Below, piece by piece: positions 1 through 64,000 of a stretch of DNA of 64,000 nucleotides. The DNA lies in contig NZ_MAGO01000004.1 in the NCBI RefSeq assembly GCF_001687335.1, forward strand, positions 62,001-126,000, in the 5' to 3' direction. This DNA comes from Dissulfuribacter thermophilus (lineage in GTDB: Bacteria > Desulfobacterota > Dissulfuribacteria > Dissulfuribacterales > Dissulfuribacteraceae). The notes under the pieces were generated by a model. That model was not told where the DNA came from and did not search any database. It was given only the letters and a program-made list of their open reading frames with translations. The translations under genes were made by a program, and so were the position numbers. Each line of letters starts with the position of its first letter. Within the stretch, counting starts at the first letter, position 1.

Positions 1-623
1 GTTCAGGGAAAACCACCCTCCTAATGACCATCATGGGTTTTTCTGGTTACAAGGTACGCCACGGGAAAATCATATTTAAGGGGGTAGACATCACCCATCT
101 TCCCATAAATGAAAGGGCAAAATTGGGAATTGGAATCTCATTTCAGCGCCCCCCCACATTAAGGGGCGTAAAACTCAAAGACCTCCTTCAAATCTGCGGT
201 GATGACAAGGGCCTTGGAAGAAGGCTAGCTGTTTCATACGGATTTGATCACTTCCTCGACAGAGATGTCAATCTTGGCTTTTCAGGTGGAGAGATAAAAA
301 AATCAGAACTCCTGCAACTCCTTACCCAAAACCCTGACCTCACACTGTTGGATGAACCAGAGTCTGGGGTGGATATGGAAAATCTAGACGTAATTGGAAA
401 TATGATTGGAAAACTCCTCCAAAAAGACATTCACAAGGGGAGAGAAAAATCTGGGCTCATCATCACCCACACTGGATTCATCTTGAACTATGTTACCGCA
501 GATAAAGGGCATGTAATGTTGAATGGCCAAATATATTGCCAGGGAAACCCAGTAGAGATATTCCAGGGAATTCAAAAATACGGATATCAAGAGTGCATTA
601 AGTGCATGCAATGTAATGTATAA
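1..623 (+). CDS. sufC: SufC-type Fe-S assembly ATPase (5' end outside window)
   Basis: This is the ABC-type ATPase that energises iron-sulfur cluster assembly on SufB/SufD in the cytosol. The reading frame is already open at base 3 with SGKTTL, the end of the Walker A loop, so about 40 N-terminal residues lie before the window. Visible parts in order are a Q-loop (SFQRPP), the ABC signature (LGFSGGE), Walker B (LTLLDEP) followed by the D-loop, and the switch histidine (ITHTG). About 206 residues are present; the family is usually near 250. The next gene is SufB, starting 10 bases after this stop, so the two form an operon. The pair matches the minimal SufBC systems of archaea and anaerobic bacteria. 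Confidence 0.93.
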   Translation, partial: SGKTTLLMTIMGFSGYKVRHGKIIFKGVDITHLPINERAKLGIGISFQRPPTLRGVKLKDLLQICGDDKGLGRRLAVSYGFDHFLDRDVNLGFSGGEIKKSELLQLLTQNPDLTLLDEPESGVDMENLDVIGNMIGKLLQKDIHKGREKSGLIITHTGFILNYVTADKGHVMLNGQIYCQGNPVEIFQGIQKYGYQECIKCMQCNV

Positions 624-633
624 AGGAGGAACC

Positions 634-1797
634 ATGGCCTCGAACGATAAGGAGCTTTTGGAAAAATTCATACCTGCCTCCGAGGTTGAAGGTATTAAAA
701 GTGTTGAAGAACTCGAGGAAGAAGAGATAAAAAAACTCAAAGAAACTGGCTTTCAGCCCGACGAATCTGGGCGCATAGGGAGTTTCATACAGACAAACTG
801 TAGCGTTGCCCACTGTGATTGTTCCGTGCCTGGAGTGGAGCTTTTACCAGTTACAGACGCATTAAAAAAGTATGATTGGCTCGAAGACTATTGGTGGAAG
901 CTTGTATCCAAAGACAAGGACATTTTTACAGAAGAGACAGATCAGCACCTAGATAACGGCTATTTCATTAGGGCAAAGGCCGGAGAAAAGGTTGTATATC
1001 CGCTACAAACCTGCCTTTACATCCGTAGCGATAATGTTGCCCAAAGGGTGCACAACATCATAATCGCAGAAGAAGGCTCAGAACTCCACGTAATCACTGG
1101 CTGTGCCACACACCCTCACCTCACTTCAGGTCTTCATATAGGAATAAGTGAGTTTTTCGTCAAAAAAGGGGCCAAGCTCATATTTACCATGATCCATAAC
1201 TGGGGTGAAAATGTATATGTAAGGCCGAGAACTGGCGTGGAGGTGGAAGAAGGCGGCCTATTTATGTCTAACTACATATCGCTCAAGGGAGTCAAATCTA
1301 TCCAGACATACCCAGTTGCCACTTTGAAGGGGAAAGGCGCAGTTGCAAGATTTAATTCTGTGGTTGTCGCCCCCCAAGACTCCCTACTGGACATAGGCTC
1401 CAAGGTAATACTCGAGGCCCCAGAGACCAAGGCAGAGATCATATCCCGCACAGTGTCTAATGGAGGCACTGTTATCGCCAGAGGCCATCTCGTTGGAAAG
1501 GCCAAAGGTGCAAAGGCCCACTTGGAATGTCAGGGCATGATACTCGCAGACAATGGAATTATTCACGCAATCCCAGAGCTCGAGGCCCATTTGGATGACG
1601 TAGACATGAGCCACGAGGCAGCAGTTGGAAAGATAGCGCAGGAAGAGATAGAATACCTGATGGCAAGGGGATTGTCTGAAGAAGAGGCAGTTGCCACTAT
1701 TGTCAGGGGCTTTCTCGATGTCAAGATCGAGGGCTTACCACCAGAGCTGGAAGAGGAACTCCAGCGTGCTGTTTCAGAGTGCCAGCATGGAATGTAG
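634..1797 (+). CDS. sufB: SufB/SufD-family Fe-S scaffold protein
   Basis: This 387-residue protein belongs to the SufB/SufD family, the scaffold on which SufC drives iron-sulfur cluster assembly. It is shorter than enterobacterial SufB (about 495 residues) and resembles the compact archaeal type. The C-terminal half has the repetitive beta-helix character of the SufBD core, with stretches such as ARGHLVGKAKGAKAHLEC and a histidine/acid-rich region (AHLDDVDMSHEAAVGKI) near residues 300-330. An upstream in-frame ATG at 616 overlaps the sufC stop. The ATG at 634 is preferred because AAAGGAGG lies just before it at suitable distance. Codon usage looks like that of its neighbours. No separate SufD, SufS or SufU is visible. 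Confidence 0.92.
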   Translation: MASNDKELLEKFIPASEVEGIKSVEELEEEEIKKLKETGFQPDESGRIGSFIQTNCSVAHCDCSVPGVELLPVTDALKKYDWLEDYWWKLVSKDKDIFTEETDQHLDNGYFIRAKAGEKVVYPLQTCLYIRSDNVAQRVHNIIIAEEGSELHVITGCATHPHLTSGLHIGISEFFVKKGAKLIFTMIHNWGENVYVRPRTGVEVEEGGLFMSNYISLKGVKSIQTYPVATLKGKGAVARFNSVVVAPQDSLLDIGSKVILEAPETKAEIISRTVSNGGTVIARGHLVGKAKGAKAHLECQGMILADNGIIHAIPELEAHLDDVDMSHEAAVGKIAQEEIEYLMARGLSEEEAVATIVRGFLDVKIEGLPPELEEELQRAVSECQHGM

Positions 1798-1902
1798 ACC
1801 AGATTGTACCCTCTACATCCTGCATGACAAATTCGAAAAACACAAAATACTTGCTGTATCTTGGCAATACAGTTAAAAAGACGATCTTGCTTCTCTTTTA
1901 AT

Positions 1903-1959
1903 AAGGTAGAAGGTAGAAGGCACGGCTTGCTTCTTCCTTCTACCTTCTGCCTTCTACCT
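1903..1959. repeat. GGTAGAA direct/inverted repeat hairpin
   Basis: The sequence carries AAGGTAGAAGGTAGAAGG at 1903-1920 and its near-complement at 1936-1959, so the transcript could fold into a long hairpin with a 15-base loop. The heptamer GGTAGAA is also tandemly repeated within the arm. It lies after sufB in the 361-base gap to the peroxiredoxin gene. There is no T-run after it, so it is a weak candidate for a terminator and could be a simple repeat. A smaller hairpin (ACGGG/CCCGT) follows at 1983-1998. Confidence 0.5.
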
Positions 1960-2088
1960 GTTAAATCAGGCGTATTATCCCAACGGGTATTTTCCCGTAA
2001 ATCAGGCAGCTTTAAGACTTGCCGAAGATGTAATATAAAAAAAAGGCTTATCAAACCCATGATCTGATCTCTAATCTTCCCCATTTAA

Positions 2089-2120
2089 CCAAAAGGCCGC
2101 TTATTAGAGCGGCCTTTTGG
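2089..2120. terminator. Bidirectional terminator between sufB and peroxiredoxin
   Basis: Perfect 12-bp inverted repeat CCAAAAGGCCGC / GCGGCCTTTTGG with an 8-base loop, between two convergent genes. Each arm ends in a T-rich CCTTTTGG segment, so it can serve transcripts from both sides. Confidence 0.75.
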
Positions 2121-2158
2121 TCTGTAACTACCATATCTTGATTTAGGGGAGCAAAATA

Positions 2159-2878
2159 TTAGTCAAAGGCCTTCTCAACCTTCCATTCTTTCCAAACATT
2201 TCCAACAAGGTCTTTACCTGGCTTAAGTGTCGGCTTTCCAGGTTTCCATCCTGAAGGTGTTGCTTCAGTACCCTTTGATTCGCGTACAAGCTGAAACGCC
2301 TTTATCTGCCTTAAGGTTTCTTCAATATTGCGCCCTACAGGAGGAGACAGCACCTCATAGCCCTGAACAACCCCGTCTGGGTCTATAATGAAACGGCCTC
2401 GTACATCTACCCCTGCCTCGCTGTCATAAACACCATAAATAGTTCCTACCCTGCCACCCCCATCTGATAGCATGGGGAAAGGAATCCCGCCTTCTACCAT
2501 TTTTGAAAGTTCATTGTCATTCCACATCTTGTGCACAAACATACTGTCAACGCTCATTGCCAGGACTTCCACACCCAACTCTTTCAACTCGTCATATTTT
2601 GCAGCAACTGCTGCCAATTCAGTGGCTCACACAAAGGTAAAATCACCTGGATAGAAACAGAGAAGCACCCATTTGCCCAGATAATCCGACAGCTTTACAT
2701 TGACAAAATCCCCCTTGTAAAAAGCAGGGGCTGAAAACTCCGGTGCCTTCTTACCTACTGCTATCATTGTTCTCTCCTCCTCTTCAAAAATTGTTTCTGG
2801 TTGGTTTGGTTCTGTCTTCTCTTCACCAACAGGGGCGCCTGTTGGCCTTGCACATGCAATTTTGAGTTCTTCTGCCAT
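2159..2878 (-). CDS. Selenocysteine-containing peroxiredoxin (AhpC/TSA family), UGA read as Sec
   Basis: A peroxiredoxin that should reduce peroxides in the cytosol. The frame is interrupted by one TGA at 2627-2629, exactly where the peroxidatic cysteine of the PxxxTxxC motif belongs (PGDFTFV-TGA-ATEL). Homology continues unbroken on both sides, as expected for selenocysteine. The product is 239 residues with Sec at 84. If translation starts instead at 2767, behind a strong GAGGAGGAG site, it has 202 residues with Sec at 47, close to the usual peroxidatic position. The longer start at 2878 also has a GAGAGG site. The resolving cysteine region, usually VCPANWKPG, reads ATPSGWKPG here, so the partner cysteine is gone. 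This suggests a one-Sec mechanism resolved by an external thiol. Sec machinery lies outside the window. Confidence 0.88.
2599..2629 (-). promoter_or_regulatory. Putative bacterial SECIS element after the Sec UGA
   Basis: Starting 12 bases after the UGA, the mRNA can form GCAGC-AGUU-GCUGC (2601-2614), flanked by a further UU/AA pairing with one bulged G. The apical loop begins about 17 bases after the UGA and contains GU, within the spacing and loop character known for bacterial SECIS elements bound by SelB. Folding was judged by eye. Confidence 0.65.
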
Positions 2879-3095
2879 GATTTACCTCTCGTACGCGTTT
2901 TTTGGCCTTTGACTTTTATGAATGGAGAAAAGTCTATTTTTTAAGCTAATCATGCCATAGGACTCGTCAAGGCTGGCTCACTCGTTATCAGGAGTCCGTC
3001 GAGATCCTGTAGCTGTAAAAATTTTGAGCAACAAGCTTTTTTCTCTGACAAGGTCCTGATTCATTGTAAGACAGACCAAAACAGGCAGAGAATAG

Positions 3096-6000
3096 TTAGG
3101 AAATGGCCTTGGATTTTTCAGTAAAAAGGACCAACACTGGTACGATAACGACTGTTGCAATAACGGCCGTAATGAGGCCCCCGATCACAGTAATGGCAAA
3201 TGGTTGAAATATCCTTGATCCAACGGTTGTACCTATAGCTGTAGGTATCAATGCCGCTATTGTTGTGAAGGTGGTGAGTAGAATTGGTCTCAATCGAACC
3301 GAGACCGCCGACATCAATGCCTCTGCAATGCCCATTCCTGACAATACCTTTTTATTACAGTAATCAATCAGCACAATGGCATTGTTCACGGAAATACCGG
3401 CCAACGTCACTGCCCCCATACCCACTGATACGTCCAGACTGTGCCCTGTAATAAAAAGGGCGAGGACTGCTCCCACGAGGGCAATGGGTATTGTGACCAG
3501 GATGATGAGGGGCTGGCTCCAGGATCCAAACTGCATGACCATGATAAAGTATATGAGGACAACTGCGCAGAGGATGGCAAGGAGCATCTCAAACGCAGTC
3601 TTGATAACGACATTGTATTGGCCGCTGATCTCTATGCTGTATCCTTGGGGTAGGGAAACAGACCGCAGCCTGTCCTTCAACCGTGACACCACTGCCTGGA
3701 TATTGCCATCTAACTCTGCAATAATCGTAACTTCACGCTGCCCATTGATATGGGTAATTGCAGATGGGGCATTGCGAATGCGTATGTCAGCGATTTGTTC
3801 TAGTGGGACCATACTCCCGTTCGGAGTGCCAATTGGCATCTTTCGAAGGGCCTCGAGGTCTGAGGCGTACTCAGGGTCCGTTTTGACAATGACTGCTACT
3901 TCCTGCCTGTTACGGAAGATCTTAGTGGCCTCAACGCCATTTCGAGCGGCCTGAAGGGCATAGAGGACCTCAGACGGTTCCAGACCGTAGAGGGCCAGTC
4001 GATCATGGCGTAACCGGACATCGATTTCAGAGGCCTTTACCTTTGTATTGTTTATCACATTTGAAATGGCAGGATCACTGGAGAGGATGTTTTCTACTTG
4101 TCCAGCCAGAAAAGCTAGTTTTTCAGTGTCAACACCGTAAATGGTTATTCCGAAGAGTGCTGGAAGCCCTGAGAAACTCTCGTCTATCTTCTCCTGAGTG
4201 GGCTGGTGATAGAGAAAGACGCATCCCTCAATCTTTGAATACGCCCTCTTTAGAGACTCAATAATCTGTGCTGCACTGCGACTGCGCTCTGTTTTCGGCC
4301 TTAACTTGATGAGTAATTCCCCCTTGTTTACGCCCTCTATTTGATAGCCGTTTTCTGGCGAGCCATTCCTTCGATAAACGCATGATACCCCTGGGTCTTG
4401 AAGGGCTATTCTATCCAATATCTCCCCAATACGATCGCTTTCAGCAAGGGAAGTGCCAGGGGGCATGATGTACTCGATGAGAATAGCGCCCTCGTCCATA
4501 GGCGGAAGGACTGCCGCCTTTCCCATAAAGGCCAAAAGCCCTGCCCCACCTAGTGAGATCAGAGCGACAATAATGACTGCTGCTCTGTGCCTAAAAGAGA
4601 ACTTCAAGATTGTTTGCAACCTTCCATGGACAAACCAGAGCAAGCGTTGTCCCAAGAAGCCTTCCTGCTGAGTCAAGGCCTTCGTGCTCCTACTGAATAG
4701 AAGGGGCACCAGGGTTAAAGAAAGGAGGAGCGACACCACTAGGGCAGAGCTTATTGTCAGACCAAAGGGTCTTAGAAAAAGCGATGCTATTCCAGTCACC
4801 ACAATGAGGGGGATAAAGGCCGCCACAGTGGTAAAGGTGCCTGAGGCATCAGGGCCAGCGATTTCCGCAGCCCCCTCTATGGCCGCTTCCTTAGGATCGC
4901 TTGTTGTCTTGCCATGACGAAATATGTTCTCTGCCACAACAATGGCGTCGTCCACTATCATACCTATTGCAAGTGCCATTGCCGTCATGGTAATCACATT
5001 GAACCCCAGGCCCAAAGAGCGCATCACCGCAATGGTGGCCAGGAGCGTAAGCGGGATTGTGATGCCAACTATGAGGGTGGGCCGAAGGTCTCCCAGGAAA
5101 AAATATAGCACCAATACAGCCAGGAGCGCGCCAACAAAAAGGTCCTGGACTATCTCGCTACGAGACTCGAGGATGATCTCAGACTGGTCATAGAACTTCT
5201 TTACAGTAGTCCCCTCTGGCAAAAGGTCCTTTAGCCCCAAAAGCACCTTGTCAACGTCCCTAACAACATCGATGGTACTGACCCCAGGCTGTTTATGGAC
5301 TATGAGGGCAACTGCGGGTACGCCATCCCCCCTAACCACATAATGCCTTGGTACCCTGCCCTCCTGCACCTCTGCCACCATACCAAGAAGGACTGGGGCC
5401 TCACGGTTTCTTGTCACAGGGATGGACCGGAGGTCTTCAAGGGTTTTCAATCTGGCATCACCGCGAATCAAATATTCTTTGCCAGACCGCTCTATGAAAC
5501 CTGCCACTGCCGTAAGGTTGTGTCTCTTTAAGGCAGTTATGACCTCTGTGATGGAGATGTGAAACCAGGCCAGGGCCTCAGGCCTCAAAGTCACTATAAA
5601 AGCCTGTCTGTCGCCCCCTATGACATCGACCGAAGATACTCCTTCGACGCTCATCAGTCTGCCTGCAATGGCATGCGAGACTGTATTTCGCAGGGTGACT
5701 GGGTCTCCACCTCCGTAAAAGACGTATCCAGAGACCTCCTGCAGAGTTGTGTCTATATTTTCGAGCCTTGGTCTCACACCTTGAGGCAGGATGTTTCTCA
5801 CTCTGGCCAGTCTTGCCTGCACCAGTTGTCTGGCATCCCTCACAGTGGTCCCCCAACTGAACTCCGCCGTAACCAGTGAAAGCCCCTGGACAGACATAGA
5901 GGCCACGCGCTTTATGCCTGGGATGGTGCGCATCTCATCCTCCACAGGCCTGGATACGAGCATCTCCATGTCTTCAGGAGCAGCTCCAGGATAGTGCGTT

Positions 6001-6146
6001 ATGATGTTGACTACTGGGACCTCGAGGTCAGGGAAGAGGTCTACAGGCATGTGCAAAAAGGAATATGCACCACTGAACACAATAAAAACCACTAGAAGTA
6101 CTGTGGCAGTGGGGTAGCTTGTAATAAACTTCAAAAAGGCGCGCAT
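3096..6146 (-). CDS. RND efflux pump inner-membrane permease (first of two)
   Basis: A 1016-residue RND permease that uses the proton gradient to export substrates from the periplasm or inner membrane through an adaptor and a TolC-type channel. It has the two-fold RND layout: an N-terminal membrane segment, a large periplasmic porter domain, transmembrane segments 2-6 containing the paired aspartates of the proton relay (AIGMIVDDAIVVAEN), a second membrane segment near residue 510, a second porter domain, and a final transmembrane bundle (GISVNNAIVLIDY). The start overlaps the stop of the upstream adaptor by one base (TGATG), so the two are translationally coupled. The DD motif and lack of the CzcA-type DFG signature argue against the heavy-metal subfamily. 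The substrate cannot be read from sequence. Confidence 0.93.
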   Translation of the reverse strand: MRAFLKFITSYPTATVLLVVFIVFSGAYSFLHMPVDLFPDLEVPVVNIITHYPGAAPEDMEMLVSRPVEDEMRTIPGIKRVASMSVQGLSLVTAEFSWGTTVRDARQLVQARLARVRNILPQGVRPRLENIDTTLQEVSGYVFYGGGDPVTLRNTVSHAIAGRLMSVEGVSSVDVIGGDRQAFIVTLRPEALAWFHISITEVITALKRHNLTAVAGFIERSGKEYLIRGDARLKTLEDLRSIPVTRNREAPVLLGMVAEVQEGRVPRHYVVRGDGVPAVALIVHKQPGVSTIDVVRDVDKVLLGLKDLLPEGTTVKKFYDQSEIILESRSEIVQDLFVGALLAVLVLYFFLGDLRPTLIVGITIPLTLLATIAVMRSLGLGFNVITMTAMALAIGMIVDDAIVVAENIFRHGKTTSDPKEAAIEGAAEIAGPDASGTFTTVAAFIPLIVVTGIASLFLRPFGLTISSALVVSLLLSLTLVPLLFSRSTKALTQQEGFLGQRLLWFVHGRLQTILKFSFRHRAAVIIVALISLGGAGLLAFMGKAAVLPPMDEGAILIEYIMPPGTSLAESDRIGEILDRIALQDPGVSCVYRRNGSPENGYQIEGVNKGELLIKLRPKTERSRSAAQIIESLKRAYSKIEGCVFLYHQPTQEKIDESFSGLPALFGITIYGVDTEKLAFLAGQVENILSSDPAISNVINNTKVKASEIDVRLRHDRLALYGLEPSEVLYALQAARNGVEATKIFRNRQEVAVIVKTDPEYASDLEALRKMPIGTPNGSMVPLEQIADIRIRNAPSAITHINGQREVTIIAELDGNIQAVVSRLKDRLRSVSLPQGYSIEISGQYNVVIKTAFEMLLAILCAVVLIYFIMVMQFGSWSQPLIILVTIPIALVGAVLALFITGHSLDVSVGMGAVTLAGISVNNAIVLIDYCNKKVLSGMGIAEALMSAVSVRLRPILLTTFTTIAALIPTAIGTTVGSRIFQPFAITVIGGLITAVIATVVIVPVLVLFTEKSKAIS

Positions 6147-7234
6147 CAGTCTGCCACCTTATAGGCCTTGGAGAAATCGCGGTAGAAAAGCTCATATGCA
6201 CCGCGAACCACCACTTGGTCTTCAATGGAAATACCTGAGACTATCTCGATCCAGCCCCCCTGTTCGAGTCCGATCTCCACCGCCTTTTTCTGGTATCCCT
6301 TCACGTTTTTTACAAATACATAGGCCTTGTCCTGTTCATCATGCACTACAGCATCCTCTGGGACCGAAAGCACCCCCTTTCGGGTTTTGAGTACGATCCA
6401 GCCGGAAACACCCTCTCCAGGCCTGAGAAGATCATCGATCTCATCTCCTTCAATCCAAACAACAGTGGCCCCCCCTGGAGAGCGTTCAGGCATCACCCTC
6501 TGGACAGTCCCTGATGTCTCAACGCCAGAGGCCCCGTAAACCTCCACTCGCTTTCCCACTAACGAGACCCCAGGAGGCGGAAAGAGACGTGCAGTAATAC
6601 GAAGCCCAGTAGATATGACATCTGCTAGGTGCACTCCCCTGTCCACTTCTTGACCCACATGGACCCTTCGGTTTGTAAATATTCCATCCATAGGGGAACG
6701 GACAAATAGGGCGTGTTTAAGCGCAGCCAATCTCTGTTTAGAGGCGGAAAGTTCACATTTGAGCTGATCCAGATGTTCCTGAGCCGTCAGGAGGTCTTCG
6801 CGCTTCACCATCTTTTCCGCCACTGCCCTCAGCCTTGTCTTCACTATGGTCTCTGCCCTTGATACCTGGCTTTCCAGGGCCAAGACGCGTTGACTGAGCA
6901 GTGCCTCCTCATGGGCGACCCTTGGCCCTCCCAATGTAAACAGTACGTCGCCTTTGCGTACATGGGCCCCGTCTTGGGCCTCGATAGAAGTGATCCTTCC
7001 ATCCACAAGTGGATTAATCCTTACTATGCTCTTTGTTTCTACCTGGCCAAACCAGCGCAGGCGCTGGACAAAGTCTCGCCTCACTGGGTGTTGGGCCTCA
7101 ATGGTGATGAGGCGTGGGAGGGTTGAGATGGGAACAATGTTCTGTCTGCTTTTAAAGGCATTGAGCCACAGAGCACCACCCAGGACTGCAACTATGGCAA
7201 TCAATGTCAGCGTGCCTGTTGCATATGATTTCAT
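6146..7234 (-). CDS. RND periplasmic adaptor (HlyD/MFP family), first
   Basis: A membrane-fusion protein linking the RND permease to the outer-membrane channel. It has an N-terminal membrane anchor (TLTLIAIVAVLGGALWL), a lipoyl-like half motif around DGRITSIEAQDGAHVRKG, a central alpha-helical hairpin with heptad-like residues (about 100-170), the second lipoyl half (RSPMDGIFTNRRVHVGQEV) and C-terminal beta-barrel domains. The ATG at 7234 is chosen because GGGGGAGG stands 4-5 bases before it; a GTG 15 bases upstream would be inside the ribosome site. It lies 20 bases after the interrupted permease gene and runs directly into the intact permease, so it probably partners the latter. Confidence 0.9.
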   Translation of the reverse strand: MKSYATGTLTLIAIVAVLGGALWLNAFKSRQNIVPISTLPRLITIEAQHPVRRDFVQRLRWFGQVETKSIVRINPLVDGRITSIEAQDGAHVRKGDVLFTLGGPRVAHEEALLSQRVLALESQVSRAETIVKTRLRAVAEKMVKREDLLTAQEHLDQLKCELSASKQRLAALKHALFVRSPMDGIFTNRRVHVGQEVDRGVHLADVISTGLRITARLFPPPGVSLVGKRVEVYGASGVETSGTVQRVMPERSPGGATVVWIEGDEIDDLLRPGEGVSGWIVLKTRKGVLSVPEDAVVHDEQDKAYVFVKNVKGYQKKAVEIGLEQGGWIEIVSGISIEDQVVVRGAYELFYRDFSKAYKVAD

Positions 7235-7254
7235 GGCGCCTCCCCCCACATCCT

Positions 7255-10200
7255 TTATTCACCAGAGGTCACAGCATCCCTTTTCCCCATAAGGACGTAC
7301 ATGAGCACAGGGAGGACAACGAGCACCAGTGGAAACTGGATGAAGAGTCCGGAAATAATACTGATTGCAAGAGGCCTGAGCATGGCCGCACCCTGACCAA
7401 TGCCCAGAGCCAGGGGCATAAGGGCCAGGATCGCTGCTACTGTGGTCATGCCTATGGGACGCATACGATTCCTTCCAGCCAGTATCATGGCCTCCTTCAT
7501 GGATATTCCTTTGGGGGATGACGAATATTCTGAGAGGAAAAATATGGCGGTCTCTGTCACTATCCCTATGATCATGGTCATCCCCATCATGGAGGATATG
7601 TTGATCTCAGTACCAGTGAGCCAGAGCCCAACGAATACGGCAGAAAGGGAAAACAGCGTATTTATTATGACGCAAAAGGCTATGCGAAAACTCTCATACA
7701 AGAACAGTAGCACTAGAAAAACCAGGACCACTGCTGCCAAAAATACCGCAACAAGCCCTTTGAATGCGATCTGCTGCTGTCTATAGAGCCCGCCTAGTTC
7801 GTAGTAGACACCCTTGGGGAGCAGGCCTGGCCGCTCTAGCACCTTCTTTACGTCATGTATGACAGATCCCATGTCCCTGCCACTAATGCGGCCAGTGACC
7901 GCCACCATCAACTTTAGATCATCCCTTGTGATCTGTGGCTGACCAGTCAACACCTCCACCCTGGCAATGCGCTTAAGCGGAAAGATATGTCCATCAGCAG
8001 CCCTCAGACGAAGCGCCTCAATGTCTTTTTCTGTGGTTCGAAACTCTTCAGGTATCCAGACCCTCACCCCCACCATCTTTGGGGTCTGCTGGATGTGTGT
8101 GGTGACAACCCCATGGAGATAATGGGACAGCATGGCAGTGACAGCCTCTGGGCGGATGCCTTCGAGGGAGGCCTTGTCCCTGTCTACGTGGACCACGATG
8201 GCATCGCCAGCAAGCACGATCCCATCCTTTACATCCACCACACCTGGGATTCTCCTGATGGCATCTGCCACATTCGGCGCAAGCCTTCTGAGTAATCCCT
8301 CATCATCGGAAAAGAGCTTGATCTCTATGGGCTGAGGCACGGCTGTGAGGTCTCCTATGAGGTCCTCCATAAGCTGTGCCATTTCCACCTCTATGCCAGG
8401 CACCAGCCTTTCAATCCTCGTCCTCACCTCATCCATGACCGTTTCTATGGAACGCCTTGGTGGTGGATTAAGACGCACGAAAAAATCTCCCTCATTGGCC
8501 TCGGTAATAGAGCCTCCGAGGGAAAGACCTGTCCGTCTGGAATAGGTCTGAACCTCAGGGGTCTGCCTGAGTATATCCTCTACCTGACGGAGCAGCCTAT
8601 CAGTCTCAGTAAGGGAGGTACCAGCAGAAGTGCGGTAGTCTAGGATAAAACCTCCCTCATCCATTTTCGGCATGAATCCAGAGCCCAGGTGCCGGTATGC
8701 AAGCCACCCAACTCCTACAAGCGCCAATATCACCGGAAGCACCAACAGTGGACGATCCAAAACAAATTTCATAAGTCGCTGATACCATGACAAAACCCCA
8801 TGCATCCCCATGCCAGATTCTTCTGCCCGGCCCTTTTGGGACTTAAGCAGATACCCTGCTAAAAGTGGTACTCCAAGCCATGCCACAAGGTATGAAACAA
8901 TGAGACTAGAGGCCATGGTAAGAGAAAGTGCCTTGAAAAAGGCCCCAGTTACCCCAGTAAGAAAGGCAAGAGGCAGGAAGATGATGGTAGTAGTCGTTGA
9001 TGAACCTGCAAGGGGCTTGGTCATCTCCCTTACCGACAAGGCAATATTGTTTTTGGGCTCGCCTCTCCCTACCAACCTCCTTACGATGTGCTCTTCCATG
9101 ACGATCATATCGTCGATTATCAACCCAACCGCCGCAGCCAGCCCCCCAAGGGTCATGATGTTGAAGCTCATGTGAAACACCTTTAGAAGGAAGATAGTGG
9201 CAGCAAGCACACTGGGCACCATAATTGCCGCGATCAGTGTCATTTTTACGTTTCGTAGGAACAACCACAGAATCAGCACAGCAAAGATCAATCCAATGAG
9301 GACAGCGTCCCTCACGCTTGCCGCAGAGGCGAGGATGAGTTCACTCTGATCATACCAGTTGGCAATCTTTAGGCCTGCAGGGAGATGGCTGCGAAACTCC
9401 TTGAGTTTTTTCTTGCAGTCCAAGGCGATCTGAACGGTGTTTCCGCCTGGCTGCTGAAATACCTGTACAATGACCGCGTCGTGGCCATCGGCTGTTACCC
9501 GTATCCACTGAGGGCGAGTTGCCTTAGACACGGTTGCAATGTCTTCAAGGCACACAGGCCATCCTCTCCAGACCTTACAATGGTCTCCTCTATGTCCTTC
9601 AGTCCCCTGAGACGGGTATCGGAGATGCCTAGATAGAGCTTGTAGTGATCCTCCATGCGCCCAACAGCCTGGATGACGTTTGAGGCAGAAAGGGCCCTGG
9701 CCACATCATCAATAGTAAGTCCTAGGGCATCGATCCGGTCAGGGTCAACCATCACCTGGTATTCGGCCTCTGCGCCGCCCTGGACCCCTATCTTGGCTAC
9801 TCCCCTTACAGTGGAAAGCAGAGGCCTAAGCTGATAAAGGGCTATGTCACGCAGTTCCACCAACGAGAGCTTGTCTGAGGTGAGGCTGTAGGCGAGGACA
9901 GGAAACACAGTGGGGTCCATTCGCCTTACTGTAAACGAGGTGCCAGGGGGAAGAGAGGATCGGACCTGGTTTATATAGGATTCGACCTGAAGCATGGCCG
10001 ATACCATGTCTTCGCCCCAATCGAAATTTACAGATATGTCTGCACTACCGCGACTGGTGGTGGAGCGTACGCTTCGAACCCCTGGCACTGCCCTTATGGC
10101 TTCCTCCACTGGCTGGGTAACCTCGATTACCATCTGATCTGCCGGACGGTCTCCTGCCTCAAGGCTGATCACCACCCGTGGGAAGTCCACGTGGGGGAAG

Positions 10201-10307
10201 AGGGCCACAGGCATTTGAAAAGAAACGACTATACCTCCAACAGAAAGTACTGTGATGAGAAACAGGATAAAGCGATGGTGCCTCTGCATCCAATGGGTAA
10301 AACTCAT
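7255..10307 (-). pseudogene. RND efflux permease (second), interrupted by one frameshift
   Basis: Two adjoining frames together encode one RND permease of about 1017 residues. The N-terminal part (10307 to about 9560) has the first membrane segment and the start of the porter domain. The rest (9555-7255) carries the remaining porter domain, the proton-relay aspartates (AAVGLIIDDMIVMEE) and the C-terminal bundle. The protein switches frame between 9556 and 9563: GAT GGC CTG should read GAT GGG CCT to give EDGPVCLEDIATV, so one G is missing. Everything else is intact, pointing to a very recent mutation or a base-calling error. It overlaps the upstream adaptor stop by 4 bases. With the intact pump downstream, the operon would encode two different permeases, an arrangement reminiscent of MdtBC, but each has its own adaptor. 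Confidence 0.9.
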
Positions 10308-11410
10308 CTGTTGTCCCCTATCCTCACTGCCATACCGTCAGTCAATTCATAATTGCCAACTGTCACCACTTGATCTCCCACAGAGATACCATCCCCCCAG
10401 ATCTCTACCTCATTGCCATTTTCTGTCCCCACATGAACAGTATTCAGCCTCGCCTTGCCATCCTTTACGAGGAAGATGATGTACTTGTCTCCAGACGGAA
10501 GCACTGCAGAGCGGGGGACGATCAGTGCCTGGCGGGATTCAACCACGATCTTGGCCTTGACATACTCGTTTAGCATCAAAGCTGATTTCGAGTCCATGGT
10601 GACAAAGACATCCACTAGTCTAGTTGCGGGATTGATGCTCTGGGATACTGCACGGACCCTACCTGTCACTGAGGGAACCCTGGGCCTATTCACAGGGATT
10701 ACCACTACCCGAAGCCCTTTTTTTACGAGACTCACATCCTCTGGCTCCACCCCTAGACGGACCTCCACCTCGTTATCCGCCACGATCTCCATGACAGGAT
10801 CACCAGCAGCCACTAAGGCCCCCTTGGTTTTAAAAAGCCTTGAGACTATCCCATTGGATTTGGAAAAAATTACTATGTCTCCGGCCATATCCATGTTTTT
10901 AAGCATCTGTATCTCTGCCTTTGCCTCCTCAAATGCCTGCTGCGCCAGTAAGAGCTCTTCTCCTGTAGCAAGCTTGAGGGCAAATCTCTCCTCCACAGTC
11001 TTGAGCCGCTTTTGTGCTGCCTCATATCGAATCATGGCCTTTTCCAAGGTCAATTTTGCGTCTGGGCTAGGGCAGAGTTCGAGGAGCCTGTCACCCCTAC
11101 GAACTGACTGTCCTTCAGTCACATAGACAGACTTTACATGTACAGCAAAAGGAATTGCCAGGACCTTGGTCTTTCCTGGAGCTGGAATCACTGATCCATA
11201 GGCCCAAATGGTCTGTTCAATGGTCCCTTTTCGAATAGGTGCAACCTGGACCAGGGCGCTCTTTTCATTGACCTTGTCACTTTCTGAGGCTAGGGCCAAA
11301 GCTTCCCCATCTTTTCCCTGATTGCCCTTTAAAAGGACTATGATTCCAATGGCTAATACCAGTACTACTGCAATAGATGTCTTTACTATGGACCTATGAA
11401 TTGACTTCAT
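10304..11410 (-). CDS. RND periplasmic adaptor (HlyD/MFP family), second
   Basis: A membrane-fusion protein with an N-terminal anchor (TSIAVVLVLAIGIIVLL), lipoyl half motif (VKSVYVTEGQSVRRGDRL), a helical hairpin at roughly residues 90-150, the second lipoyl half (IVSRLFKTKGALVAAGDPV), and beta-barrel and membrane-proximal domains ending near VGNYELTDGMAVRIGD. The frame is open to 11461, but the ATG at 11410 is preferred: GGAG lies 6 bases before it and it gives a normal signal-anchor. This leaves a 17-base overlap with the end of the TolC-like gene. It is translationally coupled to the frameshifted permease and probably its partner. Confidence 0.88.
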   Translation of the reverse strand: MKSIHRSIVKTSIAVVLVLAIGIIVLLKGNQGKDGEALALASESDKVNEKSALVQVAPIRKGTIEQTIWAYGSVIPAPGKTKVLAIPFAVHVKSVYVTEGQSVRRGDRLLELCPSPDAKLTLEKAMIRYEAAQKRLKTVEERFALKLATGEELLLAQQAFEEAKAEIQMLKNMDMAGDIVIFSKSNGIVSRLFKTKGALVAAGDPVMEIVADNEVEVRLGVEPEDVSLVKKGLRVVVIPVNRPRVPSVTGRVRAVSQSINPATRLVDVFVTMDSKSALMLNEYVKAKIVVESRQALIVPRSAVLPSGDKYIIFLVKDGKARLNTVHVGTENGNEVEIWGDGISVGDQVVTVGNYELTDGMAVRIGDNR

Positions 11411-12821
11411 GTTCATCTCCATTCCACTTACCGTCTCTTGTTTCTGGATGGGGCTTTTCATGCCCTACTGGGAATATCCGTCCAGAAGCAGTCTCTAGGG
11501 CCACGCCCAGGTCTGTCATCGTGGAATAAAGGTCTAGAAGCCTGAGCCGCTTGTCTATGAGATCCTTTTTTGCATGATAAAGGCTGACTACGTCTAGATT
11601 CCCCTGTTCAATTGCCTGTTCAAAGGCATCAACCAGTTTCTGCTGGGCCTCTACTGCCTGTTCCACAGCAGCCATTTCAGCTCTCACGCCCTCCAGTTCC
11701 TTTGTCAGAGAAAAGATCTCTGCACGCGCCCCAAAAAGACGGGCAGCATATTCGTCATAGAGTTGCTTCCTTGTAGCCCGTCTAATGGCGATAGTCCCCT
11801 GATTGCGGTCAAACAAGGGGATGCTGAACGAAACTGCTCCACCTGTAGTGATGACGTCTCCTGTATCCCTGGCTCGGATGAGGCCTATCCCTATCTTTGG
11901 AAACTGTTCAAGGATTGCAGACCTGAGCCTCTCTTCTTGACTCTCATAGCCCTTGCGCAGTGCCATGAGGTCAAGACGTCGATCTTCAAGGCTAGAAGTC
12001 AGGTCCGTGAGAGGGATCTTTTCAGGGGGCCAGGCTGTAAGATCAATGCCCCTTTGAAGGGTAACGTGTCTGTCTGGTGGAAGACCAAGGGATCGATTGA
12101 GGGCGCATCGCTCCTTTTCCATCTGTCGCCTCAGTGCTGAACGGCTCTGGCGCACATCCTGGAGTGTGGCCTGGGCAGCAGCAATGTCGAGCCCTGTCTT
12201 GACCCCCAGGCTCACACCCTTTTTGAGGGCCTCAAGGTTCGAGCTGAGCAGTTCCTCCTCTTCATCAAGGAGCGAGAGCTTTTTTTCGAGCCATGCAAGC
12301 CTAAACCAGTGAATTCTAGCTGCCTCAGCAGCCTGCCACTCCTTCCAGGCAATGGAAAGCTCTATGGACTCTGCCTGCCTTTTGGCAGCCCTGATATTGG
12401 AACCTCTTAGGATAAGGGCTGTTATTATGTCCCAATCGAGCTGAAGCCCGTAGGCATTTATGGTCCCCTGGGTAGCACCCCCTGTGGGAATCTCCAGAGT
12501 CGCGGACAACTGCGGATTGGGCAGGATCCCTGCCTGTAGGATCTGGGCCCTTGCTATGTCTCTACGGTCTCTTATGGCCCTCAATTCCGGGTTGGCTATG
12601 ACAGCAAGGATAGCGGCCTCATCTGGCGAAAGCCCGTCCCGGTCATCAAATTCCAAGGGTTTCAAGATAGGATGCTGGATCTCATGTGCCTGGACCTTTA
12701 TATATTTCGTATCTGGAGGCAAAAGACTTTTGTTGACCTCCTTGGAGGTCAGAGGAATGGGGTGATAAACACTACATCCACTCAAAAAGATGGCGATTAA
12801 GACGACCATGATACGAGGCAT
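11394..12821 (-). CDS. TolC-family outer-membrane efflux lipoprotein
   Basis: A 475-residue outer-membrane factor of the TolC/OprM/CusC type, forming the exit duct for the pumps of this operon. It begins with a lipoprotein signal (MPRIMVVLIAIFLSGC), with the lipobox LSGC placing the lipidated cysteine at residue 16. Two OEP repeats follow, each with long amphipathic helices rich in Ala, Glu and Arg (about 75-260 and 270-450). It is the second gene after the PepSY protein. The start is 38 bases downstream of the PepSY stop and the end overlaps the adaptor gene, so the six genes from PepSY to the last permease look like one transcript. One channel probably serves both pumps. Confidence 0.9.
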   Translation of the reverse strand: MPRIMVVLIAIFLSGCSVYHPIPLTSKEVNKSLLPPDTKYIKVQAHEIQHPILKPLEFDDRDGLSPDEAAILAVIANPELRAIRDRRDIARAQILQAGILPNPQLSATLEIPTGGATQGTINAYGLQLDWDIITALILRGSNIRAAKRQAESIELSIAWKEWQAAEAARIHWFRLAWLEKKLSLLDEEEELLSSNLEALKKGVSLGVKTGLDIAAAQATLQDVRQSRSALRRQMEKERCALNRSLGLPPDRHVTLQRGIDLTAWPPEKIPLTDLTSSLEDRRLDLMALRKGYESQEERLRSAILEQFPKIGIGLIRARDTGDVITTGGAVSFSIPLFDRNQGTIAIRRATRKQLYDEYAARLFGARAEIFSLTKELEGVRAEMAAVEQAVEAQQKLVDAFEQAIEQGNLDVVSLYHAKKDLIDKRLRLLDLYSTMTDLGVALETASGRIFPVGHEKPHPETRDGKWNGDEHEVNS

Positions 12822-12859
12822 CAGAATCTTCTCCTAATTTGACAATAGTTCAGTCCAGT

Positions 12860-13429
12860 TTACTCGTCGTTGGCTTCTCCGTCATCAGATTGTTCTGTAC
12901 AAATTACCTTGCCATCTATGGCATCTACCTTTACCTCGAGGCCATTGTCGAATTCAATTCCGTAAACCACCTGTCCGTTTTCATCTTCCAATTGGGCGTT
13001 TATGACGTTTGCATTGGGGTTTTCTGTTTTAGCGATGGAAATAGCCTGATCCTTTGTAATCTTGGCCTTGCTAGCCAGGTACTGACTCTCTTGGGTTTCA
13101 TTGGCATCCTTTGCCTCTTTTTCATTTACACCATCTTTTACGAAGATCCCAAAATAATTGCCAGATACTGAATTCTGAGACAATGCCTCAAGTCTGTATC
13201 CTGCTGCCATCAATTGTTTGACCACCTTTACGCAGTCGTCTCCAGGTACAGCATTTATGGTGCCGTTAAATGACCTGAACGAGGTAACGGTGTAATCAGG
13301 GCCTGAAGTGCATTCCATGAATACAGAATCCTGGGAATCCCCTTGACTTGCTGTCCCAAAGGGATTTCCTGCCATGGCACCCCCGGCTAACAGGAGAAAT
13401 GCCGTTAAAAAAATAAATGTTCTCTTCAT
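12860..13429 (-). CDS. Periplasmic PepSY-domain protein
   Basis: A 189-residue secreted protein with a signal peptide (MKRTFIFLTAFLLLAGGAMA, cleavage after AMA) and a C-terminal PepSY domain from about residue 115 (AKITKDQAISIAKTENP, then GQVVYGIEFDNGLEVKVDA). The middle part looks like a second, divergent domain. PepSY proteins are periplasmic modulators, often linked to sensor kinases or proteases; the exact role here is unknown. AGGAGG lies before the ATG. It is the first gene of the efflux operon and sits directly downstream of a triple-heptamer operator, next to two sensor kinase genes. A role in sensing or feedback for the two-component systems is a reasonable inference. Confidence 0.85.
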   Translation of the reverse strand: MKRTFIFLTAFLLLAGGAMAGNPFGTASQGDSQDSVFMECTSGPDYTVTSFRSFNGTINAVPGDDCVKVVKQLMAAGYRLEALSQNSVSGNYFGIFVKDGVNEKEAKDANETQESQYLASKAKITKDQAISIAKTENPNANVINAQLEDENGQVVYGIEFDNGLEVKVDAIDGKVICTEQSDDGEANDE

Positions 13430-13489
13430 CCTTAAGTCCTCCTTTTGGTGCTGTAAACACCGGGTCTCGATGCCTCGTATCGATTGGGG

Positions 13490-13544
13490 AGAATATGAGA
13501 TGAAGATTATCTCAAGATTACAAAAAGATTATATTTTGGTAATC
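13490..13544 (-). promoter_or_regulatory. Promoter with triple TAATCTT operator upstream of the PepSY/efflux operon
   Basis: On the minus strand three identical heptamers TAATCTT (plus-strand positions 13525-13531, 13514-13520, 13503-13509) repeat with an exact 11-bp period. A 7-base spacer and a -10-like TATTCT (13490-13495) follow. The last heptamer occupies the -35 position, the layout of promoters activated by PhoB/OmpR-type regulators. The same arrangement recurs at 19260-19314 before the PAP2 gene. Two OmpR-family regulators are encoded 1.6 and 3.7 kb away. Confidence 0.72.
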
Positions 13545-13647
13545 ACCTAAAGACGAAATAATAAAATAGCTTACTTTAAGCACACAAAATAGATAATACC
13601 AAAATGCTTTAGAGACCAAAACAAATTCCTGAATAGAGAAGTCGATT

Positions 13648-15042
13648 TCAGGATTCAACTGGAAGCACTATAGTAAATTTCGTTCCCTTGCCTGGAGCGC
13701 TCTCCACCTGTATATCGCCTCCATGCGCCCTGATTATACTCAGGGAAAGACTCAGACCAAGGCCGCTACCTGGAGTAGAACGGCTCTTATCACCACGATA
13801 AAAGCGCTCGAAGATGTATGGAAGATCTTTTTCGTCTATACCGATGCCTGAATCGCCAATTTCTACCAGTACCATCCCATGTTCTTCCCTCTTTAAAGAC
13901 ACCTCGATCCTGCCATTTTCAAGGGAATATTTTATGGCATTGTCCAAAAGGTTTGCAAAGGCACGCTGAAGCCGGTGTCTTTCTCCCTTTATTATGACCT
14001 CTCCTTTGGGAAGGGATACCTCAATAGAAAGATCTTTCTCTTCTGCAAGGGGCATAAAGAGGTCAATTGCCTCTTCAATGATCTTTTTTAGGTCAACAGG
14101 CTCGAGGGCCATCTCGTTGATGCCTGAATCCGTCTTTGCTATCTCGAGCATGGTGTTGAGCATCGCGATGAGTTGGTCACTTTCCCTTATCACAGATGCT
14201 GCTAGCTCCTGATACTCACTCACATCTTTGCCTTTTATCAGGGTTGTCTCTGCCAACCCACGGATACGAGTAAGTGGTGTGCGGAGTTCATGGGCTATGT
14301 TGTCAGTAACGTGTTTCAATTCTTTTACAAGGGACTCTATCCTACCGAGCATATCATTAAATGCGATGACCAGGGCCCTTATCTCCTCTCCCTCTCCGCC
14401 ATAGGGCACCCTTATTCTGAGATCTCCCTTTCCAATCCTTGAGGCTATTGTGGTCACTCTACTCACTCCACTCATGGCCTTTCTAGCCATGAACCATCCT
14501 ATGAGACCTCCTGAGGTGATCATCACAAAAATTGCGGCTCCAAAGGTCTCCCTGTACCTTTCCATCATGAGTTCATTATTTTTTAATGATCTGCCTACCT
14601 CCATCACATAGCCATCTTCCATCTCTTTGGCTACGAGTCTAATCTTATGACTTAAACCATGGGGTGAAATGGTCCTTAGGACTGGCCTATCACTATCCGA
14701 ATTCATAAGGTCAGGTTTTAGTGGCTCAAGGTACCTACATGCCCCAGCACCTGAGGATGCCACTACCTTCCCGTCTGGAGTCCTCAGACACAAAAAGACA
14801 TTGTGTGCCCCCTCTGATTCTGCCTCTCGCAGAAATTCCGATCTGAGGGCATCTATACCACCTGTTTTGTAGAGAGACTCAAACTCCTTAATGGAGTTGA
14901 GAAGCTCATTTTCTATCTGCCAATGGAGGTACGAAACCAGGTAAAAATAAACCACCAAAAACACCACAAATGTTAGCAGGCCAAATATCATGGAGTACCA
15001 TAGGGTGAGTCGAAAGGTGACTGTTTTCGAAAGATTAGTCAC
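13648..15042 (-). CDS. Sensor histidine kinase, first of two tandem systems
   Basis: A membrane sensor kinase of about 464 residues. It has a transmembrane segment (MIFGLLTFVVFLVVYFYLV), a periplasmic sensing region, a second membrane segment near FGAAIFVMITSGGLIGWF, a HAMP linker, a phospho-accepting H-box (NIAHELRTPLTRIRG), an N-box (FANLLDNAIKYS), a G1 box (GDSGIGID), an F-box (YIFERFYRG) and a G2 box (GSGLGLSLS). The GTG at 15042 is chosen because it gives VTNLSKTVTFRL, matching the start of the second kinase (MKINLPKTLTFRL). It also produces an 8-base overlap with the regulator gene, as in the second pair. The signal is unknown; context suggests envelope stress or antimicrobial compounds. 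Confidence 0.9.
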   Translation of the reverse strand: MTNLSKTVTFRLTLWYSMIFGLLTFVVFLVVYFYLVSYLHWQIENELLNSIKEFESLYKTGGIDALRSEFLREAESEGAHNVFLCLRTPDGKVVASSGAGACRYLEPLKPDLMNSDSDRPVLRTISPHGLSHKIRLVAKEMEDGYVMEVGRSLKNNELMMERYRETFGAAIFVMITSGGLIGWFMARKAMSGVSRVTTIASRIGKGDLRIRVPYGGEGEEIRALVIAFNDMLGRIESLVKELKHVTDNIAHELRTPLTRIRGLAETTLIKGKDVSEYQELAASVIRESDQLIAMLNTMLEIAKTDSGINEMALEPVDLKKIIEEAIDLFMPLAEEKDLSIEVSLPKGEVIIKGERHRLQRAFANLLDNAIKYSLENGRIEVSLKREEHGMVLVEIGDSGIGIDEKDLPYIFERFYRGDKSRSTPGSGLGLSLSLSIIRAHGGDIQVESAPGKGTKFTIVLPVES

Positions 15043-15712
15043 GTTCTTCCAACACATATCCCACACCACGGATGGTATGTATGAGATCTTTTTGGAAGGG
15101 GCGATCCACCTTGTCTCTGAGCTTGCAGATACGCGCCTCTACCACGTTTGTTTGGGGGTCGAAGTTATAGTCCCACACATGCTCCATGATCATGGTCTTC
15201 GATACCACCCTTCCGGCATTTCGCATAAGATATTCCAGAAGGGCGAATTCCTTGGGCTGTAGGTCAATATCAACCCCATCTCGAAAGACCCGTCTCCGCA
15301 CAAGGTCCATCTTGAGACCTCCGACCTGAAGGACCGTAGGATCCTTGGCCCTAGTGGCCCTGCGTATAAGGGCATGAATCCTGGCAACGAGTTCGGAAAA
15401 GGCAAAGGGTTTCACCAGATAATCATCTCCCCCTGTCTGAAGCCCCTTTACGCGGTCATCCACTGAACCCTTTGCACTGAGTACGATAACAGGGGTCTCC
15501 ACCCCACTTTTCCGCATACTGTCAATCAGGGAAAGGCCATCCATCCCAGGTAGCATGATGTCTATTACCGCGGCATCGTATGGCTCTGAAAGTGCGAGAT
15601 CCAATCCAGTTTTACCGTCCAAAGCGTGATCAATGGCAAATCCCTCTTGCTTGAGCCCCTTTATGATAAAAGAGGCTGTCTGTTGATCATCTTCAACCAA
15701 AAGGATTCTCAC
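15035..15712 (-). CDS. OmpR/PhoB-family response regulator, first system
   Basis: A 225-residue response regulator: receiver domain with acidic pocket (LVEDDQ) and phospho-accepting aspartate at about 51 (AVIDIMLPGMDG), conserved Ser and Lys (VLSAKG, LVKPF), then a C-terminal winged-helix DNA-binding domain (LQPKEFALLEYLM, then NVVEARICKLRDKVD). OmpR-type proteins bind tandem half-sites about one helical turn apart, which fits the 11-bp TAATCTT repeats at 13503 and 19273. Its cognate kinase overlaps its 3' end. A 19-base gap separates it from the second kinase gene upstream, so all four regulatory genes may be co-transcribed. Confidence 0.93.
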   Translation of the reverse strand: MRILLVEDDQQTASFIIKGLKQEGFAIDHALDGKTGLDLALSEPYDAAVIDIMLPGMDGLSLIDSMRKSGVETPVIVLSAKGSVDDRVKGLQTGGDDYLVKPFAFSELVARIHALIRRATRAKDPTVLQVGGLKMDLVRRRVFRDGVDIDLQPKEFALLEYLMRNAGRVVSKTMIMEHVWDYNFDPQTNVVEARICKLRDKVDRPFQKDLIHTIRGVGYVLEERD

Positions 15713-15731
15713 GGAGACTCCCCCCTCAATA

Positions 15732-17123
15732 CTATTTGCTCTTAAGTGGAATCCATACAGAAAATGTGCTTCCTGAATTCAAATAGCTTTCCACGTGGAT
15801 CTGCCCTCCATGGGCCTCTATAAAGGCCTTGGCAAGGGCAAGGCCAATGCCCCGTCCTTGACTGGAACGAGAGGAATCGAGTCGGAAAAAGCGCTCGAAT
15901 ATCCGGGGGATCTTGTCTTGCGGGATTCCGGGACCAGTGTCCGAGACAGATATCTTAACGAATTGATCATCTCTATCCAACCAAATGGCCACAGTGCCGC
16001 CTGGAGGGGTAAATTTGAAGGCGTTATCCACTATATTCAACAGTGCCTGGAACAACTTTGCCCTATCCACCCTGATTATTACATCCCTTTCAGGATAGGC
16101 GACATTGAACCTGATACTCTTTGCCTTGGCAATACCAGAAAAGAGCCCCTCCAACTCCCTTAACAGCTCATATATTGAAATTTCTGAACGTTTGAGATCC
16201 AAGAGCCCTGTACGGGCCTCAGATATATCCATTATGGCATTTAAGACTGACAAAAACCTATCGCTTTCATTCATAATCTCCACGAGCACCTCCTGGATTG
16301 AATCCACGTCGTTGCTCGCAAGGCTCGTCTCTGCCATGGCCCTGATACGGGCCAAAGGCGTCTTAAAATCGTGGGCAGTATTGTCTAGCATGTCCGATAG
16401 TTCTCTTACAAAGGCCTCGAGCCTTTCTAACATGGAGTTGAATGTGGCGGCCAGCCTGTCTAATTCGTCTCCAGTGCCTTTCAATGGGACCCTCTGACTG
16501 AGGTCGTTACTATTTGCAATCTTTCTCGCCACATAGTCTATTTCCTGAATCTTAGACAGCGTGCGCCGAGCCATTATCCAACCGGTCAAGATGGAAAAAA
16601 ACATGGTAAAGACCCCGCCCAGCCAAAACGCCCTTCTGAGCTCAGAGAGAATGAGTTCATTCCATTTAAGGGGTACCGCCACTTCAACCCAGTATTGCCC
16701 TATTGGAAATGTCATGACCCGGGCCTCTAGCTCTGGTCTTGCTGGTATACGAATTGTCTTAAATAGGACCTCATCACCGGTATGGGATGGTGGCAGATTA
16801 GTTTTCCAATTTCCCCACTGTTCAAGGTCTGTGGTGTGGATAATCCTTCCCTTTGCGTCTATGATCCTAAAACATTTATTTTCTGGACCATCATCACTCG
16901 ACTCTCTGTCAACAAATCTCTTGAGGCCATCTAGACCCCACTGTTCATAGTTCTCGCTCATATCTGAAATGTCTTCCATGAGGTCCTGGTCCATCATTTT
17001 CAACAGTTCATTTTGAACGATATAATAGACAATCGAAAAGACCAGAATGAAGGCTACTGTGAAGAGACCTGCATAAAGTGTGGTCAGTCTAAAGGTGAGG
17101 GTCTTTGGTAGGTTAATCTTCAT
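15732..17123 (-). CDS. Sensor histidine kinase, second system
   Basis: A 463-residue membrane sensor kinase paralogous to the one at 13648-15042. It has a first membrane segment (FTVAFILVFSIVYYIV), a periplasmic domain, a second membrane segment (AFWLGGVFTMFFSILTGWI), HAMP, an H-box reading NTAHDFKTPLARIRA, an N-box (ALLNIVDNAFKF), G1 (VSDTGPGIP), F (RIFERFFRL) and G2 (GRGIGLALA). The H-box has Asp-Phe-Lys after the histidine instead of the usual Glu-x-x, a seen variation within the family. The ATG overlaps the stop of its regulator gene by 11 bases. The periplasmic region differs from the first kinase, so the two systems probably respond to different cues. Confidence 0.92.
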   Translation of the reverse strand: MKINLPKTLTFRLTTLYAGLFTVAFILVFSIVYYIVQNELLKMMDQDLMEDISDMSENYEQWGLDGLKRFVDRESSDDGPENKCFRIIDAKGRIIHTTDLEQWGNWKTNLPPSHTGDEVLFKTIRIPARPELEARVMTFPIGQYWVEVAVPLKWNELILSELRRAFWLGGVFTMFFSILTGWIMARRTLSKIQEIDYVARKIANSNDLSQRVPLKGTGDELDRLAATFNSMLERLEAFVRELSDMLDNTAHDFKTPLARIRAMAETSLASNDVDSIQEVLVEIMNESDRFLSVLNAIMDISEARTGLLDLKRSEISIYELLRELEGLFSGIAKAKSIRFNVAYPERDVIIRVDRAKLFQALLNIVDNAFKFTPPGGTVAIWLDRDDQFVKISVSDTGPGIPQDKIPRIFERFFRLDSSRSSQGRGIGLALAKAFIEAHGGQIHVESYLNSGSTFSVWIPLKSK

Positions 17124-17790
17124 CTGTCATCATGTATCCTGCCCCACGAATCGTGCGAATCAGGCCATTTTTCCTTGGGATACCCAGTTTTTCACGCAAT
17201 TTGCAAATGTGAACATCTACTACATTGGATTCAGGATCAAAACTGTATCCCCAGATCCGCTCCAGTATCTGAATACGCGTCAATACCCTCCCCTTATTCC
17301 TTGCAAGATATTCAAGTAGCGCAAATTCCTTAGGCAAAAGCTCTATCTCTTGGCCATTCATGTAGACCTTCCTGGCCAAAAGGTCGATCTCAAGAGGCCC
17401 TATCTTGAATGAAATGTCCTCCCTCATATTGCCCGCACGTCTGAGCAGGGCCTTTACCCGTGCAAGGAGTTCTGAGAAGGAAAAGGGTTTCGTAAGATAA
17501 TCGTCACTGCCGATCTCTAGGCCTTTGACCTTGTCTTCAATGGACCTTTTTGCGCTCAACACCAATATGGGTAGATTGGGCTTGGCCCTTCTAAGTCGCT
17601 CTATGAGAGTATATCCGTCTAAAATAGGTAGCATTATGTCTACAATGACAAGGTCCACGTCCATATCTTGCGCCATACGGAGACCAGTGGCCCCATCCAT
17701 GGCTGACTCTACTGAAAATCCCGCCTGAATGAGGCCTTTTTCAATAAACTGTACGAGTTGCTTATCATCTTCTACAAGTAGTATCTTCAT
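17113..17790 (-). CDS. OmpR/PhoB-family response regulator, second system
   Basis: A 225-residue OmpR-type regulator closely similar in plan to the one at 15035: receiver domain with LVEDDK, phospho-accepting Asp (VIVDIMLPILDG), VLSAKR and LTKPF. The winged-helix domain has LLPKEFALLEYLA and NVVDVHICKLREKLG. It is the first gene of the four-gene regulatory block; the promoter must lie in the 493-base gap upstream. Either this protein or the other regulator could recognise the TAATCTT operator; sequence alone cannot decide. Confidence 0.93.
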   Translation of the reverse strand: MKILLVEDDKQLVQFIEKGLIQAGFSVESAMDGATGLRMAQDMDVDLVIVDIMLPILDGYTLIERLRRAKPNLPILVLSAKRSIEDKVKGLEIGSDDYLTKPFSFSELLARVKALLRRAGNMREDISFKIGPLEIDLLARKVYMNGQEIELLPKEFALLEYLARNKGRVLTRIQILERIWGYSFDPESNVVDVHICKLREKLGIPRKNGLIRTIRGAGYMMTDED

Positions 17791-18283
17791 TGGACATACC
17801 TTTAAGCGACGAAGCTTTTGGAGATCCTCCCAAACCTTTTCTATTCATTTGCCCCCACCGATCTTTCACCTTCTTGGAGGTTCAAACACCTTGTTTCAGC
17901 CATTAATAGCAAATTGTGCATCCAATTGGCGTACACTGCGCACTGCCTCTGCCGCGTCAGACCACACTGTATCTATGGTCTAGCCATCCAAATTCAGGAA
18001 GTCCATTTTAAAACACTCTCAGAGGCAACACTAGAGTCACAAAACGCCTTATTATTTTAGACCTCTCCCCATTTTATTAAACAGAAAAACTTAGTACATT
18101 TTTCTCTACCTCGTAAGCATTAATTCCTGATGAAAACTTTATTAAGAATTCTTAATAAACTAGATTTCAGACTGAAGAGTCACCAACAGGTAGGTGCCTT
18201 TGTTTAACAAAAGCAGCAAAAGGCTCACTATGGCATCAAGACATTTTGGAATGCTTTTTAGGCCAATCTAGCCCTTCGGAAAA
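17791..18283. other. Intergenic gap between regulator operon and PAP2 gene
   Basis: No convincing gene is seen in these 493 bases. The gap must carry the promoter of the two-component operon (minus strand) and the end of the PAP2 transcript. It contains a perfect 22-bp palindrome at 18138-18159, annotated separately. The triple TAATCTT operator found at the two target promoters was not seen here. Confidence 0.5.
18138..18159. promoter_or_regulatory. Perfect 22-bp palindrome, possible operator
   Basis: TTTATTAAGAA is followed directly by its exact complement TTCTTAATAAA with no loop, so a protein-binding palindrome is more likely than an RNA hairpin. It lies about 350 bases upstream of the response regulator operon. 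It contains CTTAAT on both strands, a sequence reminiscent of PmrA half-sites. The region is AT-rich, so chance cannot be excluded. Confidence 0.4.
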
Positions 18284-19192
18284 CTAAGCATGAAACCTGA
18301 GACTCCTAAATATATGGCCTTCTGAGGGGCCACCTCTAAGTCCAAATTCCGGGGACGCGGCCATACATTGCCAAATTGCGAATAGGATTGCCCCAGCCCC
18401 CAGCAGCTTCACAGGAATTTCCATGCCTGGCATCACGTCGCAGTAAAAAAATCCCAGATAAAAACCAGCCGAAGCCATCAACCCCATGGTCAAAAGGCGC
18501 AGTCTGGCGCGCCTGTGAGCAGAAAGCCGACCTAACCATCTGTACAATCGCTCATGGCAGCGCGCAGCCACCAAAGCGGCCAACGCTCCCAACAACGCCC
18601 CAGCGTAGACGTCCCGCGGAAAGTGAACTCCGACATAAATGCGGGAATAGCCCACCAACAGGCTGAGTACAAGGGCGATCAGCCCCAACCGCCGCTCCTT
18701 GGACAGCGAAAACAGCACCACACCCACTGACACTGCAGAGGCAGTATGCCCAGAAGGAAAGGAATAGTGTTTCAGTACAGGCCCAACCACGTGGATGAGC
18801 TCAGGCCTGAACAGCATTGGTGGACGCGGTGCTGCAACAATCCGTTTCAAGATTAGAGCAACTATCCCGGAAGTTGCATAGGCCTCAGCGCAGGCAATAG
18901 CCAGATCCCCTCTTCGGGGAAAGAGGAAAAAAACCAAGACCATTAGAACAAGCCCGTCCCCCAATGAGGTTATAAAGAGCATGATGTGATCGAGCCAGGG
19001 GACGTGTGTGCCATTGATGAGAAAAAACAACGCATCATTATTGGCATAGATCAGCTCCCCAACTGCCAATATGGCCAGCACCGCAATGAACCATCGGATC
19101 CTTCCAATCACTGCCCACCAGCTCCGGCTTCGGCCTACCGCTGCTCCTGAAAAGTGTCCGCAGTCGCCAATAAGACCAAACAATCTCTTCAT
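18284..19192 (-). CDS. PAP2-family membrane phosphatase
   Basis: A 302-residue integral membrane protein of the PAP2 / lipid phosphatase superfamily. The three signature motifs are present: KRIVAAPRP, PSGH and SRIYVGVHFPRD, the last with the catalytic histidine. They are spread among about six transmembrane helices. Such enzymes dephosphorylate undecaprenyl pyrophosphate, phosphatidylglycerophosphate or lipid A, or transfer phosphate as LpxT does; the substrate cannot be fixed here. ATG 19192 is chosen because GAGGA stands 8 bases before it; the frame is open to 19231, but that stretch lies in the 5' leader. The operator it shares with the efflux operon and the neighbouring ArnT-like transferase suggest envelope or lipid A remodelling. 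Confidence 0.87.
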   Translation of the reverse strand: MKRLFGLIGDCGHFSGAAVGRSRSWWAVIGRIRWFIAVLAILAVGELIYANNDALFFLINGTHVPWLDHIMLFITSLGDGLVLMVLVFFLFPRRGDLAIACAEAYATSGIVALILKRIVAAPRPPMLFRPELIHVVGPVLKHYSFPSGHTASAVSVGVVLFSLSKERRLGLIALVLSLLVGYSRIYVGVHFPRDVYAGALLGALAALVAARCHERLYRWLGRLSAHRRARLRLLTMGLMASAGFYLGFFYCDVMPGMEIPVKLLGAGAILFAIWQCMAASPEFGLRGGPSEGHIFRSLRFHA

Positions 19193-19208
19193 GTTTTCAT
19201 CCTCATTG

Positions 19209-19256
19209 AATTGATTTCGAGCAGTAAGCACCAGGTTCTGATGCCTCGAATCAATT
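19209..19256 (-). promoter_or_regulatory. Hairpin in the 5' leader of the PAP2 gene
   Basis: Complementary arms AATTGATTTCGAG (19209-19221) and CTCGAATCAATT (19245-19256), with one bulge, flank a 23-base loop that can itself pair further. The hairpin lies between the predicted -10 and the start codon. A smaller hairpin inside it, with loop CGAGGC, is also found in the PepSY leader at 13467-13483, where the stem pair is changed on both sides (C-G for T-A). Confidence 0.5.
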
Positions 19257-19259
19257 GAG

Positions 19260-19314
19260 TAAATAGGGGATAAAGATTATCAGAGGATTAAAGGAAAATT
19301 ATATTTTGGTAATC
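19260..19314 (-). promoter_or_regulatory. Promoter with triple heptamer operator upstream of the PAP2 gene
   Basis: On the minus strand heptamers TAATTTT, TAATCCT and TAATCTT (plus-strand 19295-19301, 19284-19290, 19273-19279) repeat at 11-bp period. A 7-base spacer and a -10-like TATTTA (19260-19265) follow. Spacing is identical to the promoter at 13490-13544. The two sites also share an identical 17-base block (plus-strand ATTATATTTTGGTAATC) on the upstream side. Confidence 0.7.
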
Positions 19315-19442
19315 TCTCCAAAGAGAAAAATCGACCCTAAAGATCTCAATTAAGTCCTACCTAAATCCTAAATATAGGAGGCAACAGCGCGCCAGAGAGC
19401 GGCATAGCTATTCAAAGAAGGGGTTCCAGCAATGAAGTTGTA

Positions 19443-20945
19443 CTAACCTTCTTTTGAATACACCTTGAAAAGCCCATATCTATGAAAGCGCTTTAGTAGT
19501 TTTGCTTCAAGACCTAGGTGTTTTATCAACTCAAGTCTGCTCTTCTTCTTGACATCCAGTACAAAGATTTCACTCTTTCCCTCTTTAATCTCTCGGATCT
19601 CTTCATCCCATTGCGAGTCTGTTGGATGCGAAGAAGGCCCTGATAGATTGGTAGGGAGATATTCAACTGGCTTTCCGCTATAAAACGCCAGGCCGTCGAG
19701 AAATGGCCCACCTATTGCGTCGATTTCATTCGAATCGTTGATATGTGAGGAAAATGCCCTGTACATGGCCCTTGCATCCTGAGGAGCCGGGATTACTGCA
19801 GCAATTCCCTTTAAGGTCAGGAAAAACACCAGGGTAACCAAGACCTTTTTGGTGAACACAAACCCAGGGGGCTCCTCTTTAAACAGGAGTCTTGCAGTGG
19901 CGATGGCCATTGGGGGGAATACAGGCAAAATGTAAAGCGGAAGTCTGGACTTGGCCACACAGAATATGAGGAGTGGCACTGCCCACCACAAAAATATGAA
20001 TAGCCACTCAGGGTCCCTTGAGATAGCTATCTTTGCCTGATTGAGGGCATCTCTGAGTGTCCTGTGCTCTAGATGTCGTCTTACAATTCCAATCCAGCCA
20101 AAGGCCCATGGCAGACAACCAAACAAGACCATAGGAAGATATATATAAAATGGGGCATACCAGGCACTATTCCTGTGGAACATGTCGTAAAACAGCCTTC
20201 CAGTAACCTGTTCCTTTATTATCAAATCCATTGCCCAAGGATACTGTTTCCAGACTATCACATACCAGGAGAGCCCAGTGACCAGGAATATGAAGATTAC
20301 GGCAAAACCTGCAGGGAATACCCTAAAGAGCCTCCTCTTAAAGATCCAAAAGAGCCCCAAGGCTGCTGCCACAGGAAAGATTGCAGGGCCCTTTGTCAAG
20401 AAACCAAGCCCCCAGAAAAGTGACATGATAGCGAACCACATACGAGCCCTGGCCTTTGTCTCTGCCTGATACCCCTTGAGAAAGGCCCATATAGCAGCCA
20501 CCTCCCACATTACCAATATGGTATCAGTAGTCACAATATTGGAGGCAGCAAAAGGCACAATGGATGTGAGATATATCACAGACGCCCAGGGGCCGTACCT
20601 TTCTCCAAAAAGTCCTGCTCCAATAAGCCCCACCAGCAATACAGTCACAGAAAACGCCACTGCATTGGGAATCCTTGCCCCCCATTCATTTATGCCAAAG
20701 GTGTTCAAGCTTACACCAATAGCCCAATATGTAAGGGGAGGCTTTGTAAGATGGGGTTTGAAATCCCTTAACGGGATCAGCCATGAGCCTGTAATGAGCA
20801 TCTCTCTTGCGCATTCAGAGTACCTGGTCTCATCACGGTCGTATAGTCCACGTGAGCCCTGAAAACATATGGATACCAGTAGGGCAACTATAAAGACCGC
20901 TGTGTATGTTCGAGTTAATGATAACGTTTCCAATGTTCTCCTCAA
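19443..20945 (-). CDS. ArnT-like membrane glycosyltransferase (GT39/GT83 family)
   Basis: A 500-residue polytopic membrane protein of the dolichyl-phosphate-mannose/ArnT superfamily, which moves sugars from undecaprenyl-phosphate carriers onto lipid A or proteins at the periplasmic face. The first periplasmic loop has the acidic signature (YDRDETRYSE) followed by the family-typical PLRDFKPHLTKPPLTYW. About ten hydrophobic helices follow, then a soluble C-terminal domain. ArnT itself adds aminoarabinose to lipid A and gives polymyxin resistance; that role here is plausible from the neighbouring PAP2 gene and two-component systems, but no aminoarabinose synthesis genes are visible. It is divergently oriented to the asparagine synthase gene. 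Confidence 0.82.
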   Translation of the reverse strand: MRRTLETLSLTRTYTAVFIVALLVSICFQGSRGLYDRDETRYSECAREMLITGSWLIPLRDFKPHLTKPPLTYWAIGVSLNTFGINEWGARIPNAVAFSVTVLLVGLIGAGLFGERYGPWASVIYLTSIVPFAASNIVTTDTILVMWEVAAIWAFLKGYQAETKARARMWFAIMSLFWGLGFLTKGPAIFPVAAALGLFWIFKRRLFRVFPAGFAVIFIFLVTGLSWYVIVWKQYPWAMDLIIKEQVTGRLFYDMFHRNSAWYAPFYIYLPMVLFGCLPWAFGWIGIVRRHLEHRTLRDALNQAKIAISRDPEWLFIFLWWAVPLLIFCVAKSRLPLYILPVFPPMAIATARLLFKEEPPGFVFTKKVLVTLVFFLTLKGIAAVIPAPQDARAMYRAFSSHINDSNEIDAIGGPFLDGLAFYSGKPVEYLPTNLSGPSSHPTDSQWDEEIREIKEGKSEIFVLDVKKKSRLELIKHLGLEAKLLKRFHRYGLFKVYSKEG

Positions 20946-21182
20946 TTTTTTTCACCAAAATACAATTTGGGCGAAAAAAGGTAAAGAGCCTGTTTATACT
21001 TTATAATTCACTTCTAATTAAACATTTATTAAATTTTCTTAATCTTTTTTTCATCAAAGATTAATTTTTAGGCCTTATAAATCCCCTCCAAAACTGTTTT
21101 AGAGCAAACCAGAAATGAGAGCACAGAGCCCATCACAATCCAAACCCAAAAATCAGGTTTCTTATAACCGAGGGGAAAATAT
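20946..21182. promoter_or_regulatory. Divergent AT-rich promoter region
   Basis: This 237-base gap serves the ArnT-like gene (minus) and the asparagine synthase gene (plus). It holds an inverted repeat TTAATCTT (21039-21046) / AAGATTAA (21057-21064) containing the TAATCTT heptamer on each strand. The minus strand also carries two TTTAAT boxes five bases apart, matching the published PmrA pattern. A GAGGGG ribosome site precedes the start at 21183. The region is so AT-rich that these matches are only suggestive. Confidence 0.4.
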
Positions 21183-23000
21183 ATGTGCGGCATAGGTGGC
21201 GTCTTATGGAAGAGCCAGCCAGCCACTAAAAAGGACCTTGAAACCATAGGGTCATTGATAAAGCATAGGGGCCCTGATGAACACGGCATCTTTTTAAGAG
21301 ACAATCTCGGCCTTATTCATTCGAGGCTCTCCATTATTGACCTCAAAGGCGGCAGACAACCCCTTTGCGCAGACAATCCCAACATCGTACTCATTGCAAA
21401 CGGCGAGATATATAACTTCAAGGAAATTAGAGAGCAGCTCAACCTAAGGGGTCGAGATACGTGCACACTATCTGATTGTGAGGTCATAATTCACGCATAT
21501 CTGGAATTTGGATTGGACTTCATCCAAAAGATAGCCGGGATGTTCGCCTTTGCCCTATGGGATGGCGAAAAAAGGCGCCTTTTACTTGGAAGGGACAGAC
21601 TTGGCATAAAACCTCTATATTATTTGGAGAGAGACGATGGTCTTTTCTTTGCCTCAGAGATAAAGGCCCTCGTGCCCTTTATGAAGGCCAAAGAGATTCA
21701 CCCGCCTTCTCTGGTAGAGGGGCTTCAAAACCAGTTTTCTTCAGGTAGAAACACCATTTTGTCCGGTGTTAAAAGAGTACTACCTGGAGAGATGTTGATC
21801 GTAGAACAGGGCCAGGTGAGATCCATGAGATACTGGGATCTCACCCGCACAAGCCCCATAAAAATTGACTACAATGGGGCTGAGGAGATGTTTTCATCTC
21901 TGTTTGAAACTGTAATGGTCCAGCACATGAGGGCAGACGTCCCCTATGGGGTATTCCTGTCTGGGGGCGTGGATTCAGCCACTGTTCTCGCCATGATATC
22001 GAGGCTTCAGACCAACAAAATCCTCTCTTTCTCGGTTGGCTACAAGGGCGTAGAGATGAAAGATGAGTTGGATGACGCACAGCGGATTGCACGTCTCTTT
22101 AACACTGAACACGTCCCTATCGTGCTCGAGGCCAATGAGATGTTTTCGAGAATACCCCATATGGTGTGGTCCACTGATGAATTTATGTGGGACTATGCCT
22201 GCCTTCCAACTTCGTTTCTAGCGGAACATGCGAGAAACCACTCTCTAAAGGTGGTATTTACTGGTGAAGGTGGAGACGAGGTATTTGCCGGATACGGAAG
22301 ATACAGAAAGACGTTTGTGGAATGTCTGGTCAAGAAAATGGCCAATCCCAAATCAGGCGGTTTCAGGACCCGTGGTCGATGGAGGAATCCATGGCCAAGA
22401 AAGGTATTTGGTGATAAACTGGCCCAATTCTCCAAATCCTACAAAACGCCATTCATAAATGCCTGGTCATGCACCCCTCCAGCATGGGACTATACAAAAA
22501 AGGCCCAATATACAGATATTGTTACCGAACTCCCAGAGGATCTCCTTGTGAAGGTCGACAGGATGCTCATGGCATTTGGGGTGGAAGGGCGTGTCCCCTT
22601 TCTCGACCATCGCGTAGTGGAATTTGGCCTTTCCCTTCCAAGATCCCTCAAGATAAGGCCACACTACGGAAAGGTCTTTTTGAGGAGATGGGCTGAAAAA
22701 GACATTCCCATGGATCATCTCTGGAAAAAGAAGCGAGGATTTCACGTGCCCATTGGCGAATGGTTAACAGGAGACTTTTTGAACAGACTGGAAGAAAAGC
22801 TTTTGCAAAACAAGGCCATTGGCAACTGGTTCCAACGAGATGGCATTCGAGAGCTCTTTTCAGCACAACGGGCCAAGAAAAAGGCATCCAGAGAGATTTG
22901 GGGCCTCATGCACTTTGCCATCTGGCACAATCTCTTCATAGAAAAATCCTGTTCAGTGGCCCCTTCTACCAAAGAAGATCCCCTAGAATTCATCTCATAA
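21183..23000 (+). CDS. asnB: Asparagine synthase (glutamine-hydrolysing)
   Basis: A 605-residue glutamine-dependent asparagine synthetase-type enzyme. The N-terminal class II glutaminase domain starts MCGIGG, with catalytic Cys2 retained, and continues with KHRGPDEHG. The synthetase domain has the PP-loop SGGVDSATV near residue 260, and later GEGGDEVFAGYGRY and VEGRVPFLDHRVVEF. GAGGGG stands before the ATG. In polysaccharide loci this family often amidates sugar acids, as in WbpS/AsnB-like proteins, rather than free aspartate. Its position upstream of glycosyltransferases and MsbA makes both roles possible. It contrasts with the second family member at 53509, which has lost Cys2 and belongs to the lasso system. 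Confidence 0.9.
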   Translation: MCGIGGVLWKSQPATKKDLETIGSLIKHRGPDEHGIFLRDNLGLIHSRLSIIDLKGGRQPLCADNPNIVLIANGEIYNFKEIREQLNLRGRDTCTLSDCEVIIHAYLEFGLDFIQKIAGMFAFALWDGEKRRLLLGRDRLGIKPLYYLERDDGLFFASEIKALVPFMKAKEIHPPSLVEGLQNQFSSGRNTILSGVKRVLPGEMLIVEQGQVRSMRYWDLTRTSPIKIDYNGAEEMFSSLFETVMVQHMRADVPYGVFLSGGVDSATVLAMISRLQTNKILSFSVGYKGVEMKDELDDAQRIARLFNTEHVPIVLEANEMFSRIPHMVWSTDEFMWDYACLPTSFLAEHARNHSLKVVFTGEGGDEVFAGYGRYRKTFVECLVKKMANPKSGGFRTRGRWRNPWPRKVFGDKLAQFSKSYKTPFINAWSCTPPAWDYTKKAQYTDIVTELPEDLLVKVDRMLMAFGVEGRVPFLDHRVVEFGLSLPRSLKIRPHYGKVFLRRWAEKDIPMDHLWKKKRGFHVPIGEWLTGDFLNRLEEKLLQNKAIGNWFQRDGIRELFSAQRAKKKASREIWGLMHFAIWHNLFIEKSCSVAPSTKEDPLEFIS

Positions 23001-23004
23001 GAGG

Positions 23005-24132
23005 ATGATGTCCAAGGGCCAGCGCTACCGAGGAAGAATTGCCTGTTTCTTTGCGACCTCCGGCCATAGCGGTGTGGATCGTATTGCCCAGAATCTGCTC
23101 CCTTCACTGGTGGAAGAGGGCTATGAGGTGGATCTCCTAAAGGTGCGCAATCACGGCCCTGAGCTCTCGAAACCAGTTCCAGACGGGCTCAATATCATAG
23201 ATCTGGGGACATCCCACGTATATTCGTCTCTATATCCTGTGGTCAGATACCTAAAGGACAGGAGGCCCGACGTCCTCTTATCAGACAAAGACCGCGTGAA
23301 CAGGGTGGCAATATTTGCCAAAATCCTCTCAAGGGTCCAGACAAGGCTCATTTTGAGTTCAGGCACCACCATTTCAATTGACCTTGCCCACAGGGGACCT
23401 TTTGAACGCTGGCTCCAGCGCACATCCATGGCCAGGCTCTATGGCCTGGCCCACAGGGTCATTGTGACGTGCGAGGGTGTAAAAGAAGACATGGCCAGCT
23501 ACACAGGCCTCAAAAGAGATCACATAGAGGTGGTCCCCCCTCCTGTGATACCCTCTTCTGTTTTTAAAGAGGCGCAGCCCATCCCAGATCATCCATGGTT
23601 CCAAAGACCTAATGGAAGAATAGTCCTTGGGGTTGGGGAACTGGGCTATAGAAAGGACTTCAACACCCTCCTCAAGGCCTTTTCCATCTTGAGAGGCAAA
23701 GAAAGGGATCTAAGACTCATAATACTTGGCCGTGGAAAAGACAGGGACAATCTTATAGGGCTGGCCCAAAAGCTCGGAGTTGGGAACAAGGTGTCTTTCC
23801 CTGGATTCGTAAAAAACCCCTATCCTTTCAAGGCACACAGTTCACTATTTGCCTTTACCTCGCGCTGGGAGGGCCTGGGATTTGTACTCATTGAGGCATT
23901 GTCCCTGGGCACCCCGTGTGTGTCCACAGACTGTCCCAACGGCCCATCAGAGATACTTCAGCACGGCAGATATGGCGAACTAGTGCCTGTTGGAGATGCA
24001 GGGGCTCTGGCAGAGGCAATGGAAAGGACGCTTTCGTCTCCGCTTTCGCCTGAAAAATTGAAAGAAGCTGCCTGGCCTTATGAAGTCAGACGATCCACTA
24101 GGGCGTACCTGAAGGCCATGGGCTTTGATTAG
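23005..24132 (+). CDS. Glycosyltransferase family 4
   Basis: A 375-residue GT-B fold glycosyltransferase acting at the cytosolic face of the inner membrane in LPS or polysaccharide synthesis. The N-terminal acceptor domain includes GHSGVDRIAQNLLPSL. The C-terminal donor domain has the family pattern GVGELGYRKDFNTLLKAF, LGRGKDRDNLIGLA, and the E-x7-E region (FTSRWEGLGFVLIEALSLG). It starts 4 bases after the asparagine synthase stop with an AAGAGG site, so the two are co-transcribed. ATG 23005 and 23008 are both possible. Donor sugar cannot be predicted. Confidence 0.88.
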   Translation: MMSKGQRYRGRIACFFATSGHSGVDRIAQNLLPSLVEEGYEVDLLKVRNHGPELSKPVPDGLNIIDLGTSHVYSSLYPVVRYLKDRRPDVLLSDKDRVNRVAIFAKILSRVQTRLILSSGTTISIDLAHRGPFERWLQRTSMARLYGLAHRVIVTCEGVKEDMASYTGLKRDHIEVVPPPVIPSSVFKEAQPIPDHPWFQRPNGRIVLGVGELGYRKDFNTLLKAFSILRGKERDLRLIILGRGKDRDNLIGLAQKLGVGNKVSFPGFVKNPYPFKAHSSLFAFTSRWEGLGFVLIEALSLGTPCVSTDCPNGPSEILQHGRYGELVPVGDAGALAEAMERTLSSPLSPEKLKEAAWPYEVRRSTRAYLKAMGFD

Positions 24133-25505
24133 GATAGCCCCATTTTACTTTCACCATGAGACAGGCCCAATACAATGGAGGAAATTATGAGGAGGAGATT
24201 TCTATAGGGCACATGTACGATCCTGAACTCTATGAGGCTAAATAAGAACATTAATGAGATTGAGGAAAGGAGGAACAAAAATACGTCTGATGACACAGCC
24301 CCATTTATCCTTGCCCGTACCAGTCCATAAACAAGTGAGAGGAAAATGGCCCCTAGAATGCACGTGCCAATCAATCCAAGCCGTACCAGGGACTCTATGG
24401 GGTCACTGTGAAGATGAGTGGCATAAATTGGCAGTTTTTCCCGTTCCTCATCAGAGGAAAAACGCGCTTTGGTTTCAAAAAAGGGAGAAGACAAGGCATT
24501 GGTGCCTGGCCCCCAGCCCAGGACAGGGGAAAGCAGCCAGGTGCGCACTCCAAAACACCACACATGGGCCCTTATCCCTATAGAGGTCTCATATGGTAGG
24601 GAGTCTACGTCGAGACGTAAAATTTTGTAGGCATCGTCTCTTTCCTGTAACAACCGCTTTTGTATTGTGCCAGCCTCGTACCAGGCTACTAGGGCCATGA
24701 AGGAGACAATGATGATGCCTGCCACACACCTCATGTCCCGAAACACACGCCCAGCGCGGGCCATATTGATACCAGAGCCCAACGCCATGGACACCAAGAT
24801 GACCATAAGAAACAACCACACCCCCCTTGATTGGGTGGTAATCAGGACCTGCACCATGAAAACAAACGAAAACAGACAGGCAAGAATGAGAAAAACGCCA
24901 ATCAATAGCCCGTATCGTTTGATGCCTTGTTTGAACGTGCTGACCAGTCTGCCAAAAAGAGTGATAAATGCAAGGATGAACACCCCTGAAAGCAACGATA
25001 TTGTAAGGCAGGGAAAGCCAAAACAGTATCTTTGCCCCTTCAACCACGAAGGAAAAAGCCCCCAGTCAGACCTAAGTATTATGGAGCAAATAAGCCCCAA
25101 GAATGCCACGGCCATGAGCCTTAGGCACCTTTCCTCATTTGCCCTGATCCAAAAGGCGCATGGAAGCATGAAGGCAATGGATGACCATCTAAAGGCATAT
25201 TTCCACTGTAGGCCCCACGTCGTGGGAAAGAGCAGTGTGCCCCTATATGCCATGATGGCCACATACCCTATGAATGCGCAAATAAACGGGAAAATAATCG
25301 TTGACCTAAGCCACGGCCAAAAATCTTTCACCCTCACAAAGGCCAAAATGAGCAATGTGACCAGTGCGATCTCTGAAAGGGTCGTGCTCAGCCAGGCGCT
25401 TAAACAAAAGAGATACAAGGCCCCTAGGCCCAGATTTTCTAGGAGAGATGGGGACGAACTCAACCTCATGAACGCTTTGATAACACCTGTTTCAACAAGA
25501 GGCAA
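24129..25505 (-). CDS. O-antigen ligase/polymerase-family membrane protein (WaaL/Wzy type)
   Basis: A polytopic membrane protein with about eleven hydrophobic helices and the Wzy_C pattern: a long periplasmic loop with RAHVWCFGVRTWLLSPVLG and then HLHSDPIESLVRLGLIG, where the HxH region is typical of O-antigen ligases. Ligases join the polysaccharide to lipid A-core in the periplasm. The start is uncertain. The frame is open to an ATG at 25544, which would overlap the next gene's start on the other strand. A TTG at 25505 has AGAGAG six bases before it, and an ATG at 25469 is also possible. It is convergent with the GT4 gene (4-base overlap) and divergent from the GT2 gene. Confidence 0.82.
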   Translation of the reverse strand: MPLVETGVIKAFMRLSSSPSLLENLGLGALYLFCLSAWLSTTLSEIALVTLLILAFVRVKDFWPWLRSTIIFPFICAFIGYVAIMAYRGTLLFPTTWGLQWKYAFRWSSIAFMLPCAFWIRANEERCLRLMAVAFLGLICSIILRSDWGLFPSWLKGQRYCFGFPCLTISLLSGVFILAFITLFGRLVSTFKQGIKRYGLLIGVFLILACLFSFVFMVQVLITTQSRGVWLFLMVILVSMALGSGINMARAGRVFRDMRCVAGIIIVSFMALVAWYEAGTIQKRLLQERDDAYKILRLDVDSLPYETSIGIRAHVWCFGVRTWLLSPVLGWGPGTNALSSPFFETKARFSSDEEREKLPIYATHLHSDPIESLVRLGLIGTCILGAIFLSLVYGLVRARINGAVSSDVFLFLLSSISLMFLFSLIEFRIVHVPYRNLLLIISSIVLGLSHGESKMGLS

Positions 25506-25520
25506 CGAAAACTCTCTATT

Positions 25521-26510
25521 ATGAAAATGCACATGAGTGGCCAAACAGAAAGAAAATATCCTGGATTTTACCAGTATGAATACCTTTTCACTGTGCTCGT
25601 CATCACCTTCAACAGGGCGAGCTTACTCAAGAGAGCATTGGAAAGCATTACCAGGCAGGGGACCACAGACATCGAGGTCATTGTGGTTGACGACGGTTCC
25701 ACCGACGACACAAAGGAGGTCGTAAAACGCTTCAAGGCCCGAACAGGCCTAAATTTGAGATACATGTGGCATGACAACTGCGGTAAACCTGCCTCGTACA
25801 ATAGAGCATTAACTAAAATCAGTGGCTATTTTACCATTATATTGGACTCTGACGACGTGCTTTCAGACCATATACTGCCGCGTCTGGATTATTGGTGGAA
25901 TACAATTCCCGAGGAAAAGCGCCCTTTCTTTGCAGGGGTAGAGGGGCTCTGTGCAGATCTCAACACAAAAAAGGTCATGGGCGACCCGTTCCCGTGGTCC
26001 CCAATGGATTCTGACTTTTTGGAGACACGTTATAGGTACGGAATATCAGGGGACAAACGACACATCATGAGAACGGATGTAATGAGGGAATTTCCTTTTC
26101 CCCTGTTCAATGGAGAAAAGGAGATGCGCGAATCTGTAATATGGTGCCGAATGGCCCACAAGTACAAATTCCGCTACGTAAATGAAATTGTCCAGTATTG
26201 CGAGCAACTTCCTGGAGGACTGACCTCAAGGGCAAGGGAAAGGAGACTTTCTAGCCCCAATAATTTTAGACTGGCCTTTTTAGAGCTCCTTAACCTTCAT
26301 AACACTTATCTCACCCCCAAAGACCAGTATAGGGCCATGGTGCGCTACATTCGCCATTCCACATGTGCGAGGATCTCTTGTATCAAACAGCTTGCTGACC
26401 TGGTGCCTGCTAAGAGGCCCATGTGGTTCATGGCATTTCCAGAGGGCTTCATTGGTGCATTGAAAGACCGCCTGCTAGTGAAACGCAAATTCGAGAGGGA
26501 AAGGACATAG
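25521..26510 (+). CDS. Glycosyltransferase family 2
   Basis: A 329-residue GT-A fold enzyme with the family-2 nucleotide-sugar pocket VIVVDDGSTDDT at about residue 55 and the metal-binding acidic motif ILDSDD near residue 110. It probably adds a sugar to LPS core or O-antigen. Three in-frame ATGs (25521, 25527, 25533) lie close together without a strong ribosome site, so the exact start is uncertain. It ends 4 bases before msbA, which suggests one transcript and a link to lipid A-core export. Confidence 0.86.
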   Translation: MKMHMSGQTERKYPGFYQYEYLFTVLVITFNRASLLKRALESITRQGTTDIEVIVVDDGSTDDTKEVVKRFKARTGLNLRYMWHDNCGKPASYNRALTKISGYFTIILDSDDVLSDHILPRLDYWWNTIPEEKRPFFAGVEGLCADLNTKKVMGDPFPWSPMDSDFLETRYRYGISGDKRHIMRTDVMREFPFPLFNGEKEMRESVIWCRMAHKYKFRYVNEIVQYCEQLPGGLTSRARERRLSSPNNFRLAFLELLNLHNTYLTPKDQYRAMVRYIRHSTCARISCIKQLADLVPAKRPMWFMAFPEGFIGALKDRLLVKRKFERERT

Positions 26511-26514
26511 TTCA

Positions 26515-28266
26515 ATGAATAAAAATACTCAGAATATCCTGGTTGCATGGAAGAAGATCTGGCGACTTATTAGGCCGTATATTTCCATTGTCATACTCTC
26601 CATAATACTGAGCCTAGTCGCCTCTGGGCTCAAGGGTATCATTGCCTGGCTCGTCAAGCCAGCAATGGATCGCGTTTTCATAGAAGGCCAGAGGCAGTAT
26701 CTCCTGGCACTTCCCATTGGTATGTTCGTGGTATTTGTCTTGAGGGGTGTTGCCGACTGCGCTCAGGCCTATCTAATGGCAAACGCCGGCTTGAGACTCG
26801 TAAGGGACCTTAGAAACAAACTATTCATCAACATGGTGAGAATGCCAGTTTCAAGGTCCACGCAATGGAGATCAGGAGACATCATCTCACGTCAGCTAAT
26901 GGATGTAGCCCTTTTCGGACACGTCCTTTCAGATAGTTTTAGCGTGTTCTTGGTGGAGGTCCCCACAGTTATAGTGCTTATGGGCGTAGCCTTCTATAGG
27001 GGGCGCTCCATTGCTCTGTTGGCCCTCACTCTTTTGCCTTTGGTAGCCCTTGGGACCAGGAGTTTTGGTCGTCTGGTCAAAAAAAGACGTATTGAAGTGC
27101 AAAAATTCATGGGGCGTCTAACCCACCGCATGAACGAGGCCCACAATGGGCTCAAGGTCATAAAGATCTTTGGCATGACAGACGATAAAATAGGGCAATT
27201 TATGACGGAAAACCAACGGGTCTATCACCAGGATTCCAGGGTAGTCCTGTTTAAACAGGGGACACGCCTATTCATAGACCTCATCTCCGGTTCTGCTGTT
27301 GCCATAATCCTTGGGTGGGGAGGCGTATTGATTGCAAGGGGAGCAATGACCACTGGTGATCTCTTTTCCATCATCGTATCCCTTGGCATGCTGTTCACCC
27401 CTCTTAAACGCCTTGGTTCTGCCTACAACATACTCCAAGAGAGCGTAGGAGTCCTAGAACGAATAGAGGAATACCTGAACGTCCAACCTGAATTGATCCA
27501 AGGCAAAGAGGCATGGCCACTGAAAAAGGCCCTCAGACTGGAGGGTGTTACGTTTTCATATCCAAATTCACCAGAACCAATCCTAAAGGACATAAACCTC
27601 AAGATACCTGCTGGGAAAATGGTGGCAATAGTAGGGCCGAGCGGTGCTGGAAAGAGCACCCTGGTGGATCTGTTCGTCCGATTCATTACCCCCGATCGAG
27701 GGAAAATCCTATGGGACGATACAGACATCCAATCTTTCAACATAGAGAGCCTGAGGGCGCAAATAGGACTGGTCACCCAAGAGGTCATCCTCTTTTCCGA
27801 TTCCATCCTGGAAAATATTGCAGCAGGCCGCCCCTCAGCCTCTTTTGAAGAGGTGGTTGAAGCTGCAAAGATGGCCGATGCCCATGACTTTATCTCAGCG
27901 CTGCCAGATGGTTATTACACAGTCCTCGACGAACGGGGGCTCAATCTCTCTGGAGGCCAGAGGCAGCGTATTGCGCTGGCAAGGGCGATCCTGAAGGACC
28001 CTTCCCTCCTCATCTTGGATGAGGCCACGAGCGCCCTCGATACCGTATCTGAGCAGGCGATTCAGCGGGCACTCCAGAAAATAAAAAAGGGGCGCACTAC
28101 CGTTGTCATTGCCCACAGGCTGAGCACAATAGTAAATGCAGACCTCATAGTAATAATGGATAGAGGGAAAATCGTTGCCCTAGGAGACCACGAGGGATTA
28201 TTGGACTCTTCAGCACTTTACAGGGAACTTTTCAATGCCTGGCAGAAAAATGATACTTCAGGATAA
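26515..28266 (+). CDS. msbA: Lipid A export ABC transporter MsbA
   Basis: A 583-residue half-transporter with an N-terminal six-helix membrane domain (about 20-310) and a C-terminal ATPase domain. The ATPase has Walker A (GPSGAGKSTLVD), Q-loop (GLVTQEVILFS), signature (LNLSGGQRQRIALARA), Walker B (LLILDEATSALD) and switch histidine (VIAHRLSTI). Length and layout match MsbA, which flips lipid A-core across the inner membrane. Genes on either side include glycosyltransferases and an O-antigen ligase. Paralogous peptide exporters are the main alternative, but location favours MsbA. Confidence 0.88.
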   Translation: MNKNTQNILVAWKKIWRLIRPYISIVILSIILSLVASGLKGIIAWLVKPAMDRVFIEGQRQYLLALPIGMFVVFVLRGVADCAQAYLMANAGLRLVRDLRNKLFINMVRMPVSRSTQWRSGDIISRQLMDVALFGHVLSDSFSVFLVEVPTVIVLMGVAFYRGRSIALLALTLLPLVALGTRSFGRLVKKRRIEVQKFMGRLTHRMNEAHNGLKVIKIFGMTDDKIGQFMTENQRVYHQDSRVVLFKQGTRLFIDLISGSAVAIILGWGGVLIARGAMTTGDLFSIIVSLGMLFTPLKRLGSAYNILQESVGVLERIEEYLNVQPELIQGKEAWPLKKALRLEGVTFSYPNSPEPILKDINLKIPAGKMVAIVGPSGAGKSTLVDLFVRFITPDRGKILWDDTDIQSFNIESLRAQIGLVTQEVILFSDSILENIAAGRPSASFEEVVEAAKMADAHDFISALPDGYYTVLDERGLNLSGGQRQRIALARAILKDPSLLILDEATSALDTVSEQAIQRALQKIKKGRTTVVIAHRLSTIVNADLIVIMDRGKIVALGDHEGLLDSSALYRELFNAWQKNDTSG

Positions 28267-28639
28267 CCCCTGTCCAAAAGCCCCCCTTCTTCCAGCTTAC
28301 CTTAGTTCACAAAGGGACACCCACTTTTTATATACCCTGCTCCCGGCCATCGTCCTTATGTCGACAACAACCTGCCTGTCTTTATTAGAATCCAGATTGA
28401 ACTAGTTGAGATCCAGATATTTCCGTCTTGTGAAGATAGTTTTGCCAGGCGGCCTGGCTCATGTTTTGACAACTATCCTGCGGGGTTAGGAAATAGGCAA
28501 AAAATTAAGGAATTCGCTATATCTGAGGGCTTTTCAATTTATGAGTAAAAAAATACCCGTAACCTTTGACATATGTTGGCAATATAAAAAGGTAATAACG
28601 AAATTTCATGTTCTTTGGAAGCACATTGATGCTCAGTTT
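28267..28639. other. Gap between msbA and the RAYT gene
   Basis: No gene is supported here. The gap holds a copy of the RAYT flanking motif (28314-28330) and a short GC-rich inverted repeat GCCAGGC-G-GCCTGGC (28444-28458) followed by TCATGTTTTG, a possible msbA terminator. Confidence 0.45.
28314..28330. repeat. Flanking motif GGGACACCCACTTTTTA, inverted partner of 29785-29806
   Basis: Its complement (TAAAAAGTGGGTGTCCC) matches AAAAATGGGTGTCCTTTTT on the other side of the RAYT transposase. The shared core is TGGGTGTCC, in opposite orientation at the two ends. REP-associated transposases recognise short structured sequences, so this pair may mark the ends of a mobile unit. Confidence 0.45.
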
Positions 28640-29680
28640 TCAACCCAAGGCCCTGCGTGCTGCCCTCATGCCCTTCACAAACCTCACCCCCACAAATGCG
28701 CTCCTTTTACGCAACCTCATGCTGTCACCCACTGCATGGCCAAACTCTTTCAAAAAACTCCTGGAAAGTTCAAGAAATCCCTTGGGCTCTATCCCTAGCC
28801 TTTTGAGGATAGTGGGAGCTCCCACGTCCACATGGCCAAGGCCCTCTTTCCTTATATGCCTCGCAGTCCAGTCCACTAGCTCGAGATATTCATGAAATTC
28901 GTATGGAATCTCGGTGACATGGCAACAAGAAACACCCTTTGCAACCTTGCTGTGGCCCCGTTCTGATGGACCATATTCTTTTGATACATTTGATACATTC
29001 CCCTTAAATGGCATGAGCCTTTCATCATAGGCCTTCTTCCCATTCATGGCCTCTATGCGCTCATATACGGATGTAAACTCAGATTCTTCAGGGTACTTGG
29101 CAATGCCTGCCCTTACTGGATTCAAGTCCACATAGGCAAGGGCTGCCAAAAGGGCCTTCTCATCCAAAAGGGCCTGGCTCTTATAACGGCCCTCCCAGAA
29201 CCGACCCCTTGCACCATCCTCCTTGTTAGCGAGTCTCGCCACATATTCATTCAGAGTCCTCATGTACCACGAAAGACTGTAAAGACGCCCCCTTATCTCC
29301 TCCACTGACCTCAAAAGCACATCCCTCTCACCATCTGTGAGCTCCTCACCATCCATGAACTTCCTCATTACATCAGTACCCTGAAACAGCCTGGTCCACC
29401 TCTCTATGACCTCCCTATCATCCAAACTCAACGCCATGTCCCTGTCCACGTACAGTATCACATGATAGTGATTGCTCATCACTGCATAACCCGCCACATG
29501 AATACAGAAAACCTCGGACAACTTCTTTATTCTCTCTGCTATCCACCCTCTCCTGTGAGAAAAATCTTTTCCGGTAACTTTGTCCTTGCCACACAAAAAA
29601 GCTCGCCTCACACATCTGCTCACGCAGTGATACCACGGCGTCTCGTCCAAGGACACTATGCTCGACCTGGGCATGGTCAT
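28640..29680 (-). CDS. REP-associated tyrosine transposase (RAYT, Transposase_17/Y1 family)
   Basis: A 346-residue member of the Y1 HUH single-strand transposase family. It has the HUH metal motif (SNHYHVILYVD) near residue 75 and the family-typical block with candidate catalytic tyrosine (LSWYMRTLNEYVARLAN), followed by GRFWEGRYKSQALLDE and LAALAYVDLNPVRAGIA. A long C-terminal extension of about 130 residues looks like a helical DNA-binding domain. RAYTs are usually single-copy domesticated genes that mobilise REP sequences. The ATG at 29680 is preferred: GGAGGG is 9 bases upstream, whereas the ATG at 29689 is immediately against that site. It is flanked by inverted motifs at 28314 and 29785. 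Confidence 0.88.
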   Translation of the reverse strand: MTMPRSSIVSLDETPWYHCVSRCVRRAFLCGKDKVTGKDFSHRRGWIAERIKKLSEVFCIHVAGYAVMSNHYHVILYVDRDMALSLDDREVIERWTRLFQGTDVMRKFMDGEELTDGERDVLLRSVEEIRGRLYSLSWYMRTLNEYVARLANKEDGARGRFWEGRYKSQALLDEKALLAALAYVDLNPVRAGIAKYPEESEFTSVYERIEAMNGKKAYDERLMPFKGNVSNVSKEYGPSERGHSKVAKGVSCCHVTEIPYEFHEYLELVDWTARHIRKEGLGHVDVGAPTILKRLGIEPKGFLELSRSFLKEFGHAVGDSMRLRKRSAFVGVRFVKGMRAARRALG

Positions 29681-29689
29681 CTCTGTCAT

Positions 29690-30064
29690 CCCTCCATATT
29701 TTATTTAAATACGATCGTTCCCTGACTTACCGATCCTTTCATGTCCCTCATTAAAAATCTACCTCTTTAGGTCTAGATAGTCAACAAAAATGGGTGTCCT
29801 TTTTATTACTGAATCTTAGGTAAACTTGCGGGCTCTCCAATTTAGGTTCATATATACGGGGATAACCAACCTAGTGCCTGAAGATGTCCACTAGGATTGC
29901 TGGCGGAAGCCAAGCTGTGATCTTCATGGAAAATCTTGACATGAGGAACATGACGGCATCGGGTTCTGGGTCGGTGAAGGACTAAGCCAGAGTTTGTATG
30001 CATAAAGTAGCGAGCACACGGAAAATGTTGACGTAAACGCAGTAAAATTGTGAGGTATGAGAAG
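29690..30064. other. Divergent gap upstream of the GAPDH gene
   Basis: About 375 bases without a supported gene. Apart from the RAYT flanking motif at 29785, a TTGACA (29937-29942) could be a -35 element for the GAPDH transcript, but no matching -10 is evident. No tRNA or riboswitch-like structure was recognised. Confidence 0.35.
29785..29806. repeat. Flanking motif TGGGTGTCC, inverted partner of 28314-28330
   Basis: AAAAATGGGTGTCCTTTTT lies about 105 bases upstream of the RAYT start, in opposite orientation to the copy beyond its 3' end. Confidence 0.45.
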
Positions 30065-31117
30065 ATGCCAGTCAGACCTATTAAGATCGCCATAAATGGA
30101 TTGGGCCGTATCGGAAGAGAGATCGCCAGGCGGATCATCACCCTAGACACCAGGGGCCTTGAACTGATTGCGATCAATACCATTGACCCCTTGGAGGCCA
30201 GCGTTTTTCTCCTGGAGCGAGACACCCTCTACGGCAAATTCCCCATCCAGGCCAGTCCCCTGGACGGGGATCTCATATTGAATGGAAGGAAGATTCGCAT
30301 GTTCCACATCGAGGACCCAGCGCTTCTACCGTGGAAAGACCTCGATATCGATCTGGTCATCGAGTGCGCCGGCATAGGCCAGAAGGCATGGGGGCACCTT
30401 GAGGCCGGTGCAGCCAGGGTCATAGTGGCAGGCTCCATCCCCAACCCGGATATCACAGTTTCCATGGGAGTAAACCACCAGGAGATCAATCCTGACATGC
30501 ACAGGATGATATGCGGGGCGAGCTGCACCACTGCCATGATTGCCCCTGCACTCAAGGTCCTGGACAACAAATTTGTGGTTGAAAAGGCCATGGTGACATT
30601 CGTCCATTCGTACACCAATGACCAGGCCCTGCTGGACTCATGTCGTGCAGACTTCAGGAGGGCGAGGTCAGCGACCCAGAACCTAATCCCCACCACAACA
30701 AGCGCAATCCACCATCTTTCTGAAATATTTCCACATCTCAAGGGGAAAATCGACGGCACAGCCATACGCGTGCCTACCCCCATTGTCCACATGGCCCATC
30801 TCATAGTCCAATTGCATGGGAAGATAGATAAAAAGGACCTCATGGACGCCATGCTGGAGGCCTCCAAAGGGCCAATGAAGGACATACTTGCCATAAACCA
30901 TGCCCCCCTGGTGAGCATGGACTTCAAGGGCGAGAGTCACTCTTGCATAGTGGACATGGGCCTTTCCACTACATTCAAAGACATGGCAAGGATTTTGATC
31001 TGGCACGACAACGAATATGGATACTGCTCAAGGCTCCTCGAGCTGATAGAATACGTAGCAAGCCTTACAGTGAGGGGATCCAAAGCCGGCAACGGAGACA
31101 CCCTGGATTCCCCTTGA
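30065..31117 (+). CDS. gap: Glyceraldehyde-3-phosphate dehydrogenase, type I, divergent
   Basis: A cytosolic NAD(P)-dependent enzyme converting glyceraldehyde 3-phosphate to 1,3-bisphosphoglycerate in glycolysis or gluconeogenesis. The Rossmann motif INGLGRIGREIARRI is at the N-terminus, the catalytic cysteine in GASCTTAMIAP (about residue 155), its histidine partner in FVHSYTNDQ, and the C-terminal HDNEYGYCSRL. At 350 residues it is slightly longer than usual. It departs from common GapA at several places, e.g. SCTTAMIAP for SCTTNCLAP, and an unusual NTIDPLEASVFLLERD segment. Erythrose-4-phosphate dehydrogenase is an alternative. ATG 30065 has GAGG nine bases upstream; the ATG at 30050 is too close to it. 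Confidence 0.86.
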   Translation: MPVRPIKIAINGLGRIGREIARRIITLDTRGLELIAINTIDPLEASVFLLERDTLYGKFPIQASPLDGDLILNGRKIRMFHIEDPALLPWKDLDIDLVIECAGIGQKAWGHLEAGAARVIVAGSIPNPDITVSMGVNHQEINPDMHRMICGASCTTAMIAPALKVLDNKFVVEKAMVTFVHSYTNDQALLDSCRADFRRARSATQNLIPTTTSAIHHLSEIFPHLKGKIDGTAIRVPTPIVHMAHLIVQLHGKIDKKDLMDAMLEASKGPMKDILAINHAPLVSMDFKGESHSCIVDMGLSTTFKDMARILIWHDNEYGYCSRLLELIEYVASLTVRGSKAGNGDTLDSP

Positions 31118-31173
31118 TTTGTATTTTACCGGATTCCTGTTAAAGTTAGTCAAAATTCTTATGGAGAACTACC

Positions 31174-32634
31174 ATGAAAATTCCCCGTGTGATGTCTACT
31201 CAGCACCCAGACAACGTGAAGCTTCCCTTCTTTGCCCAAAACCAGGACATGTCTGGAAACGATGAAATACACGAGGCCTATTATGCCTTTTCCCACATCG
31301 GCTGCGATGAGCAGATGTGGGACTGCGAGGGGAAAGAAGCTGATGCATACGTTGTGAGGAAATTACTCACCCGATACGAGCACTTTTTTAAGCACACACG
31401 CCTGGGAGAAGACGTCAGGCTCACTCTCCGCCTCCCCAACCCAGACGTGGAAAAGAGCGAGGCCAAGGTCTTTGTGGAGACACTTGAGAGCATTCCCCGC
31501 TCCTGCGACACAGCCAGCCTGTTTTATGGCTTTGATTCGCCGCCAATCCGTGAAGTCATCCTCCCCATGACCATGTCTGCAGAAAGCATGAACCGCGTAT
31601 ATCACTATTACAAGGACTTTGTTGTAGGCAAACAAAACAAGCCTTTTTATCCTGGAGATATCAAGATTTCCGAATGGTTTGGGGAGTTCAAACCTGCTGA
31701 GATCCATGTAATCCCCCTTTTTGAAGACCGAGAACACCTATTGGAGGCGCACAATATTCTCAGAGCCTATCTGGCAGACAAAGACATTGAGCACCAGCGG
31801 GTATTCCTCGCTAGATCAGACCCAGCAATGAATTACGGCATGGTAAGCGCCATCCTCTGTAACAAGCTCGCCCTCCAAAGGTTACAGAGTCTTTCAAAGG
31901 AAATAGGCGTGAAGATTTATCCGATACTTGGAGTAGGCAGCGCCCCGTTCAGAGGACACCTTTCTCCTGAAACAGTGGACATGGTGCTAAATGAGTATCC
32001 AGATGTCCAGACATTTACAGTTCAATCTGCATTTAAATACGACTATCCATTTGCCATGGTGACCAATGCCATAAATAAATTGCACAAGTCCAAAATGAGA
32101 GAACGGGATGAAATAGACGAAGAACGATGCCTCCAGATAATCGACAAGGTTTCTAAAAATTATCAGCATGTTATCGAACACCTTGCACCACTCATAAATT
32201 ACGTGGCATCATTTGTGCCCCGCAGAAGGATGCGAAAGCTCCATGTGGGTCTATTCGGCTACGCCAGAAGTGTCGGAGACACAAATCTGCCCAGGGTCAT
32301 CAGTTTCTGCACAGCCTGTTATTCAATAGGCCTCCCGCCTGAGCTTCTTGGCCTCTATCCCTTAACAGATGAAGATCTTCGCTGCATAGAAGACATGCAT
32401 GTCAATTTCCTGTTCGACGTCCACATGGGCATGTCCTATTTCAACCAGGAAGTCCTTACAATCTTGCCTGAAGAGGTGAAAAAAAACCTTCGATTCGACT
32501 GGGGTTCATATGAAATCAATGAAGAGCACCGGGAAATCACCTCGAGAATCATCAAGGCAGTCCAAAACCGTGACAGTTCTTCATTGCAAAGAGACCTCAT
32601 CGAGGCCGCACATATAAGGGGGTTCCTGGGTTAA
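31174..32634 (+). CDS. ppcA: Archaeal-type phosphoenolpyruvate carboxylase
   Basis: A 486-residue archaeal-type PEP carboxylase (PpcA) catalysing PEP + bicarbonate to oxaloacetate, an anaplerotic step. The start MKIPRVMSTQHPDNVKLPFF is typical of this family, and the length is about half that of the classical bacterial enzyme. Further conserved segments are DEQMWDCEGKE, FEDREHLLEAHNIL, FLARSDPAMNYGM and GSAPFRGHLSP. The family is sporadic in bacteria and more common in archaea, clostridia and some Desulfobacterota. It follows the GAPDH gene by 56 bases in the same direction, which puts two gluconeogenic/anaplerotic enzymes together. It is followed by a palindromic hairpin. Confidence 0.93.
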   Translation: MKIPRVMSTQHPDNVKLPFFAQNQDMSGNDEIHEAYYAFSHIGCDEQMWDCEGKEADAYVVRKLLTRYEHFFKHTRLGEDVRLTLRLPNPDVEKSEAKVFVETLESIPRSCDTASLFYGFDSPPIREVILPMTMSAESMNRVYHYYKDFVVGKQNKPFYPGDIKISEWFGEFKPAEIHVIPLFEDREHLLEAHNILRAYLADKDIEHQRVFLARSDPAMNYGMVSAILCNKLALQRLQSLSKEIGVKIYPILGVGSAPFRGHLSPETVDMVLNEYPDVQTFTVQSAFKYDYPFAMVTNAINKLHKSKMRERDEIDEERCLQIIDKVSKNYQHVIEHLAPLINYVASFVPRRRMRKLHVGLFGYARSVGDTNLPRVISFCTACYSIGLPPELLGLYPLTDEDLRCIEDMHVNFLFDVHMGMSYFNQEVLTILPEEVKKNLRFDWGSYEINEEHREITSRIIKAVQNRDSSSLQRDLIEAAHIRGFLG

Positions 32635-32637
32635 TAT

Positions 32638-32655
32638 GCAGCCCAATTGGGCTGC
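32638..32655 (+). terminator. Palindromic hairpin after ppcA
   Basis: GCAGCCC-AATT-GGGCTGC, a perfect 7-bp stem with a 4-base loop beginning 3 bases after the ppcA stop. The following sequence is only moderately T-rich, so termination may need other factors. Confidence 0.55.
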
Positions 32656-32726
32656 CATTGTATCCATTTTGGATCAACGTGCCTCTGGCATTTCAACTCA
32701 AAAGGGGCTTACCAAACTTACCGGAT

Positions 32727-32745
32727 CCCCTGGCATTGCCAGGGG
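32727..32745 (+). terminator. GC-rich hairpin ahead of the polysaccharide locus
   Basis: CCCCTGGC-ATT-GCCAGGGG, an 8-bp perfect stem with a 3-base loop, about 270 bases before the first polysaccharide gene. It may be a second terminator or a leader structure linked to the RfaH-like protein. No clear U-tract follows. Bases 32760-33014 are AT-rich and otherwise featureless; they probably hold the promoter. Confidence 0.4.
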
Positions 32746-33014
32746 CCCCTTAGTACCTATGCTTCCCCTCTTTCTCATATCTTTGAAAAACCTTCGCACT
32801 ACATAATCCAGACTAAAATATTGCAATCTGCTTTTTTTCTGTTAAATATTTTTCATATTTTTTTCAATTGTGGGGTGGGTCGAAAATTTCTCTCTTATTC
32901 CACTATTAATTTGGAAAAAAGATGGATTTTAGCCCCAAAACGAGCTTTTTATAGTGATTAAAATTTTGGGTATGTTGGTTTTTCCAAGACTACTATAAAA
33001 AATATTAACAGACG

Positions 33015-34448
33015 ATGTACTTAGGCAATAAAAAAATTTTAAAGTATTTTCTGCGCCTGCTCGATCTAGCCCTGCTAATTGTTAGCATGGTCGCAGCCTA
33101 CATTTTGAAAAAAGACTTTCTCGGAGGTTATTCTGGGCTTTCCGAGAACGAGAACTATTTCCTCGTCTTTTTCCTCATGTTCCTTGGCTGCTATGTGAGC
33201 TTCAATTTCTTCGGGCTCTACAGAGCAAGGGAACTTCGCTCCATACCCAATATACTGGTCAAGGTGCTCCTGGCCCTGGGATCAGCCTCTATCTTTCTGA
33301 TTGTCTCCCTATATATCTTTCATCAAGCAGACATAAGTCGTCTTTTGCTCCTGCTCATCAACTCAATTGCTTTTGTCCTGGTATCATTGAGGGCGATTCT
33401 CACTTACAAGTATCTTCATTCAGGCTCTAGCAGAGAAAAAAATTCTGTGAACATACTCATCATAGGCAGTAAGGAACGGGCCAAGGAGACCATAAAGACC
33501 ATATATTCAGCCCCAACCAATCTACTCAATGTAGTAGGGTGCCTGGAACTAGATGATAGGCGCAAGGGCCAGGATGTGGTTGAGGGCGTGAAGATATTGG
33601 GAGGAATGAACAGTTTCTGTTCCCTGCTACTCAATGAGGTCATAGACGAGGTCATCTTTGCAATTCCCCTCAAAAAGATCCCAAATGTAACTTCTTATAT
33701 CAAATTTGCAGAAAAACTTGGCATTAGAATCCGGATAATGCCAGACTGGCAGCTACAAAAGATAATGTTTAGGCCAGAGACGGCCTCGATCACCTTTGAT
33801 GATTTGGTGGGCCTTCCCACCCTTCTGCTTTCCTCCACCCCAAGGAAAGATGTTCAGTTACTCATAAAAAATATCATCGATTACGTAGGGGCTGGCCTAG
33901 GCCTTCTTATTATGTCTCCTCTCATGCTCATTATAGCCATTTTAATAAAACTGGACTCCAGTGGGCCAGTGTTTTTCATTCAGGAAAGAGTGGGAGTAAA
34001 CGGTCGTCATTTCAAATTATACAAGTTTCGTACCATGGTAAAAAATGCGGAGGAGTTGAAGAAAAAGCTCGAGCAACAAAATGAAATGGATGGCCCAGTA
34101 TTCAAGATAAAGAATGATCCGCGCATCACCCGCATCGGGAAAATTCTCAGAAAGACAAGCCTGGATGAGCTCCCCCAGTTGTTCAATGTCCTAAGGGGAG
34201 AAATGAGCCTAGTTGGCCCAAGACCCCCTCTTCCCAACGAAGTGGAAAAATACGAGCCACATCAAAGGAGACGACTCTCCATGAAGCCTGGACTTACCTG
34301 CATATGGCAGGTAAGCGGGAGGAATGATGTGGATTTTGACTCCTGGATGAAGATGGACCTGGAATACATAGACAACTGGTCCTTACTCCTAGACTTGAAA
34401 CTCATTTTTCGCACCATGTTGGTAGTTCTACTGGGCACTGGGCGGTAA
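33015..34448 (+). CDS. Polyprenyl glycosylphosphotransferase starting exopolysaccharide synthesis (WbaP/WcaJ type)
   Basis: A 477-residue initiating enzyme that transfers a hexose-1-phosphate from UDP-sugar to undecaprenyl phosphate in the inner membrane. Four N-terminal membrane helices (about 10-130) precede a Rossmann-like domain (NILIIGSKERAKETI) and a further helix (YVGAGLGLLIMSPLMLIIA). The C-terminal catalytic domain has the bacterial sugar transferase signatures: GPVFFIQERVGVNGRHF, KFRTM, KTSLDELPQLFNVLRGEMSLVGPRPPLP and WQVSGRNDVDF. It opens the plus-strand polysaccharide locus. Likely substrate is UDP-glucose or UDP-galactose, in line with galU nearby, but this is inference. Confidence 0.92.
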   Translation: MYLGNKKILKYFLRLLDLALLIVSMVAAYILKKDFLGGYSGLSENENYFLVFFLMFLGCYVSFNFFGLYRARELRSIPNILVKVLLALGSASIFLIVSLYIFHQADISRLLLLLINSIAFVLVSLRAILTYKYLHSGSSREKNSVNILIIGSKERAKETIKTIYSAPTNLLNVVGCLELDDRRKGQDVVEGVKILGGMNSFCSLLLNEVIDEVIFAIPLKKIPNVTSYIKFAEKLGIRIRIMPDWQLQKIMFRPETASITFDDLVGLPTLLLSSTPRKDVQLLIKNIIDYVGAGLGLLIMSPLMLIIAILIKLDSSGPVFFIQERVGVNGRHFKLYKFRTMVKNAEELKKKLEQQNEMDGPVFKIKNDPRITRIGKILRKTSLDELPQLFNVLRGEMSLVGPRPPLPNEVEKYEPHQRRRLSMKPGLTCIWQVSGRNDVDFDSWMKMDLEYIDNWSLLLDLKLIFRTMLVVLLGTGR

Positions 34449-34496
34449 GGCAAAGAGGCAGCCATGGGCCAAAGATAGAAGTGAGAGTGGGAATTC

Positions 34497-34913
34497 ATGG
34501 ACGAAGACAAGACCAATGGCATAAAAAACGACCCATTCATAAGAGAATTATTGAGAAAACTCCCCTCTGAAGAGAGGGATTCCTTTACAGACAGACAGTT
34601 ATTGGCCCTCAAGGCAGCACTTGGGGCCAGAAGGCGATGGGGACGCCACCTCATTGATATTAGAGGCACAATAGGCCTTTGGAGATGGCGCTACTATTAC
34701 GTCATCCTAGGAGGAAGAGAAAGGAGGAAACTGAGCAGGCGACAAGAGCAGATGTTGAGAAGCGTAAAGCTGGCATTCCTTGTTGGCTTTCTTACATTTT
34801 CATCTCTGCTCGGCCTGCTGATCATATATCTGGTGAAGTCGGCCCTTGGCATAGACCTGATACCAGGTTTCAGCCTTGGGATTTGGGATTGGTTCAAAAA
34901 AAATGTTTTATAG
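34497..34913 (+). CDS. Small membrane protein of unknown function
   Basis: A 138-residue protein with a charged N-terminal region (RQLLALKAALGARRRWGRH), a conserved-looking IDIRGTIGLWRWRYYYVILGG block at about residues 52-73 and one strong transmembrane helix (LAFLVGFLTFSSLLGLLIIYLV, about 92-113) before the C-terminus. A ribosome site (GAGTGGG) is weak. It sits between the initiating transferase and galU, so a role in polysaccharide assembly is possible. Similar short proteins are sometimes annotated as 3-phosphoshikimate carboxyvinyltransferase, which nothing here supports. Confidence 0.72.
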   Translation: MDEDKTNGIKNDPFIRELLRKLPSEERDSFTDRQLLALKAALGARRRWGRHLIDIRGTIGLWRWRYYYVILGGRERRKLSRRQEQMLRSVKLAFLVGFLTFSSLLGLLIIYLVKSALGIDLIPGFSLGIWDWFKKNVL

Positions 34914-34965
34914 ACCCAGATGTGGATGACTTTTTTGCTGTATCTGGGGATAGAGGAGGAGGTAG

Positions 34966-35874
34966 ATGAAGATACAGAAGGCTGTTTTCCCTGTAGGGGG
35001 GCTTGGAACCCGTTTTTTACCAGCCACAAAGGCAATGCCAAAGGAGATGCTGCCTGTTGTAGACCGTCCGCTAATACAATATGCAGTGGAGGAGGCAGTA
35101 GCCTCTGGTATTGAGCAGATAATCTTTGTGACGGGTAAGGGTAAGGAGGCCCTGGAGGACCACTTTGACCGTGCCCACAACCTAGAGAACATCCTTAAAG
35201 AACGGGGCAAAAGGGATCTGTTAGAACAGGTAGAGAGCCTTGTCCCAGAATCAGGGACCATTATTTATACCCGCCAAGACCAACCACTTGGCCTCGGACA
35301 TGCCATATGGTGTGCCAGAAATGTAGTTGGTGATGAGCCATTTGCAGTCCTGCTTGCCGATGACCTCATACACTCAGAGACACCCGTCCTCAAAAAGATG
35401 ATAGAGGAATTCGACAGGCTTAGGGCATCCATAGTCGCTGTTGAAGAGGTCAACCCCAACCAGACTGGTAAATATGGAATAGTCGAGCCTGTAGAGAACA
35501 TGGACGACATCATCAGAATAGGCGGCCTTGTGGAAAAACCAAAACCAGAAGAGGCCCCTTCAAACCTGGCCATAATAGGCCGCTATATCCTCACTCCCAA
35601 GATCTTTGAGATACTGGACCGTAAGATTGTGGGCGCGGGCAATGAAATACAGTTAACAGACGCAATGGCAATCCTCTTAGAGTCTCAGCCGATATTCGGC
35701 TATCGATTCAGAGGGAAACGCTTTGACTGTGGGGACAAAGCCGGTTTCCAGATGGCCAATCTGGCATTCTCTCTGGACTGGCCAGAACTACGCAGTGACC
35801 TGCTGCCTTTTTTATCATCAATATTGGATGAATACGATTCTGAAGAAAAACAGCAGAACAATACCCACTATTAA
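34966..35874 (+). CDS. galU: UTP-glucose-1-phosphate uridylyltransferase
   Basis: A 302-residue nucleotidyltransferase making UDP-glucose from UTP and glucose-1-phosphate for polysaccharide synthesis. The N-terminal nucleotide-binding signature is KAVFPVGGLGTRFLPATKAMPKEMLPV. The active-site regions are QPLGLGHAIWCA, LLADDLI (metal-binding Asp), GLVEKPKPEEAPSN and FDCGDKAGFQMA. Length matches GalU. GAGGAGG precedes the start. It lies 52 bases after the small membrane protein and 19 bases before the RfaH-like gene. Confidence 0.94.
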   Translation: MKIQKAVFPVGGLGTRFLPATKAMPKEMLPVVDRPLIQYAVEEAVASGIEQIIFVTGKGKEALEDHFDRAHNLENILKERGKRDLLEQVESLVPESGTIIYTRQDQPLGLGHAIWCARNVVGDEPFAVLLADDLIHSETPVLKKMIEEFDRLRASIVAVEEVNPNQTGKYGIVEPVENMDDIIRIGGLVEKPKPEEAPSNLAIIGRYILTPKIFEILDRKIVGAGNEIQLTDAMAILLESQPIFGYRFRGKRFDCGDKAGFQMANLAFSLDWPELRSDLLPFLSSILDEYDSEEKQQNNTHY

Positions 35875-35893
35875 AAGGAAACGGAGAAAAAAA

Positions 35894-36418
35894 ATGGAGG
35901 CTGAGCAGGGAAACTGGTTTGCAGTAAGGACAAAACCCAGAAAAGAGCTATATGCCAAGACAAACTTTGAATGCCAGGGCTATCGTGTCTACCTCCCCAT
36001 GTGCCGAACATGGCGAAGTTCTGCTAGGCGAAGGGAAAGAGTTATAAGGCCCTTTTTCCCTGGATATCTCTTTTTATATCTACTTCCCCACGAACAAAAC
36101 TGGGTTTCCATAAATAGCACCTTTGGAGCAATAGGGGCAGTGAGATTTGGTAATTTCTATCCGCCGGTTCCAGAATATCTCATCAATGCCCTGAGGCAAA
36201 GGGAAGCAGACTCTGGGATCATCGAGCTTGCCCCAAGGCGGTCCTCTCCATTCAAAAAAGGCCAGAAAGTAACGGTCATGATAGGGGAATCCGTGGTTTC
36301 CGGTCTTTTTCAAGAAATGCACGACGACAACCGCGCAATTGTGCTGCTTAACATTTTGAAGCAACAGATCAAGGCAAGGGTGCCCATTGAGGCAGTTACC
36401 ACATATGCCGTTGCCTAG
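35894..36418 (+). CDS. NusG/RfaH-family transcription antiterminator
   Basis: A 174-residue specialised NusG paralogue with the N-terminal NGN domain (WFAVRTKPRKELYAKTNFECQGY, then RPFFPGYLFLYL) and a C-terminal KOW-like domain (PFKKGQKVTVMIGESVVSGLF, about 115-135). RfaH and its relatives LoaP and UpxY ride on RNA polymerase through long polysaccharide operons, preventing early termination. The ATG at 35894 with GGAG 7 bases upstream is taken; an earlier in-frame ATG would lie inside galU. Its place within the locus fits a local activator. No classical ops element was found upstream of the operon. Confidence 0.88.
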   Translation: MEAEQGNWFAVRTKPRKELYAKTNFECQGYRVYLPMCRTWRSSARRRERVIRPFFPGYLFLYLLPHEQNWVSINSTFGAIGAVRFGNFYPPVPEYLINALRQREADSGIIELAPRRSSPFKKGQKVTVMIGESVVSGLFQEMHDDNRAIVLLNILKQQIKARVPIEAVTTYAVA

Positions 36419-36453
36419 CACTTCGCCACAATCTGGAATGACTTGGATTTTTT

Positions 36454-36817
36454 AATCCGGATTATGAACTTCAAATGCCTGAGATTTATCACGGATTGAA
36501 CTTCACCTTTTGGGTGAAGACACAATGGGCAAAATGCATGCTGACTGTACAATAATTCGTAAAAATTACTTTCTTCTGGGATTTGCAGTCTATAATCCGG
36601 GTTTAACTGCTTGACATAAACACTTAGTCCTATTATTAACTTATGTGTTTTGTTGATGTGTGCAATTGCCATTCTTATGGCGGTAGCCTGTCCTTTTGGT
36701 GGGTATGATTCGTCTTGATTATCCTATCTCTTAGATTTTCCCTTAACTGATATGAAATTTTTCATAAGCCATTATTCATCACTCATTCTCAGGCATTTGA
36801 AGTGCATAATTTGGATT
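36454..36817. mobile_element. 364-bp non-coding segment bounded by about 31-bp imperfect inverted repeats (MITE-like)
   Basis: Bases 36454-36484 (AATCC..ATTATG.ACTTCAAATGCCTGAGA pattern) recur in reverse complement at 36787-36817 with about three mismatches. The interior has no convincing gene. A partial third copy of the end (TATAATCCGGGTTTAAC) is inside near 36590. This is the structure of a miniature inverted-repeat element or of a worn-out insertion sequence. It fills the gap between the RfaH-like gene and gmd. No clear target duplication was identified. Confidence 0.6.
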
Positions 36818-36871
36818 TTAGTATTAAGTTCTTTATAGCTTATAAAAAAATGTTCTTTTGAGGGATAACTC

Positions 36872-38008
36872 ATGAATAAAAAAGCACTAATCACAGGGAT
36901 TACTGGCCAGGATGGGGCCTATTTGGCTGAATTTCTCCTTGAGAAAGGTTATGAAGTACACGGCATAAAACGGCGAACATCTCTCTTTAACACCGATAGA
37001 ATTGATCATTTATACCAAGATCCCCATGAAGAGGATCGCAGATTCATCCTTCATCATGGGGACATGACGGATTCTTCCAGTCTCATTCGGATCATTCAGA
37101 GGGTTCAACCAGATGAGATTTACAACCTGGCAGCACAATCCCATGTGGCAGTCTCTTTTGAAGAGCCGGAATACACAGCCAATTCAGATGCCCTTGGGAC
37201 CCTACGCCTTTTGGAGGCAATAAGAATACTCAACCTGACAGACAAAACCAGGTTCTATCAGGCCTCTACATCAGAGCTATTTGGAAAGGTCCAAGAGGTT
37301 CCGCAAACAGAAAAGACGCCATTTTATCCCCGCTCCCCATATGCCGTTGCCAAACTCTATGCCTATTGGATCGTCGTCAATTACAGAGAGGCATACGGCA
37401 TGTATGCATGTAATGGCATCCTATTCAACCATGAATCCCCAATCCGTGGGGAAACCTTTGTTACAAGAAAGATTACTCGTGCCCTTGCCCGTATAGTTCT
37501 AGGACTTCAAGATTGCCTGTATCTGGGCAACCTGGATGCCAAACGCGACTGGGGCCATGCAAAAGATTATGTTGAGATGCAATGGCTCATGCTCCAGCAA
37601 GACGAACCAGATGACTTTGTCATAGCCACTGGTGAGCAACACAGCGTGAGGGAGTTTGTGGAACTGGCTGCCAAAGAACTGGGCATAATTTTAAGGTGGG
37701 AAGGTGCTGGAATCGACGAAGTTGGCATTATCGAGGAATTGAGGCCTGAAGAATCGGGCATAGATCTGAAGAAATCGGGCCTAAAGCCTGGAAAGACCAT
37801 AGTGAGGGTAGATCCGCGCTATTTTAGGCCAACAGAGGTAGAAACGCTTTTAGGAAATCCTGAAAAGGCAAGAAAAAAGCTAGGCTGGAGGCCCCGCATA
37901 ACCTTTAATGAACTCGTAAAGGAAATGGTGCGCTCAGATCTGGAAGAGGCCCGACGCGACGCCCTCTGCAGAGACAAGGGCTTTAAGACGTTCAACCACC
38001 ACGAATAA
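36872..38008 (+). CDS. gmd: GDP-mannose 4,6-dehydratase
   Basis: A 378-residue short-chain dehydrogenase that converts GDP-mannose to GDP-4-dehydro-6-deoxy-mannose, the precursor of fucose, rhamnose or perosamine units. Seen are the NAD(P)-binding [15 protein letters not shown], the catalytic Thr/Ser region ([10 protein letters not shown]), the YxxxK motif ([12 protein letters not shown]) and substrate-binding [23 protein letters not shown] seven bases upstream supports the start. No GDP-fucose synthase or Rmd gene follows, so the final sugar is unclear; the finishing enzyme may be elsewhere or was lost through the insertion events just downstream. Confidence 0.95.
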
Positions 38009-38126
38009 GTGGCTAATGTCTTTCGCTATAAAAATTTGACAGCCCTCAACCCATACACACGATAGTCGTTAATAAACGAAAATGACTGCACAAAGGCACA
38101 ATAGTGCATATTTACCCTGTATAGAG

Positions 38127-39063
38127 GGTTCAACAAGATAGGTGAAAATGGTATTCCCCTAAAACGCTTTAAAAAATTGTAGGAAAATATTCAGGCCTAT
38201 CTTACAGAAGATAAGTATAATAATAATAGAAAGGCAAATGCAGGGCGTAGACCATTTGGCGTGGTGCTCCTTGTTAAGATTTTGATCTGTAATCCTCGTA
38301 CAATCTTTCAGACGATGCCACAGTGGCCCAGTTGTTGGACCGTCTTTCATTTAAGCATAGGCGACTGGGTACCAGATGCTAAGAGGATATGGCTTTTCAG
38401 GGAGCACCTAAAAGAAGCTTGTTTACTACGTGAGGGATCTTTTCAAGCAGTTTGACAACTAGGTGTGGTACATGGTTTTGAGGACCGTAAGGGCCAAATA
38501 GTAAATGCCAGAATAGTATCTGTGCCAAAACAGAGAAATATTCATGAGTGAAATGCCAAGCCAAAGAGAGGAAAAAATAAGCTTGGCAGGTCCGAGGGAA
38601 AGAGCAGCCAGAAAGACACAGACGCTCAATGGACCTAAAAGGATGGAAGAGCGTATTTTGGATACAAGAATCATATTTCCATAGATGTAGAGCATGAATT
38701 TGTGCGAAAATTTATAGTTACGGATGCATCCGTACATGATAACCAAGTATTTTAAGGAAATTTTAGTTGACCAAAACACAAGTTACAGGGGATGATGGGC
38801 TGACTCTGCCTATCAAAGTCTTGAGAATCTTTCGCTCATCTGCTTGAAAGGATTTATCAAGCGTATCCAACGCAAGGGATGTCGCTATAGCAGCGCTAAC
38901 CAAAATAGGAAATAGGACGGCCTGAAAATGAAACCATGTCTAAGATACAAGCTAGGATAGACATGTATTTCGAGACCAGCTTCAGCGAGCAGGAAACCTG
39001 ATCGTGCGCACCATAGATTTGGCGCGAGCTTGGATCAAGATATGGTTAAAGAATTTATCCTAA
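38127..39063 (+). pseudogene. Heavily decayed IS5-family transposase copy
   Basis: Base-level similarity to the better preserved copy at 41871-42891 runs along the whole length. Examples are CAGACGATGCCACAG.GGCCCAG, GGACCGTCTTTC, ATTTTGG.TACAAGAA and GGATCAAGATA.. near the end. The reading frame is broken by many stops and indels, so no product is expected. It belongs to the IS5-family DDE transposases. The roughly 390 bases after it, up to the Wzx gene, contain no gene but include a repeat shared with 43052-43118. Confidence 0.85.
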
Positions 39064-39157
39064 CAGCTTTCTTGCGTCTAGGGCCAGATAATATTGGATT
39101 TAAAGTGGAAATAGGTCCCTTGAAAATAATAAATGAGTCCAGACAATATAAAATGAC

Positions 39158-39225
39158 AAATTTCAAAATGAAAACCTTCTATGGTATTTGAATAAAATCT
39201 GTAAAATAAATGCCTAGAGGTACTC
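39158..39225. repeat. Post-insertion repeat, first copy
   Basis: The block GAAAACCTTCTATG..TTTGAA.AAAATCTG.AAAAT.AAT..CCT..AG.TAC also occurs at 43052-43118. In both places it lies 100-170 bases downstream of an IS5-family copy. It may be part of the element's flank or of an older duplication. Confidence 0.55.
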
Positions 39226-39452
39226 TTCCTAGAGCGATAGCTGAAACCAGAACCTTTATAAAAAAGCCATATCAAATGCCGAATAAACCAAAGGGCGGTA
39301 GATAATACGTTACCTCTTCACACTGATGGCACGTTCTTGCTACTAACGAAAAAGCACGACTTCATAAACACCATCTTCCAAAAGAGGAAAAAACTCTGAA
39401 GCAGAGAATAATTTTTGAGTGCCTCAAAAAGTTTATCGTAGAGGTAAAATAA

Positions 39453-40718
39453 TTGTTTCAAAAAGTTCAAGTTTTATTGCAGGAAGAAGAGAAAAAAAGA
39501 ATTCTATCGAATTTTTTATCTCTTTTGGTACTCCAAAGTGCGAATTTCCTTTTACCACTAATAATACTACCATATTTAGTACGTACATTGGAACCTGAAA
39601 AATTTGGTTTGATCATGTTTGCTCAAGCATTCATTACTTATTTTACAATTTTTACTGACTATGGATTTAATCTTTCTGCTACGAGAGAAATTTCCATTGC
39701 AAGAGAAAATAAAGAAAAAATTTCAAAAATTTTTTCAGCTGTGATGTTAATTAAAATTATTCTTTTAATTATATCTTTTTTGCTATTATCCGCAATTGTG
39801 TTCAGTTTTACCAGATTTAAGGAAGATCGGTTAGTTTTTATTTTTACTTTTGGAATAGTTTTGGGACAAACAATTTTTCCTGTATGGTTCTTTCAAGGCA
39901 TAGAAAGAATGAAGTATATTACTATCTTAAATATTATTGCAAAATTAATCTTTATGATTGCAATCTTTCTTGTTGTTCACCAAACATCAGATTATTTATA
40001 TGTACCAATTCTTAACTCCATGGGATATATTATTGCTGGTTTAATCTCTTTATATATAATATTTTCACACTTTGATATTCAACTACACAAACCCAAAAAG
40101 TCAATGCTAATCAGATTATTCAAGGAAAGCACTCAGTTATTTTTTTCTAACCTATCAGTGACACTTTTTACCATAAGCAATACATTTATACTTGGTCTTT
40201 TAACCAATAATACCATCGTTGGCGTTTATGCTAGTATAGAAAGAGTTATTATCGCAATAAAAAATCTATATATACCACTCTATCAAGCATTATTCCCATG
40301 GCTATCAAAAAAAAATAAAAAAGAGATTGAGATATTCATAAGAAGATTAATTCCAATCATATTTATTATAAGTTTACTTTTTTTCATAATTCTACTATTC
40401 TTTGCTGAAGATATTCTCAATATACTTTATAGCAATCCTATAATAATACAACATGTATTGATTTTTAAATTCTTTTCTTTAATTTCAATCTTCGCCGCAT
40501 TAAACATGCTATTTAATTTGCTCTATCTTTCTTCAATAAGAGCTTATAAAGAACGTATGAACATAATGCTCAAAAGTGGTTTATATAGCATAACAACTAC
40601 TATAGTAATGACTTTTTTTTTTGGCATTTACGGAACGGCGTTCTCGGCAGTTTCTACTGAATTAGTTTTATTACTGTTTGGAATATACTATTTTACGAAA
40701 ATAAGAAGAAATGGCTAA
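39453..40718 (+). CDS. wzx: Wzx-type polysaccharide flippase
   Basis: A 421-residue membrane protein with about twelve to fourteen hydrophobic helices and the beginning typical of the polysaccharide transport family (LLVLQSANFLLPLIILPYLVR, EKFGLIMFAQAFITYF). It flips undecaprenyl-linked repeat units to the periplasm. Translation starts at TTG 39453 with GAGG eight bases upstream; no ATG is near. From here to about 48.8 kb the DNA is markedly AT-rich compared with flanking genes, a sign of acquisition from another source. The stop overlaps the next glycosyltransferase start by 8 bases. Confidence 0.9.
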   Translation: MFQKVQVLLQEEEKKRILSNFLSLLVLQSANFLLPLIILPYLVRTLEPEKFGLIMFAQAFITYFTIFTDYGFNLSATREISIARENKEKISKIFSAVMLIKIILLIISFLLLSAIVFSFTRFKEDRLVFIFTFGIVLGQTIFPVWFFQGIERMKYITILNIIAKLIFMIAIFLVVHQTSDYLYVPILNSMGYIIAGLISLYIIFSHFDIQLHKPKKSMLIRLFKESTQLFFSNLSVTLFTISNTFILGLLTNNTIVGVYASIERVIIAIKNLYIPLYQALFPWLSKKNKKEIEIFIRRLIPIIFIISLLFFIILLFFAEDILNILYSNPIIIQHVLIFKFFSLISIFAALNMLFNLLYLSSIRAYKERMNIMLKSGLYSITTTIVMTFFFGIYGTAFSAVSTELVLLLFGIYYFTKIRRNG

Positions 40719-41775
40719 ATTTATTATATTACAAACTGTTGCTACCGATTATAGGAAGAAATTATTTGATACTATTAACCAAAGATATGGAAATGATTTT
40801 CTGCTTTACGCAGGAGAAGATTATTTCGAACCAACTGTTAAAACAGATAAAACAATTTCATACAGAATCCCCGTCACCAACTATTATTTTTTTAATCGGA
40901 AAATATTATTTCAAATAGGCATGTGGAAAGATGCCCTAACCGCAAAAACTGTAATAATGGAAATGAACCCTCGTATTTTGTCAAACTGGTTATTGCTCAT
41001 TCTACGCAAAATAGCAGGTAAAAAGACTGTGCTATGGGGTCATGCCTGGCCTCGTAAGGGGAAAGACAGTATAAGCGATATCGTAAGACATGGAATGAGG
41101 AATTTAAGCAATACGATAATTACTTATACAAAAACACAAGCAGAAGAACTGCAGGAAAAGATGCCTAATAAAAAAATTGTTTATGCGCCTAACTCTCTGT
41201 TCTATTCACACGAAATGACGGTTTCTAAAAATATAGAACCGACAAATATTATATATGTTGGACGACTGACAAAAAAGAAAAAACCAGCTCTCCTTATAGA
41301 GGCATTTGCTATAGCTATAAATAAGCTTCCTCAACAGGCAAACCTAATTATAGTCGGTGATGGTGAAGAAAAAGAGTATCTTCAAAAATTAGTAAAAAAG
41401 CATGGTATAAAAAACAGGGTAAAATTATTAGGTCATATTAGTGATTATGAAAAACTTAAATCCCTATATAATAAAGCACTTTTTAGTGTGTCTCCTGGCT
41501 ATGTAGGGCTTTCAATAACACAAAGTTTCGGTTTCGGAGTTCCCATGTTGATTTCTAAAAATGAACCTCACTCACCTGAAATAGAAGCAGCCATTGAAGG
41601 AAAAAATTCTATATTCTTCAAAACCAATGATGTACATGACCTTGTAAAAAAGATATTATCTTTTTACAACAATCAAAAGCAGTGGATAGAAAAAAGAGAG
41701 CAAATTTGTAGAACATGTAAATTTAAATATTCTATTGAGTTCATGGCAAAAACTTTTTTTGATTTAAATGATTGA
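40711..41775 (+). CDS. Glycosyltransferase family 4 (AT-rich block)
   Basis: A 354-residue GT-B enzyme, translationally coupled to wzx. The C-terminal donor-binding domain is clear: NIIYVGRLTKKKKPALLIEAF, LIIVGDGEEKEYLQKLVKKHG, NRVKLLGHISDYEKLKSLYN and SVSPGYVGLSITQSFGFGVP, in which the usual E-x7-E is changed to a Gly/Ser-Phe pattern. The N-terminal half is less conserved. It should add a sugar to the lipid-linked repeat unit in the cytosol. The gene is followed by a decayed insertion element. Confidence 0.84.
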   Translation: MAKFIILQTVATDYRKKLFDTINQRYGNDFLLYAGEDYFEPTVKTDKTISYRIPVTNYYFFNRKILFQIGMWKDALTAKTVIMEMNPRILSNWLLLILRKIAGKKTVLWGHAWPRKGKDSISDIVRHGMRNLSNTIITYTKTQAEELQEKMPNKKIVYAPNSLFYSHEMTVSKNIEPTNIIYVGRLTKKKKPALLIEAFAIAINKLPQQANLIIVGDGEEKEYLQKLVKKHGIKNRVKLLGHISDYEKLKSLYNKALFSVSPGYVGLSITQSFGFGVPMLISKNEPHSPEIEAAIEGKNSIFFKTNDVHDLVKKILSFYNNQKQWIEKREQICRTCKFKYSIEFMAKTFFDLND

Positions 41776-41837
41776 CGATATTTTCAGGGAACTTCTAAAA
41801 ATTACGTGCATCATTTAGAGGTTCAATGTGTACTAGC

Positions 41838-41863
41838 CTCCTGAAAATACAAGATTTCAGGAG
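41838..41863 (+). terminator. Hairpin upstream of the IS5-family copy
   Basis: CTCCTGAAA and TTTCAGGAG form a perfect 9-bp stem with an 8-base loop, between the glycosyltransferase stop and the transposase start. It may end the upstream transcript or shield the transposase from read-through. Confidence 0.45.
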
Positions 41864-41870
41864 TATTTCA

Positions 41871-42891
41871 ATGAAGCTAATAGGAATGTTTGATCTACAT
41901 ACGTAGGTTTAGCAAGATCGATAAAAACGGAAATCCTCTTAAATGACTTAACGAGGTAGTAGATGGGGAGATATTCAGGCCCATCTTACAGAAGGTAAGA
42001 GATCCGAATAGGAAATCAAAGGCTGGCCGCAGGCCATTTGATGTAGTGCTTATGTTCAAGATTTTGATATTGCAGTCTTTGTATAATCTATCAGACGATG
42101 CCACAGAGGCCCAGATACTGGACCGTCTTTCTTTTATGAGTTTTTTGAATCTTAGTATTGGAGATCGTGTTCCAGATGCCAAGACCATATGGTTATTCAG
42201 AGAACGCCTCAAAGAGGCCGGCATACTGATGGATCTCTTTAGGCAATTTGACAGTTATTTAATAGAGCACGGTTTTGAGGCTCGTAAGGGCCAGATTGTA
42301 GATGCCAGTATAGTGTCTGTTCCGAAGCAGCGGAATACACGTAATAAAAATGCTGGGATAAAGAAAGGAGATAAGAATCCTGACTTGTCTGAAAACATGA
42401 ATAGGCAGAAAGACACAGAGGCTCGTTGGACTAGAAAACATGGGAAAGCATATTTTGGGTACAAGAACCATATTCCCATAGATGTAGAGCATAAGTTCAT
42501 CAGAAAGTTTGTAGTGACAGATGCCTCTGTACATGACGGTCAAGTCTTGAAGGATATTTTGCATGATCATAACACAAGCCGCAAGGTATGGGCTGACTTT
42601 GCCTATAGAAGCAGGAAGAATCTTTTGTACCTGTATCTGAATGGATTTAAAGAATACATTCAGCGGAAGAGCTGTCGGTATGCCAAACTGACCCAAAAAG
42701 AGAAGCGAGGGAACCGGACGAAATCTAGGATACGTTCCAGAATAGAACACGTATTTGGAGTCCACCTTCAAAGAGCCGGGACCCTGATTGTTCGAACCAT
42801 AGGATTAGCGCGAGCCTGGATCAAGATAGAGTTAAGGAATTTATCCTATAACTTGGATCAATATAGTCTACTAGTATCCAGAACGGGGTAA
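41871..42891 (+). pseudogene. IS5-family DDE transposase with broken N-terminus
   Basis: The main frame (from about 42046) encodes 281 residues of an IS5-family transposase: DARWTRKHGKAYFGYKNHI with a metal-binding region, VVTDASVHDGQ, and the Y-(2)-R-(3)-E-like region NRTKSRIRSRIEHVFG. Upstream, MKLIGMFDLH starts at 41871 in another frame. One extra base near 41901 and a TGA in place of an arginine-type codon near 41940 separate it from the rest (RFSKIDKNGNPLK-stop-LNEVV). The gene is therefore inactive unless a truncated product works. It is much better preserved than the copy at 38127, suggesting a later arrival. Terminal inverted repeats could not be defined. Confidence 0.82.
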
Positions 42892-43051
42892 TATGTTAGA
42901 AAACTTTCTCGGCTAGGCCTCAGTTAAAATAAAATGAGGCATGAAAATAATGAATCGTGTGGAAAAATTAATCTCACAGTGATGTACAGAAAGTTGTAGG
43001 ACATCTTTTTAGGCAAATTTATAAATAAATGAATTCCTAGAGGTACCCACA

Positions 43052-43118
43052 AAATTTAAAAAAGAAAACCTTCTATGTGTTTTGAACAAAATCTGGAAAA
43101 TGAATCCCTTAAGATACC
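43052..43118. repeat. Post-insertion repeat, second copy
   Basis: Matches 39158-39225. The tail of the unit (CCTAGAGGTACC) also occurs just before it at about 43035-43046. The repeat overlaps the first codons of the following Wzy-like gene, so its reading frame may have been joined to insertion-derived sequence. Confidence 0.55.
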
Positions 43119-44391
43119 AAACATTTTTAAGAAACAAATGAGCTCACTTGCAATAAAAATTCCACGTATTTTCTATTATCTAGGCTGCCTAACTATAGCT
43201 CAAATGATATTTAGACCTGCTTTTTCAACAACTTTATCTGATTATCTTTTTTTCATATCTCTAATATTTGCACTAATCAACATTACTATAAAATCAGAAG
43301 AAATAAAATATAATATCCCAAATGGTCTGACAATTGGCGTATATCTATTTCTTATAAATTTATTTCTGACATTGCTATTTGTTGATGATAGCCATCTTGT
43401 AAAATTTTCTACTATAGTTGCGGTAAAATTTTTATATCTTATTTTAATTTGGTTTTGGTTGAGTATGAATATTTTGCGAACCCCCTCTCAGGTAAAATTT
43501 GCCTTAATATGCTTTGGAATTTCGTGTGCCATTAGCGCTGTGTATGGGGTGTTTGAAAATCCACAATATTTATGGCAGCGGCCTAAAGGAATGGCTGATC
43601 ATGTTAACCAATTTGGGGCAACATGCGGAATGGGAACTATTTTGGGCTTTTCTTATTTGTGGAACACAATAAGGGACTTTACTAAGCAAAATAAAACTCA
43701 GCTACTCGTTTTTCTCTTTATATTTATAAGTTGTTTAGCCGGCCTATATGTATCTGAGTCGTTAGGATCACTACTTGCTGTTGGCGTTGCCCTATTAGTT
43801 TGGACAATATTAAAGGGGGCAAGGCTAAAGAAAATTATTGTTGTTAGCCTAGGAATACTTGCGTGCTGGATTTTCTTACTTCATCAGGCACAGTATAATA
43901 AATATTCCATAGCTCAACGTTTTAAACGTGAGACTAACTTAAATAATAGGAATGCGACATTAACCTCTCGCCTTCTAACCTATAGGGTAGCCCTTGAACG
44001 TATTTTCCATAACCCACTGATTGGCGAAGGAATAGGTAAAAAATTAAATGAAACCGGATATGAAGTCCATAATATTTTTCTGAAGGTACTTTTTGAATGC
44101 GGCTTTATTGCAATGTTTGGCTTTGTATTAATTTTATATTCATCTTTTAAACATTTAATATTCCTCTTTAACAATTCTCAGTCTACCGAAGAAAAACAAC
44201 TCTCAATTGCACTTCTTTTATGTTTTATAGTTTATTTTGTTATTTGCCTGAAAGAGCCTATTTTTTATAACCGTTTTGGATGGCTTCCAATAGCACTTGC
44301 TCTTGCACTAAATGATATTTTAGCCACTAAGGAGGCCCATCTGCATGCTAGACAACCTAATATTTCTTCCTCTGAAATCTCTTTTTTTTAA
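43075..44391 (+). CDS. Wzy-like O-antigen/exopolysaccharide polymerase
   Basis: A 438-residue membrane protein with about ten to eleven helices and a large periplasmic loop, ending with the Wzy_C region (ERIFHNPLIGEGIGKKLNETGYEVHNIFLKVLFECGFIA pattern, positions about 305-343). It polymerises repeat units in the periplasm, or ligates them. The ATG at 43075 lies in a repeat shared with 39158. The in-frame ATG at 43138 (MSSLAIKIPR) could be the ancestral start; neither has a strong ribosome site. The gene is in the AT-rich block, consistent with transfer together with wzx and its glycosyltransferases. Confidence 0.82.
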   Translation: MCFEQNLENESLKIPNIFKKQMSSLAIKIPRIFYYLGCLTIAQMIFRPAFSTTLSDYLFFISLIFALINITIKSEEIKYNIPNGLTIGVYLFLINLFLTLLFVDDSHLVKFSTIVAVKFLYLILIWFWLSMNILRTPSQVKFALICFGISCAISAVYGVFENPQYLWQRPKGMADHVNQFGATCGMGTILGFSYLWNTIRDFTKQNKTQLLVFLFIFISCLAGLYVSESLGSLLAVGVALLVWTILKGARLKKIIVVSLGILACWIFLLHQAQYNKYSIAQRFKRETNLNNRNATLTSRLLTYRVALERIFHNPLIGEGIGKKLNETGYEVHNIFLKVLFECGFIAMFGFVLILYSSFKHLIFLFNNSQSTEEKQLSIALLLCFIVYFVICLKEPIFYNRFGWLPIALALALNDILATKEAHLHARQPNISSSEISFF

Positions 44392-44429
44392 AGAAATGCT
44401 AATCACAAAAACTTTCTGGGAGGAATCTT

Positions 44430-45500
44430 TTGATTTTTATTGGCCCATTGCCCCCCCCCGTCCACGGCATGGCTGCGGCTAATCAGGCAGTTCTAGACCG
44501 CCTAGAATCCGATGGCTGGAAAATAGAAAAACTTAATACAGCTCCCCGAACGTTAAGCCGATCCTTATTTGCACGCTTGGGACGGTTGTTGCCCGTGCTA
44601 CGAGCATGGTGGCGCCTTCTTAGATATAATACTAGAAACCGAAAAACTGTAGTTTATCTGGCACTCGCAGGAGGATGGGGACAGCTTTACGATTTGATCA
44701 CGGTATGTATTTGCAGAGTTAAAAGAATGCGTATTGTCTTTCATCATCATAGTGTTGCATATCTAAACAAAACTTATCCCCTAACATGTTTAATAATTAG
44801 GGCCGCTGGCAAGGACAGTGGCCATGTAGTGTTGTGCGATGATATGCGAAAGGCTTTGAAGACCTGTTATCAAGCTCCTAATGTAGTAGTGTTGTCCAAT
44901 GGAGCATTATTCCCAATCGAAAAAAGCTCAGTGCAACGTCCAAAAGTACGCACAATTGGTTTTTTGAGCAATCTTACATATGAAAAAGGCGGAGGAATCG
45001 TAACTGCATTGGCTAAAGCTATAAAAGATCGAAGCTGGCCTTTAAAAGTTGTCGTAGCCGGCCCTTGCGTTGACGATCAACTTTCGTCCGAACTAAAAGC
45101 TGCAGAAGCTAAAGGCATTTTACAATGGATTGGCCCTGTTTATGGGAATGAGAAAGAAAAATTTTGGTCAACGATTGATGTTTTCATCTTCCCCACTCAA
45201 TATCAGAATGAGGCCGAACCATTAGTATTGTGGGAAGCCTTGGCAACGGGAACTCCAGTGATAGCCTATAGGCGTGGATGCATTGCGGAACAGGTTGCAG
45301 AAGCCGGTGTGATAGTTCCCATAAATGAAAATTTTATTGGCAAAGCTTTATCCGTTTTAGACTCTTGTATTAAGGATACAGCCTATTACAAGGCCCTATC
45401 CGAAACAGCTAGAAAACGCTATGCAAATGTTCGCAGACAGTGTGAAGCAGACTGGAATACTTTCAAGTTACTATTGAAGAGAGGCTTGGATGCCAATTGA
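44430..45500 (+). CDS. Glycosyltransferase family 4 with poly-C tract near its start
   Basis: A 356-residue GT-B enzyme. The start is TTG 44430 behind GGGAGG, giving MIFIGPLPPPVHGMAAAN, the typical N-terminus of a GT4 subgroup. The donor domain includes FLSNLTYEKGGGIVTALAKA, VVVAGPC and FPTQYQNEAEPLVLWEALATGTPVIAY with the E-x7-E pair. The PLPPP codons contain a run of nine cytosines (44451-44459); loss or gain of one C would shift the frame after residue 8. The stop overlaps the following acetyltransferase gene by 11 bases. Confidence 0.87.
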   Translation: MIFIGPLPPPVHGMAAANQAVLDRLESDGWKIEKLNTAPRTLSRSLFARLGRLLPVLRAWWRLLRYNTRNRKTVVYLALAGGWGQLYDLITVCICRVKRMRIVFHHHSVAYLNKTYPLTCLIIRAAGKDSGHVVLCDDMRKALKTCYQAPNVVVLSNGALFPIEKSSVQRPKVRTIGFLSNLTYEKGGGIVTALAKAIKDRSWPLKVVVAGPCVDDQLSSELKAAEAKGILQWIGPVYGNEKEKFWSTIDVFIFPTQYQNEAEPLVLWEALATGTPVIAYRRGCIAEQVAEAGVIVPINENFIGKALSVLDSCIKDTAYYKALSETARKRYANVRRQCEADWNTFKLLLKRGLDAN

Positions 45501-46071
45501 TGAATGCCAATTAGAAAAAGCAACTTGGCAAAATTTAGCTAGTTTTCGTTTGCCACCTGGATTTCGGGGGCGGCCTGCTTTGTTTGTGCAATTATGGTGG
45601 ATAGTGCAGGCAACATTATTCGCTTGGTCACCTCAATTCATGTATGGTTGGCGGCGCCTTTTATTACGTTTATTTGGAGCACAAATAGGGAAGCGAGTAT
45701 TAATTAGACCTTCTGTTAAGATTACATATCCATGGAAGGTAAAAATAGACGATTATTCATGGATAGGTGATGATGTAGTGCTTTACAGTTTAGGAAAAAT
45801 TGAAATCGGAAAACATGTAGTTGTTTCGCAGCGATCTTACTTATGCGCAGCGAGCCATGATTATACCAAAACGACATTTGATATTTTTGATCAAAAAATT
45901 GTGATAGGGGATCAGGTTTGGCTAGCTACTGATGTATTTGTGGCCCCTGGAGTGAAAATTGGAGACGGTACAGTAGTGGGGGCCAGGAGTTCTGTATTCA
46001 ATGATCTTCCATCAGGAACAATTTGTTATGGTACCCCAGCTAAGCTTGTAAAAAAACGCACTTCTATTTAA
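45490..46071 (+). CDS. WcaF-like acyltransferase (left-handed beta-helix)
   Basis: A 193-residue member of the hexapeptide-repeat acetyltransferases resembling colanic-acid WcaF. The N-terminal helix region (ALFVQLWWIVQATLFAWSP) is followed by hexapeptide turns from about residue 70 (IGKRVLIRPSVKITYPWKV), the catalytic histidine in LCAASHDYTKTTFDI and the C-terminal IGDGTVVGARSSVF...GTPAKLVKKR. It is expected to O-acetylate a sugar of the repeat unit using acetyl-CoA. It is directly coupled to genes on both sides (11-base overlap before, next start immediately after). Confidence 0.88.
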   Translation: MPIDECQLEKATWQNLASFRLPPGFRGRPALFVQLWWIVQATLFAWSPQFMYGWRRLLLRLFGAQIGKRVLIRPSVKITYPWKVKIDDYSWIGDDVVLYSLGKIEIGKHVVVSQRSYLCAASHDYTKTTFDIFDQKIVIGDQVWLATDVFVAPGVKIGDGTVVGARSSVFNDLPSGTICYGTPAKLVKKRTSI

Positions 46072-47313
46072 ATGATGCGTATTCTCATCTACGGCATAAA
46101 TTATGCACCGGAACTTACTGGTATAGGCAAATACACGGGTGATATGGCTGTATGGCTGGCAAAACAAGGCCATGAAGTCCGAGTTGTAACCGCGCCTCCT
46201 TATTATCCGAACTGGAAAATTGCTAAGGGATATGCTGGGTGGCGATATATCAGAGAGAGTATCAATGGAGTAAATGTTTGGCGTTGCCCATTATATGTAC
46301 CGAAATTGCCTACTGGCTTAAAACGGCTTGTTCATCTGGCCAGTTTCGCTGTGAGTAGCCTGCCTATAATGCTTCGCCATGTTTTTTGGAAGCCTGATGT
46401 GGTTTTTGTAATCGAGCCACCATTTTTTTGTGCACCTTCGGCATGGCTTGTAGCCCGCCTAACCTGCGCACAAGCCTGGCTCCACATTCAAGATTTCGAA
46501 CTAGATGCGGCATTTGAACTAGGCCTTCTGAGCAAGCAGGGCATTAAAAAAATAGCGGCTACACTAGAAAGATGGTTAATGCGCCGATTTGATAGAGTGT
46601 CGTCAATATCTGATAGTATGGCTGACCGTTTAGTCGCTAAGGGAGTTCCACCCGAAAAAATTGTTCTTTTTCCTAATTGGGCCGATACCGATATTCTTCG
46701 ATTTGACAAAAAAAAGGCTGCAAAATTTCGTAAAAAAAATGGTCTTAAAGAAAATGATTTTATTATATTATATTCAGGGAATATGGGGCATAAACAGGGC
46801 CTTGAAATAGTTCTAGAGGCGGCCAGAAAACTGAAACATTATCAAGAGATAAAATTTATTTTATGTGGAGAAGGAGCGGTAAAGCGAGATTTACAGAGCC
46901 GAGCGTTAAGGATGCACCTAACAAACATAATGTTTCTTCCTCTACAACCTCAAGACGCTTTTATTGGAATGCTTTCTGCGGCAGATCTTCACCTGGTCAT
47001 TCAAAGAGCAAATGCGGCAGATCTAGTGCTTCCATCAAAACTAACAAATATTTTGTCTGTGGGAGGTTTGGCTTTAGTGACCACAGAACCAGACACAGAA
47101 TTGGGGCGTCTAGCAGCAAAAAATCCAGGCATTTTTTTTACCTGCCCCCCAGATAATTCTGCTAGTTTAACTACAGCGATAGAAAGAATTTTTAAAGAAA
47201 AAAAACATAGTATAAGCAAAGGACCATACAAACTGGCAAGAGAATATGCTGAGGAGCATTTTAACAAAGAAAATATACTTAAATCTTTTTTAGATCAATT
47301 TAAACACAAATAA
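46072..47313 (+). CDS. WcaI-like glycosyltransferase family 4
   Basis: A 413-residue GT-B enzyme resembling WcaI of colanic acid synthesis. The N-terminal domain reads YGINYAPELTGIGKYTGDMA and VTAPPYYPNWKIAKGY. The donor domain has ILYSGNMGHKQGLEIVLEAA, FILCGEGAVKRDLQ and LPSKLTNILSVGGLALVT. Two adjacent ATGs (46072, 46075) are possible. The gene completes a unit of three tightly packed genes (GT4, acetyltransferase, WcaI-like). It is the last clear sugar-chain gene before the lasso-peptide area. Confidence 0.88.
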   Translation: MMRILIYGINYAPELTGIGKYTGDMAVWLAKQGHEVRVVTAPPYYPNWKIAKGYAGWRYIRESINGVNVWRCPLYVPKLPTGLKRLVHLASFAVSSLPIMLRHVFWKPDVVFVIEPPFFCAPSAWLVARLTCAQAWLHIQDFELDAAFELGLLSKQGIKKIAATLERWLMRRFDRVSSISDSMADRLVAKGVPPEKIVLFPNWADTDILRFDKKKAAKFRKKNGLKENDFIILYSGNMGHKQGLEIVLEAARKLKHYQEIKFILCGEGAVKRDLQSRALRMHLTNIMFLPLQPQDAFIGMLSAADLHLVIQRANAADLVLPSKLTNILSVGGLALVTTEPDTELGRLAAKNPGIFFTCPPDNSASLTTAIERIFKEKKHSISKGPYKLAREYAEEHFNKENILKSFLDQFKHK

Positions 47314-47480
47314 ATGCTAGATTTGATTACCATTAAAATTGCCATCATAACTAAACAAATAAAAACATCAAAAAAATCTATAATTTTGTATTTCAACCTC
47401 AAAAAAAAACAATATCTAATTATTTAAAAACAGAAAGAATTCAATTTCTTCTTGTAAAATTTAAAGCTTCATCTTTAAAA

Positions 47481-48692
47481 ATGAATGATGTTATTGCCAA
47501 ACCAAACAAAGTGTTGCTTGCCTTTCTTGGGGAAAAAGACAGACAAGAATACCTTGAAATTATAAGTAATTTATCTAAAAATGCTTGGTATCAAATTATC
47601 AAGGAATCCAACCGTCATCTGGTGTCATCTTTATTGTATCTTCGATTTAAACAACGCGATCTTATAAAAGAGATCCCACCACAAGTTCAAGAAGTATTGC
47701 ATAAAATTTATTTACATAATTCGGCAATCAATTTAAAAAAATACCATACGTTAGCCCAAATATTAAAAATTCTAAATCAAGCAGATATCCCGGTTATAGT
47801 CCTTAAAGGGGGTTATTTAATAGAAAACGTATATCAAAATATTGGAGCACGAGAATTATGCGACTTTGATCTCCTTTTTCAAAAAAAAGACCTAGCAATG
47901 GCCGAAAAGGTTTTATTACGAGCGGGCTATTATAGTAAGGACTGCCCGGTTCTCTTGGATCTTCACTGGTATGTTGAACAATATTTAAATATTAACATGG
48001 CCAGAATTTGGCAGCGTGCTGAGCCAGCAACCATAGCTGGGCAAAAGGTTATGAGCCTTTCTCCAGAAGATCTGATAGTCCATTTATGTGTGCATAACGG
48101 TTTTCATCATCTGTTTCAGAAGGTAGGTTTGAGGGCGTTATGTGATTTACAAGCAACCATTGGCCATTTTGAGCAGGCCATTAACTGGGATCAACTAATT
48201 GCTGTTGCGGATGAATGGGGAGTCCGAGATTGCGTAGCACTTTGTTTGCAACTCACCAATGACCTACTTGGTACCCCAGTACCAAACAAGATACCCAAAA
48301 AGCTTAAATCTTCAAATTTTGATCCTTTGCTTCTGAATTGGGCACGAACGCAGATTTTTGATAAAAGTTCTGATAAGTACGGACAGAAAATTTCCATTTA
48401 TTTTTGGAAGCTTTGGAGTGAAGCATCTTGGAGAGAAAAACTTGCTTCTTTCAAACGTTTGATTTTCCCATCATCTGAGTACTTGTCGCAAAAATATCCC
48501 ACCGTATCAGGGAGCAGTACAAACAAGTTATTTTATCTCCTCAGGTTATGGGATCATCTTGGGCATTATTGTAGTGTTCTTTGGCAGATTTTAATGCGGA
48601 ATCCCGAAATGCTCAGAGAAATTGAAAAACAAAATAAAAATATCACTATAATGAAAAAATTAGCTAAAGATGCTATTTGGATTTACAGATAA
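47481..48692 (+). CDS. Nucleotidyltransferase-family protein (NTP_transf_5 type)
   Basis: A 403-residue protein whose centre has the nucleotidyltransferase-like core: IPVIVLKGGYLIENVY followed by GARELCDFDLLFQKKDL, where the D-x-D pair is the expected metal site, and LLDLHWYVEQY. C-terminal regions include LSPEDLIVHLCVHNGFHH, typical of the NTP_transf_5 family. This family accompanies lasso-peptide genes with HPr-kinase-like partners in other bacteria, which fits the genes from 52.7 kb on, although unrelated genes lie between. AT-rich like the block upstream. No strong ribosome site; the ATG at 47481 is the best guess. Its reaction is unknown. Confidence 0.78.
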   Translation: MNDVIAKPNKVLLAFLGEKDRQEYLEIISNLSKNAWYQIIKESNRHLVSSLLYLRFKQRDLIKEIPPQVQEVLHKIYLHNSAINLKKYHTLAQILKILNQADIPVIVLKGGYLIENVYQNIGARELCDFDLLFQKKDLAMAEKVLLRAGYYSKDCPVLLDLHWYVEQYLNINMARIWQRAEPATIAGQKVMSLSPEDLIVHLCVHNGFHHLFQKVGLRALCDLQATIGHFEQAINWDQLIAVADEWGVRDCVALCLQLTNDLLGTPVPNKIPKKLKSSNFDPLLLNWARTQIFDKSSDKYGQKISIYFWKLWSEASWREKLASFKRLIFPSSEYLSQKYPTVSGSSTNKLFYLLRLWDHLGHYCSVLWQILMRNPEMLREIEKQNKNITIMKKLAKDAIWIYR

Positions 48693-48810
48693 TTTTTCCA
48701 TAATACAAATTACCTATGGATCTAGACAAATTGACAAATTTTATTTCGTTAACTGTTAATTTTAATATTAATCTTGAAAATTAAACATTAATCCTTTAAA
48801 ACCCCTCTCA

Positions 48811-49434
48811 ATGACCTACCTGTGGAAAATTATTGCATTTACCATCCTTACCCTCCTCTCCTATTTTCTACACCAATATATTGATCACCTTGCTTTCCAT
48901 CAGAGCTTCCATAGCTTAGCCCCAAGCTGGATAACATGGGCGGTATTCGCCCTTTGGGCCATTTTCCTTACAGCGGTTTTTTCTGCATATGTGTCCGGAC
49001 CAGGGAAAAGGCGTGGGGCCAGTGTCTTCCTATTTGGTTTGACCCTTGTAACCATAGTTATTGGCACGACCATGCCTGGAAGTTGGAAGATGACGATACT
49101 ATTAGATATTTATGCCTTTATCCAAAAGATTTATGGATTAACCCTGGCACATTTTGCCAGGACAGTGAATATAAGCAAGTTAGCACATCCCCTCCTCTTT
49201 GGCTTTCTTGGGGGGATATGCTGGCTACTTGCCAGAGACAGATCGCCTTTTATGAAGGCTGCTGACATCGCCATGCTTGCCGGGGCCACAGAGATGATGC
49301 AGTTGTTTGTAAAGGGAAGGACTGCAAGTTTTCTGGATTTTTTGCTTGATTGCGCTGGTGGAGCAGGTGGGGTAGTACTTTTCCTGTTGTTCATAAGCTT
49401 GCTGCGCAGGGCAGAGAAAAAGGCGGTGATCTGA
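48811..49434 (+). CDS. VanZ-like membrane protein
   Basis: A 207-residue protein with about six hydrophobic segments and the VanZ-like features: HPLLFGFLGGICWLLA, then ATEMMQLFVKGRTASFLDFLLDCAGGAGG, corresponding to the family's E-x-x-Q and D-x4-D-x3-N/G pattern. Function of VanZ-like proteins outside glycopeptide resistance is poorly known; they are common in exopolysaccharide loci. The stop TGA at 49432-49434 is in the same frame as the following ABC ATPase, whose homology begins immediately after it. Confidence 0.75.
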   Translation: MTYLWKIIAFTILTLLSYFLHQYIDHLAFHQSFHSLAPSWITWAVFALWAIFLTAVFSAYVSGPGKRRGASVFLFGLTLVTIVIGTTMPGSWKMTILLDIYAFIQKIYGLTLAHFARTVNISKLAHPLLFGFLGGICWLLARDRSPFMKAADIAMLAGATEMMQLFVKGRTASFLDFLLDCAGGAGGVVLFLLFISLLRRAEKKAVI

Positions 49435-50421
49435 ATCCTAGTAGTAAAGGATCTTCATAAGACTTTTAGGGAAAGGAGTCTCAAAAAGCTTTTACTGGGG
49501 CGCCCCAGGAGGCACTTCAGTGCTTTGAACGGGGTGTCGCTTTCTGTCAACAGGGCAGAGGTTGTGGGGCTTTTAGGCCCCAATGGAGCTGGTAAAACCA
49601 CCTTTATCAAGATACTTGCAACCCTTATTGAACCAGACAGGGGAAAGGTCTTTGTAGGCGGCTATGATGTAGAGAAGCATCCCTCCAAAGTTCGAAGGAT
49701 CATAGGCCTTGTAAACACCAACGAACGTTCTTTCTACTGGCGCCTCACTGGCAGGCAAAATCTGGACTTCTTTGCAACTCTCTATGGGCACTGGGGCAAA
49801 GAAAAGGAGAAGAGAATAGACGAGGCCCTTGAGACAGTAGGGCTTACCAACATGGCAGATAGGCGTTTTTTCTGTTATTCCACTGGACAGCGCCAACGAC
49901 TTGCCATCGCAAGGGCACTTTTGAGCAATGCCCGACTCATCCTTTTTGATGAGCCAGCCAGTAGCCTCGACCCACTGGCCGCCTCAGAGCTTGCGCGTTT
50001 TACGCGAAATCGCCTGGTGAATGAACAGGGCATGACCGTAATCTGGTGTACCCATAATCTTACCGAAGCAGAAATAGTAAGTGACAGGATTGCCTTTATG
50101 AAAAATGGAAGGGTCGTCGCGTGTGGGAGCCTCGAGGAAATACGCCACAGGCTGGCAAGGGAAGAAACCTATGAAATAGAGATAGAATACGACTCCCTGG
50201 CCCAAATCAGGATTGAACACCCGTATGATGTGCTGAAAAAGGGATCGAGCCGACTAGTGCTTCGGGTAAAGGTTGGTTCAGATGAGCTCCCTGGATTCAT
50301 CTCCTTTCTGTGCAGAAAAAAGGTGAAGGTCTATTCCTGTAGGAGGATCGAGATGGGACTAGAGGAGATATTCAGGATTTTGTCATCCGGAGATGAAAAC
50401 TGGCTAGAGGTAGAAAATTGA
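49435..50421 (+). CDS. ABC-2 type exporter ATP-binding protein (start codon unclear)
   Basis: An ABC ATPase with Walker A (GLLGPNGAGKTTFIK), Q-loop (GLVNTNERSFYW), signature (YSTGQRQRLAIARA), Walker B (LILFDEPASSLD) and switch His (WCTHNLTEAE), then a C-terminal regulatory stretch. The first usual start codon in frame is TTG 49525. However, the sequence before it (ILVVKDLHKTFRERSLKK) is clearly the family's first beta-strand, so the real start lies near 49435, where only ATC/ATT-like codons exist, directly after the VanZ stop in the same frame. It is coupled to the permease by a 4-base overlap. Together they could export polysaccharide, lipid or the lasso peptide. Confidence 0.82.
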   Translation: MLVVKDLHKTFRERSLKKLLLGRPRRHFSALNGVSLSVNRAEVVGLLGPNGAGKTTFIKILATLIEPDRGKVFVGGYDVEKHPSKVRRIIGLVNTNERSFYWRLTGRQNLDFFATLYGHWGKEKEKRIDEALETVGLTNMADRRFFCYSTGQRQRLAIARALLSNARLILFDEPASSLDPLAASELARFTRNRLVNEQGMTVIWCTHNLTEAEIVSDRIAFMKNGRVVACGSLEEIRHRLAREETYEIEIEYDSLAQIRIEHPYDVLKKGSSRLVLRVKVGSDELPGFISFLCRKKVKVYSCRRIEMGLEEIFRILSSGDENWLEVEN

Positions 50422-51239
50422 ACCTTTCTGGAGAGATCCGTAAGGCCGCTGCATTTCTCTTGAGAGATCTTCAACTGGCAATGGGCTATCCCCTCAAATT
50501 TGCCAGCCAGTTGGTAGGGATATTGGCCTCAACCTTTATGTTCTACTACATATCAAGACTTGTGGACCAGAATGGATCAGGCTCTCTAGCTGCCTATGGA
50601 GGAAACTATTTTCCGTTTCTCTTGGTGGGAATCGCACTTTCTGACTACCTTATGTTTTCCATAAATGCGCTTTCTAATGAGGTACGAAAGGCCCAGGTCA
50701 TAGGGACATTTGAGGCAATACTCGTTACGCCGACCCACCCGTCTCTCATTCTCTTTTCATCGTGTCTCTATTCTTTTCTTTTTACCAGTGTACGCATACT
50801 CTTTTATTTCCTGGCAGGAACAGTCCTCTTTGGTGTACGTTTTCCACCAATATCTCTTTCTGCCCTCACTGTATCGCTCATACTGACCATACTGCCCTTT
50901 TTAGGCATAGGGCTTTTGTCTGCAGCCATTATCATTGTGTTTAAACAGGGTAACCCATTGACCTGGATATTTGGTTCTTTTTCCGGGCTATTGTCTGGGG
51001 TGTTTTATCCTGTATCTGTGTTGCCCCACTGGCTTCAGCCATTTGCCGCTTTTATTCCCCTTACTTATGGGCTAGATGCCGTGCGAAAGGTCCTGTTGAC
51101 TGGCGCTGGGATACTTGAAGTTTCGCACCAGCTCCTGGTCCTCCTATTTTTCTCTATAGTATTTCTTGGAGTCGGATTGGCTGCAGTGGCCTATGCACTG
51201 AAGATCGCACGAAAAGATGGGACATTGTTGTACTATTGA
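50418..51239 (+). CDS. ABC-2 type exporter permease
   Basis: A 273-residue membrane permease of the ABC-2 family with six predicted helices and the family-typical C-terminal region (GLLSGVFYPVSVLPHWLQPFAAFIPLTYGLDAVRKVLL). The start is TTG 50418, overlapping the ATPase stop (TTGA), with GAGG seven bases before it. Such pairs export drugs, lipids, polysaccharides or peptides. The lasso cluster 1.5 kb downstream has no exporter of its own, so this pair is a candidate, though separated from it by the YeeE gene. Confidence 0.87.
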   Translation: MNLSGEIRKAAAFLLRDLQLAMGYPLKFASQLVGILASTFMFYYISRLVDQNGSGSLAAYGGNYFPFLLVGIALSDYLMFSINALSNEVRKAQVIGTFEAILVTPTHPSLILFSSCLYSFLFTSVRILFYFLAGTVLFGVRFPPISLSALTVSLILTILPFLGIGLLSAAIIIVFKQGNPLTWIFGSFSGLLSGVFYPVSVLPHWLQPFAAFIPLTYGLDAVRKVLLTGAGILEVSHQLLVLLFFSIVFLGVGLAAVAYALKIARKDGTLLYY

Positions 51240-51560
51240 TTAGTAATAGGACGTTCCCTATCTCAACTAGAGTTGATCAGACAGATGTGAATACCTTTGA
51301 TTTTTGCAAAAAATAATCGTAAGCCCGAATGTAATGTTCCTTGAGTGCCAAAACTAGTTGATTCCATGTCAAAGCTGCTTTATTCCAGATTATGCGCTCC
51401 AAATAGAGAACAAAGAGATTTTTTCTTTACATTTCAGATGATTAGCAATATTATACCTTTTGTTACAATTCACGCAAAAAATAAACTGGATTTATACTGA
51501 AAGGACATTTCCTAACGGAAATCAATTTGACAAAGCGACTTACAGGAGGGGGAGCGTTCT
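51240..51560. other. Gap before the YeeE/YedE gene
   Basis: About 320 AT-rich bases with no supported gene. They probably contain the promoter of the transporter gene; TATACT at 51493-51498 could be a -10, but a matching -35 is not clear. The strong ribosome site AGGAGGGGG is at its end. Confidence 0.35.
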
Positions 51561-52577
51561 ATGGTAGAAATACTGTTTTTTGGGTTCTTATTTGGTGCAA
51601 TCATCTACCTTTCAAAATTGAACAGAAATGATGTTATCAGTGGGTTAGCAATGCTGAAAGATTTCAGTGTTGCAAAAGCCATCGCAGTGGCAATTGGTCT
51701 AGGCGCAATCTTATTGAACACGGAAATAGCACTGGGGCTTGCCACGTATCACATTAAACCTTTTATTTCAGGTGGAGTAATACTAGGCGGCCTGTTGTTT
51801 GGAGTGGGAATGGCCATTTTGGGATATTGCCCAGGTACATTGCCTATATCCCTAGGGCAGGGATCAATAGATGCATTGTTTGGTATTTTCGGAGGGTTAC
51901 TAAGTGGGTTTGTATTTACGCTGTTATTCCCACACATGCAAGGCATATTAGGGCCTAATCTTGGTAAAATTTCATTATACACCCTTTATGGTAGCGATCC
52001 TGTGAAATTTTTTGTCCTCACCTTTATCATTGGTGCTGGCCTTATAGCAGTGGCATTTTTTATTCACAAAATAGAGGGAGCAAAAAATTTACGTTGGTTT
52101 TATGGTGGAATCGCCCTTGCCATTTTGAATTCAATTGCTTGCCTTTCAGCCACTACAGGACGACCCATTGGTGCATCGACTTCTTATCCTTACCTAGCTG
52201 ATATAATAGTCGGATTCACTCAAAATTCTTATTTTGAAAAGATCCAGGCCCCTGGGCATTGGGAAGTGATCTTTTTGGCAGGTGCATTGATTGCGAGCCT
52301 TGTATTGTCAGTGATGAGAAAGGAATTCAAAATCACATTTGTTCATTCTCGCTGGGCATCTATTAAAGGCGATGCTGTTCCAAAACGTTTGACTTGGGCC
52401 TTTATCGGTGGTTTCATCCTCATATTTGGTGCAAGGATGGCAGGTGGATGCACTAGCGGCCATGTTATATCAGGGGGAATGCAACTTGCCCTCAGCAGTT
52501 GGACCTTTGCAATATTTGTCTTCATTGCATTCCTGATTACAGGTAAACTCTTTTATAAGACCCCCAAAAAACTCTAA
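51561..52577 (+). CDS. YeeE/YedE-family sulfur-compound transporter
   Basis: A 338-residue inner-membrane protein with about nine helices and the two conserved cysteine motifs of the YeeE/YedE (TsuA) family: GYCPGT near residue 94 and GARMAGGCTSGH near residue 294. TsuA takes up thiosulfate through these cysteines. In a sulfur-metabolising organism it could import thiosulfate or related sulfur species. It stands alone, with its own ribosome site before and a strong hairpin after it, so it is probably an independent gene lying between exporter and lasso genes. Confidence 0.9.
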   Translation: MVEILFFGFLFGAIIYLSKLNRNDVISGLAMLKDFSVAKAIAVAIGLGAILLNTEIALGLATYHIKPFISGGVILGGLLFGVGMAILGYCPGTLPISLGQGSIDALFGIFGGLLSGFVFTLLFPHMQGILGPNLGKISLYTLYGSDPVKFFVLTFIIGAGLIAVAFFIHKIEGAKNLRWFYGGIALAILNSIACLSATTGRPIGASTSYPYLADIIVGFTQNSYFEKIQAPGHWEVIFLAGALIASLVLSVMRKEFKITFVHSRWASIKGDAVPKRLTWAFIGGFILIFGARMAGGCTSGHVISGGMQLALSSWTFAIFVFIAFLITGKLFYKTPKKL

Positions 52578-52599
52578 CACCTCGCCTTCTAGATACCTT

Positions 52600-52624
52600 G
52601 GGGAGCACATTTATTGTGCTCCCC
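52600..52624 (+). terminator. Terminator hairpin after the YeeE gene
   Basis: GGGGAGCACA and TGTGCTCCCC form a perfect 10-bp stem with a 5-base loop, 22 bases after the stop. The T-run is poor, but the stem is strong and isolates the lasso genes from upstream transcription. Confidence 0.7.
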
Positions 52625-52708
52625 ATCAAACAGTTCAGTCAAAAACCAATGAGCCAATAGGCCTCAAATAAGGGGAAACCTTGAATTAGGGTTGCAACTT
52701 CGGCAAAA

Positions 52709-52736
52709 TTGCTAGCTGCATGATCCGGGATAATAA
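52709..52736 (+). promoter_or_regulatory. Candidate promoter of the lasso gene cluster
   Basis: TTGCTA, 16 bases, then TAATAA, ending 34 bases before the PqqD-like start. Matches are moderate, but the position between a terminator and the first lasso gene is right. Confidence 0.35.
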
Positions 52737-52770
52737 TGCACAATGATAGGAACCAAAAAGGAGATGGGAA

Positions 52771-53058
52771 ATGGAGGGAAAGATCGTTGACCAGACTATT
52801 TTCCAACGGACGGACGGAAAGATATCGGCGGATCTTGAAGGCGAAGAGGTCATACTCGATATGGACAGCGGCATGTACTTTGGATTGAACGAAGTAGGCC
52901 AGTTCATATGGAAAAGACTTGAAGAACCCTCTTCCTTTCGAAGCCTTTTGGATTCCATGCTGTCAGAATATGATGTAACAGAGGAGCAATGCCGTCAGGA
53001 CCTAAAAACTTTTTTGAATGCCCTGCTGGAGGCCGGCCTCATCCAGTTAGTAGAATGA
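52771..53058 (+). CDS. Lasso peptide RRE protein B1 (PqqD family)
   Basis: A 95-residue PqqD-like RiPP recognition element that should bind the leader peptides and bring them to the protease and cyclase. The family pattern is visible: EVILDMDSGMYFGLNEVGQFIWKRL and later EQCRQDLKTFLNALLEAGLI. AAGGAG seven bases before the ATG supports the start. It is followed after 4 bases by the B2 protease. In lasso systems B1 recognises YxxPxLxxxGxxxxxT leaders, and both precursors in this cluster have that pattern. Confidence 0.9.
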   Translation: MEGKIVDQTIFQRTDGKISADLEGEEVILDMDSGMYFGLNEVGQFIWKRLEEPSSFRSLLDSMLSEYDVTEEQCRQDLKTFLNALLEAGLIQLVE

Positions 53059-53062
53059 ACAA

Positions 53063-53512
53063 ATGGGGAAATTATCCAGGTTCATATGCCTTGAACCTCT
53101 AGAGAAAAGGCTTTTTTTTCTCTCCTTAGGCTGGATATTATTTACGCGATTTGCCCTTACCATATTTCCTTTTAAAAAGACCCTAGCTTTGGTCGAATCA
53201 CAGGCAAAAAAATATCTGAAAAATCCCAAAGCCACTTCTGGAGAGATTTCTGTTGCCAGGCTAGCGTGGCTGATTTCACGCGCTGCCCATATAGTGCCTG
53301 GCTCTACCTGCCTAGTCCAGGCCTTAGCTGGAAAGATAATCTTTGCCTCGCAGGGGATAAATCCCAAGTTTCATATTGGTGTAAACATGCAAGAAAAACA
53401 TGACCTCGAGGCCCATGCCTGGCTGACCCTCGATGGAGAGGTGATATTGGGGCAGATGCCGAACCTTTCTAAATTCAAACCATTGTCTGGGGCCTCACTG
53501 CTAGATATATGA
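53063..53512 (+). CDS. Lasso peptide leader protease B2 (transglutaminase-like)
   Basis: A 149-residue B2 protein that cuts the leader from the precursor. The papain/transglutaminase-type triad is visible: Cys83 in STCLVQALA, His118 in LEAHAWLTL and Asp124 in LDGEVI. Length matches the family. The stop overlaps the start of the cyclase gene by 4 bases (ATGA), so the two are coupled. The ribosome site is weak and translation probably depends on the preceding B1 gene. Confidence 0.9.
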   Translation: MGKLSRFICLEPLEKRLFFLSLGWILFTRFALTIFPFKKTLALVESQAKKYLKNPKATSGEISVARLAWLISRAAHIVPGSTCLVQALAGKIIFASQGINPKFHIGVNMQEKHDLEAHAWLTLDGEVILGQMPNLSKFKPLSGASLLDI

Positions 53513-55455
53513 GTGCAATTGCCGGAATCTGTTATTGGGATGGAAGAGACGTAGCCAGAGAAGAGCTTTTGGCAATGGCCAAGGCCCTGGCCCATCGCGG
53601 TCCTGATGGGAAAAATATCTGGCATAAAGGCCCTATTGGCCTCGTGCACCTAATGCTCCATACAACTCCCGAATCCCTAAATGAAAGACTGCCCCTAGAG
53701 GATAAGGCAACCGGATTGGTCATAACTTCGGATGCAAGGATCGACAATCGTGAAGAACTGCTTGAATCCCTCGGTGTTAAGGGACGGGAGGCATCCCAGA
53801 TGCCAGACAGTGAGCTAATACTCAAGGCATATAAAAAATGGGGAAGAAAGTGCCCAGAAAGACTCTTAGGAGATTTTGCCTTTGCAATATGGGACTCGCG
53901 GGAACGCACCCTTTTTTGCGCGAGAGACCACATGGGGGTGAAACCCTTTTACTACTATGCCTCCAGGGATTTTTTCGCCTTTTCCACTGAAATAAAGGGA
54001 CTTTTGGCACTGAACAATGTCTCGCGTAGGATCAATGAAGTACGCATAGCCGACTTTCTTGCTGCCATAGTTTTGGATAATGAAAGTACATTTTGGCGTT
54101 CGATACTACGCCTGCCTCCTGCGCATTTTTGTGTGATTCGAAATGGTATTTTTGAGAAAGGTGCTTACTGGCAACTACCCTCTGAACCTAAAAAACATAT
54201 TAAGAGAGATAGTGAATATGCTGAAGAGTTCCGTCATATATTCACAGAGGCAGTCAGATGCCGCCTTCGCTCTGCCTTTCCCCTGGGATCTTATTTGAGC
54301 GGAGGTCTCGATTCCTCTTCCATTGTATGTGTTGCCGCCGAACTTTATGAAAAAAAGGGCATCGATGGCCCCCATGTCTTTTCAGGTATTTTTGACGAAA
54401 TAGCCCAGTGTGATGAACGAAAATACTTTATGCCAGTAGTTGAAAGATATAATCTCCCCACCACTTTTGTTTATGCAGACCGCCTAGAGCCCCTTGCTGA
54501 GCTAGAGAAAATGCTCAATGAACAGGACGAACCCTTTTTTGCTCCGCATATATTCATGAGTCGGGCCCTTCTGGGCTTGGCCAGGGAGAATGGTTTCCGA
54601 ATAATGCTGGACGGACATGACGGTGACAATACGGTTTCCTACGGGACAGGGCTTTTATTAGAGCTAGCTGGGGATTTCAAATGGCTCAAGTTGGCAAAGG
54701 AGTGTTATTGCCTAACGGACGGTTCACTACATGAGGCCTTGGAAATTGCCTATGTTGCCATACGACGAAGATGCGTGCCACTAAGTATAAAGTGTATGGC
54801 AAAGGTCGTCCGGCAAATTCTACACATCTTTAAAGCCGAAAGGCAAAAGGAATCTCAAGAGCTGATTAAGCCCCCTTGGCATAACATATTGAATGATGAA
54901 TTCATAAAGAAAACTGGTTTGATTGAGCGGTGGAGAGATTTCAAAAAAAACGATCCATACCGTGGAGATCGCGAATTCGAACGCCACCGCCGTGCACTGT
55001 ACCAACCTTTTATGCCCTATGGCCTGGAAGTCCTGGATCGATGTGTATCAAACTTTGGTATTGAGGCCAGATATCCTTATTTTGATAAAAGATTGATTGA
55101 GTTTTGTTTAGATCTTCCAGCACGTCTTAAATTACATCGCGGACTGAATAGATACATAGTACGATTTGCATTAAAGGATATACTTCCTGAATCTATTAGG
55201 AAAAGAAAAAATAAAAGTGATTTTACTGCGAATTTGATACACGGATTACGAGTAAGAGATAGAGATAGGCTTCAGCAGTTTTTGCAAAAAATTTCGCATG
55301 AACATAAAGAATTTTATCAGGTACAAGAAATAGAACGGATTAGAGAAGGCTTTTTGAACATGGATCAAAACCCTACTGCATCTGATGCATTTACCCTATT
55401 GAAAATACTTGTGTTGACTCTGTGGATCAGTAGTGCTAAAAATATTTTTCATTAA
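53509..55455 (+). CDS. Lasso peptide cyclase C (asparagine-synthetase-like)
   Basis: A 648-residue homologue of asparagine synthetase that activates the Asp or Glu side chain with ATP and joins it to the core's N-terminal amine. The N-terminal domain starts MSAIAGI: the catalytic Cys2 of real glutaminases is replaced by Ser, as expected for lasso cyclases, which need no ammonia. The ATP PP-loop is SGGLDSSSIV near residue 263. Further conserved parts are LDGHDGDNTVSYG, ARYPYFDKRLIEFCLDLP and RKRKNKSDF. It lies between B2 and the first precursor gene. Non-lasso amidotransferase is an alternative, but the context makes that unlikely. Confidence 0.9.
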   Translation: MSAIAGICYWDGRDVAREELLAMAKALAHRGPDGKNIWHKGPIGLVHLMLHTTPESLNERLPLEDKATGLVITSDARIDNREELLESLGVKGREASQMPDSELILKAYKKWGRKCPERLLGDFAFAIWDSRERTLFCARDHMGVKPFYYYASRDFFAFSTEIKGLLALNNVSRRINEVRIADFLAAIVLDNESTFWRSILRLPPAHFCVIRNGIFEKGAYWQLPSEPKKHIKRDSEYAEEFRHIFTEAVRCRLRSAFPLGSYLSGGLDSSSIVCVAAELYEKKGIDGPHVFSGIFDEIAQCDERKYFMPVVERYNLPTTFVYADRLEPLAELEKMLNEQDEPFFAPHIFMSRALLGLARENGFRIMLDGHDGDNTVSYGTGLLLELAGDFKWLKLAKECYCLTDGSLHEALEIAYVAIRRRCVPLSIKCMAKVVRQILHIFKAERQKESQELIKPPWHNILNDEFIKKTGLIERWRDFKKNDPYRGDREFERHRRALYQPFMPYGLEVLDRCVSNFGIEARYPYFDKRLIEFCLDLPARLKLHRGLNRYIVRFALKDILPESIRKRKNKSDFTANLIHGLRVRDRDRLQQFLQKISHEHKEFYQVQEIERIREGFLNMDQNPTASDAFTLLKILVLTLWISSAKNIFH

Positions 55456-55487
55456 GAATTTAAAAAGATTGTAGGTGGGGAAATTCT

Positions 55488-55682
55488 GTGAAAGATACAG
55501 AGTACGATATCAAGAAAACTAAAGAAAATCGTAAACAATACTCAGCTCCCATATTGAGCCGCCTTGGAACAGTAGAAAATTTAACCTTGGGTCACAAACA
55601 TGGGCCAGGTACAGACGCTGCTTTTATCTATCCCTATCATCATAAGGGAGGCAAAACTTTTTCTCATTCCCACCATAACTAA
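55488..55682 (+). CDS. Lasso peptide precursor A1, histidine-rich core
   Basis: A 64-residue precursor starting at GTG 55488 behind GGTGGGG. The leader (1-34) contains the lasso recognition pattern YxxPxLxxxGxxxxxT exactly: Tyr18, Pro21, Leu23, Gly27, Thr33, with Thr at the conserved -2 position. The predicted core is residues 35-64 (30 residues). It begins GHKHGPGTD, so Gly1 can be joined to Asp9 in a nine-residue ring. The tail contains AAFIYPY and ends SHSHHN. The core has seven histidines (2, 4, 17, 18, 26, 28, 29), so metal binding is possible. The core is longer than typical lasso peptides (about 15-24), so tail trimming may occur. It follows the cyclase by 32 bases. Confidence 0.86.
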   Translation: MKDTEYDIKKTKENRKQYSAPILSRLGTVENLTLGHKHGPGTDAAFIYPYHHKGGKTFSHSHHN

Positions 55683-55697
55683 CCGTACCAATTAATC

Positions 55698-56601
55698 GTG
55701 CATCAAAACTACCACAAATATAAGGCCTATGGACTTCATATAGAATCAGAGGTTTCCATTCCCGAATTTGAAACAGCTAGATTTTCAAAAAGTGATGTTT
55801 CAATAATCCTTAAGCGCCCTGAAAGAAGGCCGCCACGCCTTCGAGGACTGTCAGGAGTACGTTTTGAAATCGCTCAACAATATAGTTGTCTATTTTGGGA
55901 GGACGTAGGCCTCTTTCAGATAAAAAATGGAAATCAAATAACAGTATCACCCTTTCCTGGTGCGTACCGAGAGATTGTACGGCTGCCTATAGCTTCTACA
56001 TGTATGGCTCTCCTTCTTGAACAACGGGGGTTTTTAGTAATTCATGGAGCGGCATTGGAAATAAACGGCGCAGGCATTGTATTGGTGGGTGACAAGGGAT
56101 ATGGCAAATCCACCTTAACTGCATATCTTTTGGGCTCAGGAGGAAGACTCCTTTCCGACGATGTCACAGCCATCTCGATTGACAGCAATGGGGCATGGAT
56201 TATGCCTGGCTTTCCCTCCATGAAACTTTGGCCTGATGCTATTAATTTTTTGGGCAGAGATGCGGATGCGCTGAAACGGATTCATCCTTTGGTTGAAAAA
56301 CGTGCAGTGCCCATGACCTCAAATTTTGCAACAAATCCGACCAGATTGAGATCACTTTTCTTTCTGGGAAAAGCTGACACGATCCAATTGGAACAGGTTG
56401 ACAAGGCACACAGGGCTTCTACAACTCATGGATGGACTATTTTTTGCTTATCATATAAAAAAAATAGACAAAAAGGTGTCTGAGCGCAGATTTAGACTTT
56501 GTGCTGAAATTATGAAAGAATATCCTGTCTGGTTACTCAAACGGCCACCTAAACTTACGCTTCTGCCTAAGTCAGCTCAAAAGATCTACACTGTAATTTA
56601 A
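55698..56601 (+). pseudogene. HPr-kinase-like lasso tailoring protein, frameshifted near C-terminus
   Basis: Homologous to the HPr-kinase-like enzymes that phosphorylate lasso precursors in paeninodin-type clusters. Walker A is GDKGYGKSTL, followed by LLSDDVTAI with the expected acidic pair. The first frame runs 55698-56483 and ends in unrelated sequence (RASTTHGW...). The proper C-terminus (LLQLMDGLFFAYHIKK to WLLKRPPKLTLLPKSAQ) continues in the next frame from about 56398 to 56601. One inserted base (or two lost) near 56400-56420 explains this. Joined, the protein would be about 300 residues, the usual size. Either a recent loss of function or a sequencing error. It sits between the two precursor genes. 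Confidence 0.82.
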
Positions 56602-56671
56602 AAACCACTTGCATAAGCAATAATACTGGAGTAGTCTTTTAAATGGTAATTTGTCCGGGATGGAGGTAATC

Positions 56672-56830
56672 ATGAAAACAGCAAAAAAAAAGAAAAAACC
56701 TTATTTTTCTCCTAATATGAAAGAATTGGGGACAATCAAAGATCTAACCCAAGGATGCAGCGACGGAAATTATACTGATCAGGCTTTTCCTATCCACACT
56801 CCCAAAAAGGATCTCACGTTTACTCAATAG
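56672..56830 (+). CDS. Lasso peptide precursor A2 (small gene)
   Basis: A 52-codon gene with GGAGG five bases before ATG 56672. The Lys-rich leader (1-27) carries YxxPxMxxxGxxxxxT (Tyr11, Pro14, Met16, Gly20, Thr26), with Thr at -2 of the predicted cut. The core is residues 28-52 (25 residues), beginning GCSDGNYTD, so Gly1-Asp9 again gives a nine-residue ring. It has one cysteine at core position 2 and ends DLTFTQ. Sequence differs from A1 in nearly all core residues except Gly1, Gly5, Thr8 and Asp9. It lies 70 bases after the kinase-like gene and 39 bases before the next gene. Confidence 0.84.
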   Translation: MKTAKKKKKPYFSPNMKELGTIKDLTQGCSDGNYTDQAFPIHTPKKDLTFTQ

Positions 56831-56869
56831 TGCTATTAAAGTTATATCCAAAAATGGGGGGATTCAAAA

Positions 56870-57592
56870 ATGAAAATTCAAAAAAAAATCGTCCTTTTTT
56901 TTGTATTGCTATTAACATTAATGAGTGTAGCCTCTGGTTGGGCTATGACCCAAGAAGACCTCAAGGTGACTATTCAGAAAGAGGGTATTGACAAGGCAGT
57001 TGTGGCTGCGCTCGCCGAAGGCATGAATCCTCAAGAAATTGTGAAAGCGGCTCTTAATGTTGAAGGGCTTAACCCAAGGACCATACTTGTGGCGCTTTGT
57101 AAGGCAGGAGTAGATACAGATACCATTACAAAGGCAGCCCAAAGCAATAATGTTGGCCAGATGTTCGTGGCATCAGCGTGCCAGGAATGTAAGAAACTAG
57201 ACCACCTGAGGGTGGCTATTCAGAAAGAAGGTATTGACAAGGCCGTTGTGGCTGCACTCGCTGAAGGCATGAACCCTCAAGAAGTTGTTCAAACGGCTCT
57301 TTCTGTTGAAGGGCTTAACCCAAGGGCAGTTATCCTTGCTCTGTACAAGGCAGGCGTGGATCATGCATCCGTTGCCAATGCTGCGAAGAACAACAATATA
57401 GGCCAGATGATATTAGCATCTGCACGTGCTCAGTTTTTATCAAAGAATGGAGAGGGTGCCCAGCCTTATACTCCTGCTCCGGCACAGCCATACACGCCGG
57501 CAGCACCCGTGGCCCCAGCTCCACCAATACCAGGGCCTGCAGGAGGAGGTTTTGTCCCTGCTGAGCCATATGCCAGTCCTAGTACGCTATAA
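56870..57592 (+). CDS. Secreted protein with two tandem helical repeats and a Pro-rich tail
   Basis: A 240-residue protein with a signal peptide (KIVLFFVLLLTLMSVASGWA). Two near-identical units of about 75-80 residues follow, each with IQKEGIDKAVVAALAEGMNP, QE(I/V)V, then VEGLNPR and QM. The first ends with CQECKK, giving a cysteine pair. The tail from about 195 is Pro/Ala/Tyr-rich with AQPYTPA repeats. I do not recognise the family. It lies just after precursor A2 and before a terminator, so it may share the lasso transcript, or it may belong to the following envelope genes. Periplasmic or surface location is expected. Start has GGGGG nine to fourteen bases upstream. Confidence 0.8.
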   Translation: MKIQKKIVLFFVLLLTLMSVASGWAMTQEDLKVTIQKEGIDKAVVAALAEGMNPQEIVKAALNVEGLNPRTILVALCKAGVDTDTITKAAQSNNVGQMFVASACQECKKLDHLRVAIQKEGIDKAVVAALAEGMNPQEVVQTALSVEGLNPRAVILALYKAGVDHASVANAAKNNNIGQMILASARAQFLSKNGEGAQPYTPAPAQPYTPAAPVAPAPPIPGPAGGGFVPAEPYASPSTL

Positions 57593-57656
57593 CTTTGTTA
57601 ACGGCCGTTCATAAATCGTCTAATTCCTTCTTAACATAATGTGTGTTTTAGGCTAT

Positions 57657-57687
57657 AAGCCATCCTAAAAAGGGATGGCTTTGTTTT
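57657..57687 (+). terminator. Rho-independent terminator after the repeat protein
   Basis: AAGCCATCC and GGATGGCTT form a 9-bp stem with a 7-base loop, followed by TTGTTTTA. It closes the transcript that begins with the lasso genes. Confidence 0.82.
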
Positions 57688-57761
57688 ATGCCTAAAACCT
57701 CTTTATTGATGCTGGATACAAGAGCTATTACGCTCTAATAATCTATATAGCGAGGTGGGTT

Positions 57762-59129
57762 ATGAAAAGATTTCTTTGCTTCATTTTGTTGGTAATTGGG
57801 ACTACATTAGTTGCTTGGAATCATGCCAAGGCCGACGAAGACCCTACAGCTTCGGTCCAAACACAGCAGTTACCAGAATCTGATGCATTGGGCCTAAGCG
57901 ATGCGGAACTGGGTAAGAGGACCACACAAGAGCCGGAGGCCTATGTACCAGTTTCGGTTTTTGGGACAAAAGGTGGTTACGTCCACCCCTTCATGTCTGT
58001 TACCTTCCAGACGTCTGACAACATAAACTTTTCCAGTGTTAATGAAAAATCGGATTGGACTGCTATTTACACTCCTGGCATCTGGTTGGCCGCTCCTGCC
58101 AAGAAAGAAATATTTCTCAATCTAGATATATATAATACCTCACCAGGTGGACGATATAAGCAGATCTACACCCCAGAATCTTTTACTCGTTACCAGGCCT
58201 ACGCACTTTATGTAGCTGACATAGAAGATTTCCATAATCACTCGGAAAGGGATACAACCAAACAGTCTGCAGAGGCATATTTTCAGTACAACCTAAGAGG
58301 TGGCCTTTCTGCCAGTATTTACAATAAATATTTAGACACAGAAGACCCAATGGCAGTTGGCTATACCACTATTGGGACTGTTGTCGATAAATATGTAACC
58401 AACCTATTGGGTGTAATAGTAGAGTATGATTTTGGCCAAAAACTTCGTATGCGCTTTGACTATAACAATTTTTACCTGGACTATGATAAAGCCTTCAGTA
58501 AGGGGAAAAACAGGACTGACAACTCCTATTCAGTATATCTGTATTACGATTACTCGCCAAAGACTTCATTCTTTGGGGAGTATGAATATGTTGACGTAAA
58601 TTATGATATAAGCAAGATACAGGACAGTACGCAAAATTACGGGTATCTTGGCATCGAGTGGAAGCCAACGGAAAAGGTGGCGCTTAAGGCAAAAGCCGGT
58701 TTGATAAGTAGGGACAGTAAGAACCCAAAGGCCAATAGCGTCACTGATCCTGTAGTGGAATTGACCTATGAACACAAGTTCACAGCAAAAACCAATATGA
58801 AACTATTTTGGGCCAACAAGCTCAATGAATCAACCATCTCCACATCGGCTTACTCAAAAGACACCATAATCAACCTCCACCTCAACAAAATAATTACTGA
58901 AAAGATTGAAGCGACGCTCTTTTTGGATTACACACGTAATGACTTCAAAGGTACTATCGGAGCCAGTAGGGTCGACAATGTTTATACCATTGCACCTAAG
59001 GTCAGATACGTATTCAAAGATTGGTTGCAATCAGAAATTGGCTATGAGTATGTTAAAAGGACATCTGATGTCAATCTTGCGGAGTTTGAAGCAAATACAT
59101 TCTTTGTGCGTGTGTCTGCAGGTTTCTAA
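57762..59129 (+). CDS. Outer-membrane beta-barrel protein of the exopolysaccharide system
   Basis: A 455-residue protein with a signal peptide (FLCFILLVIGTTLVAWNHAKA). It has a pattern of alternating hydrophobic and polar strands through most of the length and ends in a C-terminal phenylalanine (FFVRVSAGF), the outer-membrane insertion signal. Aromatic-rich strands such as SYSVYLYYDYSPKTSFFGEYEYVDV support a barrel of roughly 16-18 strands. Proteins of this kind sit next to Wza/Wzc in several exopolysaccharide loci and may form the outer-membrane exit. It precedes the Wza-like gene by 7 bases. Confidence 0.83.
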   Translation: MKRFLCFILLVIGTTLVAWNHAKADEDPTASVQTQQLPESDALGLSDAELGKRTTQEPEAYVPVSVFGTKGGYVHPFMSVTFQTSDNINFSSVNEKSDWTAIYTPGIWLAAPAKKEIFLNLDIYNTSPGGRYKQIYTPESFTRYQAYALYVADIEDFHNHSERDTTKQSAEAYFQYNLRGGLSASIYNKYLDTEDPMAVGYTTIGTVVDKYVTNLLGVIVEYDFGQKLRMRFDYNNFYLDYDKAFSKGKNRTDNSYSVYLYYDYSPKTSFFGEYEYVDVNYDISKIQDSTQNYGYLGIEWKPTEKVALKAKAGLISRDSKNPKANSVTDPVVELTYEHKFTAKTNMKLFWANKLNESTISTSAYSKDTIINLHLNKIITEKIEATLFLDYTRNDFKGTIGASRVDNVYTIAPKVRYVFKDWLQSEIGYEYVKRTSDVNLAEFEANTFFVRVSAGF

Positions 59130-59136
59130 CAAGGCT

Positions 59137-59934
59137 ATGAGTTGTAAAAAACTGATTTTTCTAGTTCTGGGAGCCCTGTTTGTCTTCGTAAGCGCTAGTT
59201 TTGCCAGTTCGGGTGGTTACGTTGTTGGCGAAGGTGATGTGCTGAGGATAACCGTTTATGACCATCCAGATCTTGAAACCAAAGTACGAGTCAATGGAGA
59301 GGGGCAGATACTAATGCCCCTCTTGGGCCATGTGGATGTGGCAGGCCTTACTGTATCCCAGATTTCAAAGAAACTGGCAAAGATGCTTGCAGACGGTTAC
59401 CTGGTTGATCCCCAGGTCAACGTATTCATAGAGGAATATGGTAGTAAAAAGGCCGTTATCCTAGGCATGGTGAAGAATCCAGGCCTCTATGAACTCAGTG
59501 GCCCAACAACCCTTTTAGAGCTTATCTCAAAGGCAGGGGGGCTTTCTAAAGACGCTGGTAACAAGGTCACAATCAAAAGAATTGACCCAGACGGAAAGAA
59601 GAAGGTCATTAATATTGATCTTAAGGCCTTGATGGAGGGCGGAGACATATCACTTAACATTCAGATAAAGGATGGAGACAACGTGTATGTCTCCAAGGCA
59701 GGGATGGTTTACGTAACTGGGGAGGTGAAGGAACCAGACGCCTATAAAATAGATGAAGGGACCACTGTGATCAAAGCAATAGCCCTTGCCGGAGGTTTTA
59801 CTGGTAAGGCTGCAAAGGGCAAAATAAAGATTATTCGGATGGTTAATGGCAAAAAGAAAGTACTAAAAAATGTCCCCTTAGATACAGCGGTTTTACCTGA
59901 AGATGTGATAGTGGTGCCTGAAAGTTTCTTTTAA
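59137..59934 (+). CDS. Polysaccharide export protein (Wza family, SLBB domains)
   Basis: A 265-residue periplasmic/outer-membrane export protein. After a signal peptide (KLIFLVLGALFVFVSASFA) comes the Poly_export domain (GEGDVLRITVYDHPDLETKV, QILMPLLGHVDVAGLT) and two SLBB domains (VILGMVKNPGLYELSG and VYVTGEVKEPDAYKIDEG). The frame is open far upstream into the barrel gene, but ATG 59137 with AAGG and the signal peptide is clearly the start. Unlike Wza, there is no lipobox cysteine at the cleavage site and no visible C-terminal amphipathic helix. The protein may therefore need the neighbouring barrel as outer-membrane pore. Confidence 0.9.
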   Translation: MSCKKLIFLVLGALFVFVSASFASSGGYVVGEGDVLRITVYDHPDLETKVRVNGEGQILMPLLGHVDVAGLTVSQISKKLAKMLADGYLVDPQVNVFIEEYGSKKAVILGMVKNPGLYELSGPTTLLELISKAGGLSKDAGNKVTIKRIDPDGKKKVINIDLKALMEGGDISLNIQIKDGDNVYVSKAGMVYVTGEVKEPDAYKIDEGTTVIKAIALAGGFTGKAAKGKIKIIRMVNGKKKVLKNVPLDTAVLPEDVIVVPESFF

Positions 59935-60035
59935 TGAATGGCCCATAAATAGGGGCATCAACTGGATTGCGACAAAGAGATACACTGTATCTTTGTTGTT
60001 TCAGTGAAAATATAAACATAGGATGAGGTTGGGTA

Positions 60036-62225
60036 ATGGAGGTTCAACAGATAAATGAGCAGGAAATCCACCTGCGAGACTACATAAGGGTCCTAAAAAA
60101 GCGAAAAAAAATAATCATTACTTTTGCAACTATAACTATTGCAGTCGTAGTGCTGGCAACCCTTGCTGCAACACCCTATTACAAGGCAAGTGTACAGGTC
60201 CTCATAGAAAGAAACTACGATGCCGAACTCATGGGAAGGATGTACATCCCCTATGATCCAGAATTTTTGGAAACCCAATTTAACATCATAAAAAGCAGAA
60301 ATGTCATAGACAGGGTAGTAAAGAAACTCAAACTTGATACGGCATACAGACAACATTTCTTCAAAGAAGAGCAGCGGTCGTTCCTTGCACCAGTGGTCTC
60401 CTGGATCAAAGACACCATCAAATCGGTTATGCCATCGAAAAAAGGAACAGCACAGGATGAAGAGGATATTTCTCTTGAAGCCCAGGTAAAACCTCCAAGC
60501 GATGCAGATATCATAGCAAAAATAATCCAAAGTAGGCTCTCTGCCAAACCTGTACCCAACACCAAGATCGTCACTATAAGCTATATGGATGAAAATCCTG
60601 TCCTCGCGAGCCTCATAGTGAACACCATAGCAGAGGCCTATATGGACGAAATGCTAGACATCAAGATGAATGCCAGCCGTTATTCCATTAAATGGATGAC
60701 CCTCAAGGCAGAAGAGGAAAAGAAAAAACTCGAGGCCTCGGAAAGGGCCCTTCAGGCATACACGCGAGAACACGACATAGTCACCGTTGAAGACAGGCTG
60801 GCAGTGATCCCACAGAAACTCCAAGAGTTTAGCACCCAGCTCTCCAAGGCCCAGGCAAAGAGAAAGGAATTGGAAGAAGTCTACCGCCAGATTCAACAGG
60901 CCGGAAATGACACTGCAGCACTGGAAGCCCTGCCGATTTTCAGTGAAAACAAGACCCTCCAATCACTGCGCGATCAAATACTGAAGGCAGATCAGCACAT
61001 TGCAGAACTGTCCAAAAAATATGGCCCCAAGCACCCCCTCATGATCAAGGCAGTAGAAGATCGTGAAGTCCTTTTGAGAGAAAAGCAAAAGGAACTCCAG
61101 CGAATAGTACATTCCACAGAAATGAATTACAAACTGGCCAAATCCACTGAGGAAAATCTGAAGGATCTCCTTGAACAGACCAAACAGGAACTCATCAACC
61201 TGAAGGACCGGATGATCCAGTATGACATACTAAAAAGAGAAGCAGACACAAATCGTGCCCTCTACGATGCCCTCATAAAACGTATAAAACAGCAGAGCGC
61301 TAGTGAACAGACCCAAACTGTAAACATCTGGGTGGTAAAAAAGGCAGAGGTCCCTGTTGCGCCTGCAACACCCAAAAAGAAACGAAATCTCTTACTGGCA
61401 GTTGTGTTGGGACTCTTTGGCGGCATAGGAATGGCATTTTTCGTGGAATACCTGGACAACACTGTAAAATCAGTGGAGGAAGTGGAACAAAAAACCGGAC
61501 TCCCTGTCCTCACAGTGGTTGCGGACGTCAAAGAAAAGCATGAATCCATCGACAGACAGGTGCTAGAGCATCCACGTGGCCCAATAGCAGAGAGCTTCAG
61601 GGCCTTGAGGTCCCAACTCATGCTTTCTTCTGCAGAACATCCGCCACGCTCAATCCTCATTTCCAGCGCAGTGGAGGGAGAAGGCAAAACAGCCTTGGTT
61701 GTAAACCTTGCAACCACTCTGTCTGAGGCCAATCGTTCGGTACTGGCAATAGACTGTGATTTGCGAAAACCCAGACTTCACAAGGCATTTAACCTCGTAA
61801 ATGACAAGGGCTTGAGTTCGTATCTCGTAGGAGAGGCAGGAGAACAGGATGTCATTGTAAATCTATCAGAACCAAAGATAGATGTCATGACCTCTGGGCC
61901 CATCCCCCCAAACCCAGCAGAACTTCTTGCCTCAAACCGCATGGAAGAACTTGTAACACGTATGAAGGACAAATATGACTTCGTACTCTTTGATTCGTCT
62001 CCCATATTGAGTGCTACAGACAGCCAGATTCTCAGCCGTCTGGCCGAAGGGACGATACTTGTTATTCGTGCAGGAGAGACCACCTTTGAACAGTTACAAG
62101 GCGCCCTGAGACTCTTCAGGAGCGTAAATGCAAATATCCTTGGTATTGTACTAAATGGCGTGGATCTGGGTAAGAATGAGCAATATTACTACCACGGATA
62201 TTATTCCTATTATGGATCAGAATAG
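60036..62225 (+). CDS. Polysaccharide co-polymerase with tyrosine kinase domain (Wzc/BY-kinase)
   Basis: A 729-residue fusion of a Wzz chain-length domain and a bacterial tyrosine kinase. The N-terminal helix (IIITFATITIAVVVLATLAA) starts the Wzz part, a long coiled-coil periplasmic region covers about 190-420, and a second helix (LLLAVVLGLFGGIGMAFFVEYL) precedes the cytosolic kinase. The kinase has Walker A (SAVEGEGKTALVVNLA, near 545), Walker A' (VLAIDCDLRKPRLH, near 570), Walker B (FVLFDSSP) and the autophosphorylated C-terminal tyrosine cluster (EQYYYHGYYSYYGSE). It controls chain length with the CpsB-type phosphatase encoded 24 bases downstream. Confidence 0.94.
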   Translation: MEVQQINEQEIHLRDYIRVLKKRKKIIITFATITIAVVVLATLAATPYYKASVQVLIERNYDAELMGRMYIPYDPEFLETQFNIIKSRNVIDRVVKKLKLDTAYRQHFFKEEQRSFLAPVVSWIKDTIKSVMPSKKGTAQDEEDISLEAQVKPPSDADIIAKIIQSRLSAKPVPNTKIVTISYMDENPVLASLIVNTIAEAYMDEMLDIKMNASRYSIKWMTLKAEEEKKKLEASERALQAYTREHDIVTVEDRLAVIPQKLQEFSTQLSKAQAKRKELEEVYRQIQQAGNDTAALEALPIFSENKTLQSLRDQILKADQHIAELSKKYGPKHPLMIKAVEDREVLLREKQKELQRIVHSTEMNYKLAKSTEENLKDLLEQTKQELINLKDRMIQYDILKREADTNRALYDALIKRIKQQSASEQTQTVNIWVVKKAEVPVAPATPKKKRNLLLAVVLGLFGGIGMAFFVEYLDNTVKSVEEVEQKTGLPVLTVVADVKEKHESIDRQVLEHPRGPIAESFRALRSQLMLSSAEHPPRSILISSAVEGEGKTALVVNLATTLSEANRSVLAIDCDLRKPRLHKAFNLVNDKGLSSYLVGEAGEQDVIVNLSEPKIDVMTSGPIPPNPAELLASNRMEELVTRMKDKYDFVLFDSSPILSATDSQILSRLAEGTILVIRAGETTFEQLQGALRLFRSVNANILGIVLNGVDLGKNEQYYYHGYYSYYGSE

Positions 62226-62255
62226 CCTCCAGTACCTTTGTGATAGGCGTTGAGT

Positions 62256-62954
62256 ATGATAGATATCCACTGTCACATTCTGCCTGGCCTCGATGATGGT
62301 GCCGATGATGAAGACGAAGCCCTGAGGATGGCTAGTATTGCTGTTTCCGACGGTATAAAATATGCCATTGCAACCCCACATGTTTTGACCCCATCCCTTT
62401 CGCCAGAAGAAATCAGGATCAAGGTGGAGTCACTAAATACGCTATTCAACCACCATGGGCTGGACTTTGAGGTCTTTCCAGGCGCTGAAGTCGGCTTTTA
62501 TTCTGATTTGTCCAATTTCGACCACTATCATTTAAATGGTGGCCCATACCTTCTCCTTGAATTTCCCCATGGTCAACTCCCTCCAACAGCAGCAGAACGG
62601 ATATCCTTGTTGCTACGAGACGGCCGAAAGCTGATTCTGGCCCACCCAGAGAGAAATGAATCCGTTATCATGGAGCCAAAAAGGCTTCTGGACCTTGTTG
62701 GCCCCAATGTATTCGTCCAGATATCTGCCGGGAGCCTTACAGGGGAATTTGGGCCTGATGTCCAACGTTGTGCCATGTATCTCCTCAAACAGAAGATGGT
62801 TAGTTTTATAGCCACAGATGCGCATTCCTCGCACCATCGCCCGCCCGTCTTGTCCAAAGCAGTGAAAGTGGCTGCCAAAGTCATAGGTAAGGATACTGCC
62901 AAACAGCTAGTGACCACCAATCCCATGCAGATTATTGATGGGCTCAGGGTATAG
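62256..62954 (+). CDS. CpsB/CapC-type tyrosine-protein phosphatase (PHP domain)
   Basis: A metal-dependent phosphatase of about 232 residues that removes phosphate from the tyrosine cluster of the Wzc-type kinase. The PHP metal motifs are seen in order: DIHCHILPGLDDGADD at the N-terminus, IATPHV near 42, FPGAEVGFYSD, LAHPERNESV and ATDAHSSHHRPP. ATG 62256 gives MIDIHCH as in homologues; a TTG two codons upstream is also open. Gram-negative bacteria more often use low-molecular-weight Wzb phosphatases; the CpsB form is typical of Firmicutes but occurs in Desulfobacterota. Confidence 0.92.
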   Translation: MIDIHCHILPGLDDGADDEDEALRMASIAVSDGIKYAIATPHVLTPSLSPEEIRIKVESLNTLFNHHGLDFEVFPGAEVGFYSDLSNFDHYHLNGGPYLLLEFPHGQLPPTAAERISLLLRDGRKLILAHPERNESVIMEPKRLLDLVGPNVFVQISAGSLTGEFGPDVQRCAMYLLKQKMVSFIATDAHSSHHRPPVLSKAVKVAAKVIGKDTAKQLVTTNPMQIIDGLRV

Positions 62955-62966
62955 AAAGGTAGAGTG

Positions 62967-64000
62967 ATGAATAACAGGGTATGGTCAATCGACTTTATCC
63001 TTTACATTGCCATTTTGATCTTCTGCCCACTTGCCTTTGGCACAGTTGAAACGTGGTCCAAGACCGTAATGGAGTTCTTGGTCCCTGTTGCCCTTTCCAT
63101 TTTGCTTCTGCGGATCCTTTTAAAAAAGGATGGTCCCTGGCTTGGAGTTCCAGGCGCGACTCCATTGTTTTTGCTGTTAATTTATATGCTATTCCAGGCT
63201 ATACCCCTGCCCCCTGCACTACAAGGCCTCATCTCTCCTTCATCACAAAAGGTCTACAGCTCTCTGGAAATACTTTCCGGCCATTATCCTTCCCTCCCCC
63301 TTACTGTAAACCTGCATGACACCCTAAAAGAGTTCTTTAGAATAGCCACCTATTGCCTATTCTACCTCCTCACTGTCAACTTGCTTCGAAGGTATTCACG
63401 GCTCAAGGTGACCCTGTCTATTGTAGCTGGGCTTGTTGGGGTAATTGCCTTTTTTGCCATATTGCAAAAGTTTACTGCCCATGACCGTATCTACTGGTTT
63501 CGTACTGTTCCTGCAAACGCCCTCCCTGTAGGACCATGGGTTTATCACAACCACTTCGCAGGATTTATGGAGATGCTCATTCCTCTGACTGTGGCGATGT
63601 TCCTCTATTACAGGCCAAACGTCTCGTATAAGACCACCCTTCGGCAAAAAGTGGTGGAGTTTCTCACCTTCCCCACTGCAAACCGCCACATCTTATTGGG
63701 ATTTTCAGGGATTCTTGGAGCGACATCTCTCTTCCTCAGCCTTTCAAGAGGAGGCATTATCTCGTTTTTACTTTCATTTCTCATCTTTGTTTTTCTCATT
63801 GGGAGAAAAAACAAGCGGATACGCGGCATATTACCGGTTGTTGCCATAATCCTTCTCTTTGTACTGGAGGTAACGTGGTTTGGATGGGACCCCATTGTCG
63901 AACGCTTCAACAAGATGTTCAACGAAGAGGGAAGACTATTTGATGGCCGTTTCAAAATATGGCAGGACTGTGTGAAATTGATAAAGGACTTTTGGCTTTG
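62967..64000 (+). CDS. O-antigen ligase/polymerase family protein (3' end outside window)
   Basis: The frame opens at ATG 62967 behind GAAAGGT and stays open to the window edge (344 codons). It is a polytopic membrane protein. Helices include IDFILYIAILIFCPLAFG at the start, and the Wzy_C features are visible: YHNHFAGFMEMLIPLTVAM near 190-210 and LSLSRGGIISF. It ends in the periplasmic loop at GRFKIWQDCVKLIKDFW, the usual start of the ligase domain. It follows the phosphatase by 12 bases, in the same transcript as the Wza/Wzc genes. Being cut, polymerase and ligase cannot be separated. Confidence 0.86.
   Translation, partial: MNNRVWSIDFILYIAILIFCPLAFGTVETWSKTVMEFLVPVALSILLLRILLKKDGPWLGVPGATPLFLLLIYMLFQAIPLPPALQGLISPSSQKVYSSLEILSGHYPSLPLTVNLHDTLKEFFRIATYCLFYLLTVNLLRRYSRLKVTLSIVAGLVGVIAFFAILQKFTAHDRIYWFRTVPANALPVGPWVYHNHFAGFMEMLIPLTVAMFLYYRPNVSYKTTLRQKVVEFLTFPTANRHILLGFSGILGATSLFLSLSRGGIISFLLSFLIFVFLIGRKNKRIRGILPVVAIILLFVLEVTWFGWDPIVERFNKMFNEEGRLFDGRFKIWQDCVKLIKDFWL

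Follow-up and report, generated by a model that had tools for sequence, protein, structure and literature searches.

The region at positions 52771-56830 of the window, the 64,000-nucleotide stretch of Dissulfuribacter thermophilus DNA analysed here, is, as judged from its sequence, a lasso-peptide gene cluster encoding B1, B2, C, precursor A1, a kinase K and precursor A2; these and the other features given below with coordinate ranges lie on the plus strand. Its gene content, conservation, core family and synteny make it very likely that it belongs to the kinase-plus-nucleotidyltransferase (paeninodin/pseudomycoidin/Bsf) kind of lasso cluster and is inserted upstream of an exopolysaccharide (EPS) export operon. 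A first-pass annotation had proposed a two-precursor lasso cluster at this place, and all six genes were found where it put them, with B2 and C far above their NCBIfam cut-offs; NCBIfam and Pfam scores, kinase matches and the precursor motif bear out its A, B1, B2, C and K assignments.

B1 (52771..53058) is a PqqD-like RiPP recognition element (RRE) scoring 74.5 bits against PF05402 (cut-off 23.4), and its nearest NCBIfam model, lasso_PqqD_Bac (NF033536), gives 78.3 bits, slightly below the cut-off of 80. It is paired with a lasso-type protease, the transglutaminase-like leader peptidase B2 (53063..53512; 76.5 bits against NF033537, cut-off 33; 77.3 bits against PF13471). Of the Cys/His/Asp set first assigned to B2, Cys83 and His118 are invariant in 75/75 aligned B2 proteins, but the Asp, six residues past the His, is absent from the list of residues conserved in >90%. 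The cyclase C (53509..55455) is an asparagine-synthetase homologue that reaches 729 bits against NF033535 (cut-off 525). Its N-terminus, MSAI, confirms the reported change of Cys2 to Ser, which an automatic search of N-termini also found in 79 of 89 cyclases.

The same kind of score speaks to whether the region could instead be a non-lasso modification system that is related to PqqD and HprK, goes with polysaccharide, resembles HPr-rel-A or PEP-CTERM and includes an EPS amidotransferase. The EPS context, the PqqD and HprK homologies and an EPS outer-membrane protein that resembles EpsL would all suit such a system, but C, well above the lasso cyclase cut-off, falls far below that of the XrtA/PEP-CTERM amidotransferase model TIGR03108 (241 versus 817), K scores 43.5 against a cut-off of 200 for HprK_rel_A, and B1 scores 20.1 against 35 for PqqD_rel_X. 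With all three models below cut-off we reject membership in these systems, and with B2 above its lasso cut-off and precursors carrying a lasso leader and Asp9, we give a non-lasso system hardly any credence.

The precursors agree with a lasso assignment. A1 (55488..55682) comprises the leader YSAPILSRLGTVENLTL (55488-55589) and the His-rich core GHKHGPGTDAAFIYPYHHKGGKTFSHSHHN (55590-55679), with a predicted ring between Gly1 and Asp9; the leader passes NF033521 (21.7 bits, cut-off 19), and the precursor has a profile match at E=1.5e-6. A2 (56672..56830) comprises the leader YFSPNMKELGTIKDLTQ (56672-56752) and the core GCSDGNYTDQAFPIHTPKKDLTFTQ (56753-56827), in which a predicted Gly1-Asp9 ring is followed by a paeninodin-type tail. 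Its start is likely the ATG at 56672, which lies behind GGAGG, rather than the TTG at 56651. The A2 leader stays under the NF033521 cut-off (13 bits versus 19), which counts against the lasso reading. Both short genes nevertheless have the leader motif and Gly1...Asp9 core first ascribed to them, and with these the YxxPx[LM] leader, Thr(-2), Gly/Ala1 and Asp/Glu at 7-9 expected of lasso precursors. The full motif (Y/W..P, then G, then T-x and a core with Asp/Glu at about 7-9) occurs exactly twice in the window, at A1 and A2, and in 0 of 40 Markov-simulated windows. The first-pass annotation had made its case depend on conservation of the small genes beside B1, B2 and C, and it passes this test: a precursor-like ORF is present in 83/88 related loci with C, a count made with a relaxed regex in which some matches are visibly chance ORFs.

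Both cores had been described as unlike known lasso peptides, which fits the His-rich A1 better than A2, since the A2 tail resembles Priestia, cyanobacterial and acidobacterial cores. In tblastn searches A2 matches a Priestia paeninodin-family peptide (E=4e-3, 48.8%) and a Nostoc plasmid (E=3e-4), and its core is similar to 7/8 family cores at p=0.0005. A paeninodin-type core is therefore found in A2 only; A1, with p=0.003 to A2 and mostly 0.01-0.2 to other cores, was too weakly similar to be kept as a second link to the core family. The WxxP leader of the paeninodin family is absent, the window leaders reading YFSP and YSAP.

K (55698..56483) is an HPr-kinase-like precursor kinase with the catalytic His, P-loop and Asp-Asp present, and its matches among the kinases of related clusters reach E values of about 1e-50. 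The original identification of this gene between the precursors holds, but a frameshift in its ORF had been overlooked: the N-terminal ~230 residues are in frame and the last ~30 are not. Alignment with related kinases places the frame change near 56400-56440, inside the conserved C-terminal part, and the continuation in the +1 frame (56398..56601) aligns with K C-termini and matches that of a related K (L072, E=2e-4). The window cores end in Gln and Asn and have no Ser in the last three residues, whereas the cores of Desulfobacterota relatives have a Ser within the last three residues in 17/17 cases and a terminal Ser in 12/17. The paeninodin combination of a C-terminal Ser with an intact kinase is thus not found in this assembly.

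The candidate partner of K in tailoring is N (47481..48692), a PsmN/BsfN-like nucleotidyltransferase that scores 161.8 bits against PF14907 (cut-off 31.2) and whose Lys109-Gly110, Asp128 and Asp130 are invariant in 44/44 aligned homologues. This gene had been taken for an unusual associate of a lasso cluster, and it is not: PF14907 genes follow K on its 3' side in many lasso clusters, occur at about half of related loci, and recur next to clusters with a kinase. Clusters of this kind have been published, with psmK/psmN for pseudomycoidin (PMC9266682) and with bsfK/bsfN (PMC10368454). Given the frameshifted K and the absence of a terminal Ser from both cores, phospho-sugar decoration is probably reduced or lost here, barring a sequencing error in K or the use of another acceptor residue.

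These same features raise the question of whether the cluster as a whole is decaying, its kinase broken, the phospho-acceptor Ser lost from both cores and its peptides perhaps unmodified or no longer made. The position of the frame change within a conserved part of K and the departure of both cores from their relatives would fit, as would a genome of the same phylum (G406, locus L203) in which B2 alone adjoins the EPS operon, as though the rest had been lost. However, B1, B2 and C have open, well-conserved reading frames, the leader, Gly1 and Asp9 are retained in both precursors, the A2 tail is under evident constraint, and the out-of-frame tail of K has no extra stop, so the frame change is either recent or a sequencing error. 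We regard decay as unlikely, though not negligibly so.

The six genes probably do not make up its full extent. The functional start, which the first-pass annotation had missed, is probably at 47481, and the nucleotidyltransferase and a two-gene ABC exporter (49525-51239) probably belong to the cluster. The exporter consists of a DrrA-like ATPase (49525..50421), whose listed TTG start may be internal, and an ABC-2 type permease (50418..51239; DrrB-like, weak), both candidates for the D function. Homologues of the two lie upstream of B1 in five related loci (L188, L190, L191, L194, L204), the permease directly so, and the gene order B1-B2-C-A-K-ABC-N is recurrent among related loci. Between the ABC genes and B1 lies a YedE-like sulphur transporter (51561), which leaves a single operon across them unestablished. 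A VanZ-family membrane protein (48811..49434; PF04892/NF037970) is a possible accessory gene; members of its family also adjoin the lasso clusters of L204 (G388) and L196 (G461), and B2 in L203.

By analogy with the enzyme roles given in PMC9266682 and PMC10368454, we infer that B1 would bind the YxxP leaders of A1 and A2 and B2 would cleave after Thr-x. C would then activate Asp9 with ATP and close a nine-residue ring onto Gly1 around the threaded tail, and the ABC exporter would export the peptide. In intact relatives, K would phosphorylate the C-terminal Ser and N would add a sugar to the phosphate.

The location of the cluster in a polysaccharide locus is confirmed. A polysaccharide export operon (56870..63998, cut by the window end), which is context and not lasso biosynthesis, starts 40 bp past A2 on the same strand and encodes a small secreted repeat protein, an EpsL-like outer-membrane protein, Wza-like and Wzc-like (tyrosine autokinase) proteins, a PHP phosphatase and an O-antigen ligase/polymerase. 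The operon also occurs, without lasso genes, in a genome of the same order (G027, L227). The association is recurrent in relatives and is published for paeninodins in Bacilli (PMC13381572), and the recurrent placement suggests that, in line with the envelope-related role first proposed, the peptides may act at the cell surface or in biofilms. In a quick tree C groups at 97% SH-aLRT with its two nearest cyclases, L156 (G388) and L073 (Desulfobulbaceae), both of which adjoin sec-barrel-Wza-Wzc-PHP-ligase genes. Among 12 genomes of the G388 family that carry both C and an EPS-type Wzc, the two share one contig and lie within 35 kb in 5, where about 0.2-0.3 would be expected, although the odds are softer than binomial because related genomes are not independent.

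Co-location might still have no functional meaning and reflect chance or a general tendency of accessory genes to cluster, the peptides being ordinary antimicrobials, as known lasso peptides frequently are. The cluster is patchy: a profile search of 119 close relatives found one over the cut-off, the window itself, and most of its hits are probably EPS amidotransferases or ordinary asparagine synthetases. Variable EPS loci are also hot spots for insertion, and a transposase-like ORF lies at 42046. Several relatives' clusters are on contigs without EPS genes or, in G470, 500 kb from them. Yet the same export operon adjoins the cluster in several genera, and the pattern is also that of Bacilli. 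In about 20 cyanobacterial loci a Wzc gene precedes B1 by a few kb, an adjacency that we partly rejected as independent support, since these genomes have roughly 8-23 Wzc-like genes each and the Nostocales loci share descent. A chance association is a serious possibility, if a less than even one.

The tail DxxFPxxTPxxDLTF is kept in Desulfobacterota, Cyanobacteria, Acidobacteria and Bacillota, whereas identity between the cyclases has dropped to <30%. Together with the repeated placement at polysaccharide loci, this makes it conceivable, if rather improbable, that such peptides have a conserved envelope target or a phospho-sugar link to exported polysaccharide rather than being secreted antibiotics. 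The shared tail offers a defined probe with which to look for a common target, and with EPS neighbours recurring, an envelope or biofilm role can be tested by removing genes.

Paeninodins have been described as restricted to Bacillota and often in capsule loci, with their role not known (PMC13381572, May 2026). Co-location in Bacilli is thus known already; its extension to Gram-negatives, with a paeninodin-type core, is new. Both descriptions are widened by a cluster that is found in a Gram-negative host, has a near-identical tail and adjoins a Wzc/Wza export operon. Like Bacillota paeninodins (PadeA/PadeK; Priestia WP_142339111.1), the window cluster has separate B1, B2, cyclase and HPr-like kinase, it shares with the Priestia cluster a place near polysaccharide genes (PMC13381572), and the A2 tail DQAFPIHTPKKDLTFTQ nearly matches DAAFPTHTPKGDLTFES of Priestia aryabhattai, annotated by NCBI as a paeninodin family lasso peptide. 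Unlike them, it has a Gram-negative host, cores without C-terminal Ser, a frameshifted K, enzymes only 29-41% identical to their Priestia counterparts, and a YxxP leader in place of WxxP (WKKP in Priestia), which is nearly invariant in paeninodins (PMC13381572). A, B1, B2, C, kinase and nucleotidyltransferase are common to it, the Bradymonas sediminis cluster Bsf (PMC10368454) and the pseudomycoidin cluster (PMC9266682), and the ABC transporter to it and Bsf, but Bsf has Ile(-2) and ring Asp8 where the window has Thr(-2) and Asp9. The window cluster also differs in its two precursors and in its EPS neighbours, which the consulted passages on those two clusters do not mention. The lass_lactam_cya (NCBIfam) clusters of Nostocales and other cyanobacteria share its cyclase family (38-44% identity) and the order B1-B2-C-A-K-ABC-N, and several share the A2 core motif FPxxTPxxxLTFS, although many have a fused MsbA-like transporter where the window has a two-gene ABC-2 exporter.

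The six lasso genes (B1, B2, C, A1, K and A2) lie at 52771-56830, at the coordinates proposed in the first-pass annotation. B2 and C are members of lasso families, scoring far above the curated cut-offs of NCBIfam and Pfam, and B1 is a PqqD protein whose top specific model, lasso_PqqD_Bac, gave 78.3 bits against a cut-off of 80. Profile comparison (NCBIfam/Pfam) assigns A1 to the lasso leader family, and a strict leader plus ring Asp/Glu motif matches only A1 and A2 in the 64 kb and nothing in 40 simulated windows (0/40). A2 most likely starts at the ATG at 56672, which is preceded by GGAGG. Leader recognition, cleavage, cyclisation and export are predicted from homologues.

The small genes are conserved beside the lasso enzymes: scans of genome contigs and of the phylum turned up a related cyclase at 88 loci. 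One or more precursor-like ORFs accompany it at 83 of them, a few of these ORFs visibly chance. In cyanobacteria and elsewhere, a recurrent B1-B2-C-A-K order is followed by genes for an ABC transporter and for a nucleotidyltransferase of family PF14907, so the nucleotidyltransferase at 47481, initially taken for an unusual associate, is a normal partner. Because homologues of the two-gene ABC-2 exporter at 49525-51239 lie upstream of B1 in five Desulfobacterota relatives, we widened the cluster limits to 47481-56830. A YedE-like sulphur transporter (PF04143, 51561-52577, same strand), between this candidate exporter and B1, is apparently an unrelated insert. Clusters elsewhere vary: L188 (G526, 6449-12886) has three precursors between C and K and lies ~30 kb from an EPS export operon, with glycosyltransferases in between; a Hassallia cluster (L101, 11152-11533) has two tandem precursor genes with nearly identical cores; and a lasso-type cluster (L132; B1, B2, C, K, ABC) on a long tree branch, in a MAG labelled Methanobacteriaceae archaeon, is possibly a binning error or an archaeal acquisition.

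The placement of the cluster in a polysaccharide locus was borne out. A six-gene export operon (56870-63998, cut by the window end) starts 40 bp after the end of A2 on the same strand. In the cyclase tree the window groups with genome G388 and a Desulfobulbaceae MAG at 97% (short search, SH-aLRT only), and both of their lasso clusters abut the same operon. The window host probably belongs to Desulfobacterota, as its nearest cyclases and EPS genes include those of a named Desulfobulbaceae relative. EPS-type Wzc is mostly single-copy in the G388 family, and it lies within 35 kb of the cyclase on one contig in 5 of the 12 family genomes having both (~0.2-0.3 expected); in many of the rest the two are on separate short contigs and so uninformative on distance. 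Treating the family's cases as three independent lineages gives odds of ~0.001-0.003. One genome, G470, clearly runs against the pattern. In G027, from the same order as the window host, the export operon is present without lasso genes. Wzc-like genes a few kb upstream in ~20 cyanobacterial loci are weaker support because of shared descent and many Wzc copies. An envelope or biofilm role, like any peptide-polysaccharide link, is speculative.

The first operon gene (56870-57592) encodes a secreted protein with two internal repeats, a Pro-rich tail and no Pfam match above cut-off; genes of this type repeatedly adjoin the EpsL-like outer-membrane gene in related EPS operons (L202, L203, L204, L205, L227, L229). 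At L203 (G406), a lone lasso B2 gene (13177-13611) has a VanZ gene and an EPS operon as neighbours; the G406 genome yielded no close cyclase, and the B2 is possibly a remnant of a lost cluster. The upstream polysaccharide region of the window holds a transposase-like ORF, IS5-type in appearance (42046-42891).

The K ORF (55698-56483) retains the His, P-loop and Asp-Asp region and diverges past about residue 230; a C-terminal part in the +1 frame (56398-56601) matches the C-terminus of the L072 kinase (E=2e-4). Across 55698-56601 the frame changes near 56400-56440, and the +1-frame part is intact, without extra stops. The frameshift is present in the current assembly, as either a recent mutation or a sequencing error. 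In 14 related Desulfobacterota loci, Ser falls in the last three residues of 17/17 cores and is the very last in 12/17 (background 11% Ser), and the window cores have TFTQ and SHHN as their last four residues. Loss of both kinase and acceptor suggests that phosphorylation was given up in this cluster, the alternative being that the K frameshift is a sequencing error. PMC9266682 describes phosphorylation of the C-terminal Ser of pseudomycoidin by PsmK and a requirement for PsmN in hexose addition, and PMC10368454 describes a Bradymonas bsf cluster with both bsfK and bsfN; from such homologues, relatives of the window cluster are predicted to phosphorylate and glycosylate their peptides.

Both cores had been thought unlike known lasso peptides, which fails for A2. 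Its core motif, G-x-x-x-G-x-x-x-D-x-x-F-P-x-x-T-P-x-x-x-[LV]-T-F-[ST], occurs in Desmonostoc, Nostoc, Calothrix and a Pyrinomonadaceae MAG. G519, from the same phylum as the window, has a looser version of it. The nearest annotated match is a 'paeninodin family lasso peptide' on a Priestia aryabhattai plasmid (NYTDQAFPIHTPKKDLTF in A2, EYTDAAFPTHTPKGDLTF in Priestia), although the enzymes of the two clusters are just 29-41% identical. A1 shares the ring layout but has a His-rich tail, seven of the 30 core residues being His, and resembles A2 only weakly (p=0.003).

In the open-access literature that we searched, neither this cluster nor any EPS-linked lasso cluster from Desulfobacterota is described. 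Paeninodins are restricted to Bacillota according to PMC13381572, which reports that they and a linear phosphorylated peptide family are often near capsule loci in Bacilli and states their role as unknown. By comparison, the present cluster lies outside Bacillota yet has a core of paeninodin type, its leaders carry YxxP in place of WxxP, and its neighbour is a Gram-negative export operon.
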